Shown piece after piece: positions 1-64,000 of a DNA stretch of 64,000 bases; the first letter of the stretch is position 1; the number at the start of each line of letters is the position of its first letter. The position numbers and the translations under genes were made by a program. The notes beneath the pieces were generated by a model. The model was not told the origin of the DNA. It saw only the letters and a program-made list of their open reading frames with translations, and searched no databases. The DNA is taken from the NCBI GenBank assembly GCA_000403275.2, contig KE159600.1, positions 62,001 through 126,000 of the forward strand, in the 5' to 3' direction. The DNA comes from Lachnospiraceae bacterium 28-4. Its GTDB lineage: Bacteria; Bacillota; Clostridia; Lachnospirales; Lachnospiraceae.

Positions 1-234
1 TTCTTTTTCTTTATTCCGAAAAACTTCTTCTATAAATTTGGCATTATCTTCTTTACTGACAGGTTTTTCATTTTTCCATTTCATCTCGTAACGAATTTTC
101 TCAAACTCCCTGATCGTGCGAAGAATGTTTTTCTCCCCGGTGGAAAACATCATATCGATTTTCTCCTCATCTGCCGGATACTCCATGTAATACTCTATCC
201 GGTCAAGCAGTTTTTCGTTGTTTTTATCATCCAA
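1..234 (-). CDS. Partial hypothetical protein, cut by window edge
   Basis: An open frame runs off the left edge. About 78 N-terminal residues are visible, hydrophilic and rich in Lys, Glu and Asp, predicted helical, with no signal peptide or membrane segment. The only suitable start is TTG at 234, preceded by AGAGGTG about ten bases upstream, and it lies just after the stop of the upstream methyltransferase, so it looks like the next gene of the same operon. I do not recognise the family. The rare start codon and missing 3' part limit the call. Confidence 0.45.
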   Translation of the reverse strand, partial: MDDKNNEKLLDRIEYYMEYPADEEKIDMMFSTGEKNILRTIREFEKIRYEMKWKNEKPVSKEDNAKFIEEVFRNKEKE

Positions 235-242
235 AATATTTT

Positions 243-974
243 TTACACCTCTTCTCTTTTAAACATATAGCAATTAAACACAAAGTTATTATTCCAATAA
301 CCCGTCACATCCGAAGCTGAAAATTTGATATCCATATTATGTTTTGATGCAAACTCCAGAAAAAACTGTTTGGAATAAAACAATTTTGGAAGATTCCTGT
401 ACCTCCCCTCATAATCCTCTATACTCTTTTTCCGGTAGGCAATGCATTCCTCTTTCTTTTCCCTGTCGCAAATATCTATAATTCCTATGGAATGTCTCGC
501 TTTCCGGCACATTTTTTCAAGCACGGCAAGAGCATATTCCTCATCCTCAAAATAAGAAAAAACACTATTAGACAGAACCGCATCATACATGGGAGCTATA
601 GAAATCCGAACCGCCTCTTCACAGATCAGATCTGTTGATGCCAAAGCCCGCCTTGCGCTCTCTATCAGCTGCCCCGAATAATCTGCACCCCCCGTTTCAA
701 TCCCATCCTTTTCAAACAAATATAAATTTGCTCCGCTCCCGCATCCGACCTCATAAACGCTTTTGATGCTTCCTCCATCTCTGTTTTTATTAAATTCAAG
801 TTCGCGCTTTATCTGACGGTACTGTTCCACCCATGCTTCATATGCGGGTCCCTCTTCCTGGACATCAAAACCATTGCTCCTCTTCAGTTCAAGAAAGACC
901 TTTTTCTCATCTTCCTTCTTTAAAATATCCATATCCGCAGAACGTTTTGACCAAACGCTTTTCCACTCATTCAT
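243..974 (-). CDS. Class I SAM-dependent methyltransferase
   Basis: About 243 residues with a Rossmann methyltransferase core: the SAM-binding motif I reads VYEVGCGSGANLYLF, followed by an acidic end of strand 2 and an asparagine-serine region (LSNSVFSYF) at the motif IV position. An upstream in-frame ATG exists, but the ATG at 974 has AGGAGAG eight bases before it and starts two bases after the preceding stop, so I use it. It is the last complete gene of a row of surface-glycan and flagellin modification genes, so methylation of a sugar or of an amino alcohol is the likely role. The substrate cannot be read from the sequence. Confidence 0.75.
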   Translation of the reverse strand: MNEWKSVWSKRSADMDILKKEDEKKVFLELKRSNGFDVQEEGPAYEAWVEQYRQIKRELEFNKNRDGGSIKSVYEVGCGSGANLYLFEKDGIETGGADYSGQLIESARRALASTDLICEEAVRISIAPMYDAVLSNSVFSYFEDEEYALAVLEKMCRKARHSIGIIDICDREKKEECIAYRKKSIEDYEGRYRNLPKLFYSKQFFLEFASKHNMDIKFSASDVTGYWNNNFVFNCYMFKREEV

Positions 975-976
975 TT

Positions 977-2794
977 TTATTTCTCTCCTAATATTTTTTT
1001 CATAGCTTCCCATAATCTGCAGTTCTCATCTCTGTTTCTGACTGCAAGCCTGATATACTGTCTGCCATTTCCTATTTTAGCTGTCAGATCCTTAATAAAT
1101 ATATTATAATCCGCCAATAACCTTTCCGTCATTTCCGCAGAAGAAATCCCGTTTATAATTTCACACATGATGTAGTTAGCCTGGGAGGGATAAACCCTTA
1201 ATCCCGGCAGTTTCTCCAGCTTATGAAACCACTCATTCCGCGTTTCTTTTAATTTACGGAGTGCATCTTCATAATCCCTATGATATTTCCCCTCTATCTG
1301 CATATAAAATTCTGCAAAAGAATTAATATTCCAGATAGGAATACTTTTCTTTATTTTTTCCAAATACTCTATTTGGGCAGAAGCCAGTATTCCCAACCGA
1401 ATGCCCGGTACTCCATAGGATTTGGATATGCTTTTCATTACTATCAAATTTGGATATTTTTGCAAAATTTCATTGTGGATCAGCGTATTATCCTCTCCTT
1501 CGGCAAAATCCGCAAAGCTCTCATCCACCAGCAGCCTGATCCCTTTGTATCCGGCCCATTCGCACAGCCGCAGAATCCCTTCCTTCTTAATAAAATTACC
1601 GCTCGGATTATCGGGGTTGACTAATACCAGCATCGATATCGCCTTATTTCCGAAAAATTCCATCAACTTATTCTCATCATACCGGAATCCCATGTCCTGC
1701 GTCTGAAATATCTCGCATTTTTCTTCCTCATACCTGTTCGGATATTCCTCAAACGTCGGCTTTATAATCCCTATCTTCCCCTCTTCTATATCCAATACGG
1801 CTTTAATTAATTCTGACGCGCCGTTTCCCGGTATAATATATTCCTGCTTTACCCCGAAATTTTTTGCTGCCAGCAAAGAATTCACTTCCATACCGGAAGG
1901 ATATTGAGACATCAGGATCTCAAAGTTTCCTTTTATTTCCTCTAATAACCTTTTTGGCGGGAAGTATGGATTGACCAGATAACAATAATCCAACATTTTA
2001 GGATATCTCCAATATCCTCCATACCGCCTCTGTATCCGCCTGACTTTATCTTCCTTTGTATTGGAAAAAATGGATTCCGCTATATCCAGATCCTGCATAT
2101 CATCAATCTCATACCACAGCTTTCCATTCATCTTTTTGGCTTTGATCACAGGTTTTTCCAGCATGGTAATAACCTTTAATACCTGCTCATAATATTCATT
2201 ATTCCCCAATGCTTCCAGATAAGCTTCCAAAAACGGTATATAATAATGCGTGGAGAAATGTCTGCTGAACTTATAGATATTCACCGTTTTATAGTAAGCA
2301 TCTTTCTCATGAAACCGTACCTTTCTGCCTTCAATGAATTTCAAAATATGATCTTCATCATCCAGCTCCATTACCGTCCCATCCATCCAGCTTTCAAATT
2401 TGTCTACCAGCGCCAAAGTGTCCCTTTCATCCTGAAGCAGATCCTCCAACACCCCGTCTTCAACAATCAGATCCGACTCCAGCAATAATGTATCATCTAA
2501 TTTCATATACTCTCTGGCTAAAAATAATGAGTAAATATTATTGGTCTTATGATAAATCGTGTTTTCTATGTATTGAACCGGCGTTTCTATTCCCAGTCCA
2601 TTTACATAATCCATCAATTTACGCCCCTCATAGCCAACTACAATTATGATCCGGTTAAGGCCCAGTTTATCCAACTGCCCGAGTACCCTTTCAATAAGAG
2701 TTATCCCATTCACCCGGATCATGCACTTGGTATTGTTGCTCGTCAATTCCTTTAACCGTTTTCCCATTCCTGCCGCCAATATTATTGCATGCAT
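977..2794 (-). CDS. Bifunctional sugar/alcohol-phosphate nucleotidyltransferase fused to CobD/HisC-like PLP enzyme
   Basis: Two domains in about 605 residues. Residues 1-245 are a LicC-like nucleotidyltransferase with the signature LAAGMGKRL (6-14) and an ESDL metal-site aspartate near 108. Residues 265-605 are a fold-type I PLP enzyme of the HisC/CobD group, with NPDNPSG at 393-399, VDESF at 423-427 and the Schiff-base lysine in SISKSYGVPGIRLG (about K458). The start at 2794 is chosen because the first motif follows at once and GGAAGGAACAGGAAG precedes it. CobD-type enzymes decarboxylate O-phospho-threonine, and some relatives act on O-phospho-serine. With the cytidylyltransferase and two LicD genes upstream, I infer synthesis of a CDP-amino-alcohol such as CDP-ethanolamine or CDP-aminopropanol. 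PntC also fuses such a cytidylyltransferase to a transaminase, but of the class V type, which this is not. Confidence 0.8.
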   Translation of the reverse strand: MHAIILAAGMGKRLKELTSNNTKCMIRVNGITLIERVLGQLDKLGLNRIIIVVGYEGRKLMDYVNGLGIETPVQYIENTIYHKTNNIYSLFLAREYMKLDDTLLLESDLIVEDGVLEDLLQDERDTLALVDKFESWMDGTVMELDDEDHILKFIEGRKVRFHEKDAYYKTVNIYKFSRHFSTHYYIPFLEAYLEALGNNEYYEQVLKVITMLEKPVIKAKKMNGKLWYEIDDMQDLDIAESIFSNTKEDKVRRIQRRYGGYWRYPKMLDYCYLVNPYFPPKRLLEEIKGNFEILMSQYPSGMEVNSLLAAKNFGVKQEYIIPGNGASELIKAVLDIEEGKIGIIKPTFEEYPNRYEEEKCEIFQTQDMGFRYDENKLMEFFGNKAISMLVLVNPDNPSGNFIKKEGILRLCEWAGYKGIRLLVDESFADFAEGEDNTLIHNEILQKYPNLIVMKSISKSYGVPGIRLGILASAQIEYLEKIKKSIPIWNINSFAEFYMQIEGKYHRDYEDALRKLKETRNEWFHKLEKLPGLRVYPSQANYIMCEIINGISSAEMTERLLADYNIFIKDLTAKIGNGRQYIRLAVRNRDENCRLWEAMKKILGEK

Positions 2795-2843
2795 CTTCCT
2801 GTTCCTTCCTATCCGCATAACTCTTTTGCATATGTTTTCCCCG

Positions 2844-3692
2844 CTACTCGTTACCATCCCGTTTCCACTGTTGGGGAATCATATAATCTTCGCCATATAA
2901 AACCGTAAGGATATCATGATACCCTGTCGGTACCGGTATCATAAAATTCTCAAATGGCATCCTGACGCTTTCCGCATACCACTCTTTTTTATAATGGTAT
3001 CTGTGTTCCATATCCGGCCTGTACATAAGGAGCGCTAATTCGTCTGACTCGTCTTTCCTATACAAACAAGCAAGGCGATCCATCAATATCAGCAACTGAT
3101 TAATCAAATTTTTGTCTCTTGCTATCTGTACTTTACACATCTCCTCGATCTCGCAGATATTCTCCTCCAGTCCGGTCCAGTTCTCCTTTTTTATTTTCCA
3201 TATTGTTCCCAGGCAATGCTGCAGGATCAAATACAATACCTCTTCCTCATCTTTATTGCGCGGCAGGTAATCCAATGGAAATATATCTACCCCTACAATA
3301 TCCGGACAACCATGGTATTTTTCCGGATAATCTGCATCATTTACGGTCTGAACCTTGGTAAATGCCTGGTCATATGTCTTCTCGCAATATGCGTTTACGA
3401 CTCTTAACCCTTTTTCTCTCCATTCTCCGGGAACCGCTGCCAAAAACCTCTTGTAATCATTTCTTTCCATTACAATATCAATATCATTATCCCAGGGGAT
3501 AAAACCTCTATGCCTAATCGTTCCCAATAATGTGCCGCTGTCCGCATAATATGGAATCCCATTCTTTTCACAGACCTCGTCTATCGCCGCCAAAACCTCT
3601 AATTCTGCCGCCCATACCCGCTTCATCTTCTCCTCTACGAAATAATTTTCTCTCCATTCCCCTTTCAGGAAATTGTCCTCAAATCTCTGCAT
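2844..3692 (-). CDS. licD: LicD family phosphotransferase (second copy)
   Basis: LicD-type protein (about 282 residues). LicD enzymes move a phospho-alcohol, classically phosphocholine, from a CDP donor onto a sugar; they belong to the nucleotidyltransferase fold. The signature ADSGTLLGTIRHRGFIPWD is at about 50-68, followed by NDID. The usual middle aspartate of the WDDDID metal motif is Asn here, while its tandem partner keeps DDDID. The start at 3692 has AAAGGAGA upstream and overlaps the previous stop by 14 bases; an upstream in-frame start at 3812 would read far into the neighbour and lacks support. It sits between licD copy 1 and the cytidylyltransferase fusion, which would supply its donor. 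Confidence 0.85.
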   Translation of the reverse strand: MQRFEDNFLKGEWRENYFVEEKMKRVWAAELEVLAAIDEVCEKNGIPYYADSGTLLGTIRHRGFIPWDNDIDIVMERNDYKRFLAAVPGEWREKGLRVVNAYCEKTYDQAFTKVQTVNDADYPEKYHGCPDIVGVDIFPLDYLPRNKDEEEVLYLILQHCLGTIWKIKKENWTGLEENICEIEEMCKVQIARDKNLINQLLILMDRLACLYRKDESDELALLMYRPDMEHRYHYKKEWYAESVRMPFENFMIPVPTGYHDILTVLYGEDYMIPQQWKRDGNE

Positions 3693-4656
3693 GATTGCCG
3701 CCGTTCTCCTTTCCCTCCCGATACAGCCGTTGCAATTCCATATCCTGCTTTTTATAAAATGGATACTCATGGTCTCCTCCCTCTCTCTTAGGAACCATAT
3801 AATCACTTCCATATAGCGCGCTTAACACACCATGATATCCCACGGGTATCGGTATCATAATATTTTCAAAGGGGGTTAATATGCTTTCTTCATACCAGCT
3901 GCGTTCATATTTATATCTTACATCCTTCGCAATATCAAAAGCTGCCAGTTCCAGCTCATCCGATTCTGTTGTCCTGTATGACTGTACAAGCCCGTCCATC
4001 AAATTGACCAGTTGGAACTTCAGGCTTTTATTCCGAAACAGTTTTACGCGGCACAGCTCCTCGGCCTTCCTTATATCCATTTCCATATCCTCCGCCCGCC
4101 AGGCTTCAACGTCTACGCTCAGCCGATATATCATGCCCTGCAGATATTTTAATACGGCATACCATACCTGTTCTTCCTCTTTGGCAGAAGGAACATTATC
4201 GATTGGAAAAATATCTATCCCCACTGCGTAAGGACAGCCATGAAAGCGAAGCATATGGTCCGCGCCCGAATCATATCTGTCTCCATTTGTTATTCTTCCA
4301 AAAAGCTGATCGCTGCCATGGGCTAAATCAAGGATTCTCCATCCGTCAGGCAATTCCTTGTCCGCAACAGAAAAAAAACGAAGGTAGTCCTCTCTTAACA
4401 TAGCGAGATCGATATCATCATCCCATGGAATAAATCCTTTATGCCTCACCGCTCCCAGCAATGTGCCGCTGTCAGCAAAATATCTTATCTCATTTCTTTT
4501 ACAGATTCTATCGATTTCTTTGAGCACTTCCATCTGAGCGGCCCATGCATGCTTCATTTTTTTTTCTATAAAAAAATCTTCCCTTATCTCATCCTGAAAA
4601 AAAGCATCCTGGAAAAATATCCTCTTCCTTATGATGCCCTCTACATCTATTGACAT
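3679..4656 (-). CDS. licD: LicD family phosphotransferase (first copy)
   Basis: A 325-residue LicD-type phosphotransferase with the full signature ADSGTLLGAVRHKGFIPWD at about 61-79, followed by DDID, whose aspartates bind metal. No signal peptide or membrane helix, so it acts in the cytoplasm. AAGGAG precedes the ATG at 4656. The tandem copy downstream is clearly paralogous along its length and overlaps this gene by 14 bases, so the two are translationally coupled. The context (fused cytidylyltransferase/PLP enzyme, CgeB-like glycosyltransferases, FliB) points to addition of a phospho-amino-alcohol to flagellar or other surface glycan. Confidence 0.88.
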   Translation of the reverse strand: MSIDVEGIIRKRIFFQDAFFQDEIREDFFIEKKMKHAWAAQMEVLKEIDRICKRNEIRYFADSGTLLGAVRHKGFIPWDDDIDLAMLREDYLRFFSVADKELPDGWRILDLAHGSDQLFGRITNGDRYDSGADHMLRFHGCPYAVGIDIFPIDNVPSAKEEEQVWYAVLKYLQGMIYRLSVDVEAWRAEDMEMDIRKAEELCRVKLFRNKSLKFQLVNLMDGLVQSYRTTESDELELAAFDIAKDVRYKYERSWYEESILTPFENIMIPIPVGYHGVLSALYGSDYMVPKREGGDHEYPFYKKQDMELQRLYREGKENGGNHAEI

Positions 4657-4704
4657 ATCCGCCCTCTCCTTTTTATTCTATTTTTAGCCGACCGATCCAT
4701 TTGT

Positions 4705-5919
4705 TCAGGATTGTACCAGCCAATATAAATTAGCGACGGATAATATGTTCTGTTCCTTCAAATCCTCCAGTATGGTTTTGAGCATTTCTCTTCCATGGCT
4801 CAATCCGCGAATCACAAAAGCAATAATAATCTCATAATCCTCCCAATGTATTTCCCGATATACGGCATAATGCATGATACATAAATATTTGATCAATATT
4901 TGCTCACAAACAATTTCCCAATAATTATCCACCATATAGGAAGAGGTCCATCCTTCCATCGCATATCTCATCCACTCATAAGCTATTACCTGTTCCATCA
5001 ATATATTAAAATTTTCTTCCTCGCCAACGGCCCATTCCTCCATACATTCTTTATATTCCTCGTAAGTAATGCTTACATTCTTATGGAATAATTTTGATAT
5101 CCTTAATAAACTGTTGCCTTTATCATAATATGTAACCGAAATTATCTTCTCTTGGAATTCTACCATCATCGAACGTAACTGATAAAATTGTTTTTCTTCT
5201 TCTTTCCGGATATTCCCTAAGGCCTCCATGATTCGTTCCATAAAAGCCGGATTTAACATCTCTTCCAGCAGCGCCTGTACTTCTTCTTTCTTTCCTTGTT
5301 GGCGGGCTTCCTCAATACGATTCAAACAGTATGCTGCAAAAAATTCCCGGAACCACAATGGCTGTTCCCGATTCTGCAGGAAATCCAATATCTGATCCCT
5401 GATCCACAGATCCAACTCGATCGTACTATATAACTCCTCTATCTCTTTCCTCGTTTCTTCCGGTACGCCCTCCCCCAAGCCATCATCTACCGCCCTTCCA
5501 TCCTCTTCCAATATAAAGGATAAAGGCTCTTTCAAATCCTTTAGGAAAGACACCACTGCCGGACAGGATAATGATAAGTATTGTTCTTCCGTTGTTACGG
5601 TCATAAACTGTTCTCTTGGATATCTTTTACATGTCAGGCACAGCGCTTCCTCTCCTTTTTCCTTAATCAGCATACATAGCTGTTCTTCATCGCAGAAAAG
5701 GCATACCCCTTTTTCATTCAATCTCATAACATGGATATCTTTTTCTTCCATATATTCAATATTTTCTTCAATCTTTCTTTTGATATCGCCTTCATATTGT
5801 TCATATCTTGCATAAGAGTCTTTATCTACCCCAATATTCCATCCGCCGCAGCAAGTATATGGACATTCCTTTCCTATGCACTGAAACCTGTCATAAAAAA
5901 ACGGTTTTAATATATACAT
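4705..5919 (-). CDS. fliB: Flagellin lysine-N-methylase FliB
   Basis: About 404 residues. The N-terminus has the FliB cysteine pattern: C14, C19, C23, C24 within CIGKECPYTCCGGW, and a second cluster at C73, C76, C82, C94 and C97, expected to hold an iron-sulfur centre. FliB methylates the epsilon-amino group of surface lysines of flagellin, known from Salmonella and also found in clostridia. The start at 5919 has AGAGGAG eight bases upstream; an in-frame ATG-ATG at 5952 has no ribosome binding site. Its place in the island downstream of flagellin matches the role. Confidence 0.85.
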   Translation of the reverse strand: MYILKPFFYDRFQCIGKECPYTCCGGWNIGVDKDSYARYEQYEGDIKRKIEENIEYMEEKDIHVMRLNEKGVCLFCDEEQLCMLIKEKGEEALCLTCKRYPREQFMTVTTEEQYLSLSCPAVVSFLKDLKEPLSFILEEDGRAVDDGLGEGVPEETRKEIEELYSTIELDLWIRDQILDFLQNREQPLWFREFFAAYCLNRIEEARQQGKKEEVQALLEEMLNPAFMERIMEALGNIRKEEEKQFYQLRSMMVEFQEKIISVTYYDKGNSLLRISKLFHKNVSITYEEYKECMEEWAVGEEENFNILMEQVIAYEWMRYAMEGWTSSYMVDNYWEIVCEQILIKYLCIMHYAVYREIHWEDYEIIIAFVIRGLSHGREMLKTILEDLKEQNILSVANLYWLVQS

Positions 5920-5966
5920 TCCGCCTACTCCTCTCATCTGCCGGATCATCATTCCACATTCATTTT

Positions 5967-6860
5967 TTAGGCATGCTCAATATGAAAGCAGGCATGATCC
6001 CCATACTCCCTTTTATTCAGTTCAGCTGTTTTCTCCTTAAAATATTGAATCGTTTTTGCACCCAGCTGATTGCAAAGCACCGCATAATTTCCTTCAAATA
6101 TTCTCAACGGAACCCCCAATTCATAGTAATAACTAATAATAAACTGGAAGTCATTGGAAAGATATTCTACCTTGCTTACTTTCAATCCGTATTTCCCACA
6201 TATATACTCCATGCTTTTTCTCGTGTGAATAAAAAGATGTCTGGGTGCGTCCAGCTGATACCAGTTTACCCCAAATGTATCAAATGCCGCATTGGGAAGT
6301 ACTGGTATGCGGATCTGGCAGACCCCGGTCTTTTCCAGCATTCTGCTGACACATTCCATCGTTTCCAATGGCGTACCTATATGTTCAAAAGAATCCTGCA
6401 TTCTGATAAAGTCAAACTTTCCCTCCATTTGACCCAGTTCCCCTTTTTTTATATAAACCCTGTCTCCATAATAAATATCATTTTCAATAAACGGATCGCA
6501 CCCATATAAATTTCCATGTCCTTTATTTGCCAGTTCAAGAAGGTATTCTCCTGTTCCACACCCTACATCCAATATACGATCCTTCGTATATATGGCGTCC
6601 CCTTCAAATTCATATTCCTGTCTTTCTTGCATGCTATAATAGTTATCCTTATAATATTTCCCCAAATCATCCGGTATCTGCACTATCTGCATACACCCGC
6701 AATCCCCGCAAATAAAATAATCAAATTCCTCCTTTGTTCCGTACATCATTTCTTTTGCCGTATATGTTTTATTTTTATGATAGGCCCCGCATATTTTGCA
6801 GCGGTTCCATTCCCAGCGGCATTCGTCTCTGCCCATTTTGAACTCCGTCGTTCCAGTCAT
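5967..6860 (-). CDS. Class I methyltransferase with N-terminal zinc-binding cysteines
   Basis: A 297-residue protein. The N-terminus has two paired cysteine motifs, CKIC near residue 21 and CGDC near residue 51, typical of the zinc-binding head of sugar C- or O-methyltransferases. The SAM site RILDVGCGTGEYLLELA follows near residue 95, and the QDSFEHI segment matches the motif after strand 4 in Methyltransf_23-type enzymes. The ATG at 6860 is six bases after GGAGGG and starts three bases after the stop of the preceding CgeB-like gene. Probable role: methylation of a sugar used by the neighbouring glycosyltransferases. The substrate is unknown. Confidence 0.78.
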   Translation of the reverse strand: MTGTTEFKMGRDECRWEWNRCKICGAYHKNKTYTAKEMMYGTKEEFDYFICGDCGCMQIVQIPDDLGKYYKDNYYSMQERQEYEFEGDAIYTKDRILDVGCGTGEYLLELANKGHGNLYGCDPFIENDIYYGDRVYIKKGELGQMEGKFDFIRMQDSFEHIGTPLETMECVSRMLEKTGVCQIRIPVLPNAAFDTFGVNWYQLDAPRHLFIHTRKSMEYICGKYGLKVSKVEYLSNDFQFIISYYYELGVPLRIFEGNYAVLCNQLGAKTIQYFKEKTAELNKREYGDHACFHIEHA

Positions 6861-6863
6861 CTC

Positions 6864-8036
6864 TTACCCTCCTATGACATCCATTATCTCATTCACTCGT
6901 TTTCGATACGTATGTTCCCGTTTTACCTTTCTGTAACCGTTTTCAGCTATTTCTTTTCGCTCTTTTTCATGGCTCAGATAATATTCCGTCTTCGTTTCCA
7001 GATCTTCATAGTCCGTATAGTATATAAAATCCTCGCCATCAATAAAAAATTCCAAATAATCCTCCTGATAATTACTCAGCAAAAATCCCTTATTGCCCAT
7101 AATTTCAAAAGAGCGCAAAGGAATTCCCGTTAAAATACTCTTTAGTGTTATGTTCAGATTTATTTTTGAGCAACGGTATATCATCGGCGCTTCTTTCATC
7201 ACCTCTGCCGTTCCCCTGTTCCTTACCCCGGGAAGTTCCCGGGTCTCCTCATAGGTATAAAGGTCAACCTGATATTTTTTTGAAAGCAGGTTTAATATTT
7301 CCGTTCTTTCCAAAGCTGTAACCTGCCTGGCCAGAAAATAATGAGCATATACCCATTCCAGCCTTTCAAAGCCATCTTCGTTTACCTCCAGGGGGCAATG
7401 CGCCATCATATCTTCCATGATTTCAGGCACAATCGCCTTCTCCAATAAAAATTCGCCGTATATACGCTTCTGCATCTGTATGCATCCATCCAGATATCCT
7501 TTTGTTTTCCGGCTGACAGCCCCCAGCCTTTCATAAAATCTGTGTTTTTTCTCCCAATAAGTAGAACCTATAAAGGAAATCTGTGTCCGGTATAAACTTT
7601 TCTCCACATCTGTTTCGCTATATCTGTCATATCTTTCTACCGGAGCAGCCATAGGCAAATAGTAAACCGTATCAATCCCCTTGCTCCACAAATCTTCGCA
7701 AGTTCCCTTGTCAAAAACAAATACATAATTATAAGGGTAATTGATCGTATTGGAATAAAGCTGTATAAACGGACTGTCAAACGTCCATGATATATATTTT
7801 ATCCTGCATGCGTTGCATGCAATGGAAATAACCGGAAAATAGTTAAACGAAAATACAAAATCATACTTATTGCCTGCGATCGTCCTGACAATCTCTTCAC
7901 ACAGTTTCTGATTTATCCTTGTGTTTTCTTTTTCCCTGGGAAATGAATAATGTACCACTTCCCATCCTCTTCGCACAAACTCATCCGCTAAATCTTTCTG
8001 GCCCAGGCTCTTCCATGCCATGAACAAAATTTTCAT
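6864..8036 (-). CDS. CgeB-like glycosyltransferase, paralog A
   Basis: A 390-residue glycosyltransferase of the CgeB type: an N-terminal DUF3880-like half (starts MKILFMAWKSLGQ) and a C-terminal Glyco_trans_1_2 half with SKINLNITLKS, GIPLRSFEIMG and the closing HEKERKEIAENGYRKV segment, which form the nucleotide-sugar side of a GT-B fold. No membrane segment. Two full-length paralogs lie upstream (9182-10354 and 10389-11555). In clostridia such genes are common next to flagellin and are thought to glycosylate it. Donor and acceptor are not readable from sequence. Confidence 0.82.
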   Translation of the reverse strand: MKILFMAWKSLGQKDLADEFVRRGWEVVHYSFPREKENTRINQKLCEEIVRTIAGNKYDFVFSFNYFPVISIACNACRIKYISWTFDSPFIQLYSNTINYPYNYVFVFDKGTCEDLWSKGIDTVYYLPMAAPVERYDRYSETDVEKSLYRTQISFIGSTYWEKKHRFYERLGAVSRKTKGYLDGCIQMQKRIYGEFLLEKAIVPEIMEDMMAHCPLEVNEDGFERLEWVYAHYFLARQVTALERTEILNLLSKKYQVDLYTYEETRELPGVRNRGTAEVMKEAPMIYRCSKINLNITLKSILTGIPLRSFEIMGNKGFLLSNYQEDYLEFFIDGEDFIYYTDYEDLETKTEYYLSHEKERKEIAENGYRKVKREHTYRKRVNEIMDVIGG

Positions 8037-8048
8037 GCCTTCTCCCTC

Positions 8049-9167
8049 TTAATAATCATCATTTGTTTCCAAATCAATATTCTCATTTTTAAAATATGGA
8101 TTTAAATACAAAAATAAATTGCAGATAGAAAAAGGAAAATTTTGTTTCCAGGCTATATAATTAAACACATTTCCCATAAAAGAATAGCAATCCTGAATCT
8201 CTTTCCACCATGCTTCCATTACTTCACACATACTCTTGTCACGGTGATCCCTCGCCATGATCCTGCTGTCTATCAGCCCGTTATGTCTCGGATAACCTTC
8301 CTTTTCATAGCGCACCAGCTTCTTACGGATATCAATATTCAGATCGTCCATTCTCATATGAGTCACAGACATATCCTCATAAATGCAATCTTCCTTCGCA
8401 CTCGAAAATCCTAAAAAGCTTCTTCCTTCTCCATATATTTCACAAAAGCGAAGGATATTCCCTGTAACCTTTATATCAGGGGCAACCCATATGCTATAGT
8501 CATAATCTTCCAACAGTTCATGCGGCATAATTTTATACCGGCTCTCCAAAAGTCTTTCTTCCATATCCCCGGCATCTTCTATAGCACAGTATTGCCATAC
8601 TCCTTCTGTTGTTCCCCATTTCTCTTTATTATCGGTAAAGCATATATAATCCAGCTGTGCATCAACCTCTTCCGGCTGCATCAATTTCTTATCGCCCAAA
8701 ATACAGGTATAAACCGCTCCTTTCCCTTTTCCCAAAGCTCCTCCGGCTGTCTTTGGGATTTTTTTCTGCCTCTCCTGATGCAATCGGTATTGCATCTGGG
8801 CATTGTTCGTTCCCAAATCGATGATCATTTTCCGATATGGTTTTTCGCGAAAAACCTTTTCATCTTCGCTCAAAGCTGTATATAAGGCTATATAACTGCT
8901 TTCGAACAACTGCATAAGAAGGCCGCATTCCTCCATATCTTTTCTTTCGACCGCCTTCTCCAAACACTTCTTATAAATTCCGGGGATTTCCTGAAACCCG
9001 TCATTCGGTTGACTTCCTATGCATTCCCAAAAAGATTCCCCCAATGTACATTCCATCAGGTTATTGATCTCGCCCATTGGAAAAATATCCGGCGATATGT
9101 TTCCATTTCGAATCGCTCTGCGTAATTTTTCTACCAAGTTGATCACATTTTCATCTACTCTAATCAT
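8049..9167 (-). CDS. DUF616-like glycosyltransferase with unknown N-terminal region
   Basis: About 372 residues. Residues 1-145 are helical and unrecognised. From about 150 on, the sequence fits the DUF616 (TOD1/MUCI70-like) glycosyltransferase domain: AVYTCILGDKKLMQP, then LDYICFTDN, then SRYKIMPHELL and DYDYSIWVAPDIKV, where members of the family usually have an aspartate pair. The open frame can begin at GTG 9176, but the ATG at 9167 has AGGTGG five bases upstream and is preferred. It lies between CgeB-like genes, supporting a role in the same glycan. Confidence 0.65.
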   Translation of the reverse strand: MIRVDENVINLVEKLRRAIRNGNISPDIFPMGEINNLMECTLGESFWECIGSQPNDGFQEIPGIYKKCLEKAVERKDMEECGLLMQLFESSYIALYTALSEDEKVFREKPYRKMIIDLGTNNAQMQYRLHQERQKKIPKTAGGALGKGKGAVYTCILGDKKLMQPEEVDAQLDYICFTDNKEKWGTTEGVWQYCAIEDAGDMEERLLESRYKIMPHELLEDYDYSIWVAPDIKVTGNILRFCEIYGEGRSFLGFSSAKEDCIYEDMSVTHMRMDDLNIDIRKKLVRYEKEGYPRHNGLIDSRIMARDHRDKSMCEVMEAWWKEIQDCYSFMGNVFNYIAWKQNFPFSICNLFLYLNPYFKNENIDLETNDDY

Positions 9168-9181
9168 AAATGCCACCTATT

Positions 9182-10354
9182 CTATTCCAAATTCATAATA
9201 TTTATCATTGTATCCAGCCTATGCTTATAAGTATGGTATTTTTTTACCTTCTCATAACCGTTTCTCGCGATCTGCTTCCTTTCCTCTTCATGGCTCAGAT
9301 AATACTCTGTCTTTTCCAGCAGATCCTCATAGCTATCATAGTAGGCAAAGTCAACGCCCGGCTCAAAGCAATCCAACATGTCTTCCTGATAATTGGTAAG
9401 CAGGAATCCTCCGCTTCCCATAATCTCAAAAATTCTTAAAGGAATGCCGGTGCGTATGGAACGCAATGTAATATTCAAATTGATTTTAGAGCATCGGAAA
9501 ATATAAATAGCTTCTTTTCGGTTTCCTGCCATTCCACGATTAATAATATGGGGCATCGCCGGAGTTTTTTTACGCGTATACAGATAGCATTTATATTTTC
9601 TGGAAAGCAGCTCCAGAATCTCCTGCCTCTCCATTGCCGTAATACATCTTGGAAGTACTACTTGTCCATAATATCTGCTATGGCTGAAGGTAGCATCCTC
9701 CCTTTGGATCATATGGTAAATCCCCTGCAGCTTTTCCTGAAGCTCAGGCGTAAGCATTTCTTCCAGCATTAAATTCCCATATATCCTTTTCTGTGCCTGT
9801 ATCAACCCATCTACATAACCTTTTTCAAACCGCCCCAGCGCATTTAATTTCCTGTAGTCATTGAACTGGTTCTCTGCATAAGTTGATCCTATAAAAGATA
9901 TCGGCACAGAATATGCTTCTTCCAATTCTTCGTCCATTTCATAAGAATCATATCTTTCTACATTCGCTGCCAGCGGCAAATAATATACGGTATTAATTCC
10001 TCTTCCTTTCATTTCCTGATAATCTGCTTTATCAAACAAAAAAATGTAATTATAAGGAGAAACTACCGAACAATGCCAAAGCGCCACCAATGGACTGTCA
10101 TATATCCATGCCGCATAAGGAACCTTGCAGACACTGCATGCGATCGCCACAATAGGAAAGTAATTTAGAGAAAATACAAAATCATATTTCTTTTTCGACA
10201 TCATTTCAATCATTTCCTGTTCGCGCTTTTGATTGGAGAAATGATCTTCTTTCCTTTCCAGATTATACTGATCCACCTCGTATTCCCGCCTGTCAAATTC
10301 CGCTTGTATATCATCCCTCCCAAAAGCATTCCAAGTTATGTGCAATACTTTCAT
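9182..10354 (-). CDS. CgeB-like glycosyltransferase, paralog B
   Basis: A 390-residue paralog of the genes at 6864-8036 and 10389-11555. It begins MKVLHITWNAFG, carries the DUF3880-like N-terminal half with the aromatic IYDSPLVALWHC loop, and ends in the GT-B C-terminal half with SKINLNITLRSIRTGIPLR. AGAGGAAATT precedes the ATG. The three copies differ enough in sequence that they are old duplicates, which fits successive additions of different sugars rather than gene dosage. Substrate unknown. Confidence 0.82.
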   Translation of the reverse strand: MKVLHITWNAFGRDDIQAEFDRREYEVDQYNLERKEDHFSNQKREQEMIEMMSKKKYDFVFSLNYFPIVAIACSVCKVPYAAWIYDSPLVALWHCSVVSPYNYIFLFDKADYQEMKGRGINTVYYLPLAANVERYDSYEMDEELEEAYSVPISFIGSTYAENQFNDYRKLNALGRFEKGYVDGLIQAQKRIYGNLMLEEMLTPELQEKLQGIYHMIQREDATFSHSRYYGQVVLPRCITAMERQEILELLSRKYKCYLYTRKKTPAMPHIINRGMAGNRKEAIYIFRCSKINLNITLRSIRTGIPLRIFEIMGSGGFLLTNYQEDMLDCFEPGVDFAYYDSYEDLLEKTEYYLSHEEERKQIARNGYEKVKKYHTYKHRLDTMINIMNLE

Positions 10355-10388
10355 AATTTCCTCTCATTCCACCATACAGACATTTCCA

Positions 10389-11555
10389 TCACTCTCCCAT
10401 CTGTATTAGTAATTGTTTAATTCGATCCGTATAAGTATGTCCTTCTTTTACTTTTTGGTATCCATTCCTCGCAATCTGCTTCCTTTCTTCCTCATGATTT
10501 AAATAATAATCCGTAAGATAAAGCAATTCTTTCTTGCTCGAATAATATATATAATCAATCCCCGGTTCAAAATACTCTAAAAAATCCTGCTGATAATTGG
10601 TGAGCAGAAAACCTCCGCATCCCATAATATCCATAGCCCGCAGCGGAATGCCTGTATGTATGCTGCGCAAAGTCATATTCAGGTTGATTTTAGAATTTTT
10701 AAAAACAAGTGGCATTTCTTTCACATAATCTACCGTTCCGCAATTTATCACATTTTTAATATCAGAATCCTGCTCCGGCGCGTACACCTTCACCTGGTGG
10801 CTCTCTCCCAGCAGTCCCAATTGTTCTACCCTTTGCTCCCCAGTCATCTTTCTGGCAAGAAAATAGTTGGCATAAATCCATGCGTCAGTTTCCCATTCAT
10901 CCTCTTCCTTTTTTATCGGGCAAACTCTTTGCAGTTCTCTCAGAATATTATCCGTCAAAAGCTCCTCCAAAATAAAATTCCCATATAGTTCAGCCTGCAT
11001 TTTCATAATCGCCTGTAAATATCCCAATGCATATTCATCAATTTCATCAATGTATTGAAAAAAATCCTGCCTTGCCTCATTATATGTGGAACCGACAAAA
11101 GAAATATCCGCGCTATATCTCTCACTCTCCGCCTTTTTCAATTTATCATAATATTTTACCTGAGCTGCCATTGGCAAATAAAATGCATGTTTTACACCAT
11201 ATCGTTTAAATTCATAAAATAAAGATTTATCAAAAAAGAAAATGTAATTCGTATCCAGCATTGTATACTTAGAATAAAGAAGCATATACGGGGTATCGTA
11301 AATCCATGATGCATATTTTATTGCATGTTGATTACATACCCGAGCTGCTATAGGAAAAAAATTAAAAGAAAAAACAAACCGGTATTCTTTCTCCTTCAGC
11401 ACATCTGTCAGCCGTTGGCACAAAACATCGTTATTACGCATATTTTCCTTCCCAAACGGCCAAGGAAAGATATCCACCTCACAATCTGCTTTTTGGAATT
11501 CTTCTATAACATATTCCTGTCCAAAACTATCCCATTCCAACATCAATATATTCAT
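10389..11555 (-). CDS. CgeB-like glycosyltransferase, paralog C
   Basis: About 388 residues, the first gene after flagellin. It begins MNILMLEWDSFGQE, matching the starts of paralogs A and B. An ATG four codons upstream (11567) is possible, but the ATG at 11555 has GGAG six bases before it and agrees with the paralogs. The C-terminal half has SKINLNMTLRSIHTGIPLR and the conserved NHEEERKQIARNGYQKV tail. It is separated from flagellin by a strong hairpin terminator, so the modification operon is either fed by read-through or by a promoter inside the short gap, which I could not identify. Confidence 0.82.
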   Translation of the reverse strand: MNILMLEWDSFGQEYVIEEFQKADCEVDIFPWPFGKENMRNNDVLCQRLTDVLKEKEYRFVFSFNFFPIAARVCNQHAIKYASWIYDTPYMLLYSKYTMLDTNYIFFFDKSLFYEFKRYGVKHAFYLPMAAQVKYYDKLKKAESERYSADISFVGSTYNEARQDFFQYIDEIDEYALGYLQAIMKMQAELYGNFILEELLTDNILRELQRVCPIKKEEDEWETDAWIYANYFLARKMTGEQRVEQLGLLGESHQVKVYAPEQDSDIKNVINCGTVDYVKEMPLVFKNSKINLNMTLRSIHTGIPLRAMDIMGCGGFLLTNYQQDFLEYFEPGIDYIYYSSKKELLYLTDYYLNHEEERKQIARNGYQKVKEGHTYTDRIKQLLIQMGE

Positions 11556-11588
11556 ATTGTTCTCCATACTTCCTGAAATTTTATATCA

Positions 11589-11617
11589 AAAGAGAGCTGG
11601 AATTTCCAGCTCTCTTT
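11589..11617 (-). terminator. Hairpin terminator after flagellin
   Basis: Perfect 12-base inverted repeat AAAGAGAGCTGG / CCAGCTCTCTTT around a five-base loop, 43 bases after the flagellin stop. The minus-strand transcript leaves the stem with a short T run (TTTT, then GATAT). It separates the highly expressed flagellin message from the downstream modification genes. Confidence 0.8.
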
Positions 11618-11659
11618 GAACACTTTATAAAGTGCTGTACTTCGCAAACATCTAATAAT

Positions 11660-12484
11660 TTACTGAAGTAAGGATAATACACCCTGATTTGACTGATTAG
11701 CCTGTGCCAACATTGCCTGACCTGCCTGAGCAAGAATCTGGTTATTAGCATAAGTAACCATAGACTTAGCCATGTCTGTATCACGAATACGAGATTCAGC
11801 TGCCGTTGTATTCTCAACAATGTTATCCAAGTTGTTGATCGTATGATCCAAACGGTTCTGAACGGCACCAAGTGCGGAACGCTGAGAAGCAACTGTCTCA
11901 ATAGCGCTCTTAACAACATCAATGAAGCTTGCAACGCTGCCATATTTGCTGTTTGTCTTCCAATCCTGAGATGTCAGTTTGGAATGAAGCTTGCTAGCCT
12001 GCATATTGGAAATTTCAACGCTCATTGTTTCGCCGCTTTCATTACCAACCTGGAATGAATATGTGCCAGTAGTAGACAATACTTTCTGGTCATTGAACTT
12101 GGTTGTTGTTGCAACACGGTCAATTTCAGAGATCAGCTGATTAATTTCATCGGCAATGTATTTCTTCTGAACAGAAGTATATGTTCCGTTCGATGCCTTA
12201 ACTGTCAGCTCGTTCATTCTCTGCAGCATATCCGTAACTTCGCCCAAAGCACCTTCTGCAGACTGTACTAAAGAAACTGCATCCTGAGCATTTGCAGATG
12301 CCTGATCCAAACCTCTGATCTGACGTCTCATTTTTTCAGAAACGGAAAGTCCTGCTGCATCATCTGCTGCACGGTTAATCTTATAACCGGATGATAATTT
12401 CTCTGTCTGTGATGCCTGTTTGCTCGTTGTGATTCCTAACATTCTGTTAGAGTTCATAGCTGTAAGATTGTGTTGTACTACCAT
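11660..12484 (-). CDS. hag: Flagellin
   Basis: A short flagellin of 274 residues made of the D0 and D1 segments only, with almost no variable outer domain. The N-terminus MVVQHNLTAMNSNRML and KLSSGYKINRAADDAAGL, and the C-terminus with NNLDNIVENTTAAESRIRDT and AGQAMLAQANQSNQGVLSLL, are the conserved polymerising parts. The start at 12484 has AAGGAGG eight bases upstream; the longer open frame lacks support. A sigma-28 promoter lies at 12609-12635 and a CsrA-type hairpin just before the ribosome binding site. Several lysines in the surface part are possible FliB targets. Confidence 0.96.
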   Translation of the reverse strand: MVVQHNLTAMNSNRMLGITTSKQASQTEKLSSGYKINRAADDAAGLSVSEKMRRQIRGLDQASANAQDAVSLVQSAEGALGEVTDMLQRMNELTVKASNGTYTSVQKKYIADEINQLISEIDRVATTTKFNDQKVLSTTGTYSFQVGNESGETMSVEISNMQASKLHSKLTSQDWKTNSKYGSVASFIDVVKSAIETVASQRSALGAVQNRLDHTINNLDNIVENTTAAESRIRDTDMAKSMVTYANNQILAQAGQAMLAQANQSNQGVLSLLQ

Positions 12485-12506
12485 AATATATTCCTCCTTG
12501 AATATT

Positions 12507-12526
12507 AAGTGGCTTCCCTGCCACTT
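12507..12526 (-). promoter_or_regulatory. Candidate CsrA-binding hairpin in flagellin leader
   Basis: In the flagellin mRNA a stem of AAGTGGC pairing with GCCACTT carries the loop AGGGAA, which contains the GGA core of CsrA sites. It lies 13 bases before a second GGA within the AAGGAGG ribosome binding site. This two-site layout matches the way CsrA represses hag translation in Bacillus subtilis, where FliW relieves repression; both partners are encoded here. Confidence 0.65.
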
Positions 12527-12608
12527 TGTTTTCATGTCAGGTTCGGCCCTAGGTTTCCTCACCTTCCATTTGTTTTGTTTGCTAAGTAATTTACTTTACT
12601 TGTATATT

Positions 12609-12635
12609 ATATCGGAACGATTTCCGAATACTTTA
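12609..12635 (-). promoter_or_regulatory. Sigma-28 promoter of flagellin
   Basis: TAAA, a 15-base spacer and TCCGATAT on the minus strand, matching the sigma-28 (SigD/FliA) consensus TAAA-N15-GCCGATAA except for the first base of the -10 and its last base. It lies about 125 bases upstream of the flagellin start, giving a long leader. Two further copies of the same pattern sit before flaG and flgM. Confidence 0.88.
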
Positions 12636-12653
12636 TACCTGAATTAAATTTTT

Positions 12654-13127
12654 TTATTTTTTTTTGTCCATAAATTGAGGCGACACCATTTGGGATTTGT
12701 TCATATTCCTGTAATAATTCAAAGCTACCTTGGAACTTCTTCTCCCTTTCTTTAATTCTTGTTTTGCATTAGCAAAAAAAATCTCCGCCAACTTCTTGTT
12801 TCTTGCCTCCTGCGCCTGTATTGCTATACTTTTCTCTGTCACCTCTGCAATTTTTTCCTGCAAAATAGCGATCTGGGTTCTATACTTACTTTTTCCTGCC
12901 ACAAGCTGCTCTTTAATATGGGCATACAAACTTTCAAATCCTTCATCCAGCTTGCCCAGCTCATCAATAAGTCTTCCCTTTTCTTCTATGCTACTGTCAA
13001 AATCATCCTCAGAAACAGGTATCGTATTTAAAATTTGTTCCTGCCTGATGCCAAGCTTTTCAATTCTATCCAATACATCCAGTTTTTTATACAGGCTCTC
13101 TTCCAAAACCTGAAGATAATTCTCCAT
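12654..13127 (-). CDS. fliT: FliT-like flagellar chaperone
   Basis: A 157-residue, almost wholly helical and charged protein with coiled-coil character, without signal peptide. It directly follows fliS and overlaps its stop, the place where FliT (the export chaperone for the filament cap FliD) is found. The family is poorly conserved, so the name rests mostly on position, size and composition. A FlgN-like chaperone is the alternative. Confidence 0.6.
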   Translation of the reverse strand: MENYLQVLEESLYKKLDVLDRIEKLGIRQEQILNTIPVSEDDFDSSIEEKGRLIDELGKLDEGFESLYAHIKEQLVAGKSKYRTQIAILQEKIAEVTEKSIAIQAQEARNKKLAEIFFANAKQELKKGRRSSKVALNYYRNMNKSQMVSPQFMDKKK

Positions 13128-13513
13128 TATGCCTTACCTTTCTCTCTGTTTATGCGCATGACTTCTTTCCATGTATCCCTTACAGATCGAAGGTGCTCGC
13201 AAATCTCATCCAAGATCTCCTTATCTTTCTTCATATTGGCCTCTACCAAACGCCGGTCAAGATATACATATATATTTTCGAATTCCTGCGCCACTGGATA
13301 TTTCATATCCAAAGTCTCTCTCAGATATCGTATAATCTTTTCTGTCTTGATCATATTATTATGGGCTTTCTCGATATCACTCTGTTCCAGCCCCATTATA
13401 GCAATATTACAGAATTTAATAGCGCCTTCATAAAGCATCAGCGTAAGTTCTGCGGGTGAAGCAGTCATTACTTTATTACTGCTGTATTGTTCATACCTGT
13501 TTGGTAGAGCCAT
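13127..13513 (-). CDS. fliS: Flagellar export chaperone FliS
   Basis: A 128-residue FliS: starts MALPNRYEQYSSNKVMTASP, followed by ELTLMLYEGAIKFCNIA, the conserved four-helix bundle N-terminus. It binds the C-terminus of unassembled flagellin and delivers it for export. It is coupled to fliD upstream (four-base gap) and fliT downstream (overlap). Transcription comes from the sigma-28 promoter before flaG. Confidence 0.93.
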   Translation of the reverse strand: MALPNRYEQYSSNKVMTASPAELTLMLYEGAIKFCNIAIMGLEQSDIEKAHNNMIKTEKIIRYLRETLDMKYPVAQEFENIYVYLDRRLVEANMKKDKEILDEICEHLRSVRDTWKEVMRINREKGKA

Positions 13514-13517
13514 AATT

Positions 13518-15545
13518 TTACATTCCTCCTAATAAGCTTGATACTGCGCTTTGGTTAGACTGCATCTTTGCCATTGCAGTTTCCATTGCACTAAACTTCT
13601 TATACCACTTATCCTCCATTGCTGTCAACCTAGCTTCTTGTTTTTTAATTTTTTCCGCATAATCTTTATAATCTTCCTGCATTCTCTTATCATCATAGAA
13701 AGAACCAAAACTTCTGATCCCCTCTACGCTCCTGGATTGCCTATCCAGCTCGGCATACAGGTTCTGCGATAACTGGGAGAAAAATGCGATAACAGTATCT
13801 GGATCCGAAGCAATAGCAGCTTTTAGTTCATTATCTTTTGAGCTGACGGCCGAGTCATCCTCATCACCATTAATGTGATACGCGTTTCTTTCATTTTCAG
13901 CCGCACTGAAATAACCCAGTGTCTCAATACCAAAATTCGCCAAATACATCTGTTTGCCATTCACCGTCGCTCCCTGAAGCATAATATTTTTCATGGCCGA
14001 AGATATCGTAGATAAATTGGAATCCCTGCGAAGTATCGAATCTTTGATTTTCGTTTCCCATTTTTCAACATCCGAATCTGAAAGTTCTTTCTTTTCTTCG
14101 TCTGTCAACGGTTCATAATCCTTTGCAGCCTCTGCATTGTACAGCTTATCCATTTCATTGATCAGGGAATTATATTCTTTGAGGAAGTTCTTAACTATAT
14201 TATAAACACCGTCCGTATCGCGTCTGGTAGTCAGCGTTATTTCATCGCTGCTTTCCTGCAATGCAGTAATCGTCAATCCATTTACCTCAAAAGTATTACT
14301 TTCTCCATAATAGTCCACACCATTTAAAACAATATGCGCATCCTCGCCATCAATCTTTTTTGCATTGCTGCCTTTCAGATTTCCCATATCCGGCTTCTTG
14401 GACTCTTCCACGATATCATGAGCTGTTTTGATTTTAGCGCGCCATGCCTGATCCACCTCTGTTCTCAGCGTATCACTGGCCGTAATATTTGCCGGATCAT
14501 CCAGGTTCAAATAGCTTTCTACCTTCCCGATGCTCTTCTCTGTCTCTTCCAGCTCCTTCTGCTGGCTCTCATATTTTTCAACCGCCGACAGCTTGCCTTG
14601 CAGTTTTGCCAACTTATCCTTATCCTCTTCCGTTGCATCCTCTCCGGCATCCTCAATTTGAGTTTTCAAGGAATCGATCTCTTTCTTTAAGTCATCCTTA
14701 TTTACATCTTTTATGTCTGCGCCATACTCCTCAGAAAATGCCTTCTCGCTTTCTGCCAATGCGTCATTCTGTTTTTGCTTCGTCTTTAACAGCTCTTCTC
14801 TTTGGCTTATATACCCTTTCAAGCGGCTGGACACTTCTTGGTCAACAGCTTCCTCTATATCAGCTTCGGACATGTTATTATACTTCTCATATTCCTTTAT
14901 CGTCTTCTCATCATAAGAAAGAATACCAAGCTTCTTTAACGCATCCGTTCCATCCTCATTAGCTGCCGTAATGCTGAAATTATTGATCTCTCCACTTTTT
15001 TTAGACGCGATATGGAAACGCTTATTTTTCTCGTCAAAGCTTGCTTCCACTCCCGCTTCCCGCAGTGTATTCACGAAACTGCCTATCGTCATATCTTCTG
15101 TTATCGATATATCGGTTGATTTACCACCCGTTGTAACTGTAATCGTACTGCCCGCTTTAATCCCCAGATCAGAAAGGCTGCTTTCGCTCGTCACGTCGCC
15201 TTCTACCTTATCTCCCGTCATATATCCAGTCTTTGCCAGCCCTTCCACCTTTAACTTCTGGGTTGCGTCCATAGCATTATCACCGCTTATCACACTAGCA
15301 ATCGCAGAATTGGAGACGTCCGTAATTTTTTTGCTATAATCTGTAGCAAGCCTCATATTTCCAATGGTATTCTGAAAAAGTTTATAAATCTTGGCATTTA
15401 ATTCTTTCCAAGCATCCTGTTTCCACTGAATCGTTGTCTGTTTTTTCTTAACGCTGTCTACTTTCGTTTTCTGCGCCTTCACCAGCTCCGAAATGATACT
15501 TTCCGTATCCAGCCCTGAATTCATACCCGTAATTCTAATCGGCAT
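13518..15545 (-). CDS. fliD: Flagellar cap protein FliD
   Basis: A 675-residue FliD. The N-terminus MPIRITGMNSGLDTESIISE and the C-terminal part with YDDKRMQEDYKDYAEKI and an end in SSLLGGM are typical. It is longer than usual (about 450-500 residues): residues about 215-360 form an inserted, very acidic and lysine-rich stretch predicted to be a coiled coil, rich in EEL, KLQ and EDA runs. The cap directs folding of exported flagellin at the filament tip and may bind mucus. GGAGGAGAG precedes the ATG. Confidence 0.93.
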   Translation of the reverse strand: MPIRITGMNSGLDTESIISELVKAQKTKVDSVKKKQTTIQWKQDAWKELNAKIYKLFQNTIGNMRLATDYSKKITDVSNSAIASVISGDNAMDATQKLKVEGLAKTGYMTGDKVEGDVTSESSLSDLGIKAGSTITVTTGGKSTDISITEDMTIGSFVNTLREAGVEASFDEKNKRFHIASKKSGEINNFSITAANEDGTDALKKLGILSYDEKTIKEYEKYNNMSEADIEEAVDQEVSSRLKGYISQREELLKTKQKQNDALAESEKAFSEEYGADIKDVNKDDLKKEIDSLKTQIEDAGEDATEEDKDKLAKLQGKLSAVEKYESQQKELEETEKSIGKVESYLNLDDPANITASDTLRTEVDQAWRAKIKTAHDIVEESKKPDMGNLKGSNAKKIDGEDAHIVLNGVDYYGESNTFEVNGLTITALQESSDEITLTTRRDTDGVYNIVKNFLKEYNSLINEMDKLYNAEAAKDYEPLTDEEKKELSDSDVEKWETKIKDSILRRDSNLSTISSAMKNIMLQGATVNGKQMYLANFGIETLGYFSAAENERNAYHINGDEDDSAVSSKDNELKAAIASDPDTVIAFFSQLSQNLYAELDRQSRSVEGIRSFGSFYDDKRMQEDYKDYAEKIKKQEARLTAMEDKWYKKFSAMETAMAKMQSNQSAVSSLLGGM

Positions 15546-15574
15546 ATGTCTCTCCTCCTATTTTCATTTTCGCG

Positions 15575-16000
15575 TCACATTCTCTCATCAATCATAATTC
15601 CAGCCAGTTCCCAGACCTTCGCAATCATATCCAAAGTCTCTTCCGGCGGAAATTCCTTAATCACTTCCTTAGTATCCTTATCCACGATCTTAATCATAAC
15701 TCTATTCGTTCCATCGTGGATTCCAAACACCGCCTCCGAATGGGGCATATTTTTATTCAGTTGTTCAACAGCCTTTTTGATCTTTTCGTTCGCATTCTGT
15801 TGCTGCTCTGAACTCTGATTACCTGCACCTTGCCCCTCCTTGCCGTCTGCCCTTGCTACGGATACTGTAACTTGGTCTACATTCGCAACTTGTGCAGGAG
15901 TGGAAACGTCCTTGTTTTCCGCTGCTTCGCTTGTTCTGACCGGTTTCTGAACCGCCTGTGACTGAATCGTCATTACACTTCCTAATGGTTCTATAGCCAT
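15575..16000 (-). CDS. flaG: FlaG family protein
   Basis: A 141-residue FlaG. The first half is a low-complexity linker rich in Gln, Ala and Ser; the second half has the family core EAVFGIHDGTNRVMIKIVD and VIKEFPPEETLDMIAKVWE. FlaG is a small filament-associated protein that limits filament length in some bacteria. The ATG follows CGGAGGTGATC. It is the first gene of the sigma-28 operon flaG-fliD-fliS-fliT. Confidence 0.92.
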   Translation of the reverse strand: MAIEPLGSVMTIQSQAVQKPVRTSEAAENKDVSTPAQVANVDQVTVSVARADGKEGQGAGNQSSEQQQNANEKIKKAVEQLNKNMPHSEAVFGIHDGTNRVMIKIVDKDTKEVIKEFPPEETLDMIAKVWELAGIMIDERM

Positions 16001-16073
16001 TGTTGATCACCTCCGTGTGATGTTAAAATTTGTTAAGTAACATAATGACATTTGTCATTAACGTCTATCTATT

Positions 16074-16100
16074 ATATCGGATAAATTTTGTAATAATTTA
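16074..16100 (-). promoter_or_regulatory. Sigma-28 promoter of flaG operon
   Basis: TAAA, exactly 15 bases, then TCCGATAT on the minus strand, 74 bases before the flaG start. It is base-for-base the same -35 and -10 as in front of flagellin. Confidence 0.87.
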
Positions 16101-16103
16101 CCC

Positions 16104-16145
16104 TTTTCACTGCATTTTCTCGTCCTCGAGAAGATGCAGTGAAAA
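16104..16145 (-). terminator. Long hairpin after csrA, AGGA loop
   Basis: Two 19-base arms with a single G-U pair surround the four-base loop, which reads AGGA in the csrA transcript. It lies 78 bases after the csrA stop and ends directly before the flaG promoter, so it probably insulates the two operons. There is no T run after the stem on the minus strand, so it may act as a 3' end stabiliser or as a CsrA-binding stem instead. Confidence 0.5.
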
Positions 16146-16222
16146 AAGATGCCCCTATTTCAGAATTTTTCATTCCAAAATCAGGACATCCTTTTCCTTC
16201 TTTTTATACTAAAACATCATTA

Positions 16223-16441
16223 CTATTCCAACATCTTTTTTAAAGCTTCCATTCCATCCATATGCACCGCTTCTTCATTCGCATTCTGTATCTGCACATA
16301 GACTTCTTTCCGGTATATCGGAACTTCTTTCGGCGCTGAGATGCCTATCTTCACCTGTTCGCCCTTGATCTCCAGAATCGTAATTTCTACATTATTATTA
16401 ATAATCAGGGCTTCGTTCTTTTTTCTGGATAAAGCTAACAT
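16223..16441 (-). CDS. csrA: Translational regulator CsrA
   Basis: A 72-residue CsrA: starts MLALSRKKNEALIINNNVEI, followed by VKIGISAPKEVPIYRKEVY, the five-strand RNA-binding core with its conserved basic residues. It binds GGA motifs in leaders, in Firmicutes mainly that of flagellin. The start codon follows the fliW stop directly, so the two are co-translated, which matches the FliW-CsrA partner switch. Confidence 0.96.
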   Translation of the reverse strand: MLALSRKKNEALIINNNVEITILEIKGEQVKIGISAPKEVPIYRKEVYVQIQNANEEAVHMDGMEALKKMLE

Positions 16442-16897
16442 CTATTCACCCGCTTTCCTTGCCTGCAGGATATCATAAATAGGGAATTTTACTTTATATA
16501 CATCTCCTTCTACGATTACCTGGCATGCTTTTCTGTTGGCACCATTGATTATGATAGGCCCTTTCAAATTTACCGTCATTTTTTCCAGTTCCTGCGGTAC
16601 GGAAACGGTAACAAGCACCAGCAATTCATCCTGCTTCCATTCTCCAAGAACTTTTAATAGCTCATCCTCTATTTCCGGATTATAATCTTCCTTCACAAAC
16701 AGGGGATCCATCACCGGCATCGCAAACCCCGGCTCCTGTAACGACTGCAGCCAATGAATCGTAGCGATGCCGTCGTCCTCATCGTGAAGCAGGGTAAACT
16801 GGGTCAAATCAGGAAATCCGATAATCCCGCCCGGGAAAGTAATTATCTTCTCTTCTTCAATCGTAACCTCTCCGAATACTTTTGTTTGTAATGTCAT
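16442..16897 (-). CDS. fliW: Flagellar assembly factor FliW
   Basis: A 151-residue FliW with the signatures ITFPGGIIGFPDLTQFTLL and PLFVKEDYNPEI. FliW binds CsrA and is displaced by unexported flagellin, so flagellin controls its own translation. It lies between flgL and csrA in the flgM operon, the usual Firmicute order. Confidence 0.95.
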   Translation of the reverse strand: MTLQTKVFGEVTIEEEKIITFPGGIIGFPDLTQFTLLHDEDDGIATIHWLQSLQEPGFAMPVMDPLFVKEDYNPEIEDELLKVLGEWKQDELLVLVTVSVPQELEKMTVNLKGPIIINGANRKACQVIVEGDVYKVKFPIYDILQARKAGE

Positions 16898-16937
16898 ACC
16901 TTCTCCTTATTTTCCACCGCTTTATCATTTATCATCT

Positions 16938-18590
16938 TTAAATATAATTCATCAGTGAATTCTGCAAAATCTTTCCTGTTGCCAGCAATGCCGACTGATA
17001 GGAATAGTCCATGCTGGTCAGCTTCACCGTCACTTCCGTCACGTCGATATCTTCATTGGCGGACTGCAAAGTCTCAAAAGTGCTTTTCTGCGTCATCAGG
17101 CGGTTGCTGATCAGATCAAGGCGGCTTGCCCTCGTACCGTTATCCGTAATTGCCAGGCTGGTAAAATCCGATATCTTCTGGGTCTTGGTAATCAGCCCTT
17201 CCATCATTTTCTGCATGTTTTCACGCACATAAGTATGTGCTTTTTCCGCCGCATCGTAAGAAGCTTTTAAATTGGCATAACCAGCCTCACCCGGCTCCAT
17301 GCCGTCCATCATTTTTTCCAGATCTTTCTTAATGGCTTCTATTTCTTCTAATTTTGCCAGTGCGTTCTCCATGTCATCGATATTTCGATCCATATCCATG
17401 GTAAACACTTCGTCTGCCGTCGTATTAACACGGATTCTCTGGTTATAGCCTACATCGTATTCTATGAACTGCGTTACCTTATCGCAAGGGATATATTTAT
17501 CTATGGTAGGCGGATTGTTAGCCGTATTCTCATACTCCGCATGATTATATTCGATCACCTTATTCGGATCGGTCACATCTTTACACGCGAAATAATGCTG
17601 CGGCTGCATATCGCCTTTTTTCCAGCTGTCCTTTTGGTATGTGATTCTCATTTCCGTACCCGCATCCATGTTTGAAAGAGACGGATTATTATTATACAGG
17701 TCTTCGCCTATCAGCAGTTCCCCTGTCTCCGGTATCAGCACCGCTTTACCCGGATTGGCAAGCACGTAATCATAAGGATTCGGCACCGCAGTAGAAGAGA
17801 CCACCTCTATATCTCCCGGAGCAATCAATGTTGTCTCCTGCGGCTTAGTACCATTTACCGCTGCAGCCTGTTTATCCGCTTCCGAAATCATCGTGATCGT
17901 TGGTTTGTTAGTATTATCTGCCTTTATCGCATCATATGAAAGCCGGATACGGTGAATATTCGAATTAGTGATATCTGCTTCCTCTTCCTTAACTCCGTCA
18001 TTCACAGGATCATAATTGTCTTTTGTTACTCCCTTTAAATCTCCAATGTTCGTATAATTAATCGTATCAAACGCCGACACATCCAACTGTTCGGTAATCT
18101 CAAAGTTCCGGTAAGACGGGTCAGCCGGATTTTCCGACAGATTTTCTGTAAAAGTAAGGGGCGTATCGGTGCGGTATCCGGTAAACATATATCTTCCCGC
18201 ACAGTCCACATTGCCCGTAGAATAAAATTCATTCTTCAATTCCTTCAACTGCGCAATAACGATTGCCATATTGCCGGCGTCAAAGTCTTTTACCGCTCCC
18301 TGCGTACAGAGTCCTATCATGCTCTTTAAAATTTCCGATGTGGTCTCCAGCGCGTCACCTGTTACTTTCAGCCAGCTTTCCCCGTCTTTTGCATTTCTTT
18401 CATAAAACTGCGTAATCTGGGATACGTCGCTGCGCAGCCGCAATGCGCGGATCGCGATGACCGGATCGTCTGACGGCCTGGTCAATTTCTTTTTCGTGGA
18501 CATCTGCGTACTTAGCTTATTGGTCAATTCTTTATTATTGTTAATATTATACAGCGAATTATTCTGCATAATTTTGTTTGTCATTCTCAT
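16938..18590 (-). CDS. flgL: Hook-filament junction protein FlgL
   Basis: About 550 residues, longer than the typical 300. The N-terminus MRMTNKIMQNNSLYNINNN and LSTQMSTKKKLTRPSDDPV and the C-terminus with ITVKLTSMDYSYQSALL-like helices are FlgL. The extra length is a central domain, about residues 150-400, which would form a surface-exposed part of the junction. The start at 18590 has GGAGAGG nine bases upstream and matches the family start; the longer frame does not. Confidence 0.9.
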   Translation of the reverse strand: MRMTNKIMQNNSLYNINNNKELTNKLSTQMSTKKKLTRPSDDPVIAIRALRLRSDVSQITQFYERNAKDGESWLKVTGDALETTSEILKSMIGLCTQGAVKDFDAGNMAIVIAQLKELKNEFYSTGNVDCAGRYMFTGYRTDTPLTFTENLSENPADPSYRNFEITEQLDVSAFDTINYTNIGDLKGVTKDNYDPVNDGVKEEEADITNSNIHRIRLSYDAIKADNTNKPTITMISEADKQAAAVNGTKPQETTLIAPGDIEVVSSTAVPNPYDYVLANPGKAVLIPETGELLIGEDLYNNNPSLSNMDAGTEMRITYQKDSWKKGDMQPQHYFACKDVTDPNKVIEYNHAEYENTANNPPTIDKYIPCDKVTQFIEYDVGYNQRIRVNTTADEVFTMDMDRNIDDMENALAKLEEIEAIKKDLEKMMDGMEPGEAGYANLKASYDAAEKAHTYVRENMQKMMEGLITKTQKISDFTSLAITDNGTRASRLDLISNRLMTQKSTFETLQSANEDIDVTEVTVKLTSMDYSYQSALLATGKILQNSLMNYI

Positions 18591-18669
18591 AGAGCAATCC
18601 TCTCCTTTCACAGCCAGCACCGGCCATACTCTTTCTGTTCCTCATCACGCCTTCCGTTGCTGCTGTTTA

Positions 18670-20508
18670 TCAGACGCCTGTCTCCAATATCAGCCTGTCA
18701 TAAATCTCCGTCAACGTCTGTACCATCTTAGAAGAAAGCGTAAAAGAATTCTGGAACTTCACCATGTTCACCGCTTCCTCATCCTCATCCACGCTGGAAA
18801 TCGACATCCTCTGGTTTTCAATCGTCACGGCAATGCCGTAATAAGTATCATAAAAGTCTTTGGCGTTCCTGGAATTTAAGGCTACATCGGACAATATCGT
18901 CTGTAAAAACTCCTCGACAGTCGCATTCCTGAAACTAAACTTCGTCTTATCCCTGAGGGTTTCCACCAATTCCTCCAGCTTGCCGTTCTCTTCCACTCCA
19001 TTATTCGATACGCTTTTTGTACCGAGCAGATCGGGATCCGCCACCAGCTTATCATTGATTTCGATATTGAAAGCTGTCATTTCATAATATCCATCCGCAT
19101 CCTGAAAATCTCCCATCTCATACTGGGAATCCAGAATACTGTTTCCTGCCACGGGCTTCCTCGCCGTAAAGAACATGGCACCAAGGTTATCGTTCTTATC
19201 ATAGCCGCTGGTAAATATTTCGTTCACTTTAGCCGCAAAAGAACGAACAAATTCGTTCATCTGGGACAGATAATAAGGAATGCCCTGGTAATTGATATCC
19301 ACACCAATTTCCACTTCCCTTCCGATTTTACCGGCTGTCACCATGGAATCGCACTTCGCATCGTCCATAATAAATTTGAAGGTACCATCGTTTTCGTTAT
19401 ATTCCCAGCTCTGATAATAATATAACGTATTTCCAATCACAACGCTTCCGCCCGTATCCGAAAGGTTGCATTTATTCATATCGGAAAGAAAATCCCTGGA
19501 AGCCTTTACGGTCACTTCCGTACCAAACTGGCCTTTTGTGACCGCCTGCACGATTCCCTGGAATGCCTTATTATTATTTCCATCGCGCATCGCCACAAGC
19601 CCTTTCAGCGAGCCTCCCATAGACGCGTTATTCAGGTTAAAATCGTTGCCGTTATCCCAATAAATATCATACAATCCATCGGCATCGCTCTGGTTGACTT
19701 TTTCATTATCCGCCCTGGAACGGCATTCCAGTTTATGATAATCGCCGCCGTCCACAATCGGCTGATTGCCGGCAATGCTCACGATGAATCTTGTTCCTCC
19801 TGTCTCCCTCTCCGGATCATAAGGATCGGTAATCGGGTATTCCTCTGTCTTAATGTCCACGATTTCCGATAATTCATCCAGCAGCAGATCTCTTTTATCC
19901 CTTAGCTGGTTCGCCCTTGTACCGGTCATCTCCACCACATTGATCTGTTTGTTCATGGTAGCGATCTCCGAAGTAATGGAATTGATGCGCTCCACCCGCA
20001 GTTTGATTTCTTCATTCACATCTTTTTGCAATGCCTGAAGATTCCCCGCCGTCGTATTAAAATATTCCGCCAGCTTCTGCGTGGAAGCTATAAAAGCTGC
20101 CTTATAATCCCTAAGGCTGGGATTATTCTTCACATCCTGCAACGCACGCATAAATTCGTCAAAAATAGCTTCAAACCCTGTATCTCCGTCGTCATCCAGA
20201 TAGTCTTCGATCGATTGGGTATAATATTTTTTAATGTCATATTCGCCAAGAGTCGAATTATTATTGCGAAAACGCAGATCGTAAAATTCATCCCTGACGC
20301 GTTCTATAGCCACCGTATCCACACCGGCTCCGGCACACCCGTAGGTCGTAAAGAGCCTGAGGGCATCTGCCGCCTCCTGCGTTACCTGCTGTCTGCTGTA
20401 TCCGTCCGTATGGGTATTGGCAATATTGTTGGCCGTGGTGTTCAATGCCGCATTGGCCGCCCTGATACCCGATGACGCAATCGATAAACCAAAAAATTGT
20501 GATGGCAT
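18670..20508 (-). CDS. flgK: Hook-associated protein FlgK, second copy
   Basis: A 612-residue FlgK. The N-terminus MPSQFFGLSIASSGIRAANA continues with TTANNIANTHTDGYSRQQV, the flagellar rod/hook motif, and the C-terminus has FQNSFTLSSKMVQTL. It is paralogous to the gene just upstream but differs strongly in the middle. Two flgK genes in tandem are seen in some Lachnospiraceae; one may form the first and the other the second junction zone. Gap to the first copy is ten bases. Confidence 0.9.
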   Translation of the reverse strand: MPSQFFGLSIASSGIRAANAALNTTANNIANTHTDGYSRQQVTQEAADALRLFTTYGCAGAGVDTVAIERVRDEFYDLRFRNNNSTLGEYDIKKYYTQSIEDYLDDDGDTGFEAIFDEFMRALQDVKNNPSLRDYKAAFIASTQKLAEYFNTTAGNLQALQKDVNEEIKLRVERINSITSEIATMNKQINVVEMTGTRANQLRDKRDLLLDELSEIVDIKTEEYPITDPYDPERETGGTRFIVSIAGNQPIVDGGDYHKLECRSRADNEKVNQSDADGLYDIYWDNGNDFNLNNASMGGSLKGLVAMRDGNNNKAFQGIVQAVTKGQFGTEVTVKASRDFLSDMNKCNLSDTGGSVVIGNTLYYYQSWEYNENDGTFKFIMDDAKCDSMVTAGKIGREVEIGVDINYQGIPYYLSQMNEFVRSFAAKVNEIFTSGYDKNDNLGAMFFTARKPVAGNSILDSQYEMGDFQDADGYYEMTAFNIEINDKLVADPDLLGTKSVSNNGVEENGKLEELVETLRDKTKFSFRNATVEEFLQTILSDVALNSRNAKDFYDTYYGIAVTIENQRMSISSVDEDEEAVNMVKFQNSFTLSSKMVQTLTEIYDRLILETGV

Positions 20509-20518
20509 TTACTTCACC

Positions 20519-22165
20519 TTACCTTCCTAATGTGCTAAGAACATGTTCTATCATTTCGTTGATTACATTGACGTATCTGCTGGATGCGTTAAACGCATTC
20601 TGGAACTTGATCATAAACTCCATTTCCTCCGAATCGGAAACGCCTACGATCATTTCCCTTGCGGAAAACGTCTCATTCACTACTTCCGCCTGCAGATCCG
20701 ATATTTCTTTATTCGCTTCCCCTGTAATAGCGACCTGGTCAATCAGATTGCCATAATAACCGATCAATGATACTTTCGTCTCAAGATTCGGGTTCAGCGT
20801 GTGGCTCTCCTCCGAAAACGCCGCTTTCAATCTGGCTGTCGTGGCTTTATCTTCCGATCCGTCTTTTAACCGGAAGGAAAGCGTTCCCGGCTCTCTCTTC
20901 AGATCCTCGTTTACGATCATGTTTCCAATCGTATAGCCTTTTTCCGGATCGTCGGAAATCAGCTCGAACATCTGAATGGCGATAGGATTGCCCTGAGCAT
21001 CCTTCAGAACATTGCCGTTCTCATCTTTCGCCTTCATATAATCCGTATCCGGCTCGCTCTCCGCCGCCTGGCGCAGAACATCGTTAATCGCCGTTACCAC
21101 TTTATTCACCAGCTGGTCAAATTCCGCCTGGACGTTCATGATCAGCGACTGGGAAATATCCCTGTTATATGCTTCTATGTTTTCTTTTGCCACATCCTGA
21201 TAGGTAGCTCTTTTATTCCCCCGGGCATATACCAGCGCCCTTAGGGAACCGATATCCGTATTCAGCGAAGAGCGAATTTCCTGTGTAGTATCGAACACGG
21301 CGGAAGATTCCAGGATCGGTACTTTTTCCCCCCACGGCATCGTATTGTAATCGGCGAGCTGCGGCCAGTACGGCGTGTAAAATCCCGTATCCGGATCAGC
21401 ATAAACGCCCATCTCGCTGATCGATTCGGTTCTTACAAAATCCACGCCTTCGAATTTGACGGTAACCGCGCCGTAAATATCCTCTTCATAACTGATCTTG
21501 CCTATCTTGCTCATTTCGTCCAGAATAAAATTTCTTCTGTCGCGCAAGTCATTGGCATTTTCCACATTTCCCGCTTCGGCTTTCATAATCTGCTGGTTGA
21601 TCTGCACCAGCTCCCTGCCGTAATCGTTCAACTTATCCACGTTTTTCTTAATCTGCGTATTCAAATTATCCTGCATCTCGCAAAGGCCTTTATATACCAG
21701 CGAAGCTCTCGTCAGGAATTCATTGCAGCGGGATACGAGAAGATTCTGATTCGTCATATCGCAGGGATCCATATCCAGATCCTGGATTGTCTTCCAAAGA
21801 TTCTGAATAGATTCGGAAAATTCCACCCCCTGAAACTCTCCGAACAAATCTTCCATTTCATCAATAACCTTCACATTGGACTCATAAAACGCGCTGCGTC
21901 CCGACTCCTTGCGGTAGGTCTTATCCAGGAACATATCCCTGACCTGTCTTGTTTGGGAATAATATACGCCTAAGCCGTATTGCTGATATGCAACAGCGGA
22001 GGCGTTGACAGAAAGTGTCTGATAAGTTCTCGTATTAAGCAGAATCTGCTGTCTCGTATAGCCCTTCGTATCCACATTCGTCATATTATGCGCTGTGGTA
22101 TTCATCGCATTCTGGCTGGTTTGCAATCCAGATGCTCCTATATATAAACTTCCAAATAATGGCAT
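20519..22165 (-). CDS. flgK: Hook-associated protein FlgK, first copy
   Basis: A 548-residue FlgK: MPLFGSLYIGASGLQTSQNA, then TAHNMTNVDTKGYTRQQI at the N-terminus and MIKFQNAFNASSRYVNVINE at the C-terminus, both of which pack as D0/D1 helices in the hook-filament junction. It follows flgN, its export chaperone, by 21 bases. Confidence 0.93.
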   Translation of the reverse strand: MPLFGSLYIGASGLQTSQNAMNTTAHNMTNVDTKGYTRQQILLNTRTYQTLSVNASAVAYQQYGLGVYYSQTRQVRDMFLDKTYRKESGRSAFYESNVKVIDEMEDLFGEFQGVEFSESIQNLWKTIQDLDMDPCDMTNQNLLVSRCNEFLTRASLVYKGLCEMQDNLNTQIKKNVDKLNDYGRELVQINQQIMKAEAGNVENANDLRDRRNFILDEMSKIGKISYEEDIYGAVTVKFEGVDFVRTESISEMGVYADPDTGFYTPYWPQLADYNTMPWGEKVPILESSAVFDTTQEIRSSLNTDIGSLRALVYARGNKRATYQDVAKENIEAYNRDISQSLIMNVQAEFDQLVNKVVTAINDVLRQAAESEPDTDYMKAKDENGNVLKDAQGNPIAIQMFELISDDPEKGYTIGNMIVNEDLKREPGTLSFRLKDGSEDKATTARLKAAFSEESHTLNPNLETKVSLIGYYGNLIDQVAITGEANKEISDLQAEVVNETFSAREMIVGVSDSEEMEFMIKFQNAFNASSRYVNVINEMIEHVLSTLGR

Positions 22166-22185
22166 GATATCACCTCTCCCTGGGA

Positions 22186-22704
22186 TTATTGTTTTGCATC
22201 AAATCCGTTTCTGCTTACCCCGATCGCGCTTCCCGCACTATATGCTCCTTTGTTATAGTTCGCCGTCTCGGGAGCCGCTTTCATCGCTTGAAACATGTTT
22301 ATGTCAAACTCGATCATTTCCAATGCATTCAGTATCAGATCCCTGTTCTGCTCGTTGACCTGACGTACCTGATGCACCACCGCTTTGAGCTTGTCATGTA
22401 CCTTTGCCAGTTTTTGCTGTTCCGCCGGCCTCGGTTCAAGCATCTGAATAATATTCGTCAATATCAAATCTTCAACATCCCTGTTTACTACGTTGGCAAT
22501 ATCCTGAATCACTTCCCGCCTTTTATTGTCTAAATGATTGATTCTGCTTGCAACGATTTGTTCTTCATCCGTGATTTTTGATAATTCTTCTAAATTGCCG
22601 GAAATAATTGCCGGTTTCTTTTTTGTGGACAGCTCCAGCAAGTTGTCATATTCGTCACATATACCACCTAATACTGTAATCAGGTTTTCCATCAAACTTG
22701 CCAC
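22186..22704 (-). CDS. flgN: Flagellar chaperone FlgN
   Basis: A 172-residue helical protein starting with GTG at 22704, or ATG at 22692. It has the FlgN-like pattern EEQIVASRINHLDNKRREVI and a C-terminal helix that would hold FlgK and FlgL before export. It sits between flgM and the two flgK genes, the standard position. The last 30 residues are low-complexity. Confidence 0.88.
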   Translation of the reverse strand: MASLMENLITVLGGICDEYDNLLELSTKKKPAIISGNLEELSKITDEEQIVASRINHLDNKRREVIQDIANVVNRDVEDLILTNIIQMLEPRPAEQQKLAKVHDKLKAVVHQVRQVNEQNRDLILNALEMIEFDINMFQAMKAAPETANYNKGAYSAGSAIGVSRNGFDAKQ

Positions 22705-22708
22705 GAAA

Positions 22709-22984
22709 CTACCCCACTTCTTTCATTTTTTGTAATAATTTGTCAGCAAAGGCTCCTGCTTCCACTCCATAAGTACCTGCCTGAATACTATTTTTGAGAG
22801 GAGCAGTAATCTCTTCCCTGATGTCGCTGCTTGCAGCTACCGCCTGTTTTGCCACCTGATATTCCCTTCCAATGCTGGAAATCTGAAGCTGATCGGTAGC
22901 ACCGACGCCGGGCTTCCTTTGGCTTTTATCAGTTTTCGATGTCTTATATATCTGCTGAACCTGTGTATATGCCTCAATACGCAT
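22709..22984 (-). CDS. flgM: Anti-sigma-28 factor FlgM
   Basis: A 91-residue FlgM with the C-terminal sigma-binding half DQLQISSIGREYQVAKQAV and IKAGTYGVE-like (here IQAGTYGVEAGAFADKLLQ). It blocks sigma-28 until it is exported through the finished hook. The ribosome binding site AAGGAGGAG is strong. The gene is the first of the operon and lies directly behind a sigma-28 promoter, so sigma-28 drives its own inhibitor. Confidence 0.95.
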   Translation of the reverse strand: MRIEAYTQVQQIYKTSKTDKSQRKPGVGATDQLQISSIGREYQVAKQAVAASSDIREEITAPLKNSIQAGTYGVEAGAFADKLLQKMKEVG

Positions 22985-23027
22985 TGTCCACTCCTCCTTC
23001 CATGAGCTTACTGATGTCTTATTATTA

Positions 23028-23054
23028 TTATCGGACTTTTGGGCGATTACTTTA
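23028..23054 (-). promoter_or_regulatory. Sigma-28 promoter of flgM operon
   Basis: TAAA, 15 bases, TCCGATAA on the minus strand, 44 bases before flgM. This is the closest of the three to the consensus. Confidence 0.9.
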
Positions 23055-23111
23055 GAGTTAAAAATTTTTTTTGCGCGGCAGCGGATATCCGCTGTCCCTT
23101 ATTTTAATCAA

Positions 23112-23150
23112 AAGAGGCCGCCACATGCATTTTCCCTGTGACAGCCTCTT
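23112..23150 (-). terminator. Terminator after chemoreceptor gene
   Basis: AAGAGGC pairs with GCCTCTT and encloses a second short stem (CACAGGG side with the CATGTGG side). The minus transcript continues TTTTGATT. It ends 32 bases after the chemoreceptor stop and separates it from the flgM operon. Confidence 0.7.
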
Positions 23151-23181
23151 ACTCTTTTTTCCTGTTTTCTTACTTTGTTTT

Positions 23182-25338
23182 TTATTTTTCTTCCGCCGTC
23201 TTGAAAGCTGCCAACGCCCCTTCCAATTCCGCCATTTTCTCTTTCAGCTCCGCACTCGCCTGTTTCAGCGATTCCACTACGTCCATCTGCTTTTGGGAAA
23301 TGTTGAATACTTCTCCCGAAGCCGTGGCCGTTTCTTCCGACACGGCGGAAATGCTGCTTACCGCATCCAGCGTATCCTGCCTCTGGGCATCGATGCTTTC
23401 AATATCCCCCGATATCCGCCGGATCGTATCCAGCATCTGCCTGGTGCTTTCCGCAATATCGCGGAAATCTTCCGTTGTATGTTTTACAAGAAGCGCCTGT
23501 TCCCCTACGATCTCCCCGGCCCTTTCAGCCGTGGAAACAGTGTCTTTCGTCTGTTTTACGATCTCATCCACTACTTTGTTGATCTCGCTGGCCGCCTCGC
23601 TGGAGCCATCGGCCAGTTTTCGGATGGCTTCCGCCACTACCGCAAATCCCTTTCCGGCTTCCCCTGCTCTTGCCGCTTCTATGGACGCGTTCAACGACAG
23701 CAGATTGGTTTCTTCCGCAATATCATTGATCGTCTCCACGAATTCCCCGATCACCATAGATTTTCTTGCTAATTCTTCAATATCCTCTTTTACCCTGTCC
23801 GTTACCTCGATCGTAGCCTGAGTTTTTCCCGACAAGGCTTCCATCGTCTCGATACTTTTCTCCACAATCCCCTTTGTAGCTTCCGAACCGCGTGCTGCCT
23901 GTTCGATGCTTCCGCCGATGTCCTCAATCTTCCTGGAGAGGGAATCCATCTGATTCAGACAATCCCCCGCATCCGAAGCCTGGAGAGATACTCCTTTATC
24001 TATCTCCGCCAACGTCGCCTTAATTCCCTGGGAAGATTCCTCGATCTTTGCGGAAACCTCTTCCACGCCGCCCGCCGCATTTTTTACCAGCATAGCAATC
24101 CCTTCCACCTGCTGGATCAATCCTTTCATATTGGTGATCACATTCATAATGTACCGGGACAATATACTGAATTCGCTTTTGCCTTTTGTCTTCAGGCACA
24201 CGGTCAAATCGCCTTCCGCCGCTTTTTTCAGTCGTTTGATGATTCCTGACATACCGGCGCTGATATTCAGAGAGATCAAAAAGCCGATAATGACCGCCAC
24301 GATACATGCCACGGCCACGAGCATCACCGTAATACTTTTAATGGCTTCGGCGCCTTTCGTCACATGGCGGACAGGCACAAGGTATCCCAATGCGGCTCCT
24401 GTCTTTTCACTTTTTGCAAAAGTAAAGAAATACTCCTGGCCGTCATAAATTACGTATTCCGTACCCTGCAATTCTTCCGCCGCAAGGCAGTTCCTGAAGA
24501 AATCCTTATCATAAAAAGCGAATTCCTCCGTAATTTCCTCATTTTTTATTACCAGTTCCCTCCCATCCCCTGTCACGAATCCAAGGATAGAACCGTCTGA
24601 GGTATCCACCTTTGACAAGCTCTTCTTTACCGCCTCTTTACTAATATCCACTATAAAAACCGCCGCCCGGTTCGGAAAAGCGCTCATATAAGATATCGCA
24701 TAATCGTCCTGATGATACCCCGTCAACGCGTCCATCTGCGGATGGCTCCCCACCCAGGCAGTGGATTTCCCCAGCCAGTCAATCACATTCTTTTCATATA
24801 TCACCTTCTGTCCTTCTTCCGTTTCGGCCCATTTTTCATAATAGCCGTCCGCACTCTGGTCGGAAGATTCCAGCGTACTCATGACCTTGCTTCCGCTTTT
24901 CGGTATAATATAAATAGCGTTGATCAGTTCATTGGATCTCTGCCTTACTTTAATATTGGATGCATTTTTTCTGTAGATGGAAGACGCTTTGGAAAGGTCG
25001 TTTTTGAACAGACCGTTTGCCAGGCTTTGCAACTCCGTATCCAAACGCATCTGCATCGCTTCCGCGCTGACCATGGACATGCCAAAATCCAAATACTGCA
25101 TCTGCGTTTCAATGGAAGTCCTGGCTGTTTCCTCAAAATTAGCAACCATTCCTTCCTCCGCCTTTTTGGAAGAAATAACACCTACTAATATAACAAAAAA
25201 TATGGGAACCAAAAAACCGACCAACAGCTGTACTTTCAAATTCACGTTCAGCTGAAAATCCATTTCTTTTCCCTTTATTTTTGCCTTTGTTCCCGCCTTT
25301 ACATTAAAACGCTTATTTCTCCCTGCTTTTGCTGCCAT
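23182..25338 (-). CDS. Methyl-accepting chemotaxis protein
   Basis: A 718-residue chemoreceptor. A lysine-rich cytoplasmic head (1-30) leads to membrane helix 1 (about 35-55), a large extracellular sensor of the CACHE type (about 60-330), membrane helix 2 (about 337-360, [15 protein letters not shown]), a HAMP segment and the signalling hairpin with [20 protein letters not shown] and [17 protein letters not shown]. It lies 33 bases behind an RpiR regulator and the sialic acid genes, not in the flagellar operon, which suggests that it may be expressed with sugar uptake. The ligand is unknown. Confidence 0.93.
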
Positions 25339-25371
25339 GGCATATTCCTCCTATCCACGTCAATTATAGCA

Positions 25372-26232
25372 CTAATACAACTTTTCCACCACTGCTTTCG
25401 ACGTTTTCTTGTTGTTTTCCCTGGAAACCGCCAGATTTCTCCTATAATATTCCCGGAACAAAACGTCAATGATATAAAGCTGGCTCATTTTTACGCTCAT
25501 GGATCCGCCTTCCAAAGGTCCTTCGTTCGCACCGCAAGTCAAAAGGACGTCCGTATAATTCGTCAGCGGGGATTTCAAAAAACGGGTAATTCCCACGATC
25601 TTTGCTCCGGCCTGGCGCGCTATCTCCGCCACATATACATTGTCTTTCGTGGAGCCGGAATAAGAGATAATAAAGATCAAATCATCGGGAGATGCCATGG
25701 AAGCGGACATCGCCTGCATATGGGGATCCTCGATGCAGCTTACTTTGTTCATAATCCGGAGGAATTTATTACGCGCCTCCTGTGCCGTCAGCAGACTGTC
25801 CCCGATACCGAAAAAGTAAATCTGCTTCGCCGCTTCTATCATCTCCACCGTTTTTTCCACCGCATCCGCGCTGAGCAGCGTCCTCGTTTCCCTGAGAGCG
25901 CTGATATGCGTCTCCAATATGCTATCCAGCATGCCGGAAAGGGAATCCGATCCTTCCATGTTTCCCTCCTCCAGCTTTTCCGCCGTTTCACCCGGCGTAA
26001 GGCTCAGGGAAAGCTTCATTTTGAATTCCTGATATCCTTTTACTCCCACCGCCCGGCAGAAGCGATGCACGCTGGCATCCGCCACATCGCAGGCATCCGC
26101 CAGATCGGTAATGGACATAAAAAGAACTGCACCGGCATTTTCAGCCACATAATCGGCAATTTTTTTTTCGGTTTTGGTAAACTGGTTATATAATAGTTGT
26201 ATATCTAGTAAAAGACTGGATGATGACACCAT
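25372..26232 (-). CDS. RpiR family regulator
   Basis: About 286 residues with an N-terminal RpiR helix-turn-helix (residues 10-80, MSITDLADACDVADASVHRFCRA) and a C-terminal SIS sugar-phosphate-binding domain (YFFGIGDSLLTAQEARNKFLR, then IIFISYSGSTKDNVYVAEIAR). The ATG at 26232 has GGGAGGAAT upstream. RpiR-type NanR proteins respond to N-acetylmannosamine-6-phosphate or related esters and control nan genes in clostridia. Its place directly after nanA supports that role. Confidence 0.88.
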   Translation of the reverse strand: MVSSSSLLLDIQLLYNQFTKTEKKIADYVAENAGAVLFMSITDLADACDVADASVHRFCRAVGVKGYQEFKMKLSLSLTPGETAEKLEEGNMEGSDSLSGMLDSILETHISALRETRTLLSADAVEKTVEMIEAAKQIYFFGIGDSLLTAQEARNKFLRIMNKVSCIEDPHMQAMSASMASPDDLIFIISYSGSTKDNVYVAEIARQAGAKIVGITRFLKSPLTNYTDVLLTCGANEGPLEGGSMSVKMSQLYIIDVLFREYYRRNLAVSRENNKKTSKAVVEKLY

Positions 26233-26271
26233 ATTCCTCCCTTTTGCCGTAAGACACTTCCGTATTGATAA

Positions 26272-26298
26272 AAGAGACATGGGCAGCCCATGTCTCTT
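26272..26298 (-). terminator. Hairpin between nanA and rpiR
   Basis: Perfect 12-base arms, AAGAGACATGGG and CCCATGTCTCTT, with a three-base loop, nine bases after the nanA stop. TTTTATC follows on the minus strand. It probably ends most nan transcripts; rpiR would then be read through at a low level or have a promoter I did not find. Confidence 0.75.
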
Positions 26299-26306
26299 AT
26301 GTCAGG

Positions 26307-27212
26307 TCAACAATATTTCTTCACCGCATCCGCAATCATGTCTGCACATTCCTGTACAATCCCTTTGTCACTTTCCGCCAATTCCGCCAGAGGCGCCCTG
26401 ACGCTTCCAACGTCCGGCCCTCCCTGGATGCGGATAACTTCCTTGATCACGGCATACATATTTCCGTGCGTAGAACACATCTTATATATAATCCTGCATA
26501 TATCGTTCTGGACTGTTCTTGCATCCTCTATTTTTCCTTCGTAGAAAAGCTCTCTCGCCTTGATAAACAATTCCGGCATAGCGGCATACGTACCGCCGAT
26601 TCCCCCTACGGCTCCAGCCGCAAGCCCCGAAACAAACTGTTCATCCGGTCCGTTGAATACGATCACACCCTCATCTCGGAACATCTGGATATCCTGCACG
26701 GGCATGGAAGAATTCTTCACTCCTATCACCCTTGGATTTTTCTTCATCTCTCTCAGCAAAGACACCGTCAAAGCCACTCCCGCCAGCTGCGGAATATTGT
26801 AAATAATAAAGTCCGTATCCTTTGCAGCAGAAGAAATATCGTTCCAATATTTTGCGATGGCATGCTCCGGCAGATGGAAATAGATCGGCGGGATGGACGC
26901 GATCGCATCCACGCCAAGGCTCTGCGCATGAGCCGCGAGTTCCATGCTGTCCGCCGTATTATTGCAGGCAACGTGAGCGATCACCGTCACCTTTCCTTTT
27001 GCCTCTTCCATAACGTTTTCCAGCGTCAGCTTGCGTTCTTCAACGCTCTGGTAGATACATTCCCCCGAAGAACCGCCTACATAGAGTCCGGTAACTCCCT
27101 TCCCGATCAAATATTTCGTCAATGCCCGCACACGTTCAGGAGAAACCTTTCCCTCCTCGTCATAGCAAGCATAGAACGCCGGAATAACCCCCTGATATTT
27201 TTTTATGTCCAT
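26307..27212 (-). CDS. nanA: N-acetylneuraminate lyase
   Basis: A 301-residue enzyme of the DHDPS/NAL family, cleaving sialic acid to N-acetylmannosamine and pyruvate in the cytoplasm. Seen: the carboxylate-binding GGSSGE near 47, the YNIP tyrosine motif near 137 (YNIPQLAG, typical of NAL rather than DHDPS), and the Schiff-base lysine in GVKNSSMP near 163. It follows the sugar transporter genes on the same strand and stands opposite nanE, nanQ and nanK. Confidence 0.93.
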   Translation of the reverse strand: MDIKKYQGVIPAFYACYDEEGKVSPERVRALTKYLIGKGVTGLYVGGSSGECIYQSVEERKLTLENVMEEAKGKVTVIAHVACNNTADSMELAAHAQSLGVDAIASIPPIYFHLPEHAIAKYWNDISSAAKDTDFIIYNIPQLAGVALTVSLLREMKKNPRVIGVKNSSMPVQDIQMFRDEGVIVFNGPDEQFVSGLAAGAVGGIGGTYAAMPELFIKARELFYEGKIEDARTVQNDICRIIYKMCSTHGNMYAVIKEVIRIQGGPDVGSVRAPLAELAESDKGIVQECADMIADAVKKYC

Positions 27213-27279
27213 AATACAATTCCTCCTCTTTTTATCCTCTCATACTATCCTCCAATCCCCCGGAGCTGAAGCTACGATG

Positions 27280-27305
27280 AAAAATGCCGCTTTTCAGGCA
27301 TTTTT
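27280..27305. terminator. Bidirectional hairpin AAAAATGCC / GGCATTTTT
   Basis: Nine-base arms around an eight-base loop, with A run on one side and T run on the other, so either strand could stop here. It lies between the second permease and nanA, next to a larger folded element. Confidence 0.65.
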
Positions 27306-27307
27306 CG

Positions 27308-27391
27308 GTGTGAAGAGCGGTTCGCGATGCGAACCCTAGAAGTTCTTGGCGAAGCACCCACTGGTGCGAGCCTTAGAACTTCTCTTCACAC
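27308..27391 (-). repeat. Branched palindromic element between permease and nanA
   Basis: An outer stem of GTGTGAAGAG with CTCTTCACAC encloses two arms: GGTTCGC/GCGAACC, and AGAAGTTCT/AGAACTTCT, which itself encloses GCACC/GGTGC. The result is a cloverleaf-like fold of about 84 bases. The outer stem includes the first base of the permease stop codon. It could be a repeat of the REP/intergenic type or a message-stability element; no second copy is present in this window. Confidence 0.6.
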
Positions 27392-28224
27392 TAACCTTTA
27401 ACTGCACCCATCGTAATACCTTGCGTAAAGTATTTCTGGAATAGCAGGAAGATCGTAATAATAGGAATCGCGCCAAGCGCTGCTCCTGCCATGATCAAGC
27501 CGAAGTCGTTGGACATTTCTGCCTGCAGCTTGGCAATACCAAGCGCGATCGTCAGGTTCTTGCTGGAATTCAGCATGATCAACTGCAGGAAATAATCATT
27601 CCAGGTCGTAATAAAAGTAAAAATCGCCAGCGCTCCGATACCGGGTTTTACAATCGGCAGCACTATAGTCAAAAATGTCTGAATCTCACCGGCACCGTCG
27701 ATCCTCACCGCCTCGAGCATTTCCGTTGGTATCGTCTCTGAAAACTGTTTCATAAGAAATATGCCGAAAGGCCAGCCGACAGTAGGCAGGATTACCGCCC
27801 AAACGCTGTCATGCATCCCTAAAAACGACATTTCTTTTAACAAGGGAACAAGAACGACCTGTTTCGGCAATGCCATAGCGCATACCAAAAAGGTAAACAG
27901 CATTCCCCTTCCCACAAATCTTTTTTTCGCCAGCGCATAACCAGCCATAGCCGCGGTAATACAAGTCAGGCCCATGGACATAAGCGCAATGAATATACTG
28001 TTAAACAACCATTGCATCGCCGGTTTATCAAAAAGTCTTACATAGTTATCCGTTGTCGGATTCTTAGGGAACCATTCCGGTATCGCCGCATTGATCGCAG
28101 CCGGATCCTTAAAAGATCCTGTTACGATCCAATATACAGGGAAAATAAATAAGATAGCCAGAACAATCATAATGATCATTACTATTACATCATAAGCAGT
28201 TGTACGTTTTACTCCACTATTCAT
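27391..28224 (-). CDS. Carbohydrate ABC transporter permease (MalG type)
   Basis: A 277-residue inner membrane permease with six predicted helices and the EAA loop EAVRIDGAGEIQTFLTIVLP, which docks on the ATPase. No ATPase gene is in the locus, as usual for this family, so a shared MsmK-type ATPase encoded elsewhere is expected. It pairs with the gene upstream. Sialic acid or a sialoside is the likely substrate from the neighbours nanA, nanE and nanK. Confidence 0.9.
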   Translation of the reverse strand: MNSGVKRTTAYDVIVMIIMIVLAILFIFPVYWIVTGSFKDPAAINAAIPEWFPKNPTTDNYVRLFDKPAMQWLFNSIFIALMSMGLTCITAAMAGYALAKKRFVGRGMLFTFLVCAMALPKQVVLVPLLKEMSFLGMHDSVWAVILPTVGWPFGIFLMKQFSETIPTEMLEAVRIDGAGEIQTFLTIVLPIVKPGIGALAIFTFITTWNDYFLQLIMLNSSKNLTIALGIAKLQAEMSNDFGLIMAGAALGAIPIITIFLLFQKYFTQGITMGAVKG

Positions 28225-28239
28225 TATTTATTCACCCCC

Positions 28240-29148
28240 CTAATCTACGCTTCCTGATTTGGTTACTTTAAACTGCAATGCGGAGAATATCGCAATAACC
28301 GCCGCAAGGAAGATTCCCATCGCATTTCCGTATCCATAACGGTTCAGTTTAAATGCTTCATAATAAATATAATACATGATCGTATCCGTAGAATGCTTCG
28401 GTCCGCCGGATGTCAGCAGCTGGATCAATGCAAAACACTGGAAAGAATTGATCGTTGTAATGACTAAAACATACAATGTTGTCGGCATAATGGAAGGCCA
28501 CTTAATCTTCCAGAATGTCTGTACATCAGTTGCCCCGTCCACTTCCGCCGCCTCCACCAAAGAGGGATCCACATTACCCAAAGCGGCAATATAGAGTACG
28601 ATCGGCTGTCCTATGGACGTTGTAAATAAAATCAGAATAATACACCAGATAGCCGTTTTCTCATCTCCCAGCCAGCTGACATTCTGATCGATCACGCCTG
28701 CACCGGACAGAACCATATTAAACAGTCCCGTGTATTTATTAAACATCCATTTCCATACTACGGCAACCGCAACCGTACCGGTAACGACTGGCAGATAAAA
28801 TATACAACGGAAAAAAGATCTGGTAACCGCATGCATCCTATAAATTGATGAGCCTACCCACAGTGAAAATATAGTTACCGTAGGAACCGCTACGACAACG
28901 ATAAGCACTGTATTCCAAAATGCCCGCTGGAAAATTTCATCCTGGAACATTTCCACATAGTTTCCAATTCCAACAAAGCTAAAATCGCTCATTGTATAAT
29001 TGAAGAAACTGGTAAAAAGGCACATAAACATAGGAATGATAACAAAACCTATAAAGAAAAACAAACTTGGTAGAAGAAACAGGTAAGCAGCCCTGGTTTC
29101 ACGCATAACCAGCACTTTGCTTCGTGTCGTCACATTTTTTTTCCCCAT
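28240..29148 (-). CDS. Carbohydrate ABC transporter permease (MalF type)
   Basis: About 302 residues, six membrane helices, EAA loop EAAEVDGATDVQTFWKIKWP. The ATG at 29148 (MGKKNVTTRSK) has AGGAAGGAA upstream; the longer frame to 29238 runs through an intercistronic hairpin and is rejected. It is the first permease after the binding protein gene. Confidence 0.9.
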   Translation of the reverse strand: MGKKNVTTRSKVLVMRETRAAYLFLLPSLFFFIGFVIIPMFMCLFTSFFNYTMSDFSFVGIGNYVEMFQDEIFQRAFWNTVLIVVVAVPTVTIFSLWVGSSIYRMHAVTRSFFRCIFYLPVVTGTVAVAVVWKWMFNKYTGLFNMVLSGAGVIDQNVSWLGDEKTAIWCIILILFTTSIGQPIVLYIAALGNVDPSLVEAAEVDGATDVQTFWKIKWPSIMPTTLYVLVITTINSFQCFALIQLLTSGGPKHSTDTIMYYIYYEAFKLNRYGYGNAMGIFLAAVIAIFSALQFKVTKSGSVD

Positions 29149-29215
29149 ATCAACATTCCTTCCTGAACTAATTTTGTCCACAACGCTGTGGCATTTGCCT
29201 GTCTTACGAGAAAGA

Positions 29216-29253
29216 CTGCTGCACCCCTGATTTTCCAATCATTGGTGCAACAG
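29216..29253 (-). promoter_or_regulatory. Intercistronic hairpin after binding protein gene
   Basis: CTGCTGCACC pairs with GGTGCAACAG (one G-U), with an inner TGATT/AATCA pairing. It stands between the binding protein and the permease genes, where such stems protect the upstream message and lower downstream expression. There is no T run, so full termination is unlikely. Confidence 0.6.
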
Positions 29254-29294
29254 CCCCTATGAAATATCAGTTAACCAAAACCTGACAAAATCCT

Positions 29295-30719
29295 TTAGTT
29301 TGCAGAAGCGTCTGCCGTAGCCGTATTACATGTCTCTACATAAGTATCTGCTGCTGTCTGAACATCTTCACCGTCAAAGATCTGCTGAAGCATATTCCAC
29401 CATGCGGTACGCTGTTCTGCCCAGCCGAGCGTTACGTTGTAGTAATCGCCCAACCACTTCTGGAAGCTTGCGTACATTGCCATACGCTCTTCATCTTCTG
29501 TTCCTGCATAGATATTGCCGTAAGAGGAACGTACCGGGAAGAAGCCTGTGCTTGCTACGCTGGCAGGACCCTGTGTCGCATCGTCACAAATAAATTCAAT
29601 AAAGAGTTTTGCTGCTGCGATCTTATTCGCATCGCCGTTATCAAAGATACCGAATCCCCAGATACCACCGCAAAGTTCAGGTGTTCCGCTCTCGGAAGGG
29701 AATGCTACCGGATAAGGAGTGAATGCCGTCTCTGCCGCATATGTCAGCTGGTTTGCTGCATTCCAGCAAAAGCTCATTGCGATCGTTTCATTTGCAAATA
29801 ACTGGATCTCATCGGATGCAACCGCACCTGCGTCATAGCTTAACAAGCCTGCATTTGACCAGTCAACCAGCTGCTGCAAGCCTTTAACGCCCGCTTCACT
29901 GTTCATCGTCCACTCTGTATGCTCTGCATTTGTAAATTCTGCATTGTAAAGGTTCATTGCCAATGCACGGGTACCCTGGTCGCCGCCCTGGCCGCCGCAA
30001 TATACAACGCCGGTTGTATCAACGCCGTAATCTTTCAAAGCCTGTAAAGCTTTTTCAAAGTTCTCGGTCGTCCATGTACGGTCGTCATTTATGTACTGCA
30101 TAGCGTCTGCTGCTTCGAACAATTCCTTATTAACCGCCATCGTATGAGTCGTCATGCAAAGGGGATATTCATAGTAAGCGCCGCTTTCGGATTTACAAGC
30201 TGCAACTACCGCTTCGCTCGTTGCGGAGATATCTGCTAATGCTTCATCATCCCAAAGATCTGCGAGGTCAACCATCTTGCCCTTTGCGCCCCAGTTACTT
30301 ACCAGACGCTCCGGTCCTTCCATAATAACATCAGGCGTCGTTCCTGCTTCGATAGCTGCCGTTACCTGATCGTCGCCGGACTGGTAATCCAGGTATTCTA
30401 CCGATACATTGATATCCGGGTATACTGCGTTGAATGCTGTAACAAATCCTTCCACTGTTGCTGCATCGCCAAACTTACCGATGGGATATGTCCATAAGGT
30501 AATGTCTGCCGCTACGCTTTCTGCTGCAGGAGCTTCCTCTTCCGCGGGAGCCGCCTCTTCAGCAGGAGCCGCTTCTTCTGCGGGAGCTGCCTCTTCTGCG
30601 GGAGCTGCCTCTTCTGCAGGAGCTGCCGGTTCTTCAGCAGCAGGAGCCGGTGAACTGCCGCATGCTGCTAATGAAAATGTCATGGCTCCAGCCAAAAGTA
30701 ATGCTACTAACTTTTTCAT
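29295..30719 (-). CDS. Sugar ABC transporter substrate-binding lipoprotein
   Basis: A 474-residue lipoprotein. The signal peptide MKKLVALLLAGAMTFSLAAC ends at a lipobox cysteine (C20). A linker of about 45 residues follows, made of PAEEAA hexapeptide repeats, and then a family 1 extracellular binding protein fold with ITLWTYPIGKFGD, typical of sugar binders. It is the first gene of the minus-strand sialic acid operon, 69 bases after a strong promoter. By neighbourhood it should bind sialic acid or a sialylated sugar; that is inference. Confidence 0.92.
   Translation of the reverse strand: MKKLVALLLAGAMTFSLAACGSSPAPAAEEPAAPAEEAAPAEEAAPAEEAAPAEEAAPAEEEAPAAESVAADITLWTYPIGKFGDAATVEGFVTAFNAVYPDINVSVEYLDYQSGDDQVTAAIEAGTTPDVIMEGPERLVSNWGAKGKMVDLADLWDDEALADISATSEAVVAACKSESGAYYEYPLCMTTHTMAVNKELFEAADAMQYINDDRTWTTENFEKALQALKDYGVDTTGVVYCGGQGGDQGTRALAMNLYNAEFTNAEHTEWTMNSEAGVKGLQQLVDWSNAGLLSYDAGAVASDEIQLFANETIAMSFCWNAANQLTYAAETAFTPYPVAFPSESGTPELCGGIWGFGIFDNGDANKIAAAKLFIEFICDDATQGPASVASTGFFPVRSSYGNIYAGTEDEERMAMYASFQKWLGDYYNVTLGWAEQRTAWWNMLQQIFDGEDVQTAADTYVETCNTATADASAN
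30528..30628 (-). repeat. 18-base tandem repeat coding for PAEEAA linker
   Basis: Five to six near copies of an 18-base unit code for the PAEEAA repeat directly after the lipid anchor. Copies differ only at third positions. Copy number could change by slippage without breaking the frame, altering the distance of the binding domain from the membrane. Confidence 0.85.
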
Positions 30720-30787
30720 TCTCTTTCCTCCTTCAAATTGTTAAAAATTATGAATTGCTTTCAATAGCCTAACCGCTATTTGTTAAA

Positions 30788-30816
30788 ATTGTACAATATA
30801 CGTTTCCTTTTGTCAA
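30788..30816 (-). promoter_or_regulatory. Sigma-A promoter of binding protein operon
   Basis: TTGACA, 17 bases, TACAAT on the minus strand, 69 bases before the lipoprotein start. The -35 is a perfect match. Confidence 0.85.
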
Positions 30817-30875
30817 TATATTTCCAGGAAAATTTTTTTAAAATATTTTTTTTGCAGAAATTTATTTTCATTTTA

Positions 30876-30904
30876 ATGACACCAAAAGGCACTTATGTTA
30901 TAAT
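30876..30904 (+). promoter_or_regulatory. Sigma-A promoter of nanE operon
   Basis: ATGACA, 17 bases, TATAAT on the plus strand, 32 bases before nanE. AT-rich sequence lies between it and the divergent promoter, including a near palindrome GAAATTTATTTTC at about 30857-30869, a possible RpiR operator. Confidence 0.8.
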
Positions 30905-30935
30905 CAGTAAAAAGTTATGAAAGGATCTGATTACG

Positions 30936-31634
30936 ATGAAACAAACTCTGGAAGAAATCTTAGCTGCAACCCGTCATTCCATTATCGTTTCCTGCCAGGC
31001 GCTTCCCGGCGAACCCTTATATTACGAAGAAATGTCGCTGATGCCCTATATGGCAAAAGCTGCACAGATGGCAGGCTGCAAATGTATCCGGACCAGCAGC
31101 GTCAGGGACGTGGAAGAAATCAAAAAAGCGACCGGTCTGCCTGTCATCGGCCTGATCAAACGCGTCTATGAGGGTTATGACGCGTATATTACACCCACCA
31201 TGAAAGAAATCGATGAACTCGTCGCAGCGGAATCCGACATCATCGCATTGGACTGCACGCTGCGCACAAGGGGCGACGGAACTACTATTAATGAATTTCT
31301 GGCACAGATCCGCGAAAAATACCCGGATATCGTCCTGATGGCAGATGTTTCCACTCATGAAGAAGGCGTAAACGCATGGAAATGCGGCGTCAATCTGGTA
31401 GGAACCACTTTAAGCGGCTATACCCCGTATTCCCCTAAAGTTGACGGCCCGGATTTTGAACTCGTTTCCCGGCTTGTCCGCGATCTGGAAATTCCCGTCA
31501 TTGCAGAAGGCAAAGTACATTATCCTGACCAGGCGAAAAAAATGCTGGAACTCGGCGTTCACGCCGTAGTTGTAGGCGGCGCCATCACGAGACCACTGGA
31601 AATCGCCCAGCGCTTTTATAAAGCGATTGAATAG
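30936..31634 (+). CDS. nanE: N-acetylmannosamine-6-phosphate 2-epimerase
   Basis: A 232-residue TIM-barrel enzyme converting ManNAc-6-phosphate to GlcNAc-6-phosphate. Family segments seen: IVSCQALPGEPLY at the N-terminus, PVIGLIKR, DIIALDCTLR, LMADVSTHEEG, and the phosphate loop VIAEGKVHYPDQA with VVVGGAITRP. First gene of the plus-strand nan operon. Confidence 0.95.
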   Translation: MKQTLEEILAATRHSIIVSCQALPGEPLYYEEMSLMPYMAKAAQMAGCKCIRTSSVRDVEEIKKATGLPVIGLIKRVYEGYDAYITPTMKEIDELVAAESDIIALDCTLRTRGDGTTINEFLAQIREKYPDIVLMADVSTHEEGVNAWKCGVNLVGTTLSGYTPYSPKVDGPDFELVSRLVRDLEIPVIAEGKVHYPDQAKKMLELGVHAVVVGGAITRPLEIAQRFYKAIE

Positions 31635-31686
31635 CGATAGCCCGGAGCGGAACATGCAACGGCCAACACCGGAAAGGAGAACTGCC

Positions 31687-32136
31687 ATGATTTATGATAA
31701 GCTTGAAAATATCGGCCGGTATAAAGGAATGAACAAACATCTGGATACCGCCATCGATTATATTCTGCACAATGACCTTTCTTCCCTCCCTTCGGGCAGG
31801 ACAGAACTGGACGGCGACAATGTATATATTAATGTAATGGAAGCAGCCGCCGGCCCTCTGGAAACAAGAAAATATGAGATTCATAAGAAATATATGGATA
31901 TACAAATCGATCTCGCCGGCACGGAAGCCATCCATACCGGAGACATGAGCGCTATGTCCATCGAAAGCTATGACGCCGCATCGGATTTTGGCTCAGTCCA
32001 GTGTCCCGATCTGGCTTCCTGCACCATAGGCCCCGGCAATTTCATCCTCTGTATGGCGGAAGAACCACACAAACCCGGAATTGCCGTATCGGATGATATC
32101 CGCTTAAAAAAATGTGTATTCAAAGTACATATATAG
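31687..32136 (+). CDS. nanQ: YhcH/NanQ-type N-acetylneuraminate anomerase
   Basis: A 149-residue YhcH/YjgK/YiaL (DUF386) protein with KYEIHKKYMDIQIDLAGTE and the metal-site end CMAEEPHKPGI. The family forms a cupin-like barrel and NanQ opens the alpha anomer of sialic acid released by transport. The ATG at 31687 has AAAGGAGA upstream; the frame upstream of it is not family-like. Lies between nanE and nanK. Confidence 0.88.
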   Translation: MIYDKLENIGRYKGMNKHLDTAIDYILHNDLSSLPSGRTELDGDNVYINVMEAAAGPLETRKYEIHKKYMDIQIDLAGTEAIHTGDMSAMSIESYDAASDFGSVQCPDLASCTIGPGNFILCMAEEPHKPGIAVSDDIRLKKCVFKVHI

Positions 32137-32176
32137 TCTGTAAACATTATCAATTTGGAAAGGAGACGGTTCTGGT

Positions 32177-33082
32177 ATGAAAAATCTCGTATTTGACATC
32201 GGCGGTACTGCAATTAAATATGGCATTTGTGAAAATGATAAACTGCTCCAGGTAAACGAAATCCCCACCCACGCCAGCATGGGCGGAAGGCATGTTATGG
32301 ATACTCTGACCGGTCTTATAAGATCTATCATGGAAAAAACAAAATGCGATGCCATCGGCATCAGCACGGCCGGACAAGTGGACGCATCCAAAGGATCCAT
32401 CATTTACGCCAACAGCAATCTCCCTGATTACACGGGCACCCGGATACGCCAGGAACTGGAAAATACTTTCCGCCTTCCGGTCATGGTAGAAAACGACGTG
32501 AATTCCGCTGCCATCGGCGAAGCCATTTACGGAGCCGGGCAAGAATATCCCGATTTTCTCTGCCTCACTTACGGCACCGGAATAGGCGGAGCCATTATCC
32601 ATGATAAACAAATATTCCATGGCTCCAGTTTTTCCGCAGGGGAATTCGGCGCTATCGTAACCCACGGAACAGCCAAAGCCTTCGGTTCCGATTTCTTCGA
32701 TGGCTGCTATGAACGCTATGCATCTACCACAGCCCTTGTCAACTCCGTCTCCGCCCATGATCCTTCCCTTGACAACGGGAAAAAAATCTTCGAGCGGATT
32801 GATGACGAAGAAATACGGGCTATCGTAGACTGCTGGATCAATGAGATCCTTTTCGGCCTGACCAGCCTGATCCATATTTTTAACCCCTCATGCGTCATTC
32901 TCGGGGGAGGCATCATGGTACAGCCTTATATTATAGAACAAATCAACTCCAAAATCGGCCAAAGCATTATGCCAAGCTTTGCCCATGTAAAAATCAAAAC
33001 CGCCGCTTTGGGCAATACTGCCGGATTATTGGGCGCGAACCATCTCGCATCCCAATATAAAAACAAAAGCGACGGCAAATAA
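32177..33082 (+). CDS. nanK: ROK family N-acetylmannosamine kinase
   Basis: A 301-residue ROK kinase: phosphate loop FDIGGTAIKYGI at the N-terminus, ENDVNSAAIGEAIYGAG with the catalytic aspartate, and TYGTGIGGAII. The usual zinc motif CXCGXXGC is lost; only the GCYE end remains (near residue 177), so this belongs to the zinc-free ROK branch. Expected reaction: ManNAc to ManNAc-6-phosphate, feeding nanE. Ribosome binding site AAAGGAGA. Confidence 0.88.
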   Translation: MKNLVFDIGGTAIKYGICENDKLLQVNEIPTHASMGGRHVMDTLTGLIRSIMEKTKCDAIGISTAGQVDASKGSIIYANSNLPDYTGTRIRQELENTFRLPVMVENDVNSAAIGEAIYGAGQEYPDFLCLTYGTGIGGAIIHDKQIFHGSSFSAGEFGAIVTHGTAKAFGSDFFDGCYERYASTTALVNSVSAHDPSLDNGKKIFERIDDEEIRAIVDCWINEILFGLTSLIHIFNPSCVILGGGIMVQPYIIEQINSKIGQSIMPSFAHVKIKTAALGNTAGLLGANHLASQYKNKSDGK

Positions 33083-33104
33083 ATCATATTCCTATCAGAT
33101 TTTT

Positions 33105-33153
33105 CTTCCGGCTCCAGGCAGACAGTTTTTCCAGGAGCCGGAAGATTTTGTTT
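33105..33153 (+). terminator. Terminator of nanE-nanQ-nanK operon
   Basis: CTTCCGGCTCC pairs with GGAGCCGGAAG (11 bases) and is followed by ATTTTGTTTT on the plus strand, 23 bases after nanK. Confidence 0.88.
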
Positions 33154-33200
33154 TCTTCATGTCCTCTTCGGAAAAGAAAACTTGCAAAAATCCCCCCTGC

Positions 33201-34076
33201 TCAGCAATTTCCCGTAAACACGTTTTTCAAATATTTTTTTGCTGTTCCGGCAAGGCGGTATACCAGCTCCACGTCAGTCGCTTCCTTATCCTTGGTTCGG
33301 TACTGCGGGAAAAAACGGGTGATATGCAGCGGCATTTCCGCTCCGCCCGCAAGAGATGCGATCCATCCGGCTTCCTCTTCCATCTCTTCTACGCTGTCGT
33401 TTTCCCCGGGTACGATCAATGTAGTCAGCTCCACGTGGCAATCTTCGGAAGCTCTGGCAATAAATCTCTTTACCGACTCCAGATCTCCGCCCAGCTTCTC
33501 ATAATAGCTCTCATTAAAACCTTTTAAATCAATATTCATCGCATCTATAAAAGGAAGAATTTCTTCCAGCACTTCCAGGGATGCCGATCCGTTCGTTACA
33601 AGCACATTGTCCATGCCGGCCTCTTTTACCAGCTTCGCCGTATCCCGCACATATTCCCAGCCAACCAACGGTTCGTTATAGGTAAATGCAACTCCTATAT
33701 TGCCCATGGGTTTACATGCCAGCGCTTTATCCGCCAAAACCTCAGGGGAGAGAAAAACCGCACCCACTGTTTCCTCCGCCTCTTCCCTTCCCACCATGGA
33801 AATTTCGTGATTCTGGCAAAAGGGACATTTTAAATTGCATCCGAAGCTCCCAACGGATAAAACCAGGCTTCCGGGGCGGAACATTTTCAAAGGCTTTTTT
33901 TCTATGGGATCCAGCGCCAGGGATGTGACCATCCCATAATTATCACATACAATCCGCCCGTCTGAGTTCTTTCTCGCCAGGCAGATCCCTCTTTGCCCCG
34001 GCGACAGGCAGCAGCGGTGCATGCATGTATGACATGTTATTTTCATGGACGATGTTTCCGTAAACAATGTATTCAT
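33201..34076 (-). CDS. amrS: AmmeMemoRadiSam system radical SAM enzyme
   Basis: A 291-residue radical SAM protein with the cluster motif CNLKCPFCQNHEIS near residue 79 and an N-terminal cysteine set (CHTCMHRCCLSPGQRGIC) of the AmrS group. The substrate of this widespread trio is unknown. M1 at 34076 has AGAGGGAA upstream. Last gene of an operon with the Memo-AMMECR1 fusion and a macrodomain protein; convergent with nanK. Confidence 0.9.
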   Translation of the reverse strand: MNTLFTETSSMKITCHTCMHRCCLSPGQRGICLARKNSDGRIVCDNYGMVTSLALDPIEKKPLKMFRPGSLVLSVGSFGCNLKCPFCQNHEISMVGREEAEETVGAVFLSPEVLADKALACKPMGNIGVAFTYNEPLVGWEYVRDTAKLVKEAGMDNVLVTNGSASLEVLEEILPFIDAMNIDLKGFNESYYEKLGGDLESVKRFIARASEDCHVELTTLIVPGENDSVEEMEEEAGWIASLAGGAEMPLHITRFFPQYRTKDKEATDVELVYRLAGTAKKYLKNVFTGNC

Positions 34077-34099
34077 AAAGTTCCCTCTTTCCGTTCGGA

Positions 34100-35530
34100 T
34101 CAGTAATGCCGGATCACTTCGAATCTTTCCAGTTCCACTTCTTCCCCTGTTCCAATCCCGGCCTTATCCTTCGCTATGGCTATCTGCTCCTCCACAGTAT
34201 TCACTCCGTCCAGATCCGGAAGCAGAAGCCCGCGTTTGTATCCTTTGGTTACAACGACTCCATACTTCTTTACATCCAGTTCCTCCGGGGAACTGATCCG
34301 TTCCATATCCCCCAGTACATCCACACTGATCACGAGCCGATCCAGTTCTTCCGGTTCTATAGGAGAAAACCGCGGATCTCTGGTGGAAGCGCTGACGGCG
34401 TTCTCTATAATTTCCTCCGCAACACAGGACTGCACCCCGCAGACCGTTCCAATACACCCCCGCAGCCTCCCATCTTCTTTAATAGAAACAAAGACTCCCG
34501 CTTTTCTGCCATACATTTCCTCCGGCAGCCCTTCCGGCGCTTCTATTCTTTTTCCGCTGCGTATATACTCTTCTATGGTTTTCCTGGCCAGGCCCACATA
34601 AGCATCCTCTTTTGCTCTCCGTTCCCGCATCTCTTTTCTTTCTTTTTCCTCGTGCTGCTCCCCGAAGTTCCTTCCGGGATCACCGCCGCAGGGCGCAAAA
34701 CAGCAAATGCCGTAACCCACGCCAAAAGGCCCCTCATAAGAAAGAACTTCCGCCGCAACCCTTGTCCTGTCCAAAGCCCCCGCCATCATCGTAAAGGAAC
34801 GATGCCCGCATTCCCCTGCCTTTTCGCAGAAATCTTCGGAAAATTCCAGCAATTCTCCAAATGCCGCTCTTCCCATCACATCCATAATCCGCCTGTCATA
34901 AGCCGGCCCCTCCTCCCGGTACCCATAAGGCCCGTCCTCTTTCAGCCGGTGGGAAAGATCCCCGCTGCCGATCAGCACCGTTTTTCTGTCCAAAGCCTCC
35001 GCAGCTCTTTGGATACACTGCCCAAGCTCGTAATGCCGGATCAGCGGCAAACCGGAAAGGCCGATCCTGACCAGCCGGTATTCTTTCCAATACTGTTCCA
35101 CGAAATATAAAGGCACCATGGTTCCGTGATCCAGCTTTTTCTCCCGCTCTCCCATAGTTCCCGCCGGAAGTCCCCTGATATCCGCCAGTCTGCACAATTT
35201 TTCCACAAATTCAGTATCATACCAAACCTCTGTTTTCACTCCCCCCGCCCGGAACTGTCCCAAATCCCCCTTGGCCTTCTTCCCCGGCGATATATGGAAA
35301 TAGTCCGCATACATCGTCTGGTGAGGAGATATCAGCACGATCGTCTCAGGCTTGATTTCCCCGATCCTTTTGGCTGCTTCCCGGTAGGCGCAGACCGTAT
35401 CCTCTATTTTCTTTTCCTCCCCTCTTCCCACATCCGGCACGATCAATGGCGGATGGGGAAGCATAAATGCCCCCGCAACAAATGCCTCCGCAACAAATGC
35501 CTCCGCAACAAATGCTCCTGCAATACTCAT
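34100..35530 (-). CDS. amrAB: Memo-AMMECR1 fusion (AmmeMemoRadiSam A and B)
   Basis: A 476-residue fusion. Residues about 20-280 are the Memo domain, related to class III extradiol dioxygenases: LPHPPLIVPDVGRGEE, ISPHQTMYADYF, LDHGTMVPLYFV and IGSGDLSHRL carry the metal-site histidines. Residues about 305-476 are the AMMECR1 domain with GVFVSIKEDGRLRGCIGT and SASTRDPRFSPIEPEEL. Before the first strand the protein has a run of AFVAE repeats from a 15-base DNA repeat that family members normally lack. It starts one base after the macrodomain stop, so it is co-translated. Confidence 0.9.
   Translation of the reverse strand: MSIAGAFVAEAFVAEAFVAGAFMLPHPPLIVPDVGRGEEKKIEDTVCAYREAAKRIGEIKPETIVLISPHQTMYADYFHISPGKKAKGDLGQFRAGGVKTEVWYDTEFVEKLCRLADIRGLPAGTMGEREKKLDHGTMVPLYFVEQYWKEYRLVRIGLSGLPLIRHYELGQCIQRAAEALDRKTVLIGSGDLSHRLKEDGPYGYREEGPAYDRRIMDVMGRAAFGELLEFSEDFCEKAGECGHRSFTMMAGALDRTRVAAEVLSYEGPFGVGYGICCFAPCGGDPGRNFGEQHEEKERKEMRERRAKEDAYVGLARKTIEEYIRSGKRIEAPEGLPEEMYGRKAGVFVSIKEDGRLRGCIGTVCGVQSCVAEEIIENAVSASTRDPRFSPIEPEELDRLVISVDVLGDMERISSPEELDVKKYGVVVTKGYKRGLLLPDLDGVNTVEEQIAIAKDKAGIGTGEEVELERFEVIRHY
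35465..35524 (-). repeat. Four 15-base tandem repeats at start of amrAB
   Basis: Four units of 15 bases (consensus AAATGCCTCCGCAAC on the plus strand); the middle two are identical and the outer two differ at two to three positions. They code for repeated AFVAE at the very N-terminus. The last unit matches the native first strand (AGAFM), so the array looks like a duplication of it. Confidence 0.9.
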
Positions 35531-35531
35531 T

Positions 35532-36389
35532 TTATCCCCGCTCCTTCCCGATTAAATTCTCATATATGATCCGGTCTTCATCCTTAAATACATTAAAAAC
35601 CACCCGGTCCATAGCATTCTGATGTTCCTTCAGAAAACGAATGACCGTATCTACTGCGATCCTTGCCGCCTCGTCGTTCGGGAAATGAAACTCGCCGGTA
35701 GATATACAGCAAAAAGCCACGCTGGAAATATGATGGGCCATGCAGCATTCCAGTACATTTTGATAACAATTCCGCAAGTCTTCACAAAGAGCGTCTGTCA
35801 GTCCCCCATATACGACCGGCCCCACCGTATGGATCACATAATCGCAGGGAAGATTATAACTCTTTGTCAAGGTAGCCGTTCCTGCCGGCTCCTCGTATCC
35901 GTCTCCATACCGCATCCGCCTTCTTTCCATAATACGGTTGCATTCTTCCCGGAGCTGCATGCCGGCAGCGCTGTGAATGGCATTATCAATACACCGGTGA
36001 CAGGGTACAAAGCATCCCAGAAGCTGCGAATTGGCGGCATTGACGATAGCTCCCGTTTTCAGCCTCGTAATATCCCCCTGCCAGATGGATATTCTGCCGG
36101 CCAGCGGGTGAGAACTTCCATATTGTTCCTCGACAGCAGGAATTTCCGCCAGGGATACCACGCCTTTCTCTTCCAGTTCTTCCTGCAAATATGCGTCCTG
36201 CGCCTCCAGCATTTCCTCCGAAACCTCCCTTGGCATACGGATATTCATCAACGAGCGAATTTCCATTTTAGCTCTCATTTTCCCCCTTTTTAAATTCCGT
36301 CCCCTGTTTCCTTCCATCCCCTCTTCCCAATCATCCTCCCGCAGCATTTTCAAAAAAAGTTCCGCCTTATTTCCGCTCATTTTCAACAT
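35532..36389 (-). CDS. Zinc-dependent macrodomain, protein-ADP-ribose hydrolase
   Basis: A 285-residue protein: a helical head (1-95), then a macrodomain with GDIT at 105-108 and NAANSQLLGC at 117-126. The cysteine-histidine loop GCFVPCHRCIDNAIH is the zinc site of the SauMacro-type hydrolases, which remove ADP-ribose from proteins. No lipoate ligase or sirtuin gene is beside it; instead it heads the AmmeMemoRadiSam operon. The ATG at 36389 or 36380 may be used; both follow AGGAGGGAGG. Confidence 0.88.
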   Translation of the reverse strand: MLKMSGNKAELFLKMLREDDWEEGMEGNRGRNLKRGKMRAKMEIRSLMNIRMPREVSEEMLEAQDAYLQEELEEKGVVSLAEIPAVEEQYGSSHPLAGRISIWQGDITRLKTGAIVNAANSQLLGCFVPCHRCIDNAIHSAAGMQLREECNRIMERRRMRYGDGYEEPAGTATLTKSYNLPCDYVIHTVGPVVYGGLTDALCEDLRNCYQNVLECCMAHHISSVAFCCISTGEFHFPNDEAARIAVDTVIRFLKEHQNAMDRVVFNVFKDEDRIIYENLIGKERG

Positions 36390-36445
36390 CCTCCCTCCTC
36401 TTTAAAAAAGAGACCAACGGCATGATATATTCTTTACATTAATTA

Positions 36446-36473
36446 TTTATACTATGGCAGACCACATTGTCAA
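36446..36473 (-). promoter_or_regulatory. Promoter of macrodomain operon
   Basis: TTGACA, 16 bases, TATAAA on the minus strand, about 57 bases before the macrodomain gene. Confidence 0.7.
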
Positions 36474-36608
36474 TACCGCATGAAGGAACCGGCGCAAATT
36501 AATTTTTATGGTTGAAACCGCCCCCGCGATTCAACAAACCAGTGATTGAGATATGATTCCTATACTGATAATATAGTAGAAAAAGATATTAGAATAGGGA
36601 GATCGGAC

Positions 36609-37332
36609 ATGGACAATCATCTTGGAACAGCCATTATGAAAAGAAGAAAATTAATGGGGCCTTAACCCCAGCCACTTATGCTATGAAATCATGAAAATCA
36701 TGCCTCCGACCAAGCCATACCGAGTTCTGGACATCGGCTGCGGCGAAGGAAAAGACGCCGTATTTCTCGCCAGAAACGGATACATTGTTTCCGCTTTCGA
36801 CGCTGCGGAAACAGGGCTGGAAAAAGCCCGCGCCCTGGCAAACGCCCATGGAGTTCAGATCGATTCCTTCCGGGCAGATGCCCTTGATTACAGGCCGGAC
36901 GCCTGTTTCGACATTATTTTCAGCAGCGGCGTGTTCCACTATATCCCCCTGCACTTGCGGGAAGAGTGGATATCGTCTTTCAAAGAACACACTTCCCCGG
37001 GAGGCATCCATGCGGTCAATGTATTCGTGGAAAAACCTTTCCTCGCGCCCGCTCCCGATACGGAACCGTCTGAAACGGCCGGCCCTGGCTGGCGTTCCGG
37101 CGAATTATTCACCCTTTACCACGACTGGCTCTTTCACAGCATGAAAGAAGGATTCCTTTTCCAACCAGAATCGGTACTGCAATCCCAGCCAGCAGATAAA
37201 TCCACTTACTCTCTTCCGCTCCCCCTGCTATATAAACATAACCAATGTCCTGAAAAAACATTTCCTGATCAAACTCCGCACAAAAAGATGATACACGGCT
37301 ACAGTAATAAAAAAACCCCTTCACCAACATAA
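36609..37332 (+). pseudogene. Broken class I methyltransferase (TehB-like)
   Basis: The core is good: YRVLDIGCGEGKDAVFLARN and DIIFSSGVFHYIPLHLREEW, as in TehB-like methyltransferases. The beginning is out of frame: the ATG at 36609 opens MDNHLGTAIMKRRK and stops at 36664, while the family segment WGLNPSHLCYEIMK lies in the next frame, so one base was gained near 36650. After HDWLFHSM (about 37145) the family sequence ends and the frame runs into the antisense of the acyltransferase gene. Both ends are therefore damaged. Confidence 0.75.
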
Positions 37333-38218
37333 ACACTGCCGTATGATGCATCATGATGGAAAAAGTGTTCCGCCCGATTCCAACCATCTTTTCCGAAAAA
37401 GAAGGAATATCTTTCATCATCTTCGCGATCCTCAACCAAAATGCAATTCCCGTCATTACCGTAAGGTAAGGCACCACAGGCCCATTGGCAAAACCGGTAA
37501 CCCATACCGTGCTGAACGCCAGACCCGCGCAGAAAATTGAAATCAAAATCTGCACTCCCACAACAACCAGAAAATAAGCCCCATTTGACAACGTATCATG
37601 AACTTCTAATTTTTCTTTATAAATCCTGCCCATTTGAAATCCTGGCAGCATAAGCAAAATCCTTCCCGGCAGTTTATATATCCCCCAGACATGTCCCCCG
37701 ACCGCCAGCCAGATCGTGGCCATTCCGGCAAGCAGACATCCGGCAAAAATCAAATATTCATTTTTCCAACGCAGCAATCCCAGCACTTTCCTCATGCATA
37801 CATTTACTATCTCAACCAAAAATAGCGCCGGAACAAACCATGCCGCGAAATTAATCCAAAACTGATGCCCGCCGGAAAACGGCGAAAGAAAAAGTGTCCG
37901 AAAAGATAAATTCTCGCCGAAAGAAAAGCCTATCTCGCGAAGTATTTGCGCCAGGATCCCGTACAACAGGTTCCATAAAAAATAAGGAATCAGTAAAGTA
38001 ACACATTTTTTCAAAATATAACCGGCAATATTCTCTTCGGCTTCTTCTTTATAAAAATATCCCGATACAAACAGGAAAATAAACACGTGAAAAGAATAGT
38101 AAGGAAACAACCCGCCAATCGTAAACACATCATATCCCAAATGCCCGGCCACAACAAAAATAATTCCCAGTGCAGATAAAATTCGGAACTGTATATTCTC
38201 TTTTGTATCCGTTTTCAT
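37109..38218 (-). CDS. Membrane acyltransferase (acyltransferase 3 family)
   Basis: About 369 residues with some ten membrane helices. The N-terminus QFRILSALGIIFVVAGHLGY holds the catalytic-type histidine of the OafA/WecH family, and FHVFIFLFVSGYFY follows. Such proteins O-acylate cell-surface sugars. The ATG at 38218 has AGGTACAAAT upstream. The C-terminal 15 residues (after VPILVGKGI) are not family-like and lie in the overlap with the broken methyltransferase, so the 3' end was probably replaced by a deletion between convergent genes. Confidence 0.8.
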   Translation of the reverse strand: MKTDTKENIQFRILSALGIIFVVAGHLGYDVFTIGGLFPYYSFHVFIFLFVSGYFYKEEAEENIAGYILKKCVTLLIPYFLWNLLYGILAQILREIGFSFGENLSFRTLFLSPFSGGHQFWINFAAWFVPALFLVEIVNVCMRKVLGLLRWKNEYLIFAGCLLAGMATIWLAVGGHVWGIYKLPGRILLMLPGFQMGRIYKEKLEVHDTLSNGAYFLVVVGVQILISIFCAGLAFSTVWVTGFANGPVVPYLTVMTGIAFWLRIAKMMKDIPSFSEKMVGIGRNTFSIMMHHTAVFMLVKGFFYYCSRVSSFCAEFDQEMFFQDIGYVYIAGGAEESKWIYLLAGIAVPILVGKGILLSCCERASRGKG

Positions 38219-38364
38219 ATTTGTACCTATTCCCTTTTCTTCACACAAACAGTCTTCCCTACTGTGATCCATTGTCATTATTATAATTTAAAAACATAAA
38301 AAACACAACTGCCCTGGCAAGCCTTACTATATCCGCCAATTCACGTCCCATTCCCTTTTTCCCG

Positions 38365-38556
38365 CTACGCCCATGCGGAAGACGTAAGCCCGGTCTCATT
38401 TTTAAAAACACGGCTGAAATATCTGGCGTCCTCGCAGCCTGTCATAGCAGCAATTTTTTTGATGTCAATGTCCTGCAAAAGCAGTTCTCTGGCATGCCCC
38501 ATCCGCAGGGCGGTGACATATTGCAGAGGGGTTGCGCCGCAGTCTTTTTTTAAATG
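38365..38556 (-). pseudogene. AraC-type DNA-binding domain remnant
   Basis: Within the 530-base gap, a minus-strand frame reads DCGATPLQYVTALRMGHARE, then LLLQDIDIKKIAAMTGCEDA and RYFSRVFKNETGLT, then a stop. This is the C-terminal helix-turn-helix pair of an AraC regulator. The rest of the gene is missing. The remaining gap (38563-38749) holds nothing I recognise. Confidence 0.75.
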
Positions 38557-38749
38557 CGGTTAATTTAAGATTTCGTGATCAGAGTCACTCTTATTTGTGC
38601 CTGAAAAGACAGCCTACACATATAAAGATACGGTCATCCGGTAAGCCGGACAGCCCACTCACCTCCCCGTGATTTATAGTATACCGGGTTCCCTATAAAC
38701 AAGATTATAAAGAAAAAAATACGCTCAGGCAAACCATTTTCATTGCGTT

Positions 38750-39202
38750 TTGTGCCTTGGGAGAAGGGAAAGATTCGACGATGCCCACCATATCCCCGGG
38801 GAGGACAGGTATGAAGACTGGCGGAAACTTCTTGACAGAGGGTACGAACTGGATGGCATTATTATAGCAACACAGGATCGGGAACATTATGAACCGGCTA
38901 TGGCGGCGATCGCGAAAGGATATCATATCCTGCTGGAAAAACCGATGGTGGAAACCGCAGAAAAGACGAAGGAAAAATCGGTGAGATACAGTCGATCCAC
39001 CATATAGAAAATATCGGATACTGGCATTTTGCCCACAGTTATGTGCGGGGAAACTGGAGAAACAAAGAAAGCGCCACGCCAATGATCGTTGCAAAATGCA
39101 GCCATGATACCGATACCATGAACTATCCCTACAAGGGCATATAATGGCTTATGCTGCGGAAGAGTCGCAGAAGAACGGGGGAAAAGCGATAGATATGCTT
39201 TA
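38750..39202 (+). pseudogene. Gfo/Idh/MocA oxidoreductase remnant
   Basis: Pieces of an NAD-dependent sugar dehydrogenase in shifting frames: ELDGIIIATQDREHYEPAM and YHILLEKPMVETAE (the family EKP motif), then after a jump IQSIHHIENIGYWHFAHSYV with GNWRNKESATPMIVAKCSHD, and finally AYAAEESQKNGGKAIDML before a stop. The GXGXXG nucleotide site and most of the second domain are lost. Two internal deletions with frame changes are needed to explain it. Confidence 0.78.
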
Positions 39203-39227
39203 GTTTTGAACCCTGCTGCTAGATATG

Positions 39228-39866
39228 CTATATCAAAATTTCCAGCAGCGCGGAGACTTTGTATCCCTTATAAGAGCAGTCGGCGGGCAGACTTTCCAAA
39301 GCCTTTTTGGCAATATTCAGTTTTCCCGCAAGCATATCCTCTCTTGCCAGCATCAGCACGCAGGCATTCGCCATCTCATCCGTGTCCAAATATCCTGAAA
39401 TTTTTTTAAAAGCCGTTTTCGCATCACTATATTCTCGAAATTCAAGTTTTTCATTTGCGTCTTCAAAACCGTTGGCGGCTTTCAATGCAAGCGCCGCATT
39501 CTCATAATCGCCTTGTTCCATCAGATTCACGCCGTCTTCATAATGACAGGTCGTTTGTGCTTGTTCGAGTTTTTCCTCCGCATCACGATAATCTCCTGCT
39601 GCAGTATAATACTCCACTGACTTTTTATAGTCACGATTTCTATACGCCTTCTCTGCTTTATTATATTTTGCCTCAGGTGTTGTATTCATATAGGCGATTC
39701 CCCCGCCTCCGGCAGCAATAAGGGCTATCACTATGACGACGGCAATTCCCTTTGCATTTATTTTTTTATTTTTTGTTTCCGGCAGCTGCCCACCAATTTT
39801 AAGTCCGCATCCCGAGCAAAAAATAGAGTCATCTGCAATATCCTTTTTACAATTCGGACAAATCAT
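39228..39866 (-). CDS. Zinc-ribbon membrane protein with TPR-like repeats
   Basis: A 212-residue protein: zinc ribbon MICPNCKKDIADDSIFCSGC at the N-terminus, one membrane helix (about 41-60, AVVIVIALIAAGGGGIAY), then degenerate helical repeats with KAYRNRDYKKSVEYYTAAGDY and LMEQGDYENAALALKAANGF. The repeats point outside the cell. Proteins of this build are common in Lachnospiraceae; function unknown. The C-terminus may be shortened. Confidence 0.7.
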   Translation of the reverse strand: MICPNCKKDIADDSIFCSGCGLKIGGQLPETKNKKINAKGIAVVIVIALIAAGGGGIAYMNTTPEAKYNKAEKAYRNRDYKKSVEYYTAAGDYRDAEEKLEQAQTTCHYEDGVNLMEQGDYENAALALKAANGFEDANEKLEFREYSDAKTAFKKISGYLDTDEMANACVLMLAREDMLAGKLNIAKKALESLPADCSYKGYKVSALLEILI

Positions 39867-39936
39867 ATGGTTACGCCTCCATTCTCTTTCGTCTTTTCGT
39901 CTCTCAGCCTTCCATTTCTAAGACTGCCATTTCATC

Positions 39937-40149
39937 TTATTCCTCTATGATCTCTATACTGTCAACCACATTTCCAACTGCATTTTTAGACGATGCAAAA
40001 AACAATTTACTTGCAGAATCCTTGGTGCTGAAATCCCATGTGCATGCTTTTCTGCCATTCCCCACCCACCAGACGTAAGCGCTCAATAATCCTACGAATG
40101 GACAAAATAAAACAGCCCCTACATAATGGACTGTAGGAACTGCAAGCAT
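39937..40149 (-). pseudogene. 3' fragment of a small membrane protein cut by IS66
   Basis: A 70-codon frame whose first ten codons lie in the left end of the IS66 element (from 40122). Beyond that it reads one membrane helix and a soluble tail ending VVDSIEIIEE. I take it as the end of an older gene interrupted by the insertion, now starting by chance inside the element. Family not recognised. Confidence 0.45.
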
Positions 40150-40155
40150 TTTACT

Positions 40156-41772
40156 CTACATTGTACCAGAACATCTGCCAATAACCTCCGGATTCCATGG
40201 GGCCAGCCTGGATAGTTCGCTGTCCGCCATCCTGGTCTCCGGCAGATGCTCAAGCAGATATTTCAGATATTTATAAATATTCAGGTTATGGGCTTTGGCC
40301 ATCTCAACCATGGTATAAACCATGGCACTGGCATCCGCACCTTTGGGGGTATCGCTGAACAGCCAGTTGCGGCGGCCTACCGTGAACGGACGGATTGAAT
40401 TCTCACTCAGATTGTTAGAAAAGCTGCACCTGCCGTCCTCAAGGTATGTCATGAACTGCTCTCTGTGATTTTGGGCATAGTTCACCGCTTTCTCAAAGCG
40501 CGTCCCTTTTTTCGGGGACTGCTGTGAGACCCATTCCCAGAAAGCGTCCAGCACTGGCATCTCTTTCTGGATCCGGTATTCTTTCCGCTGCTCGTGGCTG
40601 TGTCCTTTCTCATGGGACTGCCGTTCATACTCGAACAGCTTGTTGCAGTACTGCACCCCCTGGGCGGCAGGATTGCCGTAATCCAGCTCCTTCCCTTTCG
40701 GAACTGCCTCCACAAAGTACCTGCGCAGGTGCGCCCAGCAGCAGCACCGCTTCACATCCGGCAGGCCATTGTAGCCCTGGTAGCAGTCCGTCTCCAGATA
40801 GCCCTTGAAACCTTTTAAGAAGTCTGCCGCATTCAACCCTGCCCTGGTCTGCGTATACCGGTAGAGGATGATGGGCGGCAGGCCGTCCTCCCCGGTCCGG
40901 AACAGCCACATGAACGAGTCTGTCTCCGAATTCCGCTCCGGTTCCTTCAGCACCTGGACTCTTGTCTCATCTGCCATCAGGAACTGCCTCTTTATAAGTT
41001 CCCGGCGGAAATAGCCATACAGCGGAGAAAAATAATTCCCGGCGCAGTACAGGATCCAGTTTGCAAGCGTCGCCCTGCTCAAGATGACGCCCATCTGTTT
41101 CCAGTCCTGCTCCTGGCGGTACAGGGGCATGGAATTGGCATATTTCTGGTACATCGTCCATGCAACGGCGGATGCGGACGCATAGCTGTGGGGGATCAGC
41201 GCCTCCGGCACATGTGCCTTGGCGAACCTTACGGCTTCCGCCATTGCCGGGGCCGTGGAACATACCGGACACTTTGCCGTCTCCCGGTAGATATTGATTA
41301 CTTCGCCCCTGGCAGGGGTAAAACGGAATTCCCGACGGACAAACTCCTTCCCGATGGCTTCCATTTCCGCTCCGCATTCCGCACAGTATCTCTGTTCTTC
41401 GGAAAGGGGGATGACCTCATCCCTCGCAGGCACACCCTTAAAGATATCCGCATGGGTGCTCTTTGCCCTGCGGGCATGTTCTCTGACAATGCCTTCTTCC
41501 GCCTGTTCCCCTGCGGGGGATGCCTCCTGCTCAGCCTCATTGAAAAGGCTGAGCTGTCCTTCCACATTTTTAGACTTTTCACTGGATGTGCCGAAGAGTT
41601 TTTTCGTAAGATAATCGACCTTTTCATTCAGGACCGCCATTGCTTCATTATTAGAAGCAATGGTCTGGCGCAGGGAATCGATAAGCTCATTCTGGCTTCT
41701 GATTGTCATATTCAGTTGGCTGATCGTGTCCTTATACTCCATGATTCTGGAGTCCTTCGGGTCTTTTGCCAT
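40156..41772 (-). CDS. tnpC: IS66 transposase TnpC
   Basis: A 538-residue transposase. N-terminal coiled coil (10-60), then the IS66 zinc-binding region with CAECGAEME and CPVC, then the catalytic core with LMADETRVQVL (first acidic residue), YLETDCYQGYNGL (second) and the C-terminal FSNNLSENSIRPF with the glutamate, ending in the MVEMAKAHNLNIYKYLKYLL tail. Full length, no frameshift. Confidence 0.95.
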   Translation of the reverse strand: MAKDPKDSRIMEYKDTISQLNMTIRSQNELIDSLRQTIASNNEAMAVLNEKVDYLTKKLFGTSSEKSKNVEGQLSLFNEAEQEASPAGEQAEEGIVREHARRAKSTHADIFKGVPARDEVIPLSEEQRYCAECGAEMEAIGKEFVRREFRFTPARGEVINIYRETAKCPVCSTAPAMAEAVRFAKAHVPEALIPHSYASASAVAWTMYQKYANSMPLYRQEQDWKQMGVILSRATLANWILYCAGNYFSPLYGYFRRELIKRQFLMADETRVQVLKEPERNSETDSFMWLFRTGEDGLPPIILYRYTQTRAGLNAADFLKGFKGYLETDCYQGYNGLPDVKRCCCWAHLRRYFVEAVPKGKELDYGNPAAQGVQYCNKLFEYERQSHEKGHSHEQRKEYRIQKEMPVLDAFWEWVSQQSPKKGTRFEKAVNYAQNHREQFMTYLEDGRCSFSNNLSENSIRPFTVGRRNWLFSDTPKGADASAMVYTMVEMAKAHNLNIYKYLKYLLEHLPETRMADSELSRLAPWNPEVIGRCSGTM

Positions 41773-41888
41773 CTATCCCTGCCTCCTCTTCTGATGCTTT
41801 TATTGTACCATAGAAAGCATCTGGAGTGAAGCCTGGCAGGCCTTGTTTTTCGGGATATTCAGCTTTTTTGAGAAACCCGCCGGTGCTG

Positions 41889-42266
41889 TCAGGAGGCTTT
41901 GGGCGGAGGGATATCCCGATCATTTTCAGGCGGCCTGAACGCTTTGGGCTGTTCTATCTCCAGTCCTGACATGAGCCAGTCGAACTGCTTCCAGGAAATG
42001 CCCCTTGCCTCCTGGGAGTCCCTGGGCCACCGGAAGCGCCCCTGCGCCTCCATCCTCTTATAAAGGAGCAGGAACCCGTCACCTTCCCATAAAAGGGCCT
42101 TGATCCTGTCACAGCGTTTCCCGCAGAAAAGGTACAGGGCGCTGCGGCGGGGATCCATGTGGAGCTTTTCCTGCACGATCCCGCAGAGGCCGTCGATGGA
42201 ACGCCTCATATCCGTGTAGCCGCAGACGATATAGATTTCGTCCGCAGCTGAAATGTCTCCTAACAT
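41889..42266 (-). CDS. tnpB: IS66 accessory protein TnpB
   Basis: A 125-residue TnpB: IYIVCGYTDMRRSIDGLCGI, then LYLFCGKRCDRIKALLWEGD and GFLLLYKRMEAQGRFRWP. Needed with TnpA and TnpC for transposition; exact role unknown. Its start overlaps the tnpA stop. Confidence 0.94.
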   Translation of the reverse strand: MLGDISAADEIYIVCGYTDMRRSIDGLCGIVQEKLHMDPRRSALYLFCGKRCDRIKALLWEGDGFLLLYKRMEAQGRFRWPRDSQEARGISWKQFDWLMSGLEIEQPKAFRPPENDRDIPPPKAS

Positions 42267-42655
42267 GATCCGCCTCCGATCAGGCGGACGGTTTCTCTCA
42301 GCAGCGCCGGATCTGTCCCGTTGGGGATGCGCAGTGCCATACCGGCTACGGATAGTTCCATGGCTGGAACCGGGAATGCCGGATACGCAGTCTCCAAAAG
42401 GGGCGGGGAGACATCCCGGCCCTGCCGGATGTCAGGCTCTATCCTGACGATTTCCTGTTTTGTGCTTACACGCTGGCTGTGAACTGGCTCCGGTATGTCC
42501 TGATATCCTTTCTGGCGGAGCCTGCGCACCCAGCCGTAGAATGTGCCTGGGCAGATGCCATTCTCCCTGCACCACTGGTGGTCCGTCAGGCCGCTGGAGC
42601 GGCATTCCATGACTAGACGGTACTGCTCTTTCGCTTTGACTGGCTTTGCTGGCAT
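42260..42655 (-). CDS. tnpA: IS66 accessory protein TnpA
   Basis: About 131 residues with a helix-turn-helix: VMECRSSGLTDHQWCRENGI and CPGTFYGWVRRLR. It probably binds the element ends. The ATG at 42655 has GGAGGTTC upstream; the longer frame begins in the terminal repeat. Confidence 0.9.
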   Translation of the reverse strand: MPAKPVKAKEQYRLVMECRSSGLTDHQWCRENGICPGTFYGWVRRLRQKGYQDIPEPVHSQRVSTKQEIVRIEPDIRQGRDVSPPLLETAYPAFPVPAMELSVAGMALRIPNGTDPALLRETVRLIGGGSC

Positions 42656-42996
42656 ATATTGAACCTCCATAGGTATAGTGAAATGCTTGCGTTTGCAGAA
42701 CTCTGGCACAATGCATAGGGTAAGATGCTTGCATTTCCACTATCCATTATGAAGCCGAATTAAACCCTTGTCACTCCGTCAGGATATTTTGCGCTTACCA
42801 CCAGACACTCATCCAAAACTTCCACCTCATCTCTCATTTCATTTTAACCATAACAAAAAGACACTTCCCTAAAATTTTCTTTTAGAAAAATGTCCTTATC
42901 GTACAAAATATTCACTTAGGCTGACACGAGTTTCATTTAAAATCATTTATTTTTTAAATCTGAAGAAATGATCTTTCTTTTTTAAAATCCTGCCGC

Positions 42997-43196
42997 CTAA
43001 AGACTGCATTCTAATTGACAATCATATGGTTCATCTTCGACATGTTTTTGATTATAAACTTCCTCCTCAGCACAATCCATTGATTTATAAAAAGCTTGGC
43101 TCTCAACGGCTAAGCACGCAGATATGTAGAGTTTTTTAGCCCCTTTTTGTTTCGCCCATTTCTTCGCCTCTAGAAAAAGGAAGAACGGGAGAAAAG
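42997..43196 (-). pseudogene. GNAT acetyltransferase C-terminal remnant
   Basis: A minus-strand frame reads LFLEAKKWAKQKGAKKLYIS, then AVESQAFYKSMDCAEEEVYN and QLECSL before a stop. This is the last third of a GNAT acetyltransferase (acetyl-CoA site and C-terminal strand). The N-terminal two thirds are missing and the frame runs straight out of the stop of the upstream permease gene. Between it and IS66 (42752-42996) I see only a 25-codon frame (42760-42837) of no clear meaning. Confidence 0.7.
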
Positions 43197-43203
43197 CAGT
43201 CGA

Positions 43204-45441
43204 TTACATCATTGTATCATCCCGTAAAACCTCAGCTAAATTGATTTTACGTATATTACGCCAGCCAAGATAATATGCAAATGCCACAGTTCCCCAAATA
43301 GCCAGCATAAAAGTCATAATCGGAATGATTGGTGCTTCGGCAAGAAAGGTTCCCACTTCGACATAGCTCGCCTTCAGCAAATACCCCACTATAATAACTG
43401 CAAGCGGAAGGGTAATGAAAATCGGGCGCCCTGCAATGGTAAGCGCTTCCACACAGAACATTTTTCTGATTTCCCCTTGTGTCATTCCAACAGACATATA
43501 TCTTGCAAATTCTCTTTTTCTCTGACGAACAAAGCCCAGCGTATTAGAAAACACATTTCCAATGCCAATCATTGCAAGCAGAACACAAAAACCGCCAAAT
43601 ATTGTCATCATCCCTTGTATCTGCTTATCATTCGCTTCTACTTCCTGAATACGGTTCTCACTTTCTGTCTTATAGCTTCCCGCAATAAGGCTTTCCACCT
43701 TCCCCTGCAAAGCATCCAATTCCTCTAATGTCACATTTTCCCTGCCAAGCATGCAGATATAGGTATCTTCCCCACTGCCTCCAATCTGTCCCTTGATTTC
43801 CTTCCACAAAGATACGGGAATAAAATGCACCAGCTCATAATAATCAAGCGTTGCGTATTCCTCTCTTAAAACAGGCACTTTCTCCGTATAGGACAAAACA
43901 GGAATCTCCACGGAAACATCTGTTAAGTTTCCGTTGTCATTCTCTTCATCGCCGGACTGTCTTAAAATACTTATCGCATTTTCCCCTTTCAAATAGGGCA
44001 TATATCTCGGATGTCTGAAATTCGGATTTGTAACATCGCGTATCCTATTCCATATGACGGCTCCATCAAGCCTCGGTGTGATACCAATCTGTTCACAGTA
44101 CGCAGAAAAACTCGCATCATCCAGTATGACAATGGGAACATTTACAAGCCATCCCCCATCCGTCTCTCTTACATAATTATTCCCTGCTTCGGCAAAACCG
44201 CCAAAGGACTTCATATCTTCGCTTATTTCTTCCTCTGCAATGATTCTTTTTGCCACCGCTTTCTGATATACAATAGCACTTCTTATTTCAGGAATCTCCT
44301 GCATTTCCTGAATTTCACTGAAAGAATCCACATCTGTATCCTTTACAGTAACCATGATGTCCCAAACACCCTGATAACGTTCAAAATAGGTTTCTCTCGT
44401 GCTGATTCCTGAAAGTGCAAAAAAAGATTGCATAATGGTGAAGGCAAGAAAAGAGAATATCAGGCTAAGTGATGCAGTCCGTAAAGCTTTTCGCTGTGCT
44501 TTCAATGCGTTACCTGCCAATTCTCCTTCCATTCCAAAAAAACAAGTAAGCAGAGGAGATTTTTTCTTACGCTTTAACTGTAATTCACCCGTATTTCTAA
44601 TCGCTTCAAGCGGTGTCAGTTTGCTTAATTTTCTGGCTGGCATCCATGCGGAAATCCAAATCGTCACTACTGTCAAAAGAAGTGTCACCGCCAAGACCAA
44701 TGGATGATAGCCAAATACTGCTTCATGTCTGCCGGCCACACCATTTCCCAATAAACTGTTCAGCATATGTATAAGCCCCATGCTGGTTAGAATGCCCAGC
44801 AGGTTTCCAATTAAAATCGGCAGAATACATAATGCCGCCGCTTCCTGCAAAAGACATGACCGTATCTGTTTTGGTGTGGCTCCAATACTGGAAAAAATAC
44901 CAAACTGACGGATTCTGGCATTCATAGACACGGCAAAAGAATTATGTATTACAATAATTAATGAAAAAGATGCAATTCCAGCTATCAGCATAAACAGCGG
45001 AAAAAGCAGCCTTGGTGCAGTGTCCTGCGGATCACGTATCATATACATTGCCAAAAGTTCATGGTTATAAATAACTTTTTCTGATGAAACTCCCAGAGTT
45101 TCGGCGATCCGTAACGTATTGTCAAGAACAGCCCCCATGTCATCAAAATAAATATCTACCATGATTTCCGGAATCTGTACTCCCTTTTCATTTATCACTA
45201 TATCTTTTACACTAGCAAAATTCTTTATGGATTCTATATCTTCCTGGGTAAATTCTCCGGCAATTCTGCTCTGCCAGCCACCTTCTTCCTGCTTAATACT
45301 TTCAATTTCATACTTCCATGCATTATAAAATAACCCTAAGAGCAATGATAACAGCAAAGCTGATATAAATGCTGCTATCATAACAGACATCCCCGACGAA
45401 CGATTATTTTTAATATAGCCTGATGAATAATCTTTCCACAT
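43204..45441 (-). CDS. ABC transporter permease, FtsX/MacB type
   Basis: A 745-residue permease of the FtsX superfamily with a membrane helix near the N-terminus, a first extracellular part (50-140), three helices (about 150-290), a linker, another helix near 320, a large extracellular domain (about 350-600) and three final helices. It has the MacB/LolE-like MSVGMTQGEIRKMFCVEA turn. With the ATPase 6 bases upstream and the two-component system it forms an export or peptide-sensing module as for BceAB-type systems. Substrate unknown. Confidence 0.88.
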   Translation of the reverse strand: MWKDYSSGYIKNNRSSGMSVMIAAFISALLLSLLLGLFYNAWKYEIESIKQEEGGWQSRIAGEFTQEDIESIKNFASVKDIVINEKGVQIPEIMVDIYFDDMGAVLDNTLRIAETLGVSSEKVIYNHELLAMYMIRDPQDTAPRLLFPLFMLIAGIASFSLIIVIHNSFAVSMNARIRQFGIFSSIGATPKQIRSCLLQEAAALCILPILIGNLLGILTSMGLIHMLNSLLGNGVAGRHEAVFGYHPLVLAVTLLLTVVTIWISAWMPARKLSKLTPLEAIRNTGELQLKRKKKSPLLTCFFGMEGELAGNALKAQRKALRTASLSLIFSFLAFTIMQSFFALSGISTRETYFERYQGVWDIMVTVKDTDVDSFSEIQEMQEIPEIRSAIVYQKAVAKRIIAEEEISEDMKSFGGFAEAGNNYVRETDGGWLVNVPIVILDDASFSAYCEQIGITPRLDGAVIWNRIRDVTNPNFRHPRYMPYLKGENAISILRQSGDEENDNGNLTDVSVEIPVLSYTEKVPVLREEYATLDYYELVHFIPVSLWKEIKGQIGGSGEDTYICMLGRENVTLEELDALQGKVESLIAGSYKTESENRIQEVEANDKQIQGMMTIFGGFCVLLAMIGIGNVFSNTLGFVRQRKREFARYMSVGMTQGEIRKMFCVEALTIAGRPIFITLPLAVIIVGYLLKASYVEVGTFLAEAPIIPIMTFMLAIWGTVAFAYYLGWRNIRKINLAEVLRDDTMM

Positions 45442-45447
45442 AGCCCA

Positions 45448-46128
45448 TTACCTCCGCTTCTCGTCGCTTATCATATGCCCGTCCTCTATGGTTATGATGC
45501 GGTCCGCTTCTAAAGCCACTTTCTCATCATGGGTAATCAACACAATCGTCTGTTCCAAATTACGATTGGATAATTTCAGCATATCAATAATTTCTTTGGA
45601 ATTTTTCTGATCCAAATTTCCAGTCGGCTCGTCCGCCAAAAGCAGAGCCGGGCGATAAATCAGGGAACGGGCTATGGCAACCCTTTGCTGCTGCCCGCCT
45701 GATAACTGGTTCGGCAAGGCTTCCAGCCGGTCAGCAATGCCAAGCGAACTGACTATCTTTTCAAAATACTCTTTGTTTGGTTTCTTCTTATCAAGGGCAA
45801 GCGGCATAAGAATGTTTTTTTGCACCGTAAGTGTTGGAATCAAGTTATAGAACTGGTATACCAAACCCACTTTCCTTCTGCGGAAAATCGCCGCCTGCGT
45901 CTGATTCAGTTTAGATAGATCTGTTCCGTCTATTGTAACTTTTCCGCTTGTAGGTTTATCCACACTTCCCAAAATATGCAGCAATGTAGATTTACCTGAA
46001 CCGGACGCTCCAACAATCGCCACAAATTCTCCCTTTCCCACCGCCAAATCAATTCCATCCAGTGCAGCTACCTGATTATTGCCGAAGCCATACATTTTGC
46101 GAACTCCTTCGCATGTTAATATATTCAT
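45448..46128 (-). CDS. ABC transporter ATPase, MacB/LolD type
   Basis: A 226-residue ATPase: Walker [10 protein letters not shown] near 40, Q-loop QFYNLIPT, signature [15 protein letters not shown] near 142, Walker [14 protein letters not shown] and the H-loop ITHDE. It energises the permease downstream. TAAGGAGGAAAC stands before the ATG. Confidence 0.95.
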
Positions 46129-46184
46129 TTAGTTTCCTCCTTACGGATGTTCTGAATTTTTACGCTTGCAGCAAATCTACTCAT

Positions 46185-46228
46185 TAGTTTGTAAACTTTG
46201 TTCCTGTAAGCAAACTATTTACAAACTA
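46185..46228 (-). promoter_or_regulatory. Palindromic operator upstream of ABC genes
   Basis: TAGTTTGTAAA and TTTACAAACTA are perfect 11-base inverted repeats 22 bases apart, with further half sites (GTTTGC, GTAAGC) between them. They lie 57-100 bases before the ATPase gene and next to a TACAAT box. A likely target of the neighbouring response regulator. Confidence 0.6.
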
Positions 46229-46283
46229 TATTGTATCAAATGAAAGTTACAACTTAGTGACTGAAACAGAATTGATATAAAAT

Positions 46284-47501
46284 TTATTGTTTATATAACC
46301 GGATTTCAAAACATGCACCACCATTTGGCTGATTTTTAGCCCTTATTGTCCCATTTTGATGTTCTATAATCTCTTTTGACAATGCTAAACCTATTCCAAT
46401 ACCGCTGCTGCGGATATTACCTCCCGCACTTGCGTTCTGTCCCCGGTAAAACCGTTTAAAAAGATATGGAATATCCTCTTTGGCAAATCCATCCCCCTCG
46501 TCCCAAATAAGTATTTCTGTATATAGTAGATTCTGCTCGTAAGAGCAATGGACTGTTCCACCCGTATTATGTTCCATACAATTTTTCATTACATTCATAA
46601 TTGCTTCCATAGTCCAGTCTAAATCAGCTGTTACTGCCATCTCCCCTAATTCCGGAATATCAATGGAAGTTCCGGAATCTACAAATAATTCCTGCAAATT
46701 ATCTGCTGCAAGGACAAGCACAGTAAAAACATCCACATCCTCTTTTTGAAACACCAATGCACCTGCATCAAGACGAGATAAAACAAGCAGAGATTCTTCT
46801 AAATGAGCAAGTCTGATTAACTGCTTTTTTATCTGCTCCACCTTGTCTTTTTCATATTCTGTTTTCATTGGCATTTCAGATAATGTTTGCAACAATAAAG
46901 AAATCGCAGTGATAGGAGTTTTGATCTGATGTGCAATATTTGATAAATTCTCAGCAAAATCATTTTTTGCCTGTACTGCCGCATCCCTTGTCTGGTAAAG
47001 AAATGTCACAGTCTTATATATTTCATCTTCCAATTTAGAAAAAATACCTTCTCCTGAAGCAGAAAGGACAGCCGCTTTTCCAATGTTCACCTGCTCCAAA
47101 TAATCTGACAGCCCCTCTATTCGTTTCTCTTCTGTTTTGTTACGGAATACAAAAGTAACGGCAAAGAGAAGGATTCCTGTTATAAACCCTGTGATTGCCA
47201 GTCCAATATGATATGTGATAGCAGAATCGGAAAAATCAGATATACGATATCCCAAAACGGATAATACATCCTTCACTGCCACACCATCGGCATTTCCACT
47301 CGTATATTCCTTCAATGCAGCAGAAACTATATTCTTCATTTCCGGCTCTTGTTCCAACACTTCGCCACAAATAACATTTACCAAATCAAATTGAATCCTG
47401 CTGTAATGACAAGAAACCAGCATTGCTGTAACAGCAGAAGAAATCAAGCTGACGGCCGCTGCAAATCCAAATATAATCACCAAGTTTTTTCGCCCGCTCA
47501 T
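46284..47501 (-). CDS. Sensor histidine kinase
   Basis: A 405-residue kinase: two membrane helices (about 8-28 and 100-120) flanking a sensor loop of 70 residues, a dimerisation domain with NIAHQIKTPITAISLLL (phospho-histidine near 196), and the ATPase domain with MNVMKNCMEH (N box), WDEGDGFAKEDIPYLFKRFY and GIGIGLALSKEII. Sensor loop is short but extracellular, unlike intramembrane BceS kinases. Its start overlaps the response regulator stop. Confidence 0.93.
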   Translation of the reverse strand: MSGRKNLVIIFGFAAAVSLISSAVTAMLVSCHYSRIQFDLVNVICGEVLEQEPEMKNIVSAALKEYTSGNADGVAVKDVLSVLGYRISDFSDSAITYHIGLAITGFITGILLFAVTFVFRNKTEEKRIEGLSDYLEQVNIGKAAVLSASGEGIFSKLEDEIYKTVTFLYQTRDAAVQAKNDFAENLSNIAHQIKTPITAISLLLQTLSEMPMKTEYEKDKVEQIKKQLIRLAHLEESLLVLSRLDAGALVFQKEDVDVFTVLVLAADNLQELFVDSGTSIDIPELGEMAVTADLDWTMEAIMNVMKNCMEHNTGGTVHCSYEQNLLYTEILIWDEGDGFAKEDIPYLFKRFYRGQNASAGGNIRSSGIGIGLALSKEIIEHQNGTIRAKNQPNGGACFEIRLYKQ

Positions 47502-48169
47502 ATGGTTTCCTCCATACGGTATCCCACACTTCTAATTGTTTTCAAACAGGACGGTTGGTGTAATTTGTCCCGCAATCGTTTCATCGTAACTGTCAGAGTA
47601 TTATTATTCACGTAGTTGCCATTTATATCCCATACCTGTTCTAAGATTTTTTCTCTTGTAACAGTCTTTCCTTTATTTTGCAAGAGATACAAAAGCAGCC
47701 CGTACTCTGATACGCTTAAATCTATTTCTTCCGAGCCACAAGAAACTGTCCTGCGGTTTAAATCAATCATAATCCCATCACAAGACAGATACTGCTCCGC
47801 TACATTTCCCGTTCTTCGAAGTACCGCCTGAATCCTCGAATACAAAACACTTAATTCAAAAGGCTTTACCACATAATCATCCGCACCATTTTGAAACCCT
47901 GAAACAATATCATGGGAATCACTCCGAACCGTAAGAAAAATAATCGGCAATTCCTCCCATCTACTGCGAATCCATTGACAGAGGCTATCTCCACGACCAT
48001 CCGGCATATTCCAATCCAGCAAAACAACCGTTGGCACATGAATTTCCAAAGCTCGTCTGACCTCTGAAATCGTATGGTATATCACTACCTTAAAGTTTTT
48101 CTGTTCCAGATATTCTTTTACAACACCCGCAATATTAGCGTCATCCTCAGCATAAAATAATTCGACCAT
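47498..48169 (-). CDS. OmpR-type response regulator
   Basis: About 223 residues: a receiver with the phospho-acceptor aspartate in VVLLDWNMPDGRGD (near 50) and the lysine in VVKPFE, then a winged helix with LSVSEYGLLLYLLQNKGKT and VTMKRLRDKL. The ATG at 48169 has AAGGTGGT before it; an upstream GTG at 48181 is less likely. Pairs with the kinase downstream. Confidence 0.94.
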   Translation of the reverse strand: MVELFYAEDDANIAGVVKEYLEQKNFKVVIYHTISEVRRALEIHVPTVVLLDWNMPDGRGDSLCQWIRSRWEELPIIFLTVRSDSHDIVSGFQNGADDYVVKPFELSVLYSRIQAVLRRTGNVAEQYLSCDGIMIDLNRRTVSCGSEEIDLSVSEYGLLLYLLQNKGKTVTREKILEQVWDINGNYVNNNTLTVTMKRLRDKLHQPSCLKTIRSVGYRMEETI

Positions 48170-48347
48170 TTTAATTACCACCTTACCCCGTTTCTTCTAA
48201 GATTTTACCATGTTTACCTTATGAAGGCTATCCACATACACCAGATTTTCACTTTGCTTATTCTTCCTATTTTTTATGCTTTGTGATGTCAAATTCATTG
48301 GAGATGAAAGATCCTACCCCTTTACCCTATCGACAAAATCAATATGA

Positions 48348-48376
48348 TTGATAAATCCAGGAATATAAGATATAAT
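48348..48376 (+). promoter_or_regulatory. Sigma-A promoter of small membrane protein
   Basis: TTGATA, 17 bases, TATAAT on the plus strand, 73 bases before the start at 48449. The rest of the gap 48170-48347 holds nothing else I can name. Confidence 0.75.
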
Positions 48377-48448
48377 AAATTTATAAATATCGTTTACAAA
48401 GAAGCGGAACGAATTTCTATTGCATTGTATTGTGGGAGCGTAAGTGAA

Positions 48449-48727
48449 ATGAACATAGAAATTATCGGTTGTATATTTTTTGCGATATGTATGAGCGGAG
48501 TATACATATTGCATATGTATACAAAAGAAAAGCTGATTAAAAGAAAGAACGCAGTTTATTTAATCTTAGCATTTTTTCAGATTAATACGGGATACCATAT
48601 GGTCGTTAAGAAGATTTATGAACAGAATCTATTTGCTAATCCGTGGTATCTGACGGCTTTGATATTATACATTTTAACTCAAATATTATTAATTGTCACA
48701 TGTGTAAAGACTAAGAATGGAGCATAA
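48449..48727 (+). CDS. Small three-helix membrane protein, unknown
   Basis: A 92-residue protein with three hydrophobic segments: IGCIFFAICMSGVYILHMY near the start, NAVYLILAFFQINTGYHMV in the middle and YLTALILYILTQILLIV at the end. Lysine-rich turns separate them. It has a good promoter; GGGAG lies about nine bases before the ATG. Unlike its neighbours it is on the plus strand and intact. I do not recognise the family; an immunity-type or transport-accessory protein is possible but unproven. Confidence 0.55.
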   Translation: MNIEIIGCIFFAICMSGVYILHMYTKEKLIKRKNAVYLILAFFQINTGYHMVVKKIYEQNLFANPWYLTALILYILTQILLIVTCVKTKNGA

Positions 48728-48778
48728 ATGAATAAGATTCTCGGATATAAAGCCGCCGGGACTATGAGAAAATCTCTG

Positions 48779-48950
48779 TCATCTTGCTTCCTCAAGAAAT
48801 TTATTTTCTTCTTTCAGGCGGCGGATTTCTTTATCTTGCTCTTTGACTTGTCTGCGCAAGATTGGCAATTCCTCTGCGAGACTCATTACCGTCTGTGGCG
48901 TGTGCGAGCCGGAACCGGCATCCAGCCGTCCCTCCCCTGCCGCTTTCTGA
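48779..48950 (-). pseudogene. IS3-family OrfA C-terminal remnant
   Basis: A minus-strand frame reads TPQTVMSLAEELPILRRQV and EQDKEIRRLKEENKFLEEA before a stop, the leucine-zipper end of IS3 OrfA. It is joined to the broken agr-type kinase at about 48890-48950. No OrfB follows. Confidence 0.65.
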
Positions 48951-50007
48951 CAATTCTATTGACAACTCTGTAGATTCACAGGTATTGTTACACAGGATAA
49001 TCAGTATTTTGTTCTGTAACCGGATATGGATTTCAATACTTTTGTTTTCTTTTCCGGATTCCTGACATCCATGCAGGGCATTCTCCAGCAGGTTTCCTAA
49101 AAGAGCGATCAGGTCGATTCCCCGCACCCCCAGTTCTCTTGTCACATTACACTTGACTGAAAAAACAATACCGTTTTCCTCTGCCTTGCCCGCATACGCG
49201 GAAAGTATGCTGTTTACCGTTCTGTTTACAGAATACTGCTTTACCGCCGCTTCTGAGATCTCACTTTCGTATTCCCCGATATAGGAAAGGATTGCGGCAT
49301 TGTCTCCTGTTTTCGCATATGCCGCAATCATATTGATGTGATGCCTCATGTCGTGCCGCAGCCTCCGCATCCCTCTTCATATAACTGATGTTGCTGAATA
49401 CAACGGCATATACTGCGTACATCACAAGACTGATCGTAATAAACAAGAAAAGAAGGTATATGTCTGACATGGCATTTCCTACATACAAAACGGTGATTGC
49501 CGCCTGTAGCAGATAGAACAACAGGGCGATCAGCGCCAAATTCCACCATCTGCCTTTTCTAATTTCTGCAAGGGACAGCATCACCGGTGCCGCATATCTT
49601 TTATACAATGCCAGCGCCAGGAACAGCACTGCAGTACGCAGCACATTTACCAGATAAAACTCTGCCAAGACGGACAGATGCGGCAACCATAAGCTTCAGG
49701 CTGTTGTCTATGATGGAAAACAGGCCAAAATAAGTAAGAAACAAAAAGCTTTTCTTAGGAAAACATTCCTTTGAGACAATATGGAAAAAAGGAACAGGTA
49801 TACCGCAACTCCCAAATATGTGAGTAACATGGTTATACCACTCACCGTATACATATACGCGCCCATGGAGACAAAGCCGGCCGCATACAGGCAGCTTAAA
49901 AGCACAAATTTCCTTTTGCTATGTCTGCGTTCCAGCAAATGGTAAATGACAACCACATGGCACAATACCATAAGAAACAATCCCGGAATCCGATGCACTA
50001 CACTCAT
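48890..50007 (-). pseudogene. Broken agr-type (GHKL) sensor kinase
   Basis: A polytopic kinase in at least three frames. It starts at 50007 (MSVVHRIPGLFLMVLCHVVV) with membrane helices, changes frame near 49710 (FSIIDNSLKLMVAASV), continues with helices to SNISYMKRDAE, changes frame again near 49370, and goes on as LRHDMRHHINMIAAYAKTG and NLLENALHGC of the GHKL ATPase domain. The G-box end is lost where an IS3 fragment begins. AgrC-like kinases sense cyclic peptides. Confidence 0.75.
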
Positions 50008-50011
50008 TTTC

Positions 50012-50239
50012 TCACCGCCCCCCAGCAACACGCCATACTTCCCCAATACTCCTCCGCGGAACAGGTATCTTCGTGCCGCCCTGCGTTTCTCCTTTTTCCA
50101 TTCTGTGCAGGGCATCTGTTTCCGCATCGTATTCATCAATTCCAACATGGTATTTCGGGTGTACAGTTGAATAAGCATCCAACTCTCTCCGAATAGTCCC
50201 CATGTCCTTTTGTATATCATCACATATTACTACCCGCAT
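50012..50239 (-). pseudogene. LytTR response regulator with internal deletion
   Basis: The first 50 residues are a receiver start (MRVVICDDIQKDMGTIRREL); the last 25 are the end of a LytTR DNA-binding domain (GTKIPVPRRSIGEVWRV). About 160 residues between them, including the phospho-acceptor aspartate, are missing, yet the frame is kept. AGGAAATGTT stands before the ATG. Partner of the broken kinase downstream. Confidence 0.7.
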
Positions 50240-50418
50240 AACATTTCCTGCCTTCCATATCATTCTCTGCTATTTTATCATACTTTTCAAAAGCATACAT
50301 AACCAAATAACTCCATCTCCCCCTTATTATTCATCGCTCTGCGAAAATTGAATTTTTAAACCCCACTCCCCCATGGGCATGCGAACGAAAAGTTAGACTA
50401 TATAATGCCTGTTATGCT

Positions 50419-50596
50419 ATGAGGTATACACAAGAACAAATATCAACAGCACTCGTATTGCTAAAAGCGACAGGTTCACCAGATAAAGTCATCCAGACCT
50501 TAGGTTATCCATCTTCACCGATGCTTTATCATTGGCGTGGTAAATACCCTGAATATTATGATGCTCCAAGTCAAAAACATTGGAAACAAGCTCCAA
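50419..50596 (+). pseudogene. IS3-family OrfA N-terminal remnant
   Basis: The frame starts MRYTQEQISTALVLLKATGS and goes on with VIQTLGYPSSPMLYHWRGKY, the helix-turn-helix of IS3 OrfA, then ends at HWKQA (about 50596) where dapL sequence begins on the other strand. Together with the other OrfA piece at 48779-48950 it brackets the broken agr-type genes. Confidence 0.7.
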
Positions 50597-50902
50597 ATTT
50601 TTCTGCCTGCAAGAATATTTGTATCCACATATTCGGGATATGCCGGCTCGATATCCCTCAATAGCATGTCGAAGTTCCGCAGCACCGATTTCAGACATAT
50701 AACCGTTGAAGGTTGCGGCATTCGCCTGGTCGTGAAATGCCTCTATAACAGCATCACACAGCGGGAGTGATACATCTCCAACTCCCATCTGCAACACTTT
50801 TTTATCTGGATTTGCCGTAAGATACTCATTGGTTTTGCGATAAATCGTGTTGAACAGATAGGTATCTTTCAGCTTCTTATAGCTCGTGTTTGGTTTGAAC
50901 AT
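50597..50902 (-). pseudogene. dapL: LL-diaminopimelate aminotransferase, truncated
   Basis: The N-terminus is DapL-like: MFKPNTSYKKLKDTYLFNTI, then DKKVLQMGVGDVSLPLCDAV. After AAELRHAIEGY the frame changes and the next family piece is YPEYVDTNILAGR, which in DapL lies some 55 residues further on. The rest, including the PLP lysine, is replaced by an IS3 fragment. DapL makes LL-diaminopimelate for peptidoglycan and lysine. Confidence 0.8.
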
Positions 50903-51143
50903 ATCTCTGTTTCTCCTTCATATATGGTTTGTGCCAGTCTGGTCATTTGAACGGTGTTGTCGGGTGCAATATCCGCATCTTAAAATCAGCAATGTCAGAT
51001 TTTGAAATATAGATCATCCCATCTGAACCAGCTCCGAAATACCGATCAGAAAGTTTTTGCGAAACCTCTGAAATGTTCTCAGGCACTTCACCGTAAGCAT
51101 ACAGATAGTCGTTACCGAAGCCATGCATTTTTGTAAATTTCAC
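50903..51143 (-). pseudogene. dapF: Diaminopimelate epimerase with internal deletion
   Basis: Begins with GTG at 51143 after GAGGTGAATC: KFTKMHGFGNDYLYAYGEVP, then RYFGAGSDGMIYISKSD and ADFKMRI. The next bases, in another frame, read PDNTVQMTRLAQTIYEGETE, the very end of DapF. Both catalytic cysteines and some 190 residues between are lost. It directly precedes dapL, which acts one step earlier. Confidence 0.72.
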
Positions 51144-51153
51144 CAGATTCACC

Positions 51154-53799
51154 TCAATTTGCATCAATCGTGGAAATCCCCAGCGTGACCTCCTCCAACA
51201 CATCAAGCAACATTCTCACTGTATCAAGCGAGGTCAGCATAGTAATATTATTTTGTGCTGCACACTGACGGATAGCGATACCGTCTCCAAAATGCTTACC
51301 CGAAAGCATGGCGCGAGTATTGATTACATAACTGACGTAACCGACACGAATGGAATCCAAGACTTCCTCGCTGCCTTCGCTGGGTTTATGGCGGATTCGG
51401 GTTCTGATTCCGTTGGCTTTTAAGACTTCACCCGTCAGTGTTGTGGCTTCAATATTAAAGCCCATATTGTAGAAACGGCGGACAAGCGGCAGTGTTTCTT
51501 CTTTGTTCTCATCGGCAACGCTCACCACTACCGTTCCGTAGTTGCGAAGTGTAAGCCCCGATGCAACCAGAGCTTTATATGCCGCACGGTGCAGTTTTTT
51601 ATCATAGCCGACAGCTTCGCCCGTAGATTTCATTTCGGGAGACAAATAAGCATCCATACCGCGCAGTTTTGAGAAGGAGAACGCAGGTGATTTCACATAA
51701 AAACGCTCCTTTTCCTTCGGATAGATGTCAAGATTTCTTGCTTGGGCAGAGACATACTGTGGTTACATCGGGTTGCAATATCCGCAAGACTGAAGCCTGT
51801 GGCTTTTGAAAGGAACGGCACTGTTCTTGATGAACGCGGGTTGACCTCAATGATATACACATTATCGTACTCATCTACAATAAACTGAATATTGAAAAGA
51901 CCGATAATGCCGGGGACAAATACACGCTTGCCGTCACAAACAGCATCTACCTCAACCTCTTTGCCGCGGATGTACTTATCCACCAAGACAGGTTTATCCT
52001 CGTCAATCTCAACGTCGGTCTTCAGATAGTTTTGGAGTGCTTCCTCTTTGGCGACGATCTGCATGGCTCTGCCTCCAAGCACAAAGCTGGGACGGACGAG
52101 TACGGGATAACCGATTTCTTCTGCGGCTTTTATGCCCGCTTCAATGCTCGTAACCGCCTGACCTTTTGGCTGCGGGATATTAAGAGAGATAAGCAGTTTC
52201 TCAAAGGCATCACGGTTTTCCGCACGTTCAATGGCTTTGCAGTCCGTACCGATAATATTAACCCCACGAGCCCTTAGAGGCTCTGCCAGGTTAATTGCTG
52301 TCTGACCGCCTAAGGTTGCAATAACGCCCTGTGGCTGTTCCATCTCAATAATGTTCATAACATCTTCTACACACAGCGGCTCAAAATAGAGCTTATCCGA
52401 ACAGGTGTAGTCGGTGGAGACGGTTTCGGGGTTATTGTTAATAATAATTGCCTCAAAACCCGGCGCCTTAATGGTTTGTACCGCATGAACGGTAGAATAA
52501 TCAAATTCTACGCTCTGACCGATACGGATAGGACCTGAGCCGAGGACGATTACTTTCTTTTTGTCTGAGATAATCGATTCGTTTTCCTCCTCATAAGCGG
52601 AATAGAAATACGGAATATAGCTCTCAAACTCGGAACCGCAGGTGTCGATCATCTTATAAACCGGAATGATGCCGTTGACTTTCCTTAAAGCAAATATCTC
52701 GGTTTCAAGCATATTCCAGAATTGTGCGATTACCTTATCGGAAAAGCCCTTTTTCTTTGCTTCTCGAAGCACCTTGATATTTCCGATATTTGCCTTGACT
52801 TCTTTTTCTTCCTCCACGATATTCCGTAGTTTACGGATAAAGAAAAGGTCAATAGCGGTTGCCTCTGCAATGCTGTCAATGCTTGTACCAAGTCGCAAAA
52901 GCTCAGCAATGGCATAGATACGGTCATCTGTTCCGATTCTGATATAATTAAGAAGTTCACCCTCACTCATACCGTCAAATTTGCGGTGATATAGGTGGCT
53001 AAGTCCGATTTCAAGCGAGCGTATTGCTTTAAGCAGACTTTCTTCCACCGTTCTGCCTATACTCATAACCTCACCAGTTGCCTTCATTTGCGTAGAAAGC
53101 GAGTTGTTGGCATTCGCAAACTTATCGAACGGAAAACGGGGCATTTTGGTAACCACGTAGTCCAGCGCCGGCTCGAAAGAGGCAGACGTATTGGCAATAC
53201 GGATTTCATCCAACGTCATACCTACGCCGATTTTTGCCGATACACGGGATCGTTACTGTCACGCATCACTTCATATTCAATTTCTTTATAACCTTTGATA
53301 CTCTTCTCAATCAACACCTGACTTACCGGAGAGAGCGAAAGAGCATTTTTCATCAGCGGTAAGAATTCAGCCTCGTTGTCGGCAAAGCCACCGCCTGTAC
53401 CTCCAAGAGTGAATGCAGGACGAAGTACAACGGGATAACCGATTTTCTGTGTCACCTGCAAACCTTCTTCCATAGAGCTTGCAATATCGGAAGGTAGTAC
53501 CGGTTCACCAAGACTCTCGCAGAACTCCTTAAACATTTCTCGGTCTTCCGCACGTTCAATGGAACTGCTTTTTGTTCCAAGAAGTTCTACACGACACTCT
53601 GCAAGAATACCTTTTTTTCAAGCTGCATCGCAAGGTTAAGACCCGTTTGACCGCCGATGCCGGGCAAAATGGCATCAGGACGCTCATAGCGGATTATTTT
53701 TGCGATATATTCAAGCGTTAGCGGTTCCATATAAACCTTATCCGCTATGGAGGTATCGGTCATAATGGTTGCCGGATTAGAGTTGCAAAGTACAACCTC
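51154..53799 (-). pseudogene. carB: Carbamoyl phosphate synthase large chain, multiply deleted
   Basis: Family sequence runs over the whole span but in pieces. The first 40 residues are gone; it begins [15 protein letters not shown] fused to carA. A base is lost near 53610 ([14 protein letters not shown]). A segment of about 100 residues is missing at 53222 (VMRDSND to GMTLDEIRIAN) with a frame change. An in-frame loss of about 45 residues follows VFVPGI near 51920. A further frame change occurs near 51720 before DIYPKEKERFYVKSPAFSFS. The C-terminal domain to STIDAN is intact. No active enzyme can be made. Confidence 0.85.
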
Positions 53800-54727
53800 A
53801 CATTGATGTGGGTTACGGTAAGTGATGTTCCCGCCAAACTATCCATATCCACAGCATAGGAGTGATTCTGCGAAGTAATTTCAATTTTGTTTGTTCCAAG
53901 ATTTCGCACGGGATGATTACCGCCGCGATGCCCGAATTTTAGCTTGTAGGTTTTAGCACCGTAAGCCAAGGAAATGATCTGATGACCGAGACAAATACCG
54001 AAAATAGGATATTTGCCAATTAACTTCTTTATTGTTTCTATTGTTTGCGGCACATCGGCAGGATCTCCCGGACCATTGGAAATAAAGACGCCTTCGGGTT
54101 CTAAAGCTACAATAGCATCTGCCGGAGTATTCCACGGCACGATGGTTACTTTACAGCCGCACCGACTCAGTGACCGAACGATATTCATTTTCATACCGCA
54201 ATCAATGGCTACCACATGATATTTGGAGTCTTCTATGTTGGAAATGATGATTTTATCTCCGCTCACACGGGATACCGCATCGGTGGGAATATCTGTGGAT
54301 TCCAAAATCCTCAGCCCCTCAGCCAAAGATATATATATCGGTAATCAGTACCTTGCGTGAGCCGTGGTCACGGATAGAACGATTCAATTTCCTTGTATCA
54401 ATACCGTAAATTCCTGGAATACCGAACTCTTTCATAACCTCCGACAAAGTGGTGTTGCTTCTGAAATTCGAAGGTTCGTTGTTATATTCACGTACAATAA
54501 GAGCTCCAATAGTAGGTGTATCTCTTTCGTAGTCGTCGTCTGCCATACCATAGTTGCCGATCAGCGGCTAGGCCATAACCACCGCCTGATAGGTATAGGA
54601 AGGATCGGTCAATATCTCCTGATAACCGACCACAGAGGTATTAAAGACAATTTCAAGCACCGATGTCTTATTCGCACCAAAGCCGTAGCCGTAATACTCC
54701 TGTCCGTCTTCTAAAATAATTTTTCTG

Positions 54728-54744
<17 letters not shown>
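53800..54744 (-). pseudogene. carA: Carbamoyl phosphate synthase small chain, broken
   Basis: Starts [20 protein letters not shown] at 54744 after AGAGGTGCC, overlapping the purF stop. Damage: an in-frame TAG at about 54570 where the family has Tyr (YQAVVMA, stop, PLIGNYGMADDDY); a frame change near 54335 in an AT run (GATATATATAT), which looks like a four-base slip; and loss of the C-terminus after SLTVTHIN, where carB joins. The amidotransferase cysteine region (PIFGICLGHQI) is still readable. Confidence 0.85.
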
Positions 54745-57804
<3,060 letters not shown>

Positions 57805-57870
57805 TTACTCAACGGTAACCGATTTTGCCAGATTTTTCGGCTTGTCAATATCGCAACCGTTTTCTTTGGC
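57805..57870 (-). pseudogene. glmS: glmS 3' end remnant
   Basis: Directly upstream of pyrG a frame reads AKENGCDIDKPKNLAKSVTVE and a stop: the C-terminal 21 residues of glucosamine-6-phosphate synthase, which ends in this conserved way. The remaining 580 residues are absent; a purC fragment joins here. Confidence 0.75.
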
Positions 57871-58066
57871 AACTAGTTTCAATTTCTTCCTTAGTTGCCT
57901 GCTTCATGGCAATCGCATGATATTCGTCCATAAGGGGATCGCCAAGTTCGTCGTTCTTATAGGAAAATTCTATAGTAGGTGTTTCAAGTACAACGCCTTC
58001 CGCCACGCCGTAGCGTTTAGAGAAAGAGCCTGCTGCAATATTGCGGACAATAATCTCCACTTTTTT
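57871..58066 (-). pseudogene. purC: purC internal fragment
   Basis: The frame reads KKVEIIVRNIAAGSFSKRYG and then LETPTIEFSYKNDELGDPLM, an internal part (about residues 80-145) of SAICAR synthetase, and ends at EEIET where the glmS tail begins. Both ends of the gene are lost. Confidence 0.8.
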
Positions 58067-58108
58067 TTGCCGCAAACGGAGATTTTATAAATTTAGAAAA
58101 ACGTAACC

Positions 58109-59692
58109 TTACTTTCCGCTATCGCCATAGTTTGAAAGAACACGAGCGGAGGGATCGTTTACATCACAGCCTTCCCAGGACTTGTTCGGCATCCAAAAAT
58201 CAACCACCATTTCAGCCTGACCGGGATAATACTTTTCAAAGATTTCTCTGTAAAGTAACGATTCCTTGGTAAAAGGAGTAGAATATTCGTATTTCTTACA
58301 GGCGACTCCAAATTCCCCGTCCGAATACTGTTTTTCAGCATATTCTTTCAGATAATCCACCATCGAATGTCCTACGGCATCAGAGAAAGCGGCCTTTTCA
58401 CGCCACAGTATTTCATCGGGAAGATAACCGCCACCCTCGAATGCGTGACGGAGGAGATATTTACCTTTACCGTACCTGTTAAGTTTCATTTCGGGATCAA
58501 GTGCCATAATGTACTTAACGAAATCCAAATCTCCAAACGGCACTCTTGCTTCCAATGAGTTTACCGAGATACAACGGTCAGCTCGAAGTACATCATACAT
58601 ATGAAGCTCGCGAATACGCTTCTGTGCTTCTTTCTGAAAGGCTTCTGCGGAAGGAGCAAAGTCCGTATACTTGTATCCGAACAGTTCATCTGAAATTTCA
58701 CCGGTGAGTAAAACACGAATATCGGTTTGTTCGTGAATAGCTTTACAAATGAGATACATTCCCATGCTGGCACGAATTGTTGTAATATCATAAGTGCCAA
58801 GCAGTTGAATCAATTTATCTAATGTGGTAATTACTTCATTAGGCGTCATATAGATTTCCGTGTGGTCACTGCTGATATAATCCGCAACCTGCTTGGCATA
58901 TTTCAGATCAATGGCATCCTCGCTCATACCAATAGCAAAGGTTTTGATAGGTGATTTGCTTTTTTGGGCGGCAATGGCACATACAAGTGACGAATCCAAA
59001 CCTCCCGAAAGTAAAAAACCTACTTTTGCATCGGCAACGAGACGCTTTTCAACACCCGCCACTAATTTTTCACGGATATGCTTGCAGGCTGTTTCGAGGT
59101 CATCCCGGCAAATAGTTTCAACTCCTGCAATATCGCTGTAGCATATAAATTTTCCATCCCTATAGTAATGACCCGGAGGAAACGGCATGATTTTGTCCGT
59201 AAGCCCCACAAGGTTTTTGGCTTCGCTTGCAAAGAGAATAACGCCCTGAAAATCATAACCGTAATATAGCGGACGGATGCCGATGGGGTCTCTTGCAGCA
59301 ATATATTCTTTGGTCTCACCGTCGTAAATAATGCAGGCAAACTCCGCATCTAACATATCAAACATCTTCGTACCATATTCACGGTATAAAGGCAACAAAA
59401 TTTCGCAATCGCTTTCACTTTTAAATATATAGCCTTTTTCTATCAATTCTTTCTTTTGCTTTTCAAAGCCATAAAGCTCGCCATTGCAAACAACATAACT
59501 TCCGTCCAATTCAAATGGCTGCATTCCCGAAGGTGCCAACCCCATAATTGAGAGACGGTGAAAACCGAGCAGACCTTTACCGGTATCAATAATCTTACTG
59601 TCATCGGGACCGCGTGAGATTGTGCGGTCGAAACCTTTCTTAAACTCATCAAAAGCAGCACCGCTGCCACAGTAACTCATAATAGAACACAT
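58109..59692 (-). CDS. asnB: Asparagine synthetase, glutamine-hydrolysing
   Basis: A 527-residue AsnB. The start at 59692 places the catalytic Cys at position 2 (MCSIMSYCG); the earlier TTG is rejected. Glutaminase part with LGFHRLSIMG and CNGELYGFEKQ, then the ATP pyrophosphatase loop LLSGGLDSSLVCAIA near 235. GGAGGTAATT precedes the ATG. Controlled by an asparagine T-box in the leader. Intact. Confidence 0.95.
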   Translation of the reverse strand: MCSIMSYCGSGAAFDEFKKGFDRTISRGPDDSKIIDTGKGLLGFHRLSIMGLAPSGMQPFELDGSYVVCNGELYGFEKQKKELIEKGYIFKSESDCEILLPLYREYGTKMFDMLDAEFACIIYDGETKEYIAARDPIGIRPLYYGYDFQGVILFASEAKNLVGLTDKIMPFPPGHYYRDGKFICYSDIAGVETICRDDLETACKHIREKLVAGVEKRLVADAKVGFLLSGGLDSSLVCAIAAQKSKSPIKTFAIGMSEDAIDLKYAKQVADYISSDHTEIYMTPNEVITTLDKLIQLLGTYDITTIRASMGMYLICKAIHEQTDIRVLLTGEISDELFGYKYTDFAPSAEAFQKEAQKRIRELHMYDVLRADRCISVNSLEARVPFGDLDFVKYIMALDPEMKLNRYGKGKYLLRHAFEGGGYLPDEILWREKAAFSDAVGHSMVDYLKEYAEKQYSDGEFGVACKKYEYSTPFTKESLLYREIFEKYYPGQAEMVVDFWMPNKSWEGCDVNDPSARVLSNYGDSGK

Positions 59693-59719
59693 AGGCAATT
59701 ACCTCCATAAATCAAAAGT

Positions 59720-59990
59720 AAATTCAGCATCCTACAGGGCGATTGCTGTACTCGCGGTGCCACCTGTATTTGTTCTCATTTCCAAGCCTCAAGCAAGGCT
59801 CTGTCAGCTGACGTGTGACGGTACGGCGCACTTACTAAAGCAGAACTTTTTCGGATTGCAGCTCGAAAAGTGTTATTCATGCAGGCTCGCCATACGGCTT
59901 CCACCGTCCCGTACTCGCTATTGGCAAGTGTTCTGCATTACTTCTCTTTTCTCAAATGCTTTTGAGATATTCGGTTTTTTTAATCCCAGG
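59720..59990 (-). promoter_or_regulatory. T-box riboswitch, asparagine specifier, before asnB
   Basis: The T-box AGGTGGCACCGCGAG is at 59751-59765 (minus strand). Stem I is formed by GAAAAG/CTTTTC and TGCAG/CTGCA; the internal loop has AGAAGTAA on the 5' side and TGAATAACA on the 3' side, placing the specifier AAC (Asn) at 59872-59874. ACAGG and CCTGT can form the antiterminator base. I see no clear T-rich terminator stem between the T-box and asnB. Confidence 0.88.
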
Positions 59991-60147
59991 TCGTTGTGTT
60001 CTGAGCATATTCCGTCTTGCTCTTATCCTCCCGGGAAAGGAAGGCTTTCTCGTAAAGAAGATTGAGTTTTTCAGCCTTCAGCAAAATTTCAGGAGTTTGC
60101 TCTTTAAAATCCATTTTGGAAACAAATCCTGCATCTTTCCTTTGCAT
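59980..60147 (-). CDS. Small protein between amt and T-box
   Basis: A 55-codon frame: ATG at 60147 with AAAGG seven bases upstream, starting MQRKDAGFVSKMDFKEQTPE and ending AQNTTTWD. Charged, helical, no membrane segment. It begins 26 bases after the Amt-PII stop on the same strand and ends just before the T-box leader. Family not recognised; it may be a leader-type or a real small protein. Confidence 0.45.
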   Translation of the reverse strand: MQRKDAGFVSKMDFKEQTPEILLKAEKLNLLYEKAFLSREDKSKTEYAQNTTTWD

Positions 60148-60172
60148 AAGTAAACCTTTTTTCAAAAATTAT

Positions 60173-61927
60173 TTATTCCACATCCTGAAGCGCATCATAG
60201 CCTTCTTCTCCGGTGCGAACCTTTACGACATTTTCGACATCGTAGACAAATATCTTACCGTCACCGATGTGTCCGGTATAAAGAACTTTTTTCGCCGTAT
60301 CGATAACACTGTGTACAGGCACTTTGCTGACTACAATATCAACCTGGATCTTCGGCAGCAGGTTAGCCTCAACCTGAACACCACGGTAATATTCGGGCTT
60401 ACCTTTCTGTACGCCGCAACCTAAAACGTGGGAAACGGTCATACCTGTGATACCTATATCCATCATTGCTGTTTTTAAGGTTTCAAAACGCGATTCCTTA
60501 CAGATGATTTCCACCTTGGTGAACTTCGGAGTACCATCCTCAAAGGTAGGCATTTTCTTAACAGGAACTGCCTCTGCCATAGGGACTTCTCCAACAACAG
60601 CCACGGCATTGCCATACCCGTAATCAAGACTTTCAACAGCAGGAACAAAATCGGCATATGCACTTGGGAGACCGTGTTCCGCGCTATCAAGACCTTTGAT
60701 TTCTTCTTCATTGGATACGCGTAGTCCGACAGTCTTTTTGATAATCAAGAAGGTAATTGTCATTGTAACAGCGGTCCAGGCAAGAATAGCAACTATGCCA
60801 AGCATCTGGATACCGAGCAGTTTGAAACTACCGGTGTAAAACAACCCTTCAAGACCTGCGGGAGCATTAGGATTGGCAAGTAAGCCAACTGCAAGAGTAC
60901 CCCAAACACCGTTTGCCAAATGAACACCAACAGCTCCAACAGGATCGTCGATGTGCAGTTTAAGATCAAGCACTTCAACAACCACAACAACAAGAACACC
61001 CGATACAATACCTATAATTGCGGAACCCAGAGCATCTACTGCATCACACCCGGCAGTCACACCAACTAATCCGGCTAATGAGCCGTTCAAGCACATGGAA
61101 ACATCCGGTTTACCGTTTTTAATCCACGTGAATACCATAGTGGTACAGGTTGCGACCGCAGGAGCAATAGTGGTTGTTACAAAAATAGAGGCAAGAGAGT
61201 TGCCGTCCCATGCAGCGGCACCGTTAAAGCCGTACCAACCGAACCAAAGGATAAAGCATCCAAGAGCGCCAAGGGTAATGGAGTGACCCGGAATAGCGTT
61301 GACCTTCTTTATTTTACCGACTTTATCCTTAACATATTTGCCAAGACGGGAACCTACCATAATTGCACCAATCAATGCGGTTATACCGCCGACTGAATGA
61401 ATTGCTGCGGAACCTGCAAAGTCGTGAAAACCAAGCTGAGCAAGCCATCCCTGAGAATTCCATACCCAGCCAGCTTCAATCGGATAAACGAACAGCGATA
61501 TTACACCTGAATAAATACAATAGGAAACAAACTTTGTTCTTTCTGCCATAGATCCGGAAACAATAGTTGCGGCAGTTGCACAGAACACAAGATTGAATAC
61601 AAAAGACGGAGCGTTACCACCTTTCAGGAAGGCTCCGAAGTCTGTCAGTATTTCCAAATTCGGCACGCCGAAAATTCCGAGGACATAATCATCTGCCATC
61701 ATAAGGCTGAATCCAAGCAAAACGAACACAACTGTTCCGATACAGAAATCCATCAGGTTTTTCATAATAATGTTACCGGCATTCTTTGCTCTGGTAAATC
61801 CCGTTTCAACCATTGCAAATCCGGCCTGCATGAAGAATACCAGTGCCGCACCGATCAAAAACCACACACCGAAAACTTCACTTGTTACAGATTCTTCCAC
61901 CAGTTGGGTGATTTCTTCTATTACCAT
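60173..61927 (-). CDS. amt-glnB: Ammonium transporter fused to PII signalling domain
   Basis: About 584 residues. Residues 1-405 are an Amt channel with eleven membrane helices (AMVETGFTRAKNAGNIIMKN and GSAAIHSVGGITALIGAIMV with a pore histidine). After a linker of about 65 residues comes a PII domain (about 473-580) with KVEIICKESRFETLKTAMMD, the T-loop segment VQKGKPEYYRGVQ and GDGKIFVYDVENVVKVRTGE. PII binds ATP, ADP and 2-oxoglutarate and blocks Amt; here it is tethered. ATG at 61927 after AAAGGAGA. Confidence 0.92.
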   Translation of the reverse strand: MVIEEITQLVEESVTSEVFGVWFLIGAALVFFMQAGFAMVETGFTRAKNAGNIIMKNLMDFCIGTVVFVLLGFSLMMADDYVLGIFGVPNLEILTDFGAFLKGGNAPSFVFNLVFCATAATIVSGSMAERTKFVSYCIYSGVISLFVYPIEAGWVWNSQGWLAQLGFHDFAGSAAIHSVGGITALIGAIMVGSRLGKYVKDKVGKIKKVNAIPGHSITLGALGCFILWFGWYGFNGAAAWDGNSLASIFVTTTIAPAVATCTTMVFTWIKNGKPDVSMCLNGSLAGLVGVTAGCDAVDALGSAIIGIVSGVLVVVVVEVLDLKLHIDDPVGAVGVHLANGVWGTLAVGLLANPNAPAGLEGLFYTGSFKLLGIQMLGIVAILAWTAVTMTITFLIIKKTVGLRVSNEEEIKGLDSAEHGLPSAYADFVPAVESLDYGYGNAVAVVGEVPMAEAVPVKKMPTFEDGTPKFTKVEIICKESRFETLKTAMMDIGITGMTVSHVLGCGVQKGKPEYYRGVQVEANLLPKIQVDIVVSKVPVHSVIDTAKKVLYTGHIGDGKIFVYDVENVVKVRTGEEGYDALQDVE

Positions 61928-61946
61928 ATACAAATATCTCCTTTCT

Positions 61947-64000
61947 TTACTTCACGCTAAACAACAGATCAGCGTATACCGGGAAAGGCCAATAGGTCTT
62001 TGCCGTAAGGGTTTCCGCTTCATCACAGGCAAGTCTAAGCTGACCCATAAGATTCAGCACAGTGTCACGAATCATATCGGATTCAGCGCCGATATCCTCT
62101 GCTTTATTGAGAGAGATAACTGCGTTTTCAAGTTCTTCTGCCTTGACAGCAATACGGTCAGTCAAAGCAGAAAGTTTTCTGACAATGCCGGTTTCATAAC
62201 TGCAAACAAGAGCAGAATCGAGAGCCTTCTTTGCAGCAGCCGCTTTAGCAACGTCAGCGGAATACGCTTCAACAGCGGGCGCAATTTGCGTCTTTGCCAT
62301 ATCCACCATTGTGTTTGCCTCAATGATAATGGTCTTGCAGTAGTTCTCCAGCATAATTTCGTATCTGGATTTCAGCTCTGCCTCGGTGAAAATGCTATGG
62401 GAAGTAAGCATTTCCACATTCTTTTTATCAAGCAGATGCGGCATACAATCTGCAGTAGTACGGTAGTTGAGAAGACCACGCTTTTCAGTTGCTTCTTTGA
62501 TCCAGCTTTCATCGTAGCCGTTACCGTTGAAGATGATATGCTTATGATCCTTAATAGTCTTCTGAATCATCTCGTGCAGAGCAGTCTCGAAATCAGCTAC
62601 CCCCTCCAGGCGATCGGCATAGGTTTTCAGAGATTCTGCAACCGCACTATTGAGCATTATGTTTGCACAAGCGATGCTGTTGGAAGAACCAAGCATACGG
62701 AATTCAAACTTATTGCCGGTAAAGGCAAAAGGAGAAGTTCTGTTACGGTCGGTAGTATCACGGTTGAACTTCGGCAAAACATCAACACCGAGCTTCATCT
62801 GTGTCTTTTCAGTACCCTTATAAGGAGTATCTGTCTCGATTGCTTCAAGAACTGCATTCAGTTCATCACCGAGGAAGATGGAAACAACAGCGGGCGGCGC
62901 TTCGTTTGCGCCGAGACGATGGTCGTTACCGGCAGTCGCAACCGAAATACGGAGAAGATCCTGATAATCGTCTACAGCCTTGATGACTGCACACAGGAAC
63001 AACAGGAATTGTGCATTCTCATAAGGTGTAGCACCTGGGGAAAGCAGGTTTTGTCCGGCATCGGTGGCAATCGACCAGTTGTTATGCTTACCGCTACCGT
63101 TCACTCCCGCAAAAGGCTTTTCGTGGAGCAGACAAACCAGACCGTGCTTTGCAGCAACCTTCTGCATAATCTCCATAGTAAGCTGGTTGTGGTCGGTTGC
63201 GATATTGGTGGTTGCATAAATAGGTGCAAGTTCGTGCTGTGCAGGAGCCACTTCGTTATGTTCCGTCTTTGCCAAGATGCCAAGTTTCCAGAGTTCGTCG
63301 TTAAGTTCTTCCATAAATGCGGCTACCCTCGGCTTAATAACGCCGAAATAATGGTCATCCATCTCTTGTCCCTTGGGAGGCTTTGCTCCGAACAAAGTGC
63401 GTCCGGTAAAGCGAAGATCGGGGCGCTGTTCATGCATTTCCTTAGTAATAAGGAAGTATTCCTGCTCTGGGCCGACGGAACTGGTGACGCGCTTTACGCT
63501 GTCATTGCCGAACAGTCTGAGGATACGAACAGCCTGTTTATTAAGCGCTTCCATCGAACGTAAGAGCGGGGTTTTCTTGTCAAGGGCGTGACCGCCGTAG
63601 GAACAGAACGCAGTAGGAATACACAAGGTCTTTCCCTTGATAAACGCATAGGAAGTGGGATCCCACGCAGTATAACCTCTTGCCTCAAAGGTAGCGCGAA
63701 GACCGCCGCTGGGGAAAGATGATGCATCCGGCTCACCCTTAATGAGTTCTTTACCGGAGAATTCCATAATGACACCGCCATCGGGAGACGGAGAAATAAA
63801 GCTGTCGTGCTTCTCGGCGGTGATACCGGTCAGCGGCTGGAACCAATGGGTATAATGCGTTGCGCCTTTGGAAACCGCCCAATCCTTCATAGCGGAAGCA
63901 ACCGCGTTGGCAACGCTGATATCCAGCTCTGTGCCTTCATCAATGGTCTTTTTCAAAGAGGCATATACCTTATCCGACAAAGTTGCTTTCATTACTCTGT
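61947..64000 (-). CDS. glnN: Glutamine synthetase type III, N-terminus beyond window
   Basis: At least 681 residues of the GlnN type: [20 protein letters not shown] and [28 protein letters not shown] with metal-site glutamates, [14 protein letters not shown], and [13 protein letters not shown]. The ATG at 63992 lies inside the family region, since GlnN proteins have a further 20-30 residues before it, and the frame is open to the edge, so the gene continues beyond 64000. It makes glutamine from glutamate and ammonium imported by the Amt downstream. Confidence 0.93.

Follow-up and report, generated by a model that had tools for sequence, protein, structure and literature searches.

Where bacterial surfaces bear phosphocholine or phosphoethanolamine, the usual explanation is scavenged choline or a phospholipid donor. 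FrbH of FR-900098 biosynthesis is a single protein that joins a LicC-family cytidylyltransferase to a pyridoxal phosphate (PLP) decarboxylase, and its cytidylyl transfer precedes decarboxylation; we know of no LicD in the FrbH pathway. SMUL_1544, encoded by its own gene beside CbiB in a cobamide gene cluster, acts on phospho-Ser, and Cj1436/Cj1437 are among the related cases. A cytidylyltransferase role of FrbH on 2-amino-4-phosphonobutyrate is given in PMC6697681. For the C. difficile Type A and P. aeruginosa b-type flagellin glycans (genes CD0241-CD0244 and PA1088-PA1091), the accessible descriptions propose LicC-like, N-methyltransferase, and phosphotransferase functions that place an N-methylated phospho-amino compound on the flagellin glycan; the accessible Type A proposal lists SerB-like, LicC-like, methyltransferase, and TagF-like steps and mentions no PLP domain. 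The main text of a survey of phosphocholine (ChoP) pathways (PMC10434233) contains neither "aminotransferase" nor "decarboxyl*". No publication describing LicC-CobD fusions within glycan loci turned up in the open-licence literature searched; further sources are PMC10714395, PMC11833859, PMC6461909, PMC6759758, and PMC7755780.

The locus described here lies in a stretch of 64,000 nucleotides from Lachnospiraceae bacterium 28-4, referred to as the window, from a genome (G000) that is 98.4% complete. It encodes a LicC-type nucleotidyltransferase (NTase) fused to a PLP domain, a probable bifunctional CDP-amino-alcohol synthase that would convert phospho-Ser to CDP-ethanolamine, with a methyltransferase (MT1) to N-methylate the amine and LicD to transfer it to a surface glycan. 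By description rather than by sequence, the fusion resembles FrbH in its joined design and phospho-amino-acid substrate, whereas FrbH belongs to a phosphonate antibiotic pathway with PEP mutase. The Type A pathway, likewise compared by description and not by sequence, has in its accessible account a product that keeps the carboxylate (N-methylthreonine) and a TagF-like transferase, whereas the window has LicD and a PLP domain. The Lic-1 phosphocholine pathway (LicA-LicB-LicC-LicD) likewise activates with a LicC-type enzyme and transfers with LicD, but it includes the choline kinase LicA, and in the window genome the amine would be made rather than scavenged. With FrbH as a precedent for the fused design and the Type A glycan as a precedent for the logic, the novelty appears smaller than an earlier, sequence-only reading of this DNA implied.

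Organization of the locus

The fusion is a single uninterrupted ORF of 626 aa on the reverse strand (977..2857). The N-terminal NTP_transf_3 domain of LicC/PntC type (residues about 22-265; 2063..2794, reverse strand) scores 43.9 bits in a Pfam profile search with a cut-off of 27, and the C-terminal PLP domain (residues 270-626; 980..2050, reverse strand; codon of PLP Lys479 at 1421-1423) matches the class I/II family Aminotran_1_2 with 92.2 bits against a cut-off of 19.7. Since homologues begin at Met22, the true start is probably base 2794 rather than 2857. Two reverse-strand LicD phosphotransferase genes sit upstream, at 2844..3812 (131.7 bits; start probably near 3692, Met41) and 3679..4656 (122.9 bits), both above the Pfam cut-off of 22.6 and both matching PF04991 over the full model (positions 1-227/227). 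This intact fusion adjoining two LicD genes is what the sequence-only reading had described, as a unit spanning 977-4656; its end at 977 is too early, as MT1 (243..1013, reverse strand), a SAM methyltransferase with a likely start at 974 (Met14), 2 nt past the fusion stop, is part of the same unit.

Beyond the LicD genes, also on the reverse strand, are a FliB-type flagellin lysine-N-methylase (4705..5952; NF038110 191.9 bits, cut-off 85) and a second SAM methyltransferase (5967..6860) with no significant BLAST match to MT1. A glycosyltransferase block (6864..11567) comprises three genes with DUF3880/Glyco_trans_1_2 profile matches (6864-8036, 9182-10354, and 10389-11567) and an ORF for which no family was found (8049-9176). 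The flagellin, presumed to be the glycan carrier (11660..12562, reverse strand), scores 257.6 bits for the Hag subfamily, short of the cut-off of 352. Judged by position, the LicD target is probably the flagellin glycan. The ten genes scanned beside this flagellin gave no HAD or Glyphos_transf match, and the Type A set was not found there. Flagellin-like genes occur in 4 of 98 fusion loci in addition to the window. Among the fetched loci just one more, L060, shares the window's set of flagellar glycosylation genes, but it has no MT1 and its fusion is divergent (44%).

Conservation of the fusion

At least 578 stretches with a fusion relative were confirmed in GTDB species genomes. Of these, the 80 with the highest scores make up the named loci, which are hence biased towards the query and match over nearly full length at 56-62% identity. 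In a 200-genome sample of the family, own genome included, 21 other genomes carry the fusion at 43-62% identity, one copy being cut by a contig end, so the fusion is no product of chance. Nearly all annotated plasmid fusions, among those listed, are named only as an aminotransferase-type enzyme. The conservation alignment holds 95 fusions, namely the window copy and 94 unique loci, after removal of loci without a fusion ORF in the neighborhood ORF set (L054, L181, L191), and near-identical loci (L129, L130, L131, L189). Five entries below 230 aa (L098, L102, L104, L110, and one version of L111) were also dropped, and L056 was excluded from trees.

Ten residues (G30, G32, R34, E127, D129, N345, N414, D445, R487, and W509) are kept in all 95 fusions, NTase Lys44 in 94, PLP Lys479 in 93, and D253 in 91. 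The window fusion carries the nucleotidyltransferase consensus GXG(T/S)RX4-8PK, as given in PMC6697681, except that Lys replaces Thr/Ser and Thr replaces Pro. The active-site motifs that had been noticed in both domains are thus present in the window and conserved across the family of fusions. It is scarcely credible that the PLP domain binds only or has lost catalysis, leaving a plain LicC: PLP Lys is indeed lost in 2 of the 95 fusions (NTase Lys in one), but none of the catalytic positions examined has been lost from the window copy.

Placement of the PLP domain

All 29 fusion PLP domains in the tree form one clade with SMUL_1544 as sister (support 100/99), the latter a long branch whose position the tree program flagged as unsure. 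The joint clade lies inside the CobD side with 10 HisC rows opposite (100/99), a 55-row tree gives the same placement, and a grouping of fusions with HisC is rejected (AU p 0.00034, 30 rows). The CobD rows are the 30 best TIGR01140 matches of the family genomes (265-306 bits, three over the cut-off) plus L033 and L034; seven of the eight HisC rows scored pass the TIGR01141 cut-off and L105 is short by 1.5 bits, and the window genome's own HisC (L104, 276.0 vs 276.55 bits) is not among the tree rows. Position N345 is Asn in 33/33 CobD and Val in 9/10 HisC, and W509 is Trp in 33/33 CobD and Tyr in 10/10 HisC. In VIA alignments, whose rows span residues 274-626 and thus only the PLP part, Z is 39.9 to CobD 1lc7, 39.1 to SMUL_1544 (6OUX; rmsd 2.6 over 358 residues), and up to 37.1 (3ftb) and 36.4 to chains annotated as HisC. 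The domain scores 179.1 bits for the CobD equivalog TIGR01140, below a cut-off of 290.55 that any protein passes in only 3 of 60 family genomes, and 143.6 bits for the HisC model TIGR01141 (cut-off 276.55).

By tree, AU test, and residues the domain is assigned to the CobD side and HisC membership is rejected, so that the former label "CobD/HisC-type" keeps its CobD half and loses its HisC half. A firm clustering with HisC transaminases had been named as the outcome that would speak against the sequence-only reading; the trees gave the CobD/SMUL_1544 side, and the structural comparison proposed there points the same way. The pocket nonetheless differs from those of CobD and SMUL_1544: the substrate-pocket residue Arg323 of CobD, which is Arg in 33/33 CobD and in SMUL_1544, is Lys589 in the window copy and in 93 of the 95 fusions overall.

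The window genome has a second LicC-PLP fusion (C1:1074968-1076668, a 643-aa ORF), which is HisC-like (TIGR01141 202.7 vs TIGR01140 128.1 bits). Its existence, together with the fold and motifs that the window domain has in common with HisC, would fit a transaminase producing an amino-alcohol phosphate, such as serinol phosphate from dihydroxyacetone phosphate. This is improbable, because the tree, AU test, and residues place the window domain with decarboxylases, while the paralogue groups with HisC in the tree.

The top Foldseek match over both fusion domains is the PntC-AEPT fusion Tde1415 (6PD1/6PD2). The domain order is the same, but the C-terminal domain of PntC-AEPT is a class V AEP transaminase whereas that of the window fusion is class I/II, the distinction drawn earlier from the letters alone. 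An rmsd of about 21 A over the domain pair indicates that the domains are arranged differently.

Cobamide, phosphonate, and choline routes

Profile searches of the window genome gave no match for CbiB (control positive in 8 of 14 genomes), PEP mutase (11 of 14), or choline kinase (5 of 14). A cobamide role is unlikely there, given the absence of CbiB matches and a best listed stand-alone TIGR01140 match of only 147.7 bits. The earlier claim that no external choline is needed agrees with the choline kinase result; a choline/ethanolamine-kinase gene is present by Pfam in five fusion loci (L125, L136, L149, L175, L193), so scavenging can coexist with the fusion. SerC scores 528.5 bits (cut-off 443.6), so phospho-Ser is available.

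A phosphonate version, in which a CMP-aminoalkylphosphonate is made as by PntC or FrbH, is very unlikely for the window. Of 101 fusion loci, three closely similar ones (L161, L163, L169) contain a PEP-mutase motif, and a PLP gene from a Bradyrhizobium PEP-mutase (aepX) cluster groups within the wide clade of the fusions, so some clade members may use phosphonates. MT1 relatives occur in an aminoethylphosphonate (AEP) cluster, and at another site in the window genome an AEP transaminase is paired with LicC. Against this version stand the lack of a PEP mutase match in a nearly complete genome and a six-frame search of the remaining 98 loci, all short stretches, that did not find the motif.

A probably exchangeable neighbor

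Within four genes of the fusion in the 94 unique loci, opine-dehydrogenase-like (ODH) genes occur in 25, ornithine-cyclodeaminase-like (OCD) genes in 12, and MT1 relatives, which are rare, in 4. Never are two kinds found at one locus, which suggests that the slot is probably an exchangeable amine-tailoring module. Mapped on the fusion tree, the ODH distribution takes 19 gain or loss events and that of OCD takes 11, of which at least 8 and at least 6, respectively, are forced by well-supported branches; 44 of the 86 scorable fusions (of 95, window included) have no recognized tailoring gene. LicD (35/94) and TagF/YidC-sulfatase/sulfatase genes (19/94) likewise show no overlap. An N-carboxyalkyl reading of the ODH-like genes draws on opine chemistry, and carboxyethyl-ethanolamine phosphate is present in Proteus O-antigens, on which a literature search found no paper. 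A DUF1015 gene, which we take to be a possible serine kinase, adjoins three fusions (L048, L170, L188); no paper linking the two was found in a literature search.

MT1 had no match among PDB sequences and no NCBIfam model over cut-off, so its acceptor is assigned from gene context. A relative lies between the fusion and LicD on a cyanobacterial plasmid, another (L159) is split across two frames, and in G398 a tandem pair lies in the stretch that separates AEP transaminase from PEP mutase. The chemical feature common to the G398 cluster and the fusion loci is aminoethyl phosph(on)ate, which makes MT1 probably an aminoethyl(-phosphate) N-methyltransferase.

Proposed reactions

The PLP domain would remove the carboxyl group of a phosphorylated amino acid, most likely the SerC product O-phospho-L-serine, which would leave phosphoethanolamine; the LicC-type domain would join this product with CTP to a CDP-amine; alternatively, CDP-serine could form first and then be decarboxylated. 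MT1 would add one, two, or three methyl groups to the aminoethyl nitrogen, and LicD would transfer the phospho-amino-alcohol to the surface glycan. Phospho-Ser is favored because the sister of the fusion domains is a norcobamide-type (ethanolamine-linker) enzyme.

The same architecture could act on O-phospho-L-threonine to give CDP-1-amino-2-propanol, N-methylated by MT1. CobD relatives are named for activity on phospho-Thr, and three divergent fusions have as neighbors HAD-IB proteins with SerB as best NCBI model (86-96 bits, below the cut-off of 144.15). One of these HAD-IB proteins is itself joined to a further NTase, and the gene of another overlaps that of an NTase, a setting that resembles CD0241-CD0242 of the Type A pathway, where CD0241 is the proposed phospho-Thr maker in the accessible account. 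The nearest characterized relative being SMUL_1544, the occurrence of MT1 in an aminoethylphosphonate cluster, and the presence of SerC argue the other way, and phospho-Thr is the less likely substrate, indeed an unlikely one.

Implications

With phospho-Ser as the substrate, the fusion, which occurs in many bacteria of the gut, the rumen, and other settings, may tentatively be seen as the core of a modular system for zwitterionic surface tags that is widespread and needs no choline. The fused phospho-Ser decarboxylase/cytidylyltransferase would supply CDP-ethanolamine, the exchangeable neighbor would dress the amine (ODH/OCD-like genes giving N-carboxyalkyl-ethanolamine, MT1 giving N-methyl forms and possibly de novo phosphocholine), and LicD or TagF-type transferases would place it on glycans, with Lys589 marking a PLP site for a CDP-linked amino acid. 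The window would then encode N-methylated phosphoethanolamine on a flagellin glycan. If true, a self-contained, serine-derived route would explain such tags where choline kinase is absent, predict defined N-carboxyalkyl or N-methyl phosphoethanolamine decorations, and provide a rule for reading glycan loci, in which the gene beside the fusion signifies amine tailoring.

Gene organization and genomic context

In the window, a flagellin gene (11660-12562, minus strand) lies upstream of a minus-strand array in which glycosyltransferase genes are followed by two LicD phosphotransferase genes, LicD-a (3679-4656) and LicD-b (2844-3812), the fusion (977-2857) and the SAM methyltransferase gene MT1 (243-1013). 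The glycan genes share their strand array with a FliB-type flagellin lysine-N-methylase (4705-5952; 191.9 bits, cut-off 85). The fusion proposed by the sequence-only reading is a single open frame, with its NTP_transf_3 nucleotidyltransferase (NTase) and Aminotran_1_2 PLP domains each above the Pfam cut-off. As Met22 is the common start among 20 aligned fusions and alignments of MT1 relatives begin at MT1 residues 14-16, the likely genes are 977-2794 (605 aa) and 243-974, nearly head to tail.

The genome of 28-4 (4.28 Mb, 98.4% complete) gave no match to CbiB, PEP mutase or choline kinase, with positive controls for each, and roles in cobamide assembly, phosphonate synthesis or choline scavenging via choline kinase are therefore unlikely. 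The lack of a choline kinase match agrees with the earlier claim that no external choline is needed. SerC is present (528.5 bits versus a cut-off of 443.6), so that phospho-Ser should be available.

Ancestry of the PLP domain

The fusion falls below the NCBI models of both CobD (179.1 bits, cut-off 290.55) and HisC (143.6 bits, cut-off 276.55); the HisC cut-off was passed by seven of the eight HisC tree rows checked. All 29 fusion rows fall into a single clade (100/99) when 84 PLP domains are placed in a maximum-likelihood tree, and the sister of this clade (100/99; long branch, flagged) is SMUL_1544, a norcobamide-type PLP decarboxylase that presumably acts on phospho-Ser. Both sit with 32 CobD-labelled rows and Salmonella CobD, while ten HisC rows stand apart (100/99). 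A second tree of 55 rows, including distant fusions, gives the same picture, and the alternative of fusions grouped with HisC fails an AU test of 30 rows (p 0.00034). A firm grouping with transaminases such as HisC, named beforehand as the outcome that would count against a decarboxylase, was thus sought by two trees and the AU test, which place the domain with CobD and SMUL_1544, away from HisC.

Diagnostic residues agree with this placement. Every one of the 95 fusions has the CobD-type residues N345 and W509, where HisC has Val (9/10) and Tyr (10/10); five distant fusions all keep the Trp, and that of Pseudonocardia has Ser for N345. The structure comparison suggested earlier returned CobD (Z 39.9) and SMUL_1544 (Z 39.1) as best matches of the AlphaFold model (pLDDT 87.5, pTM 0.83), followed among HisC-annotated chains by 3ftb (Z 37.1), which lies on the CobD side in the trees, and the next at Z 36.4. 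Published work assigns SMUL_1544 to norcobamide synthesis and gives ethanolamine as the norcobamide linker. At the site corresponding to CobD Arg323, 93 of 95 fusions carry Lys (K589), the other two having a gap and an Arg, and the five distant fusions all carry Lys as well; Arg is kept in CobD (33/33), SMUL_1544 and an unfused Bradyrhizobium relative. Speculatively, the fused PLP site might meet a different phosphate, perhaps a CDP-linked one.

The same genome encodes a second LicC-PLP fusion, a 643-aa ORF (C1:1074968-1076668, or about C1:1074848-1076779 as L009:8849-10780) adjoining a TagF-like (CDP-glycerophosphotransferase-like) gene in an exopolysaccharide-like locus. Its PLP domain is HisC-side (transaminase-like), so such fusions arose at least twice; this one perhaps makes a different CDP-amino alcohol. 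Upstream of that locus is a perfect 2 x 1440-nt palindrome (L009:1-2880; C1:1066000-1068879) carrying two identical integrase-like ORFs in opposite orientations, which could be either an invertible element or an artefact of assembly. Elsewhere in the genome, a 2-aminoethylphosphonate (AEP) transaminase gene (465 bits, cut-off 360.8) overlaps a LicC-type gene (L010:10715-12596; C3, about 12714-14595), a putative orphan PntC-like pair given that PEP mutase has no match there.

The associated methyltransferase

Relatives of MT1 were found in none of 199 other family genomes and none of 50,697 phage records. Single cases came from 397 other genomes of a phylum sample (G398) and from 72,556 plasmid records (Gloeothece verrucosa, 34.5%, E 9e-34). 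The Gloeothece plasmid has the order fusion, MT1 relative, LicD, and by sequence this is the window's predicted module in another phylum. In G398, two overlapping MT1-type copies (L215:8998-10442) lie between AEP transaminase and PEP mutase, with a LicC-like gene next to the set and phosphonopyruvate decarboxylase ∼7 kb off; transaminase, mutase and decarboxylase each exceed NCBI cut-offs. The pair is a candidate source of N-methylated AEP. Because MT1 travels with two routes to an activated aminoethyl phosph(on)ate, its putative role is methylation of the aminoethyl amine, for which shared genomic company is the best evidence; this company would somewhat favour ethanolamine over aminopropanol.

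Distribution and neighbours of the fusion

In a 200-genome family sample, the fusion occurs in 21 genomes besides that of 28-4 with identities of 43-62%, and in one of them a contig end truncates it; matches further down reach at most 35% and are mostly single-domain. A scan of GTDB species genomes yielded at least 578 stretches with a confirmed relative, the best 80 of which (56-62% identity) are chiefly from Bacillota, with some on contigs labelled Treponemataceae, Akkermansia, Bacteroidota and Coriobacteria. Of 78 plasmid records with a match, 12 span 80% or more of the query. These include fusions at 31-36% from a cyanobacterium, Rahnella, Erwinia, Priestia and Pseudonocardia, annotated as aminotransferase class I/II-fold enzymes (in one Erwinia record also as sugar phosphate nucleotidyltransferase), and an unannotated fusion at 51% from Fusobacterium. 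Across 95 fusions the catalytic residues hardly vary; two have lost the PLP lysine (Asp in L057, Gln in L182), and their PLP domains are apparently dead, with the tested NTase residues kept.

Close to the distant fusion (33%) of Priestia megaterium plasmid pBM700 (L207:7992-11638) are genes for an additional DXP reductoisomerase, two ATP-grasp proteins, an acetyltransferase of the AAC(3) family and an MFS transporter. This could be an antibiotic cluster of the phosphonate type that encodes its own resistance, in parallel to fosmidomycin.

Neighbouring genes were clustered for 98 fusions from 101 loci (three lacked a fusion ORF), or 94 once near-copies were removed. Within four genes, 25 of the 94 have an opine-dehydrogenase-like (ODH) gene (19 directly after, six directly before), 12 an ornithine-cyclodeaminase/mu-crystallin-like (OCD) gene and four an MT1 relative; one ODH and one OCD representative were checked by Pfam (PF02317, 101.6 bits; PF02423, 111 bits). 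No locus combines two of these tailoring kinds (ODH/OCD overlap 0, hypergeometric P 0.018, indicative only as loci are related). Likewise, LicD (35/94) and TagF/YidC-sulfatase/sulfatase-type genes (19/94) never share this neighbourhood (P 4e-5, indicative only for the same reason). On a quick fusion tree, the four tailoring states need 27 changes; taken by itself, ODH requires 19 gains or losses and OCD 11, at least eight and six of which are forced by well-supported branches; pairings thus changed repeatedly and do not reflect one inheritance. No recognised tailoring gene accompanies 44 of 86 scorable fusions.

In the reverse direction, OCD-like proteins occur in four of the 200 family genomes, and in three of these (G077, G098, G140) a fusion is either adjacent or ∼3 kb off. 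ODH-like proteins occupy four places in three genomes: one adjoins a fusion (G123), another an unfused LicC and PLP pair with LicD (L203) and a third LicD genes (L204); the fourth, also in G123 (L205), has no fusion, LicC, LicD or PLP gene nearby. When an amine and a keto acid condense to an imine, opine dehydrogenases and some members of the OCD family can reduce it. Relatives with a solved structure are octopine dehydrogenase and pyrroline-2-carboxylate reductase. What these neighbours would have in common is a free amine to act on, carried by the product of the fusion.

Counting against the proposed pathway, five fusion loci contain choline-kinase genes and three of 101 a PEP-mutase motif, besides the fusions that lack a tailoring gene and the two without the PLP lysine. 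YidC/Oxa1-type membrane domains (PF02096) are fused to CDP-glycerophosphotransferase-like or sulfatase-type domains (L176:7477-9381, L161:11878-14505; one representative each checked by Pfam) in clusters within four genes of 19 and 11 of the 98 fusions, and may be odd membrane phosphotransferases. DUF1015 directly adjoins fusions in three distant loci (L170:2144-3190, L188:12147-13196, L048:10907-12133); a candidate role as free-serine kinase would fit a phospho-Ser substrate.

Proposed pathway

Since FrbH already has a fused cytidylyltransferase/decarboxylase design, the fused design would be less than new. HAD-IB genes with SerB as best NCBI model (86-96 bits, under its cut-off of 144.15) adjoin three divergent fusions (L058, L059, L061). 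The L061 HAD is joined to a second NTase, and the NTase belonging to the LicC-PLP fusion there lacks Lys44; L058 has a separate NTase gene that overlaps its HAD gene. These arrangements tie the activities together.

Flagellin-like genes lie near four of 98 fusions, and an unfused LicC and PLP pair lies near flagellins in L062. Of the other loci fetched, only L060 shares the window's flagellar glycosylation genes; its fusion is divergent, and MT1 is absent. In the proposed route, the PLP domain would decarboxylate phospho-Ser and the NTase domain would load CTP onto the product, although CTP loading may also come before decarboxylation. MT1 would then methylate it, and LicD would transfer the phospho-amino alcohol onto a glycan, for which position suggests a flagellar target.

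The comparisons confirm the observation behind the sequence-only reading, strengthen its proposed chemistry and extend its context beyond the fusion and LicD. In the portion of the literature available, the scheme that comes nearest is that of the C. difficile Type A flagellin glycan, with SerB-like, LicC-like, methyltransferase and TagF-like components and a proposed CDP-threonine; the window would represent a functional, decarboxylating parallel of that pathway.
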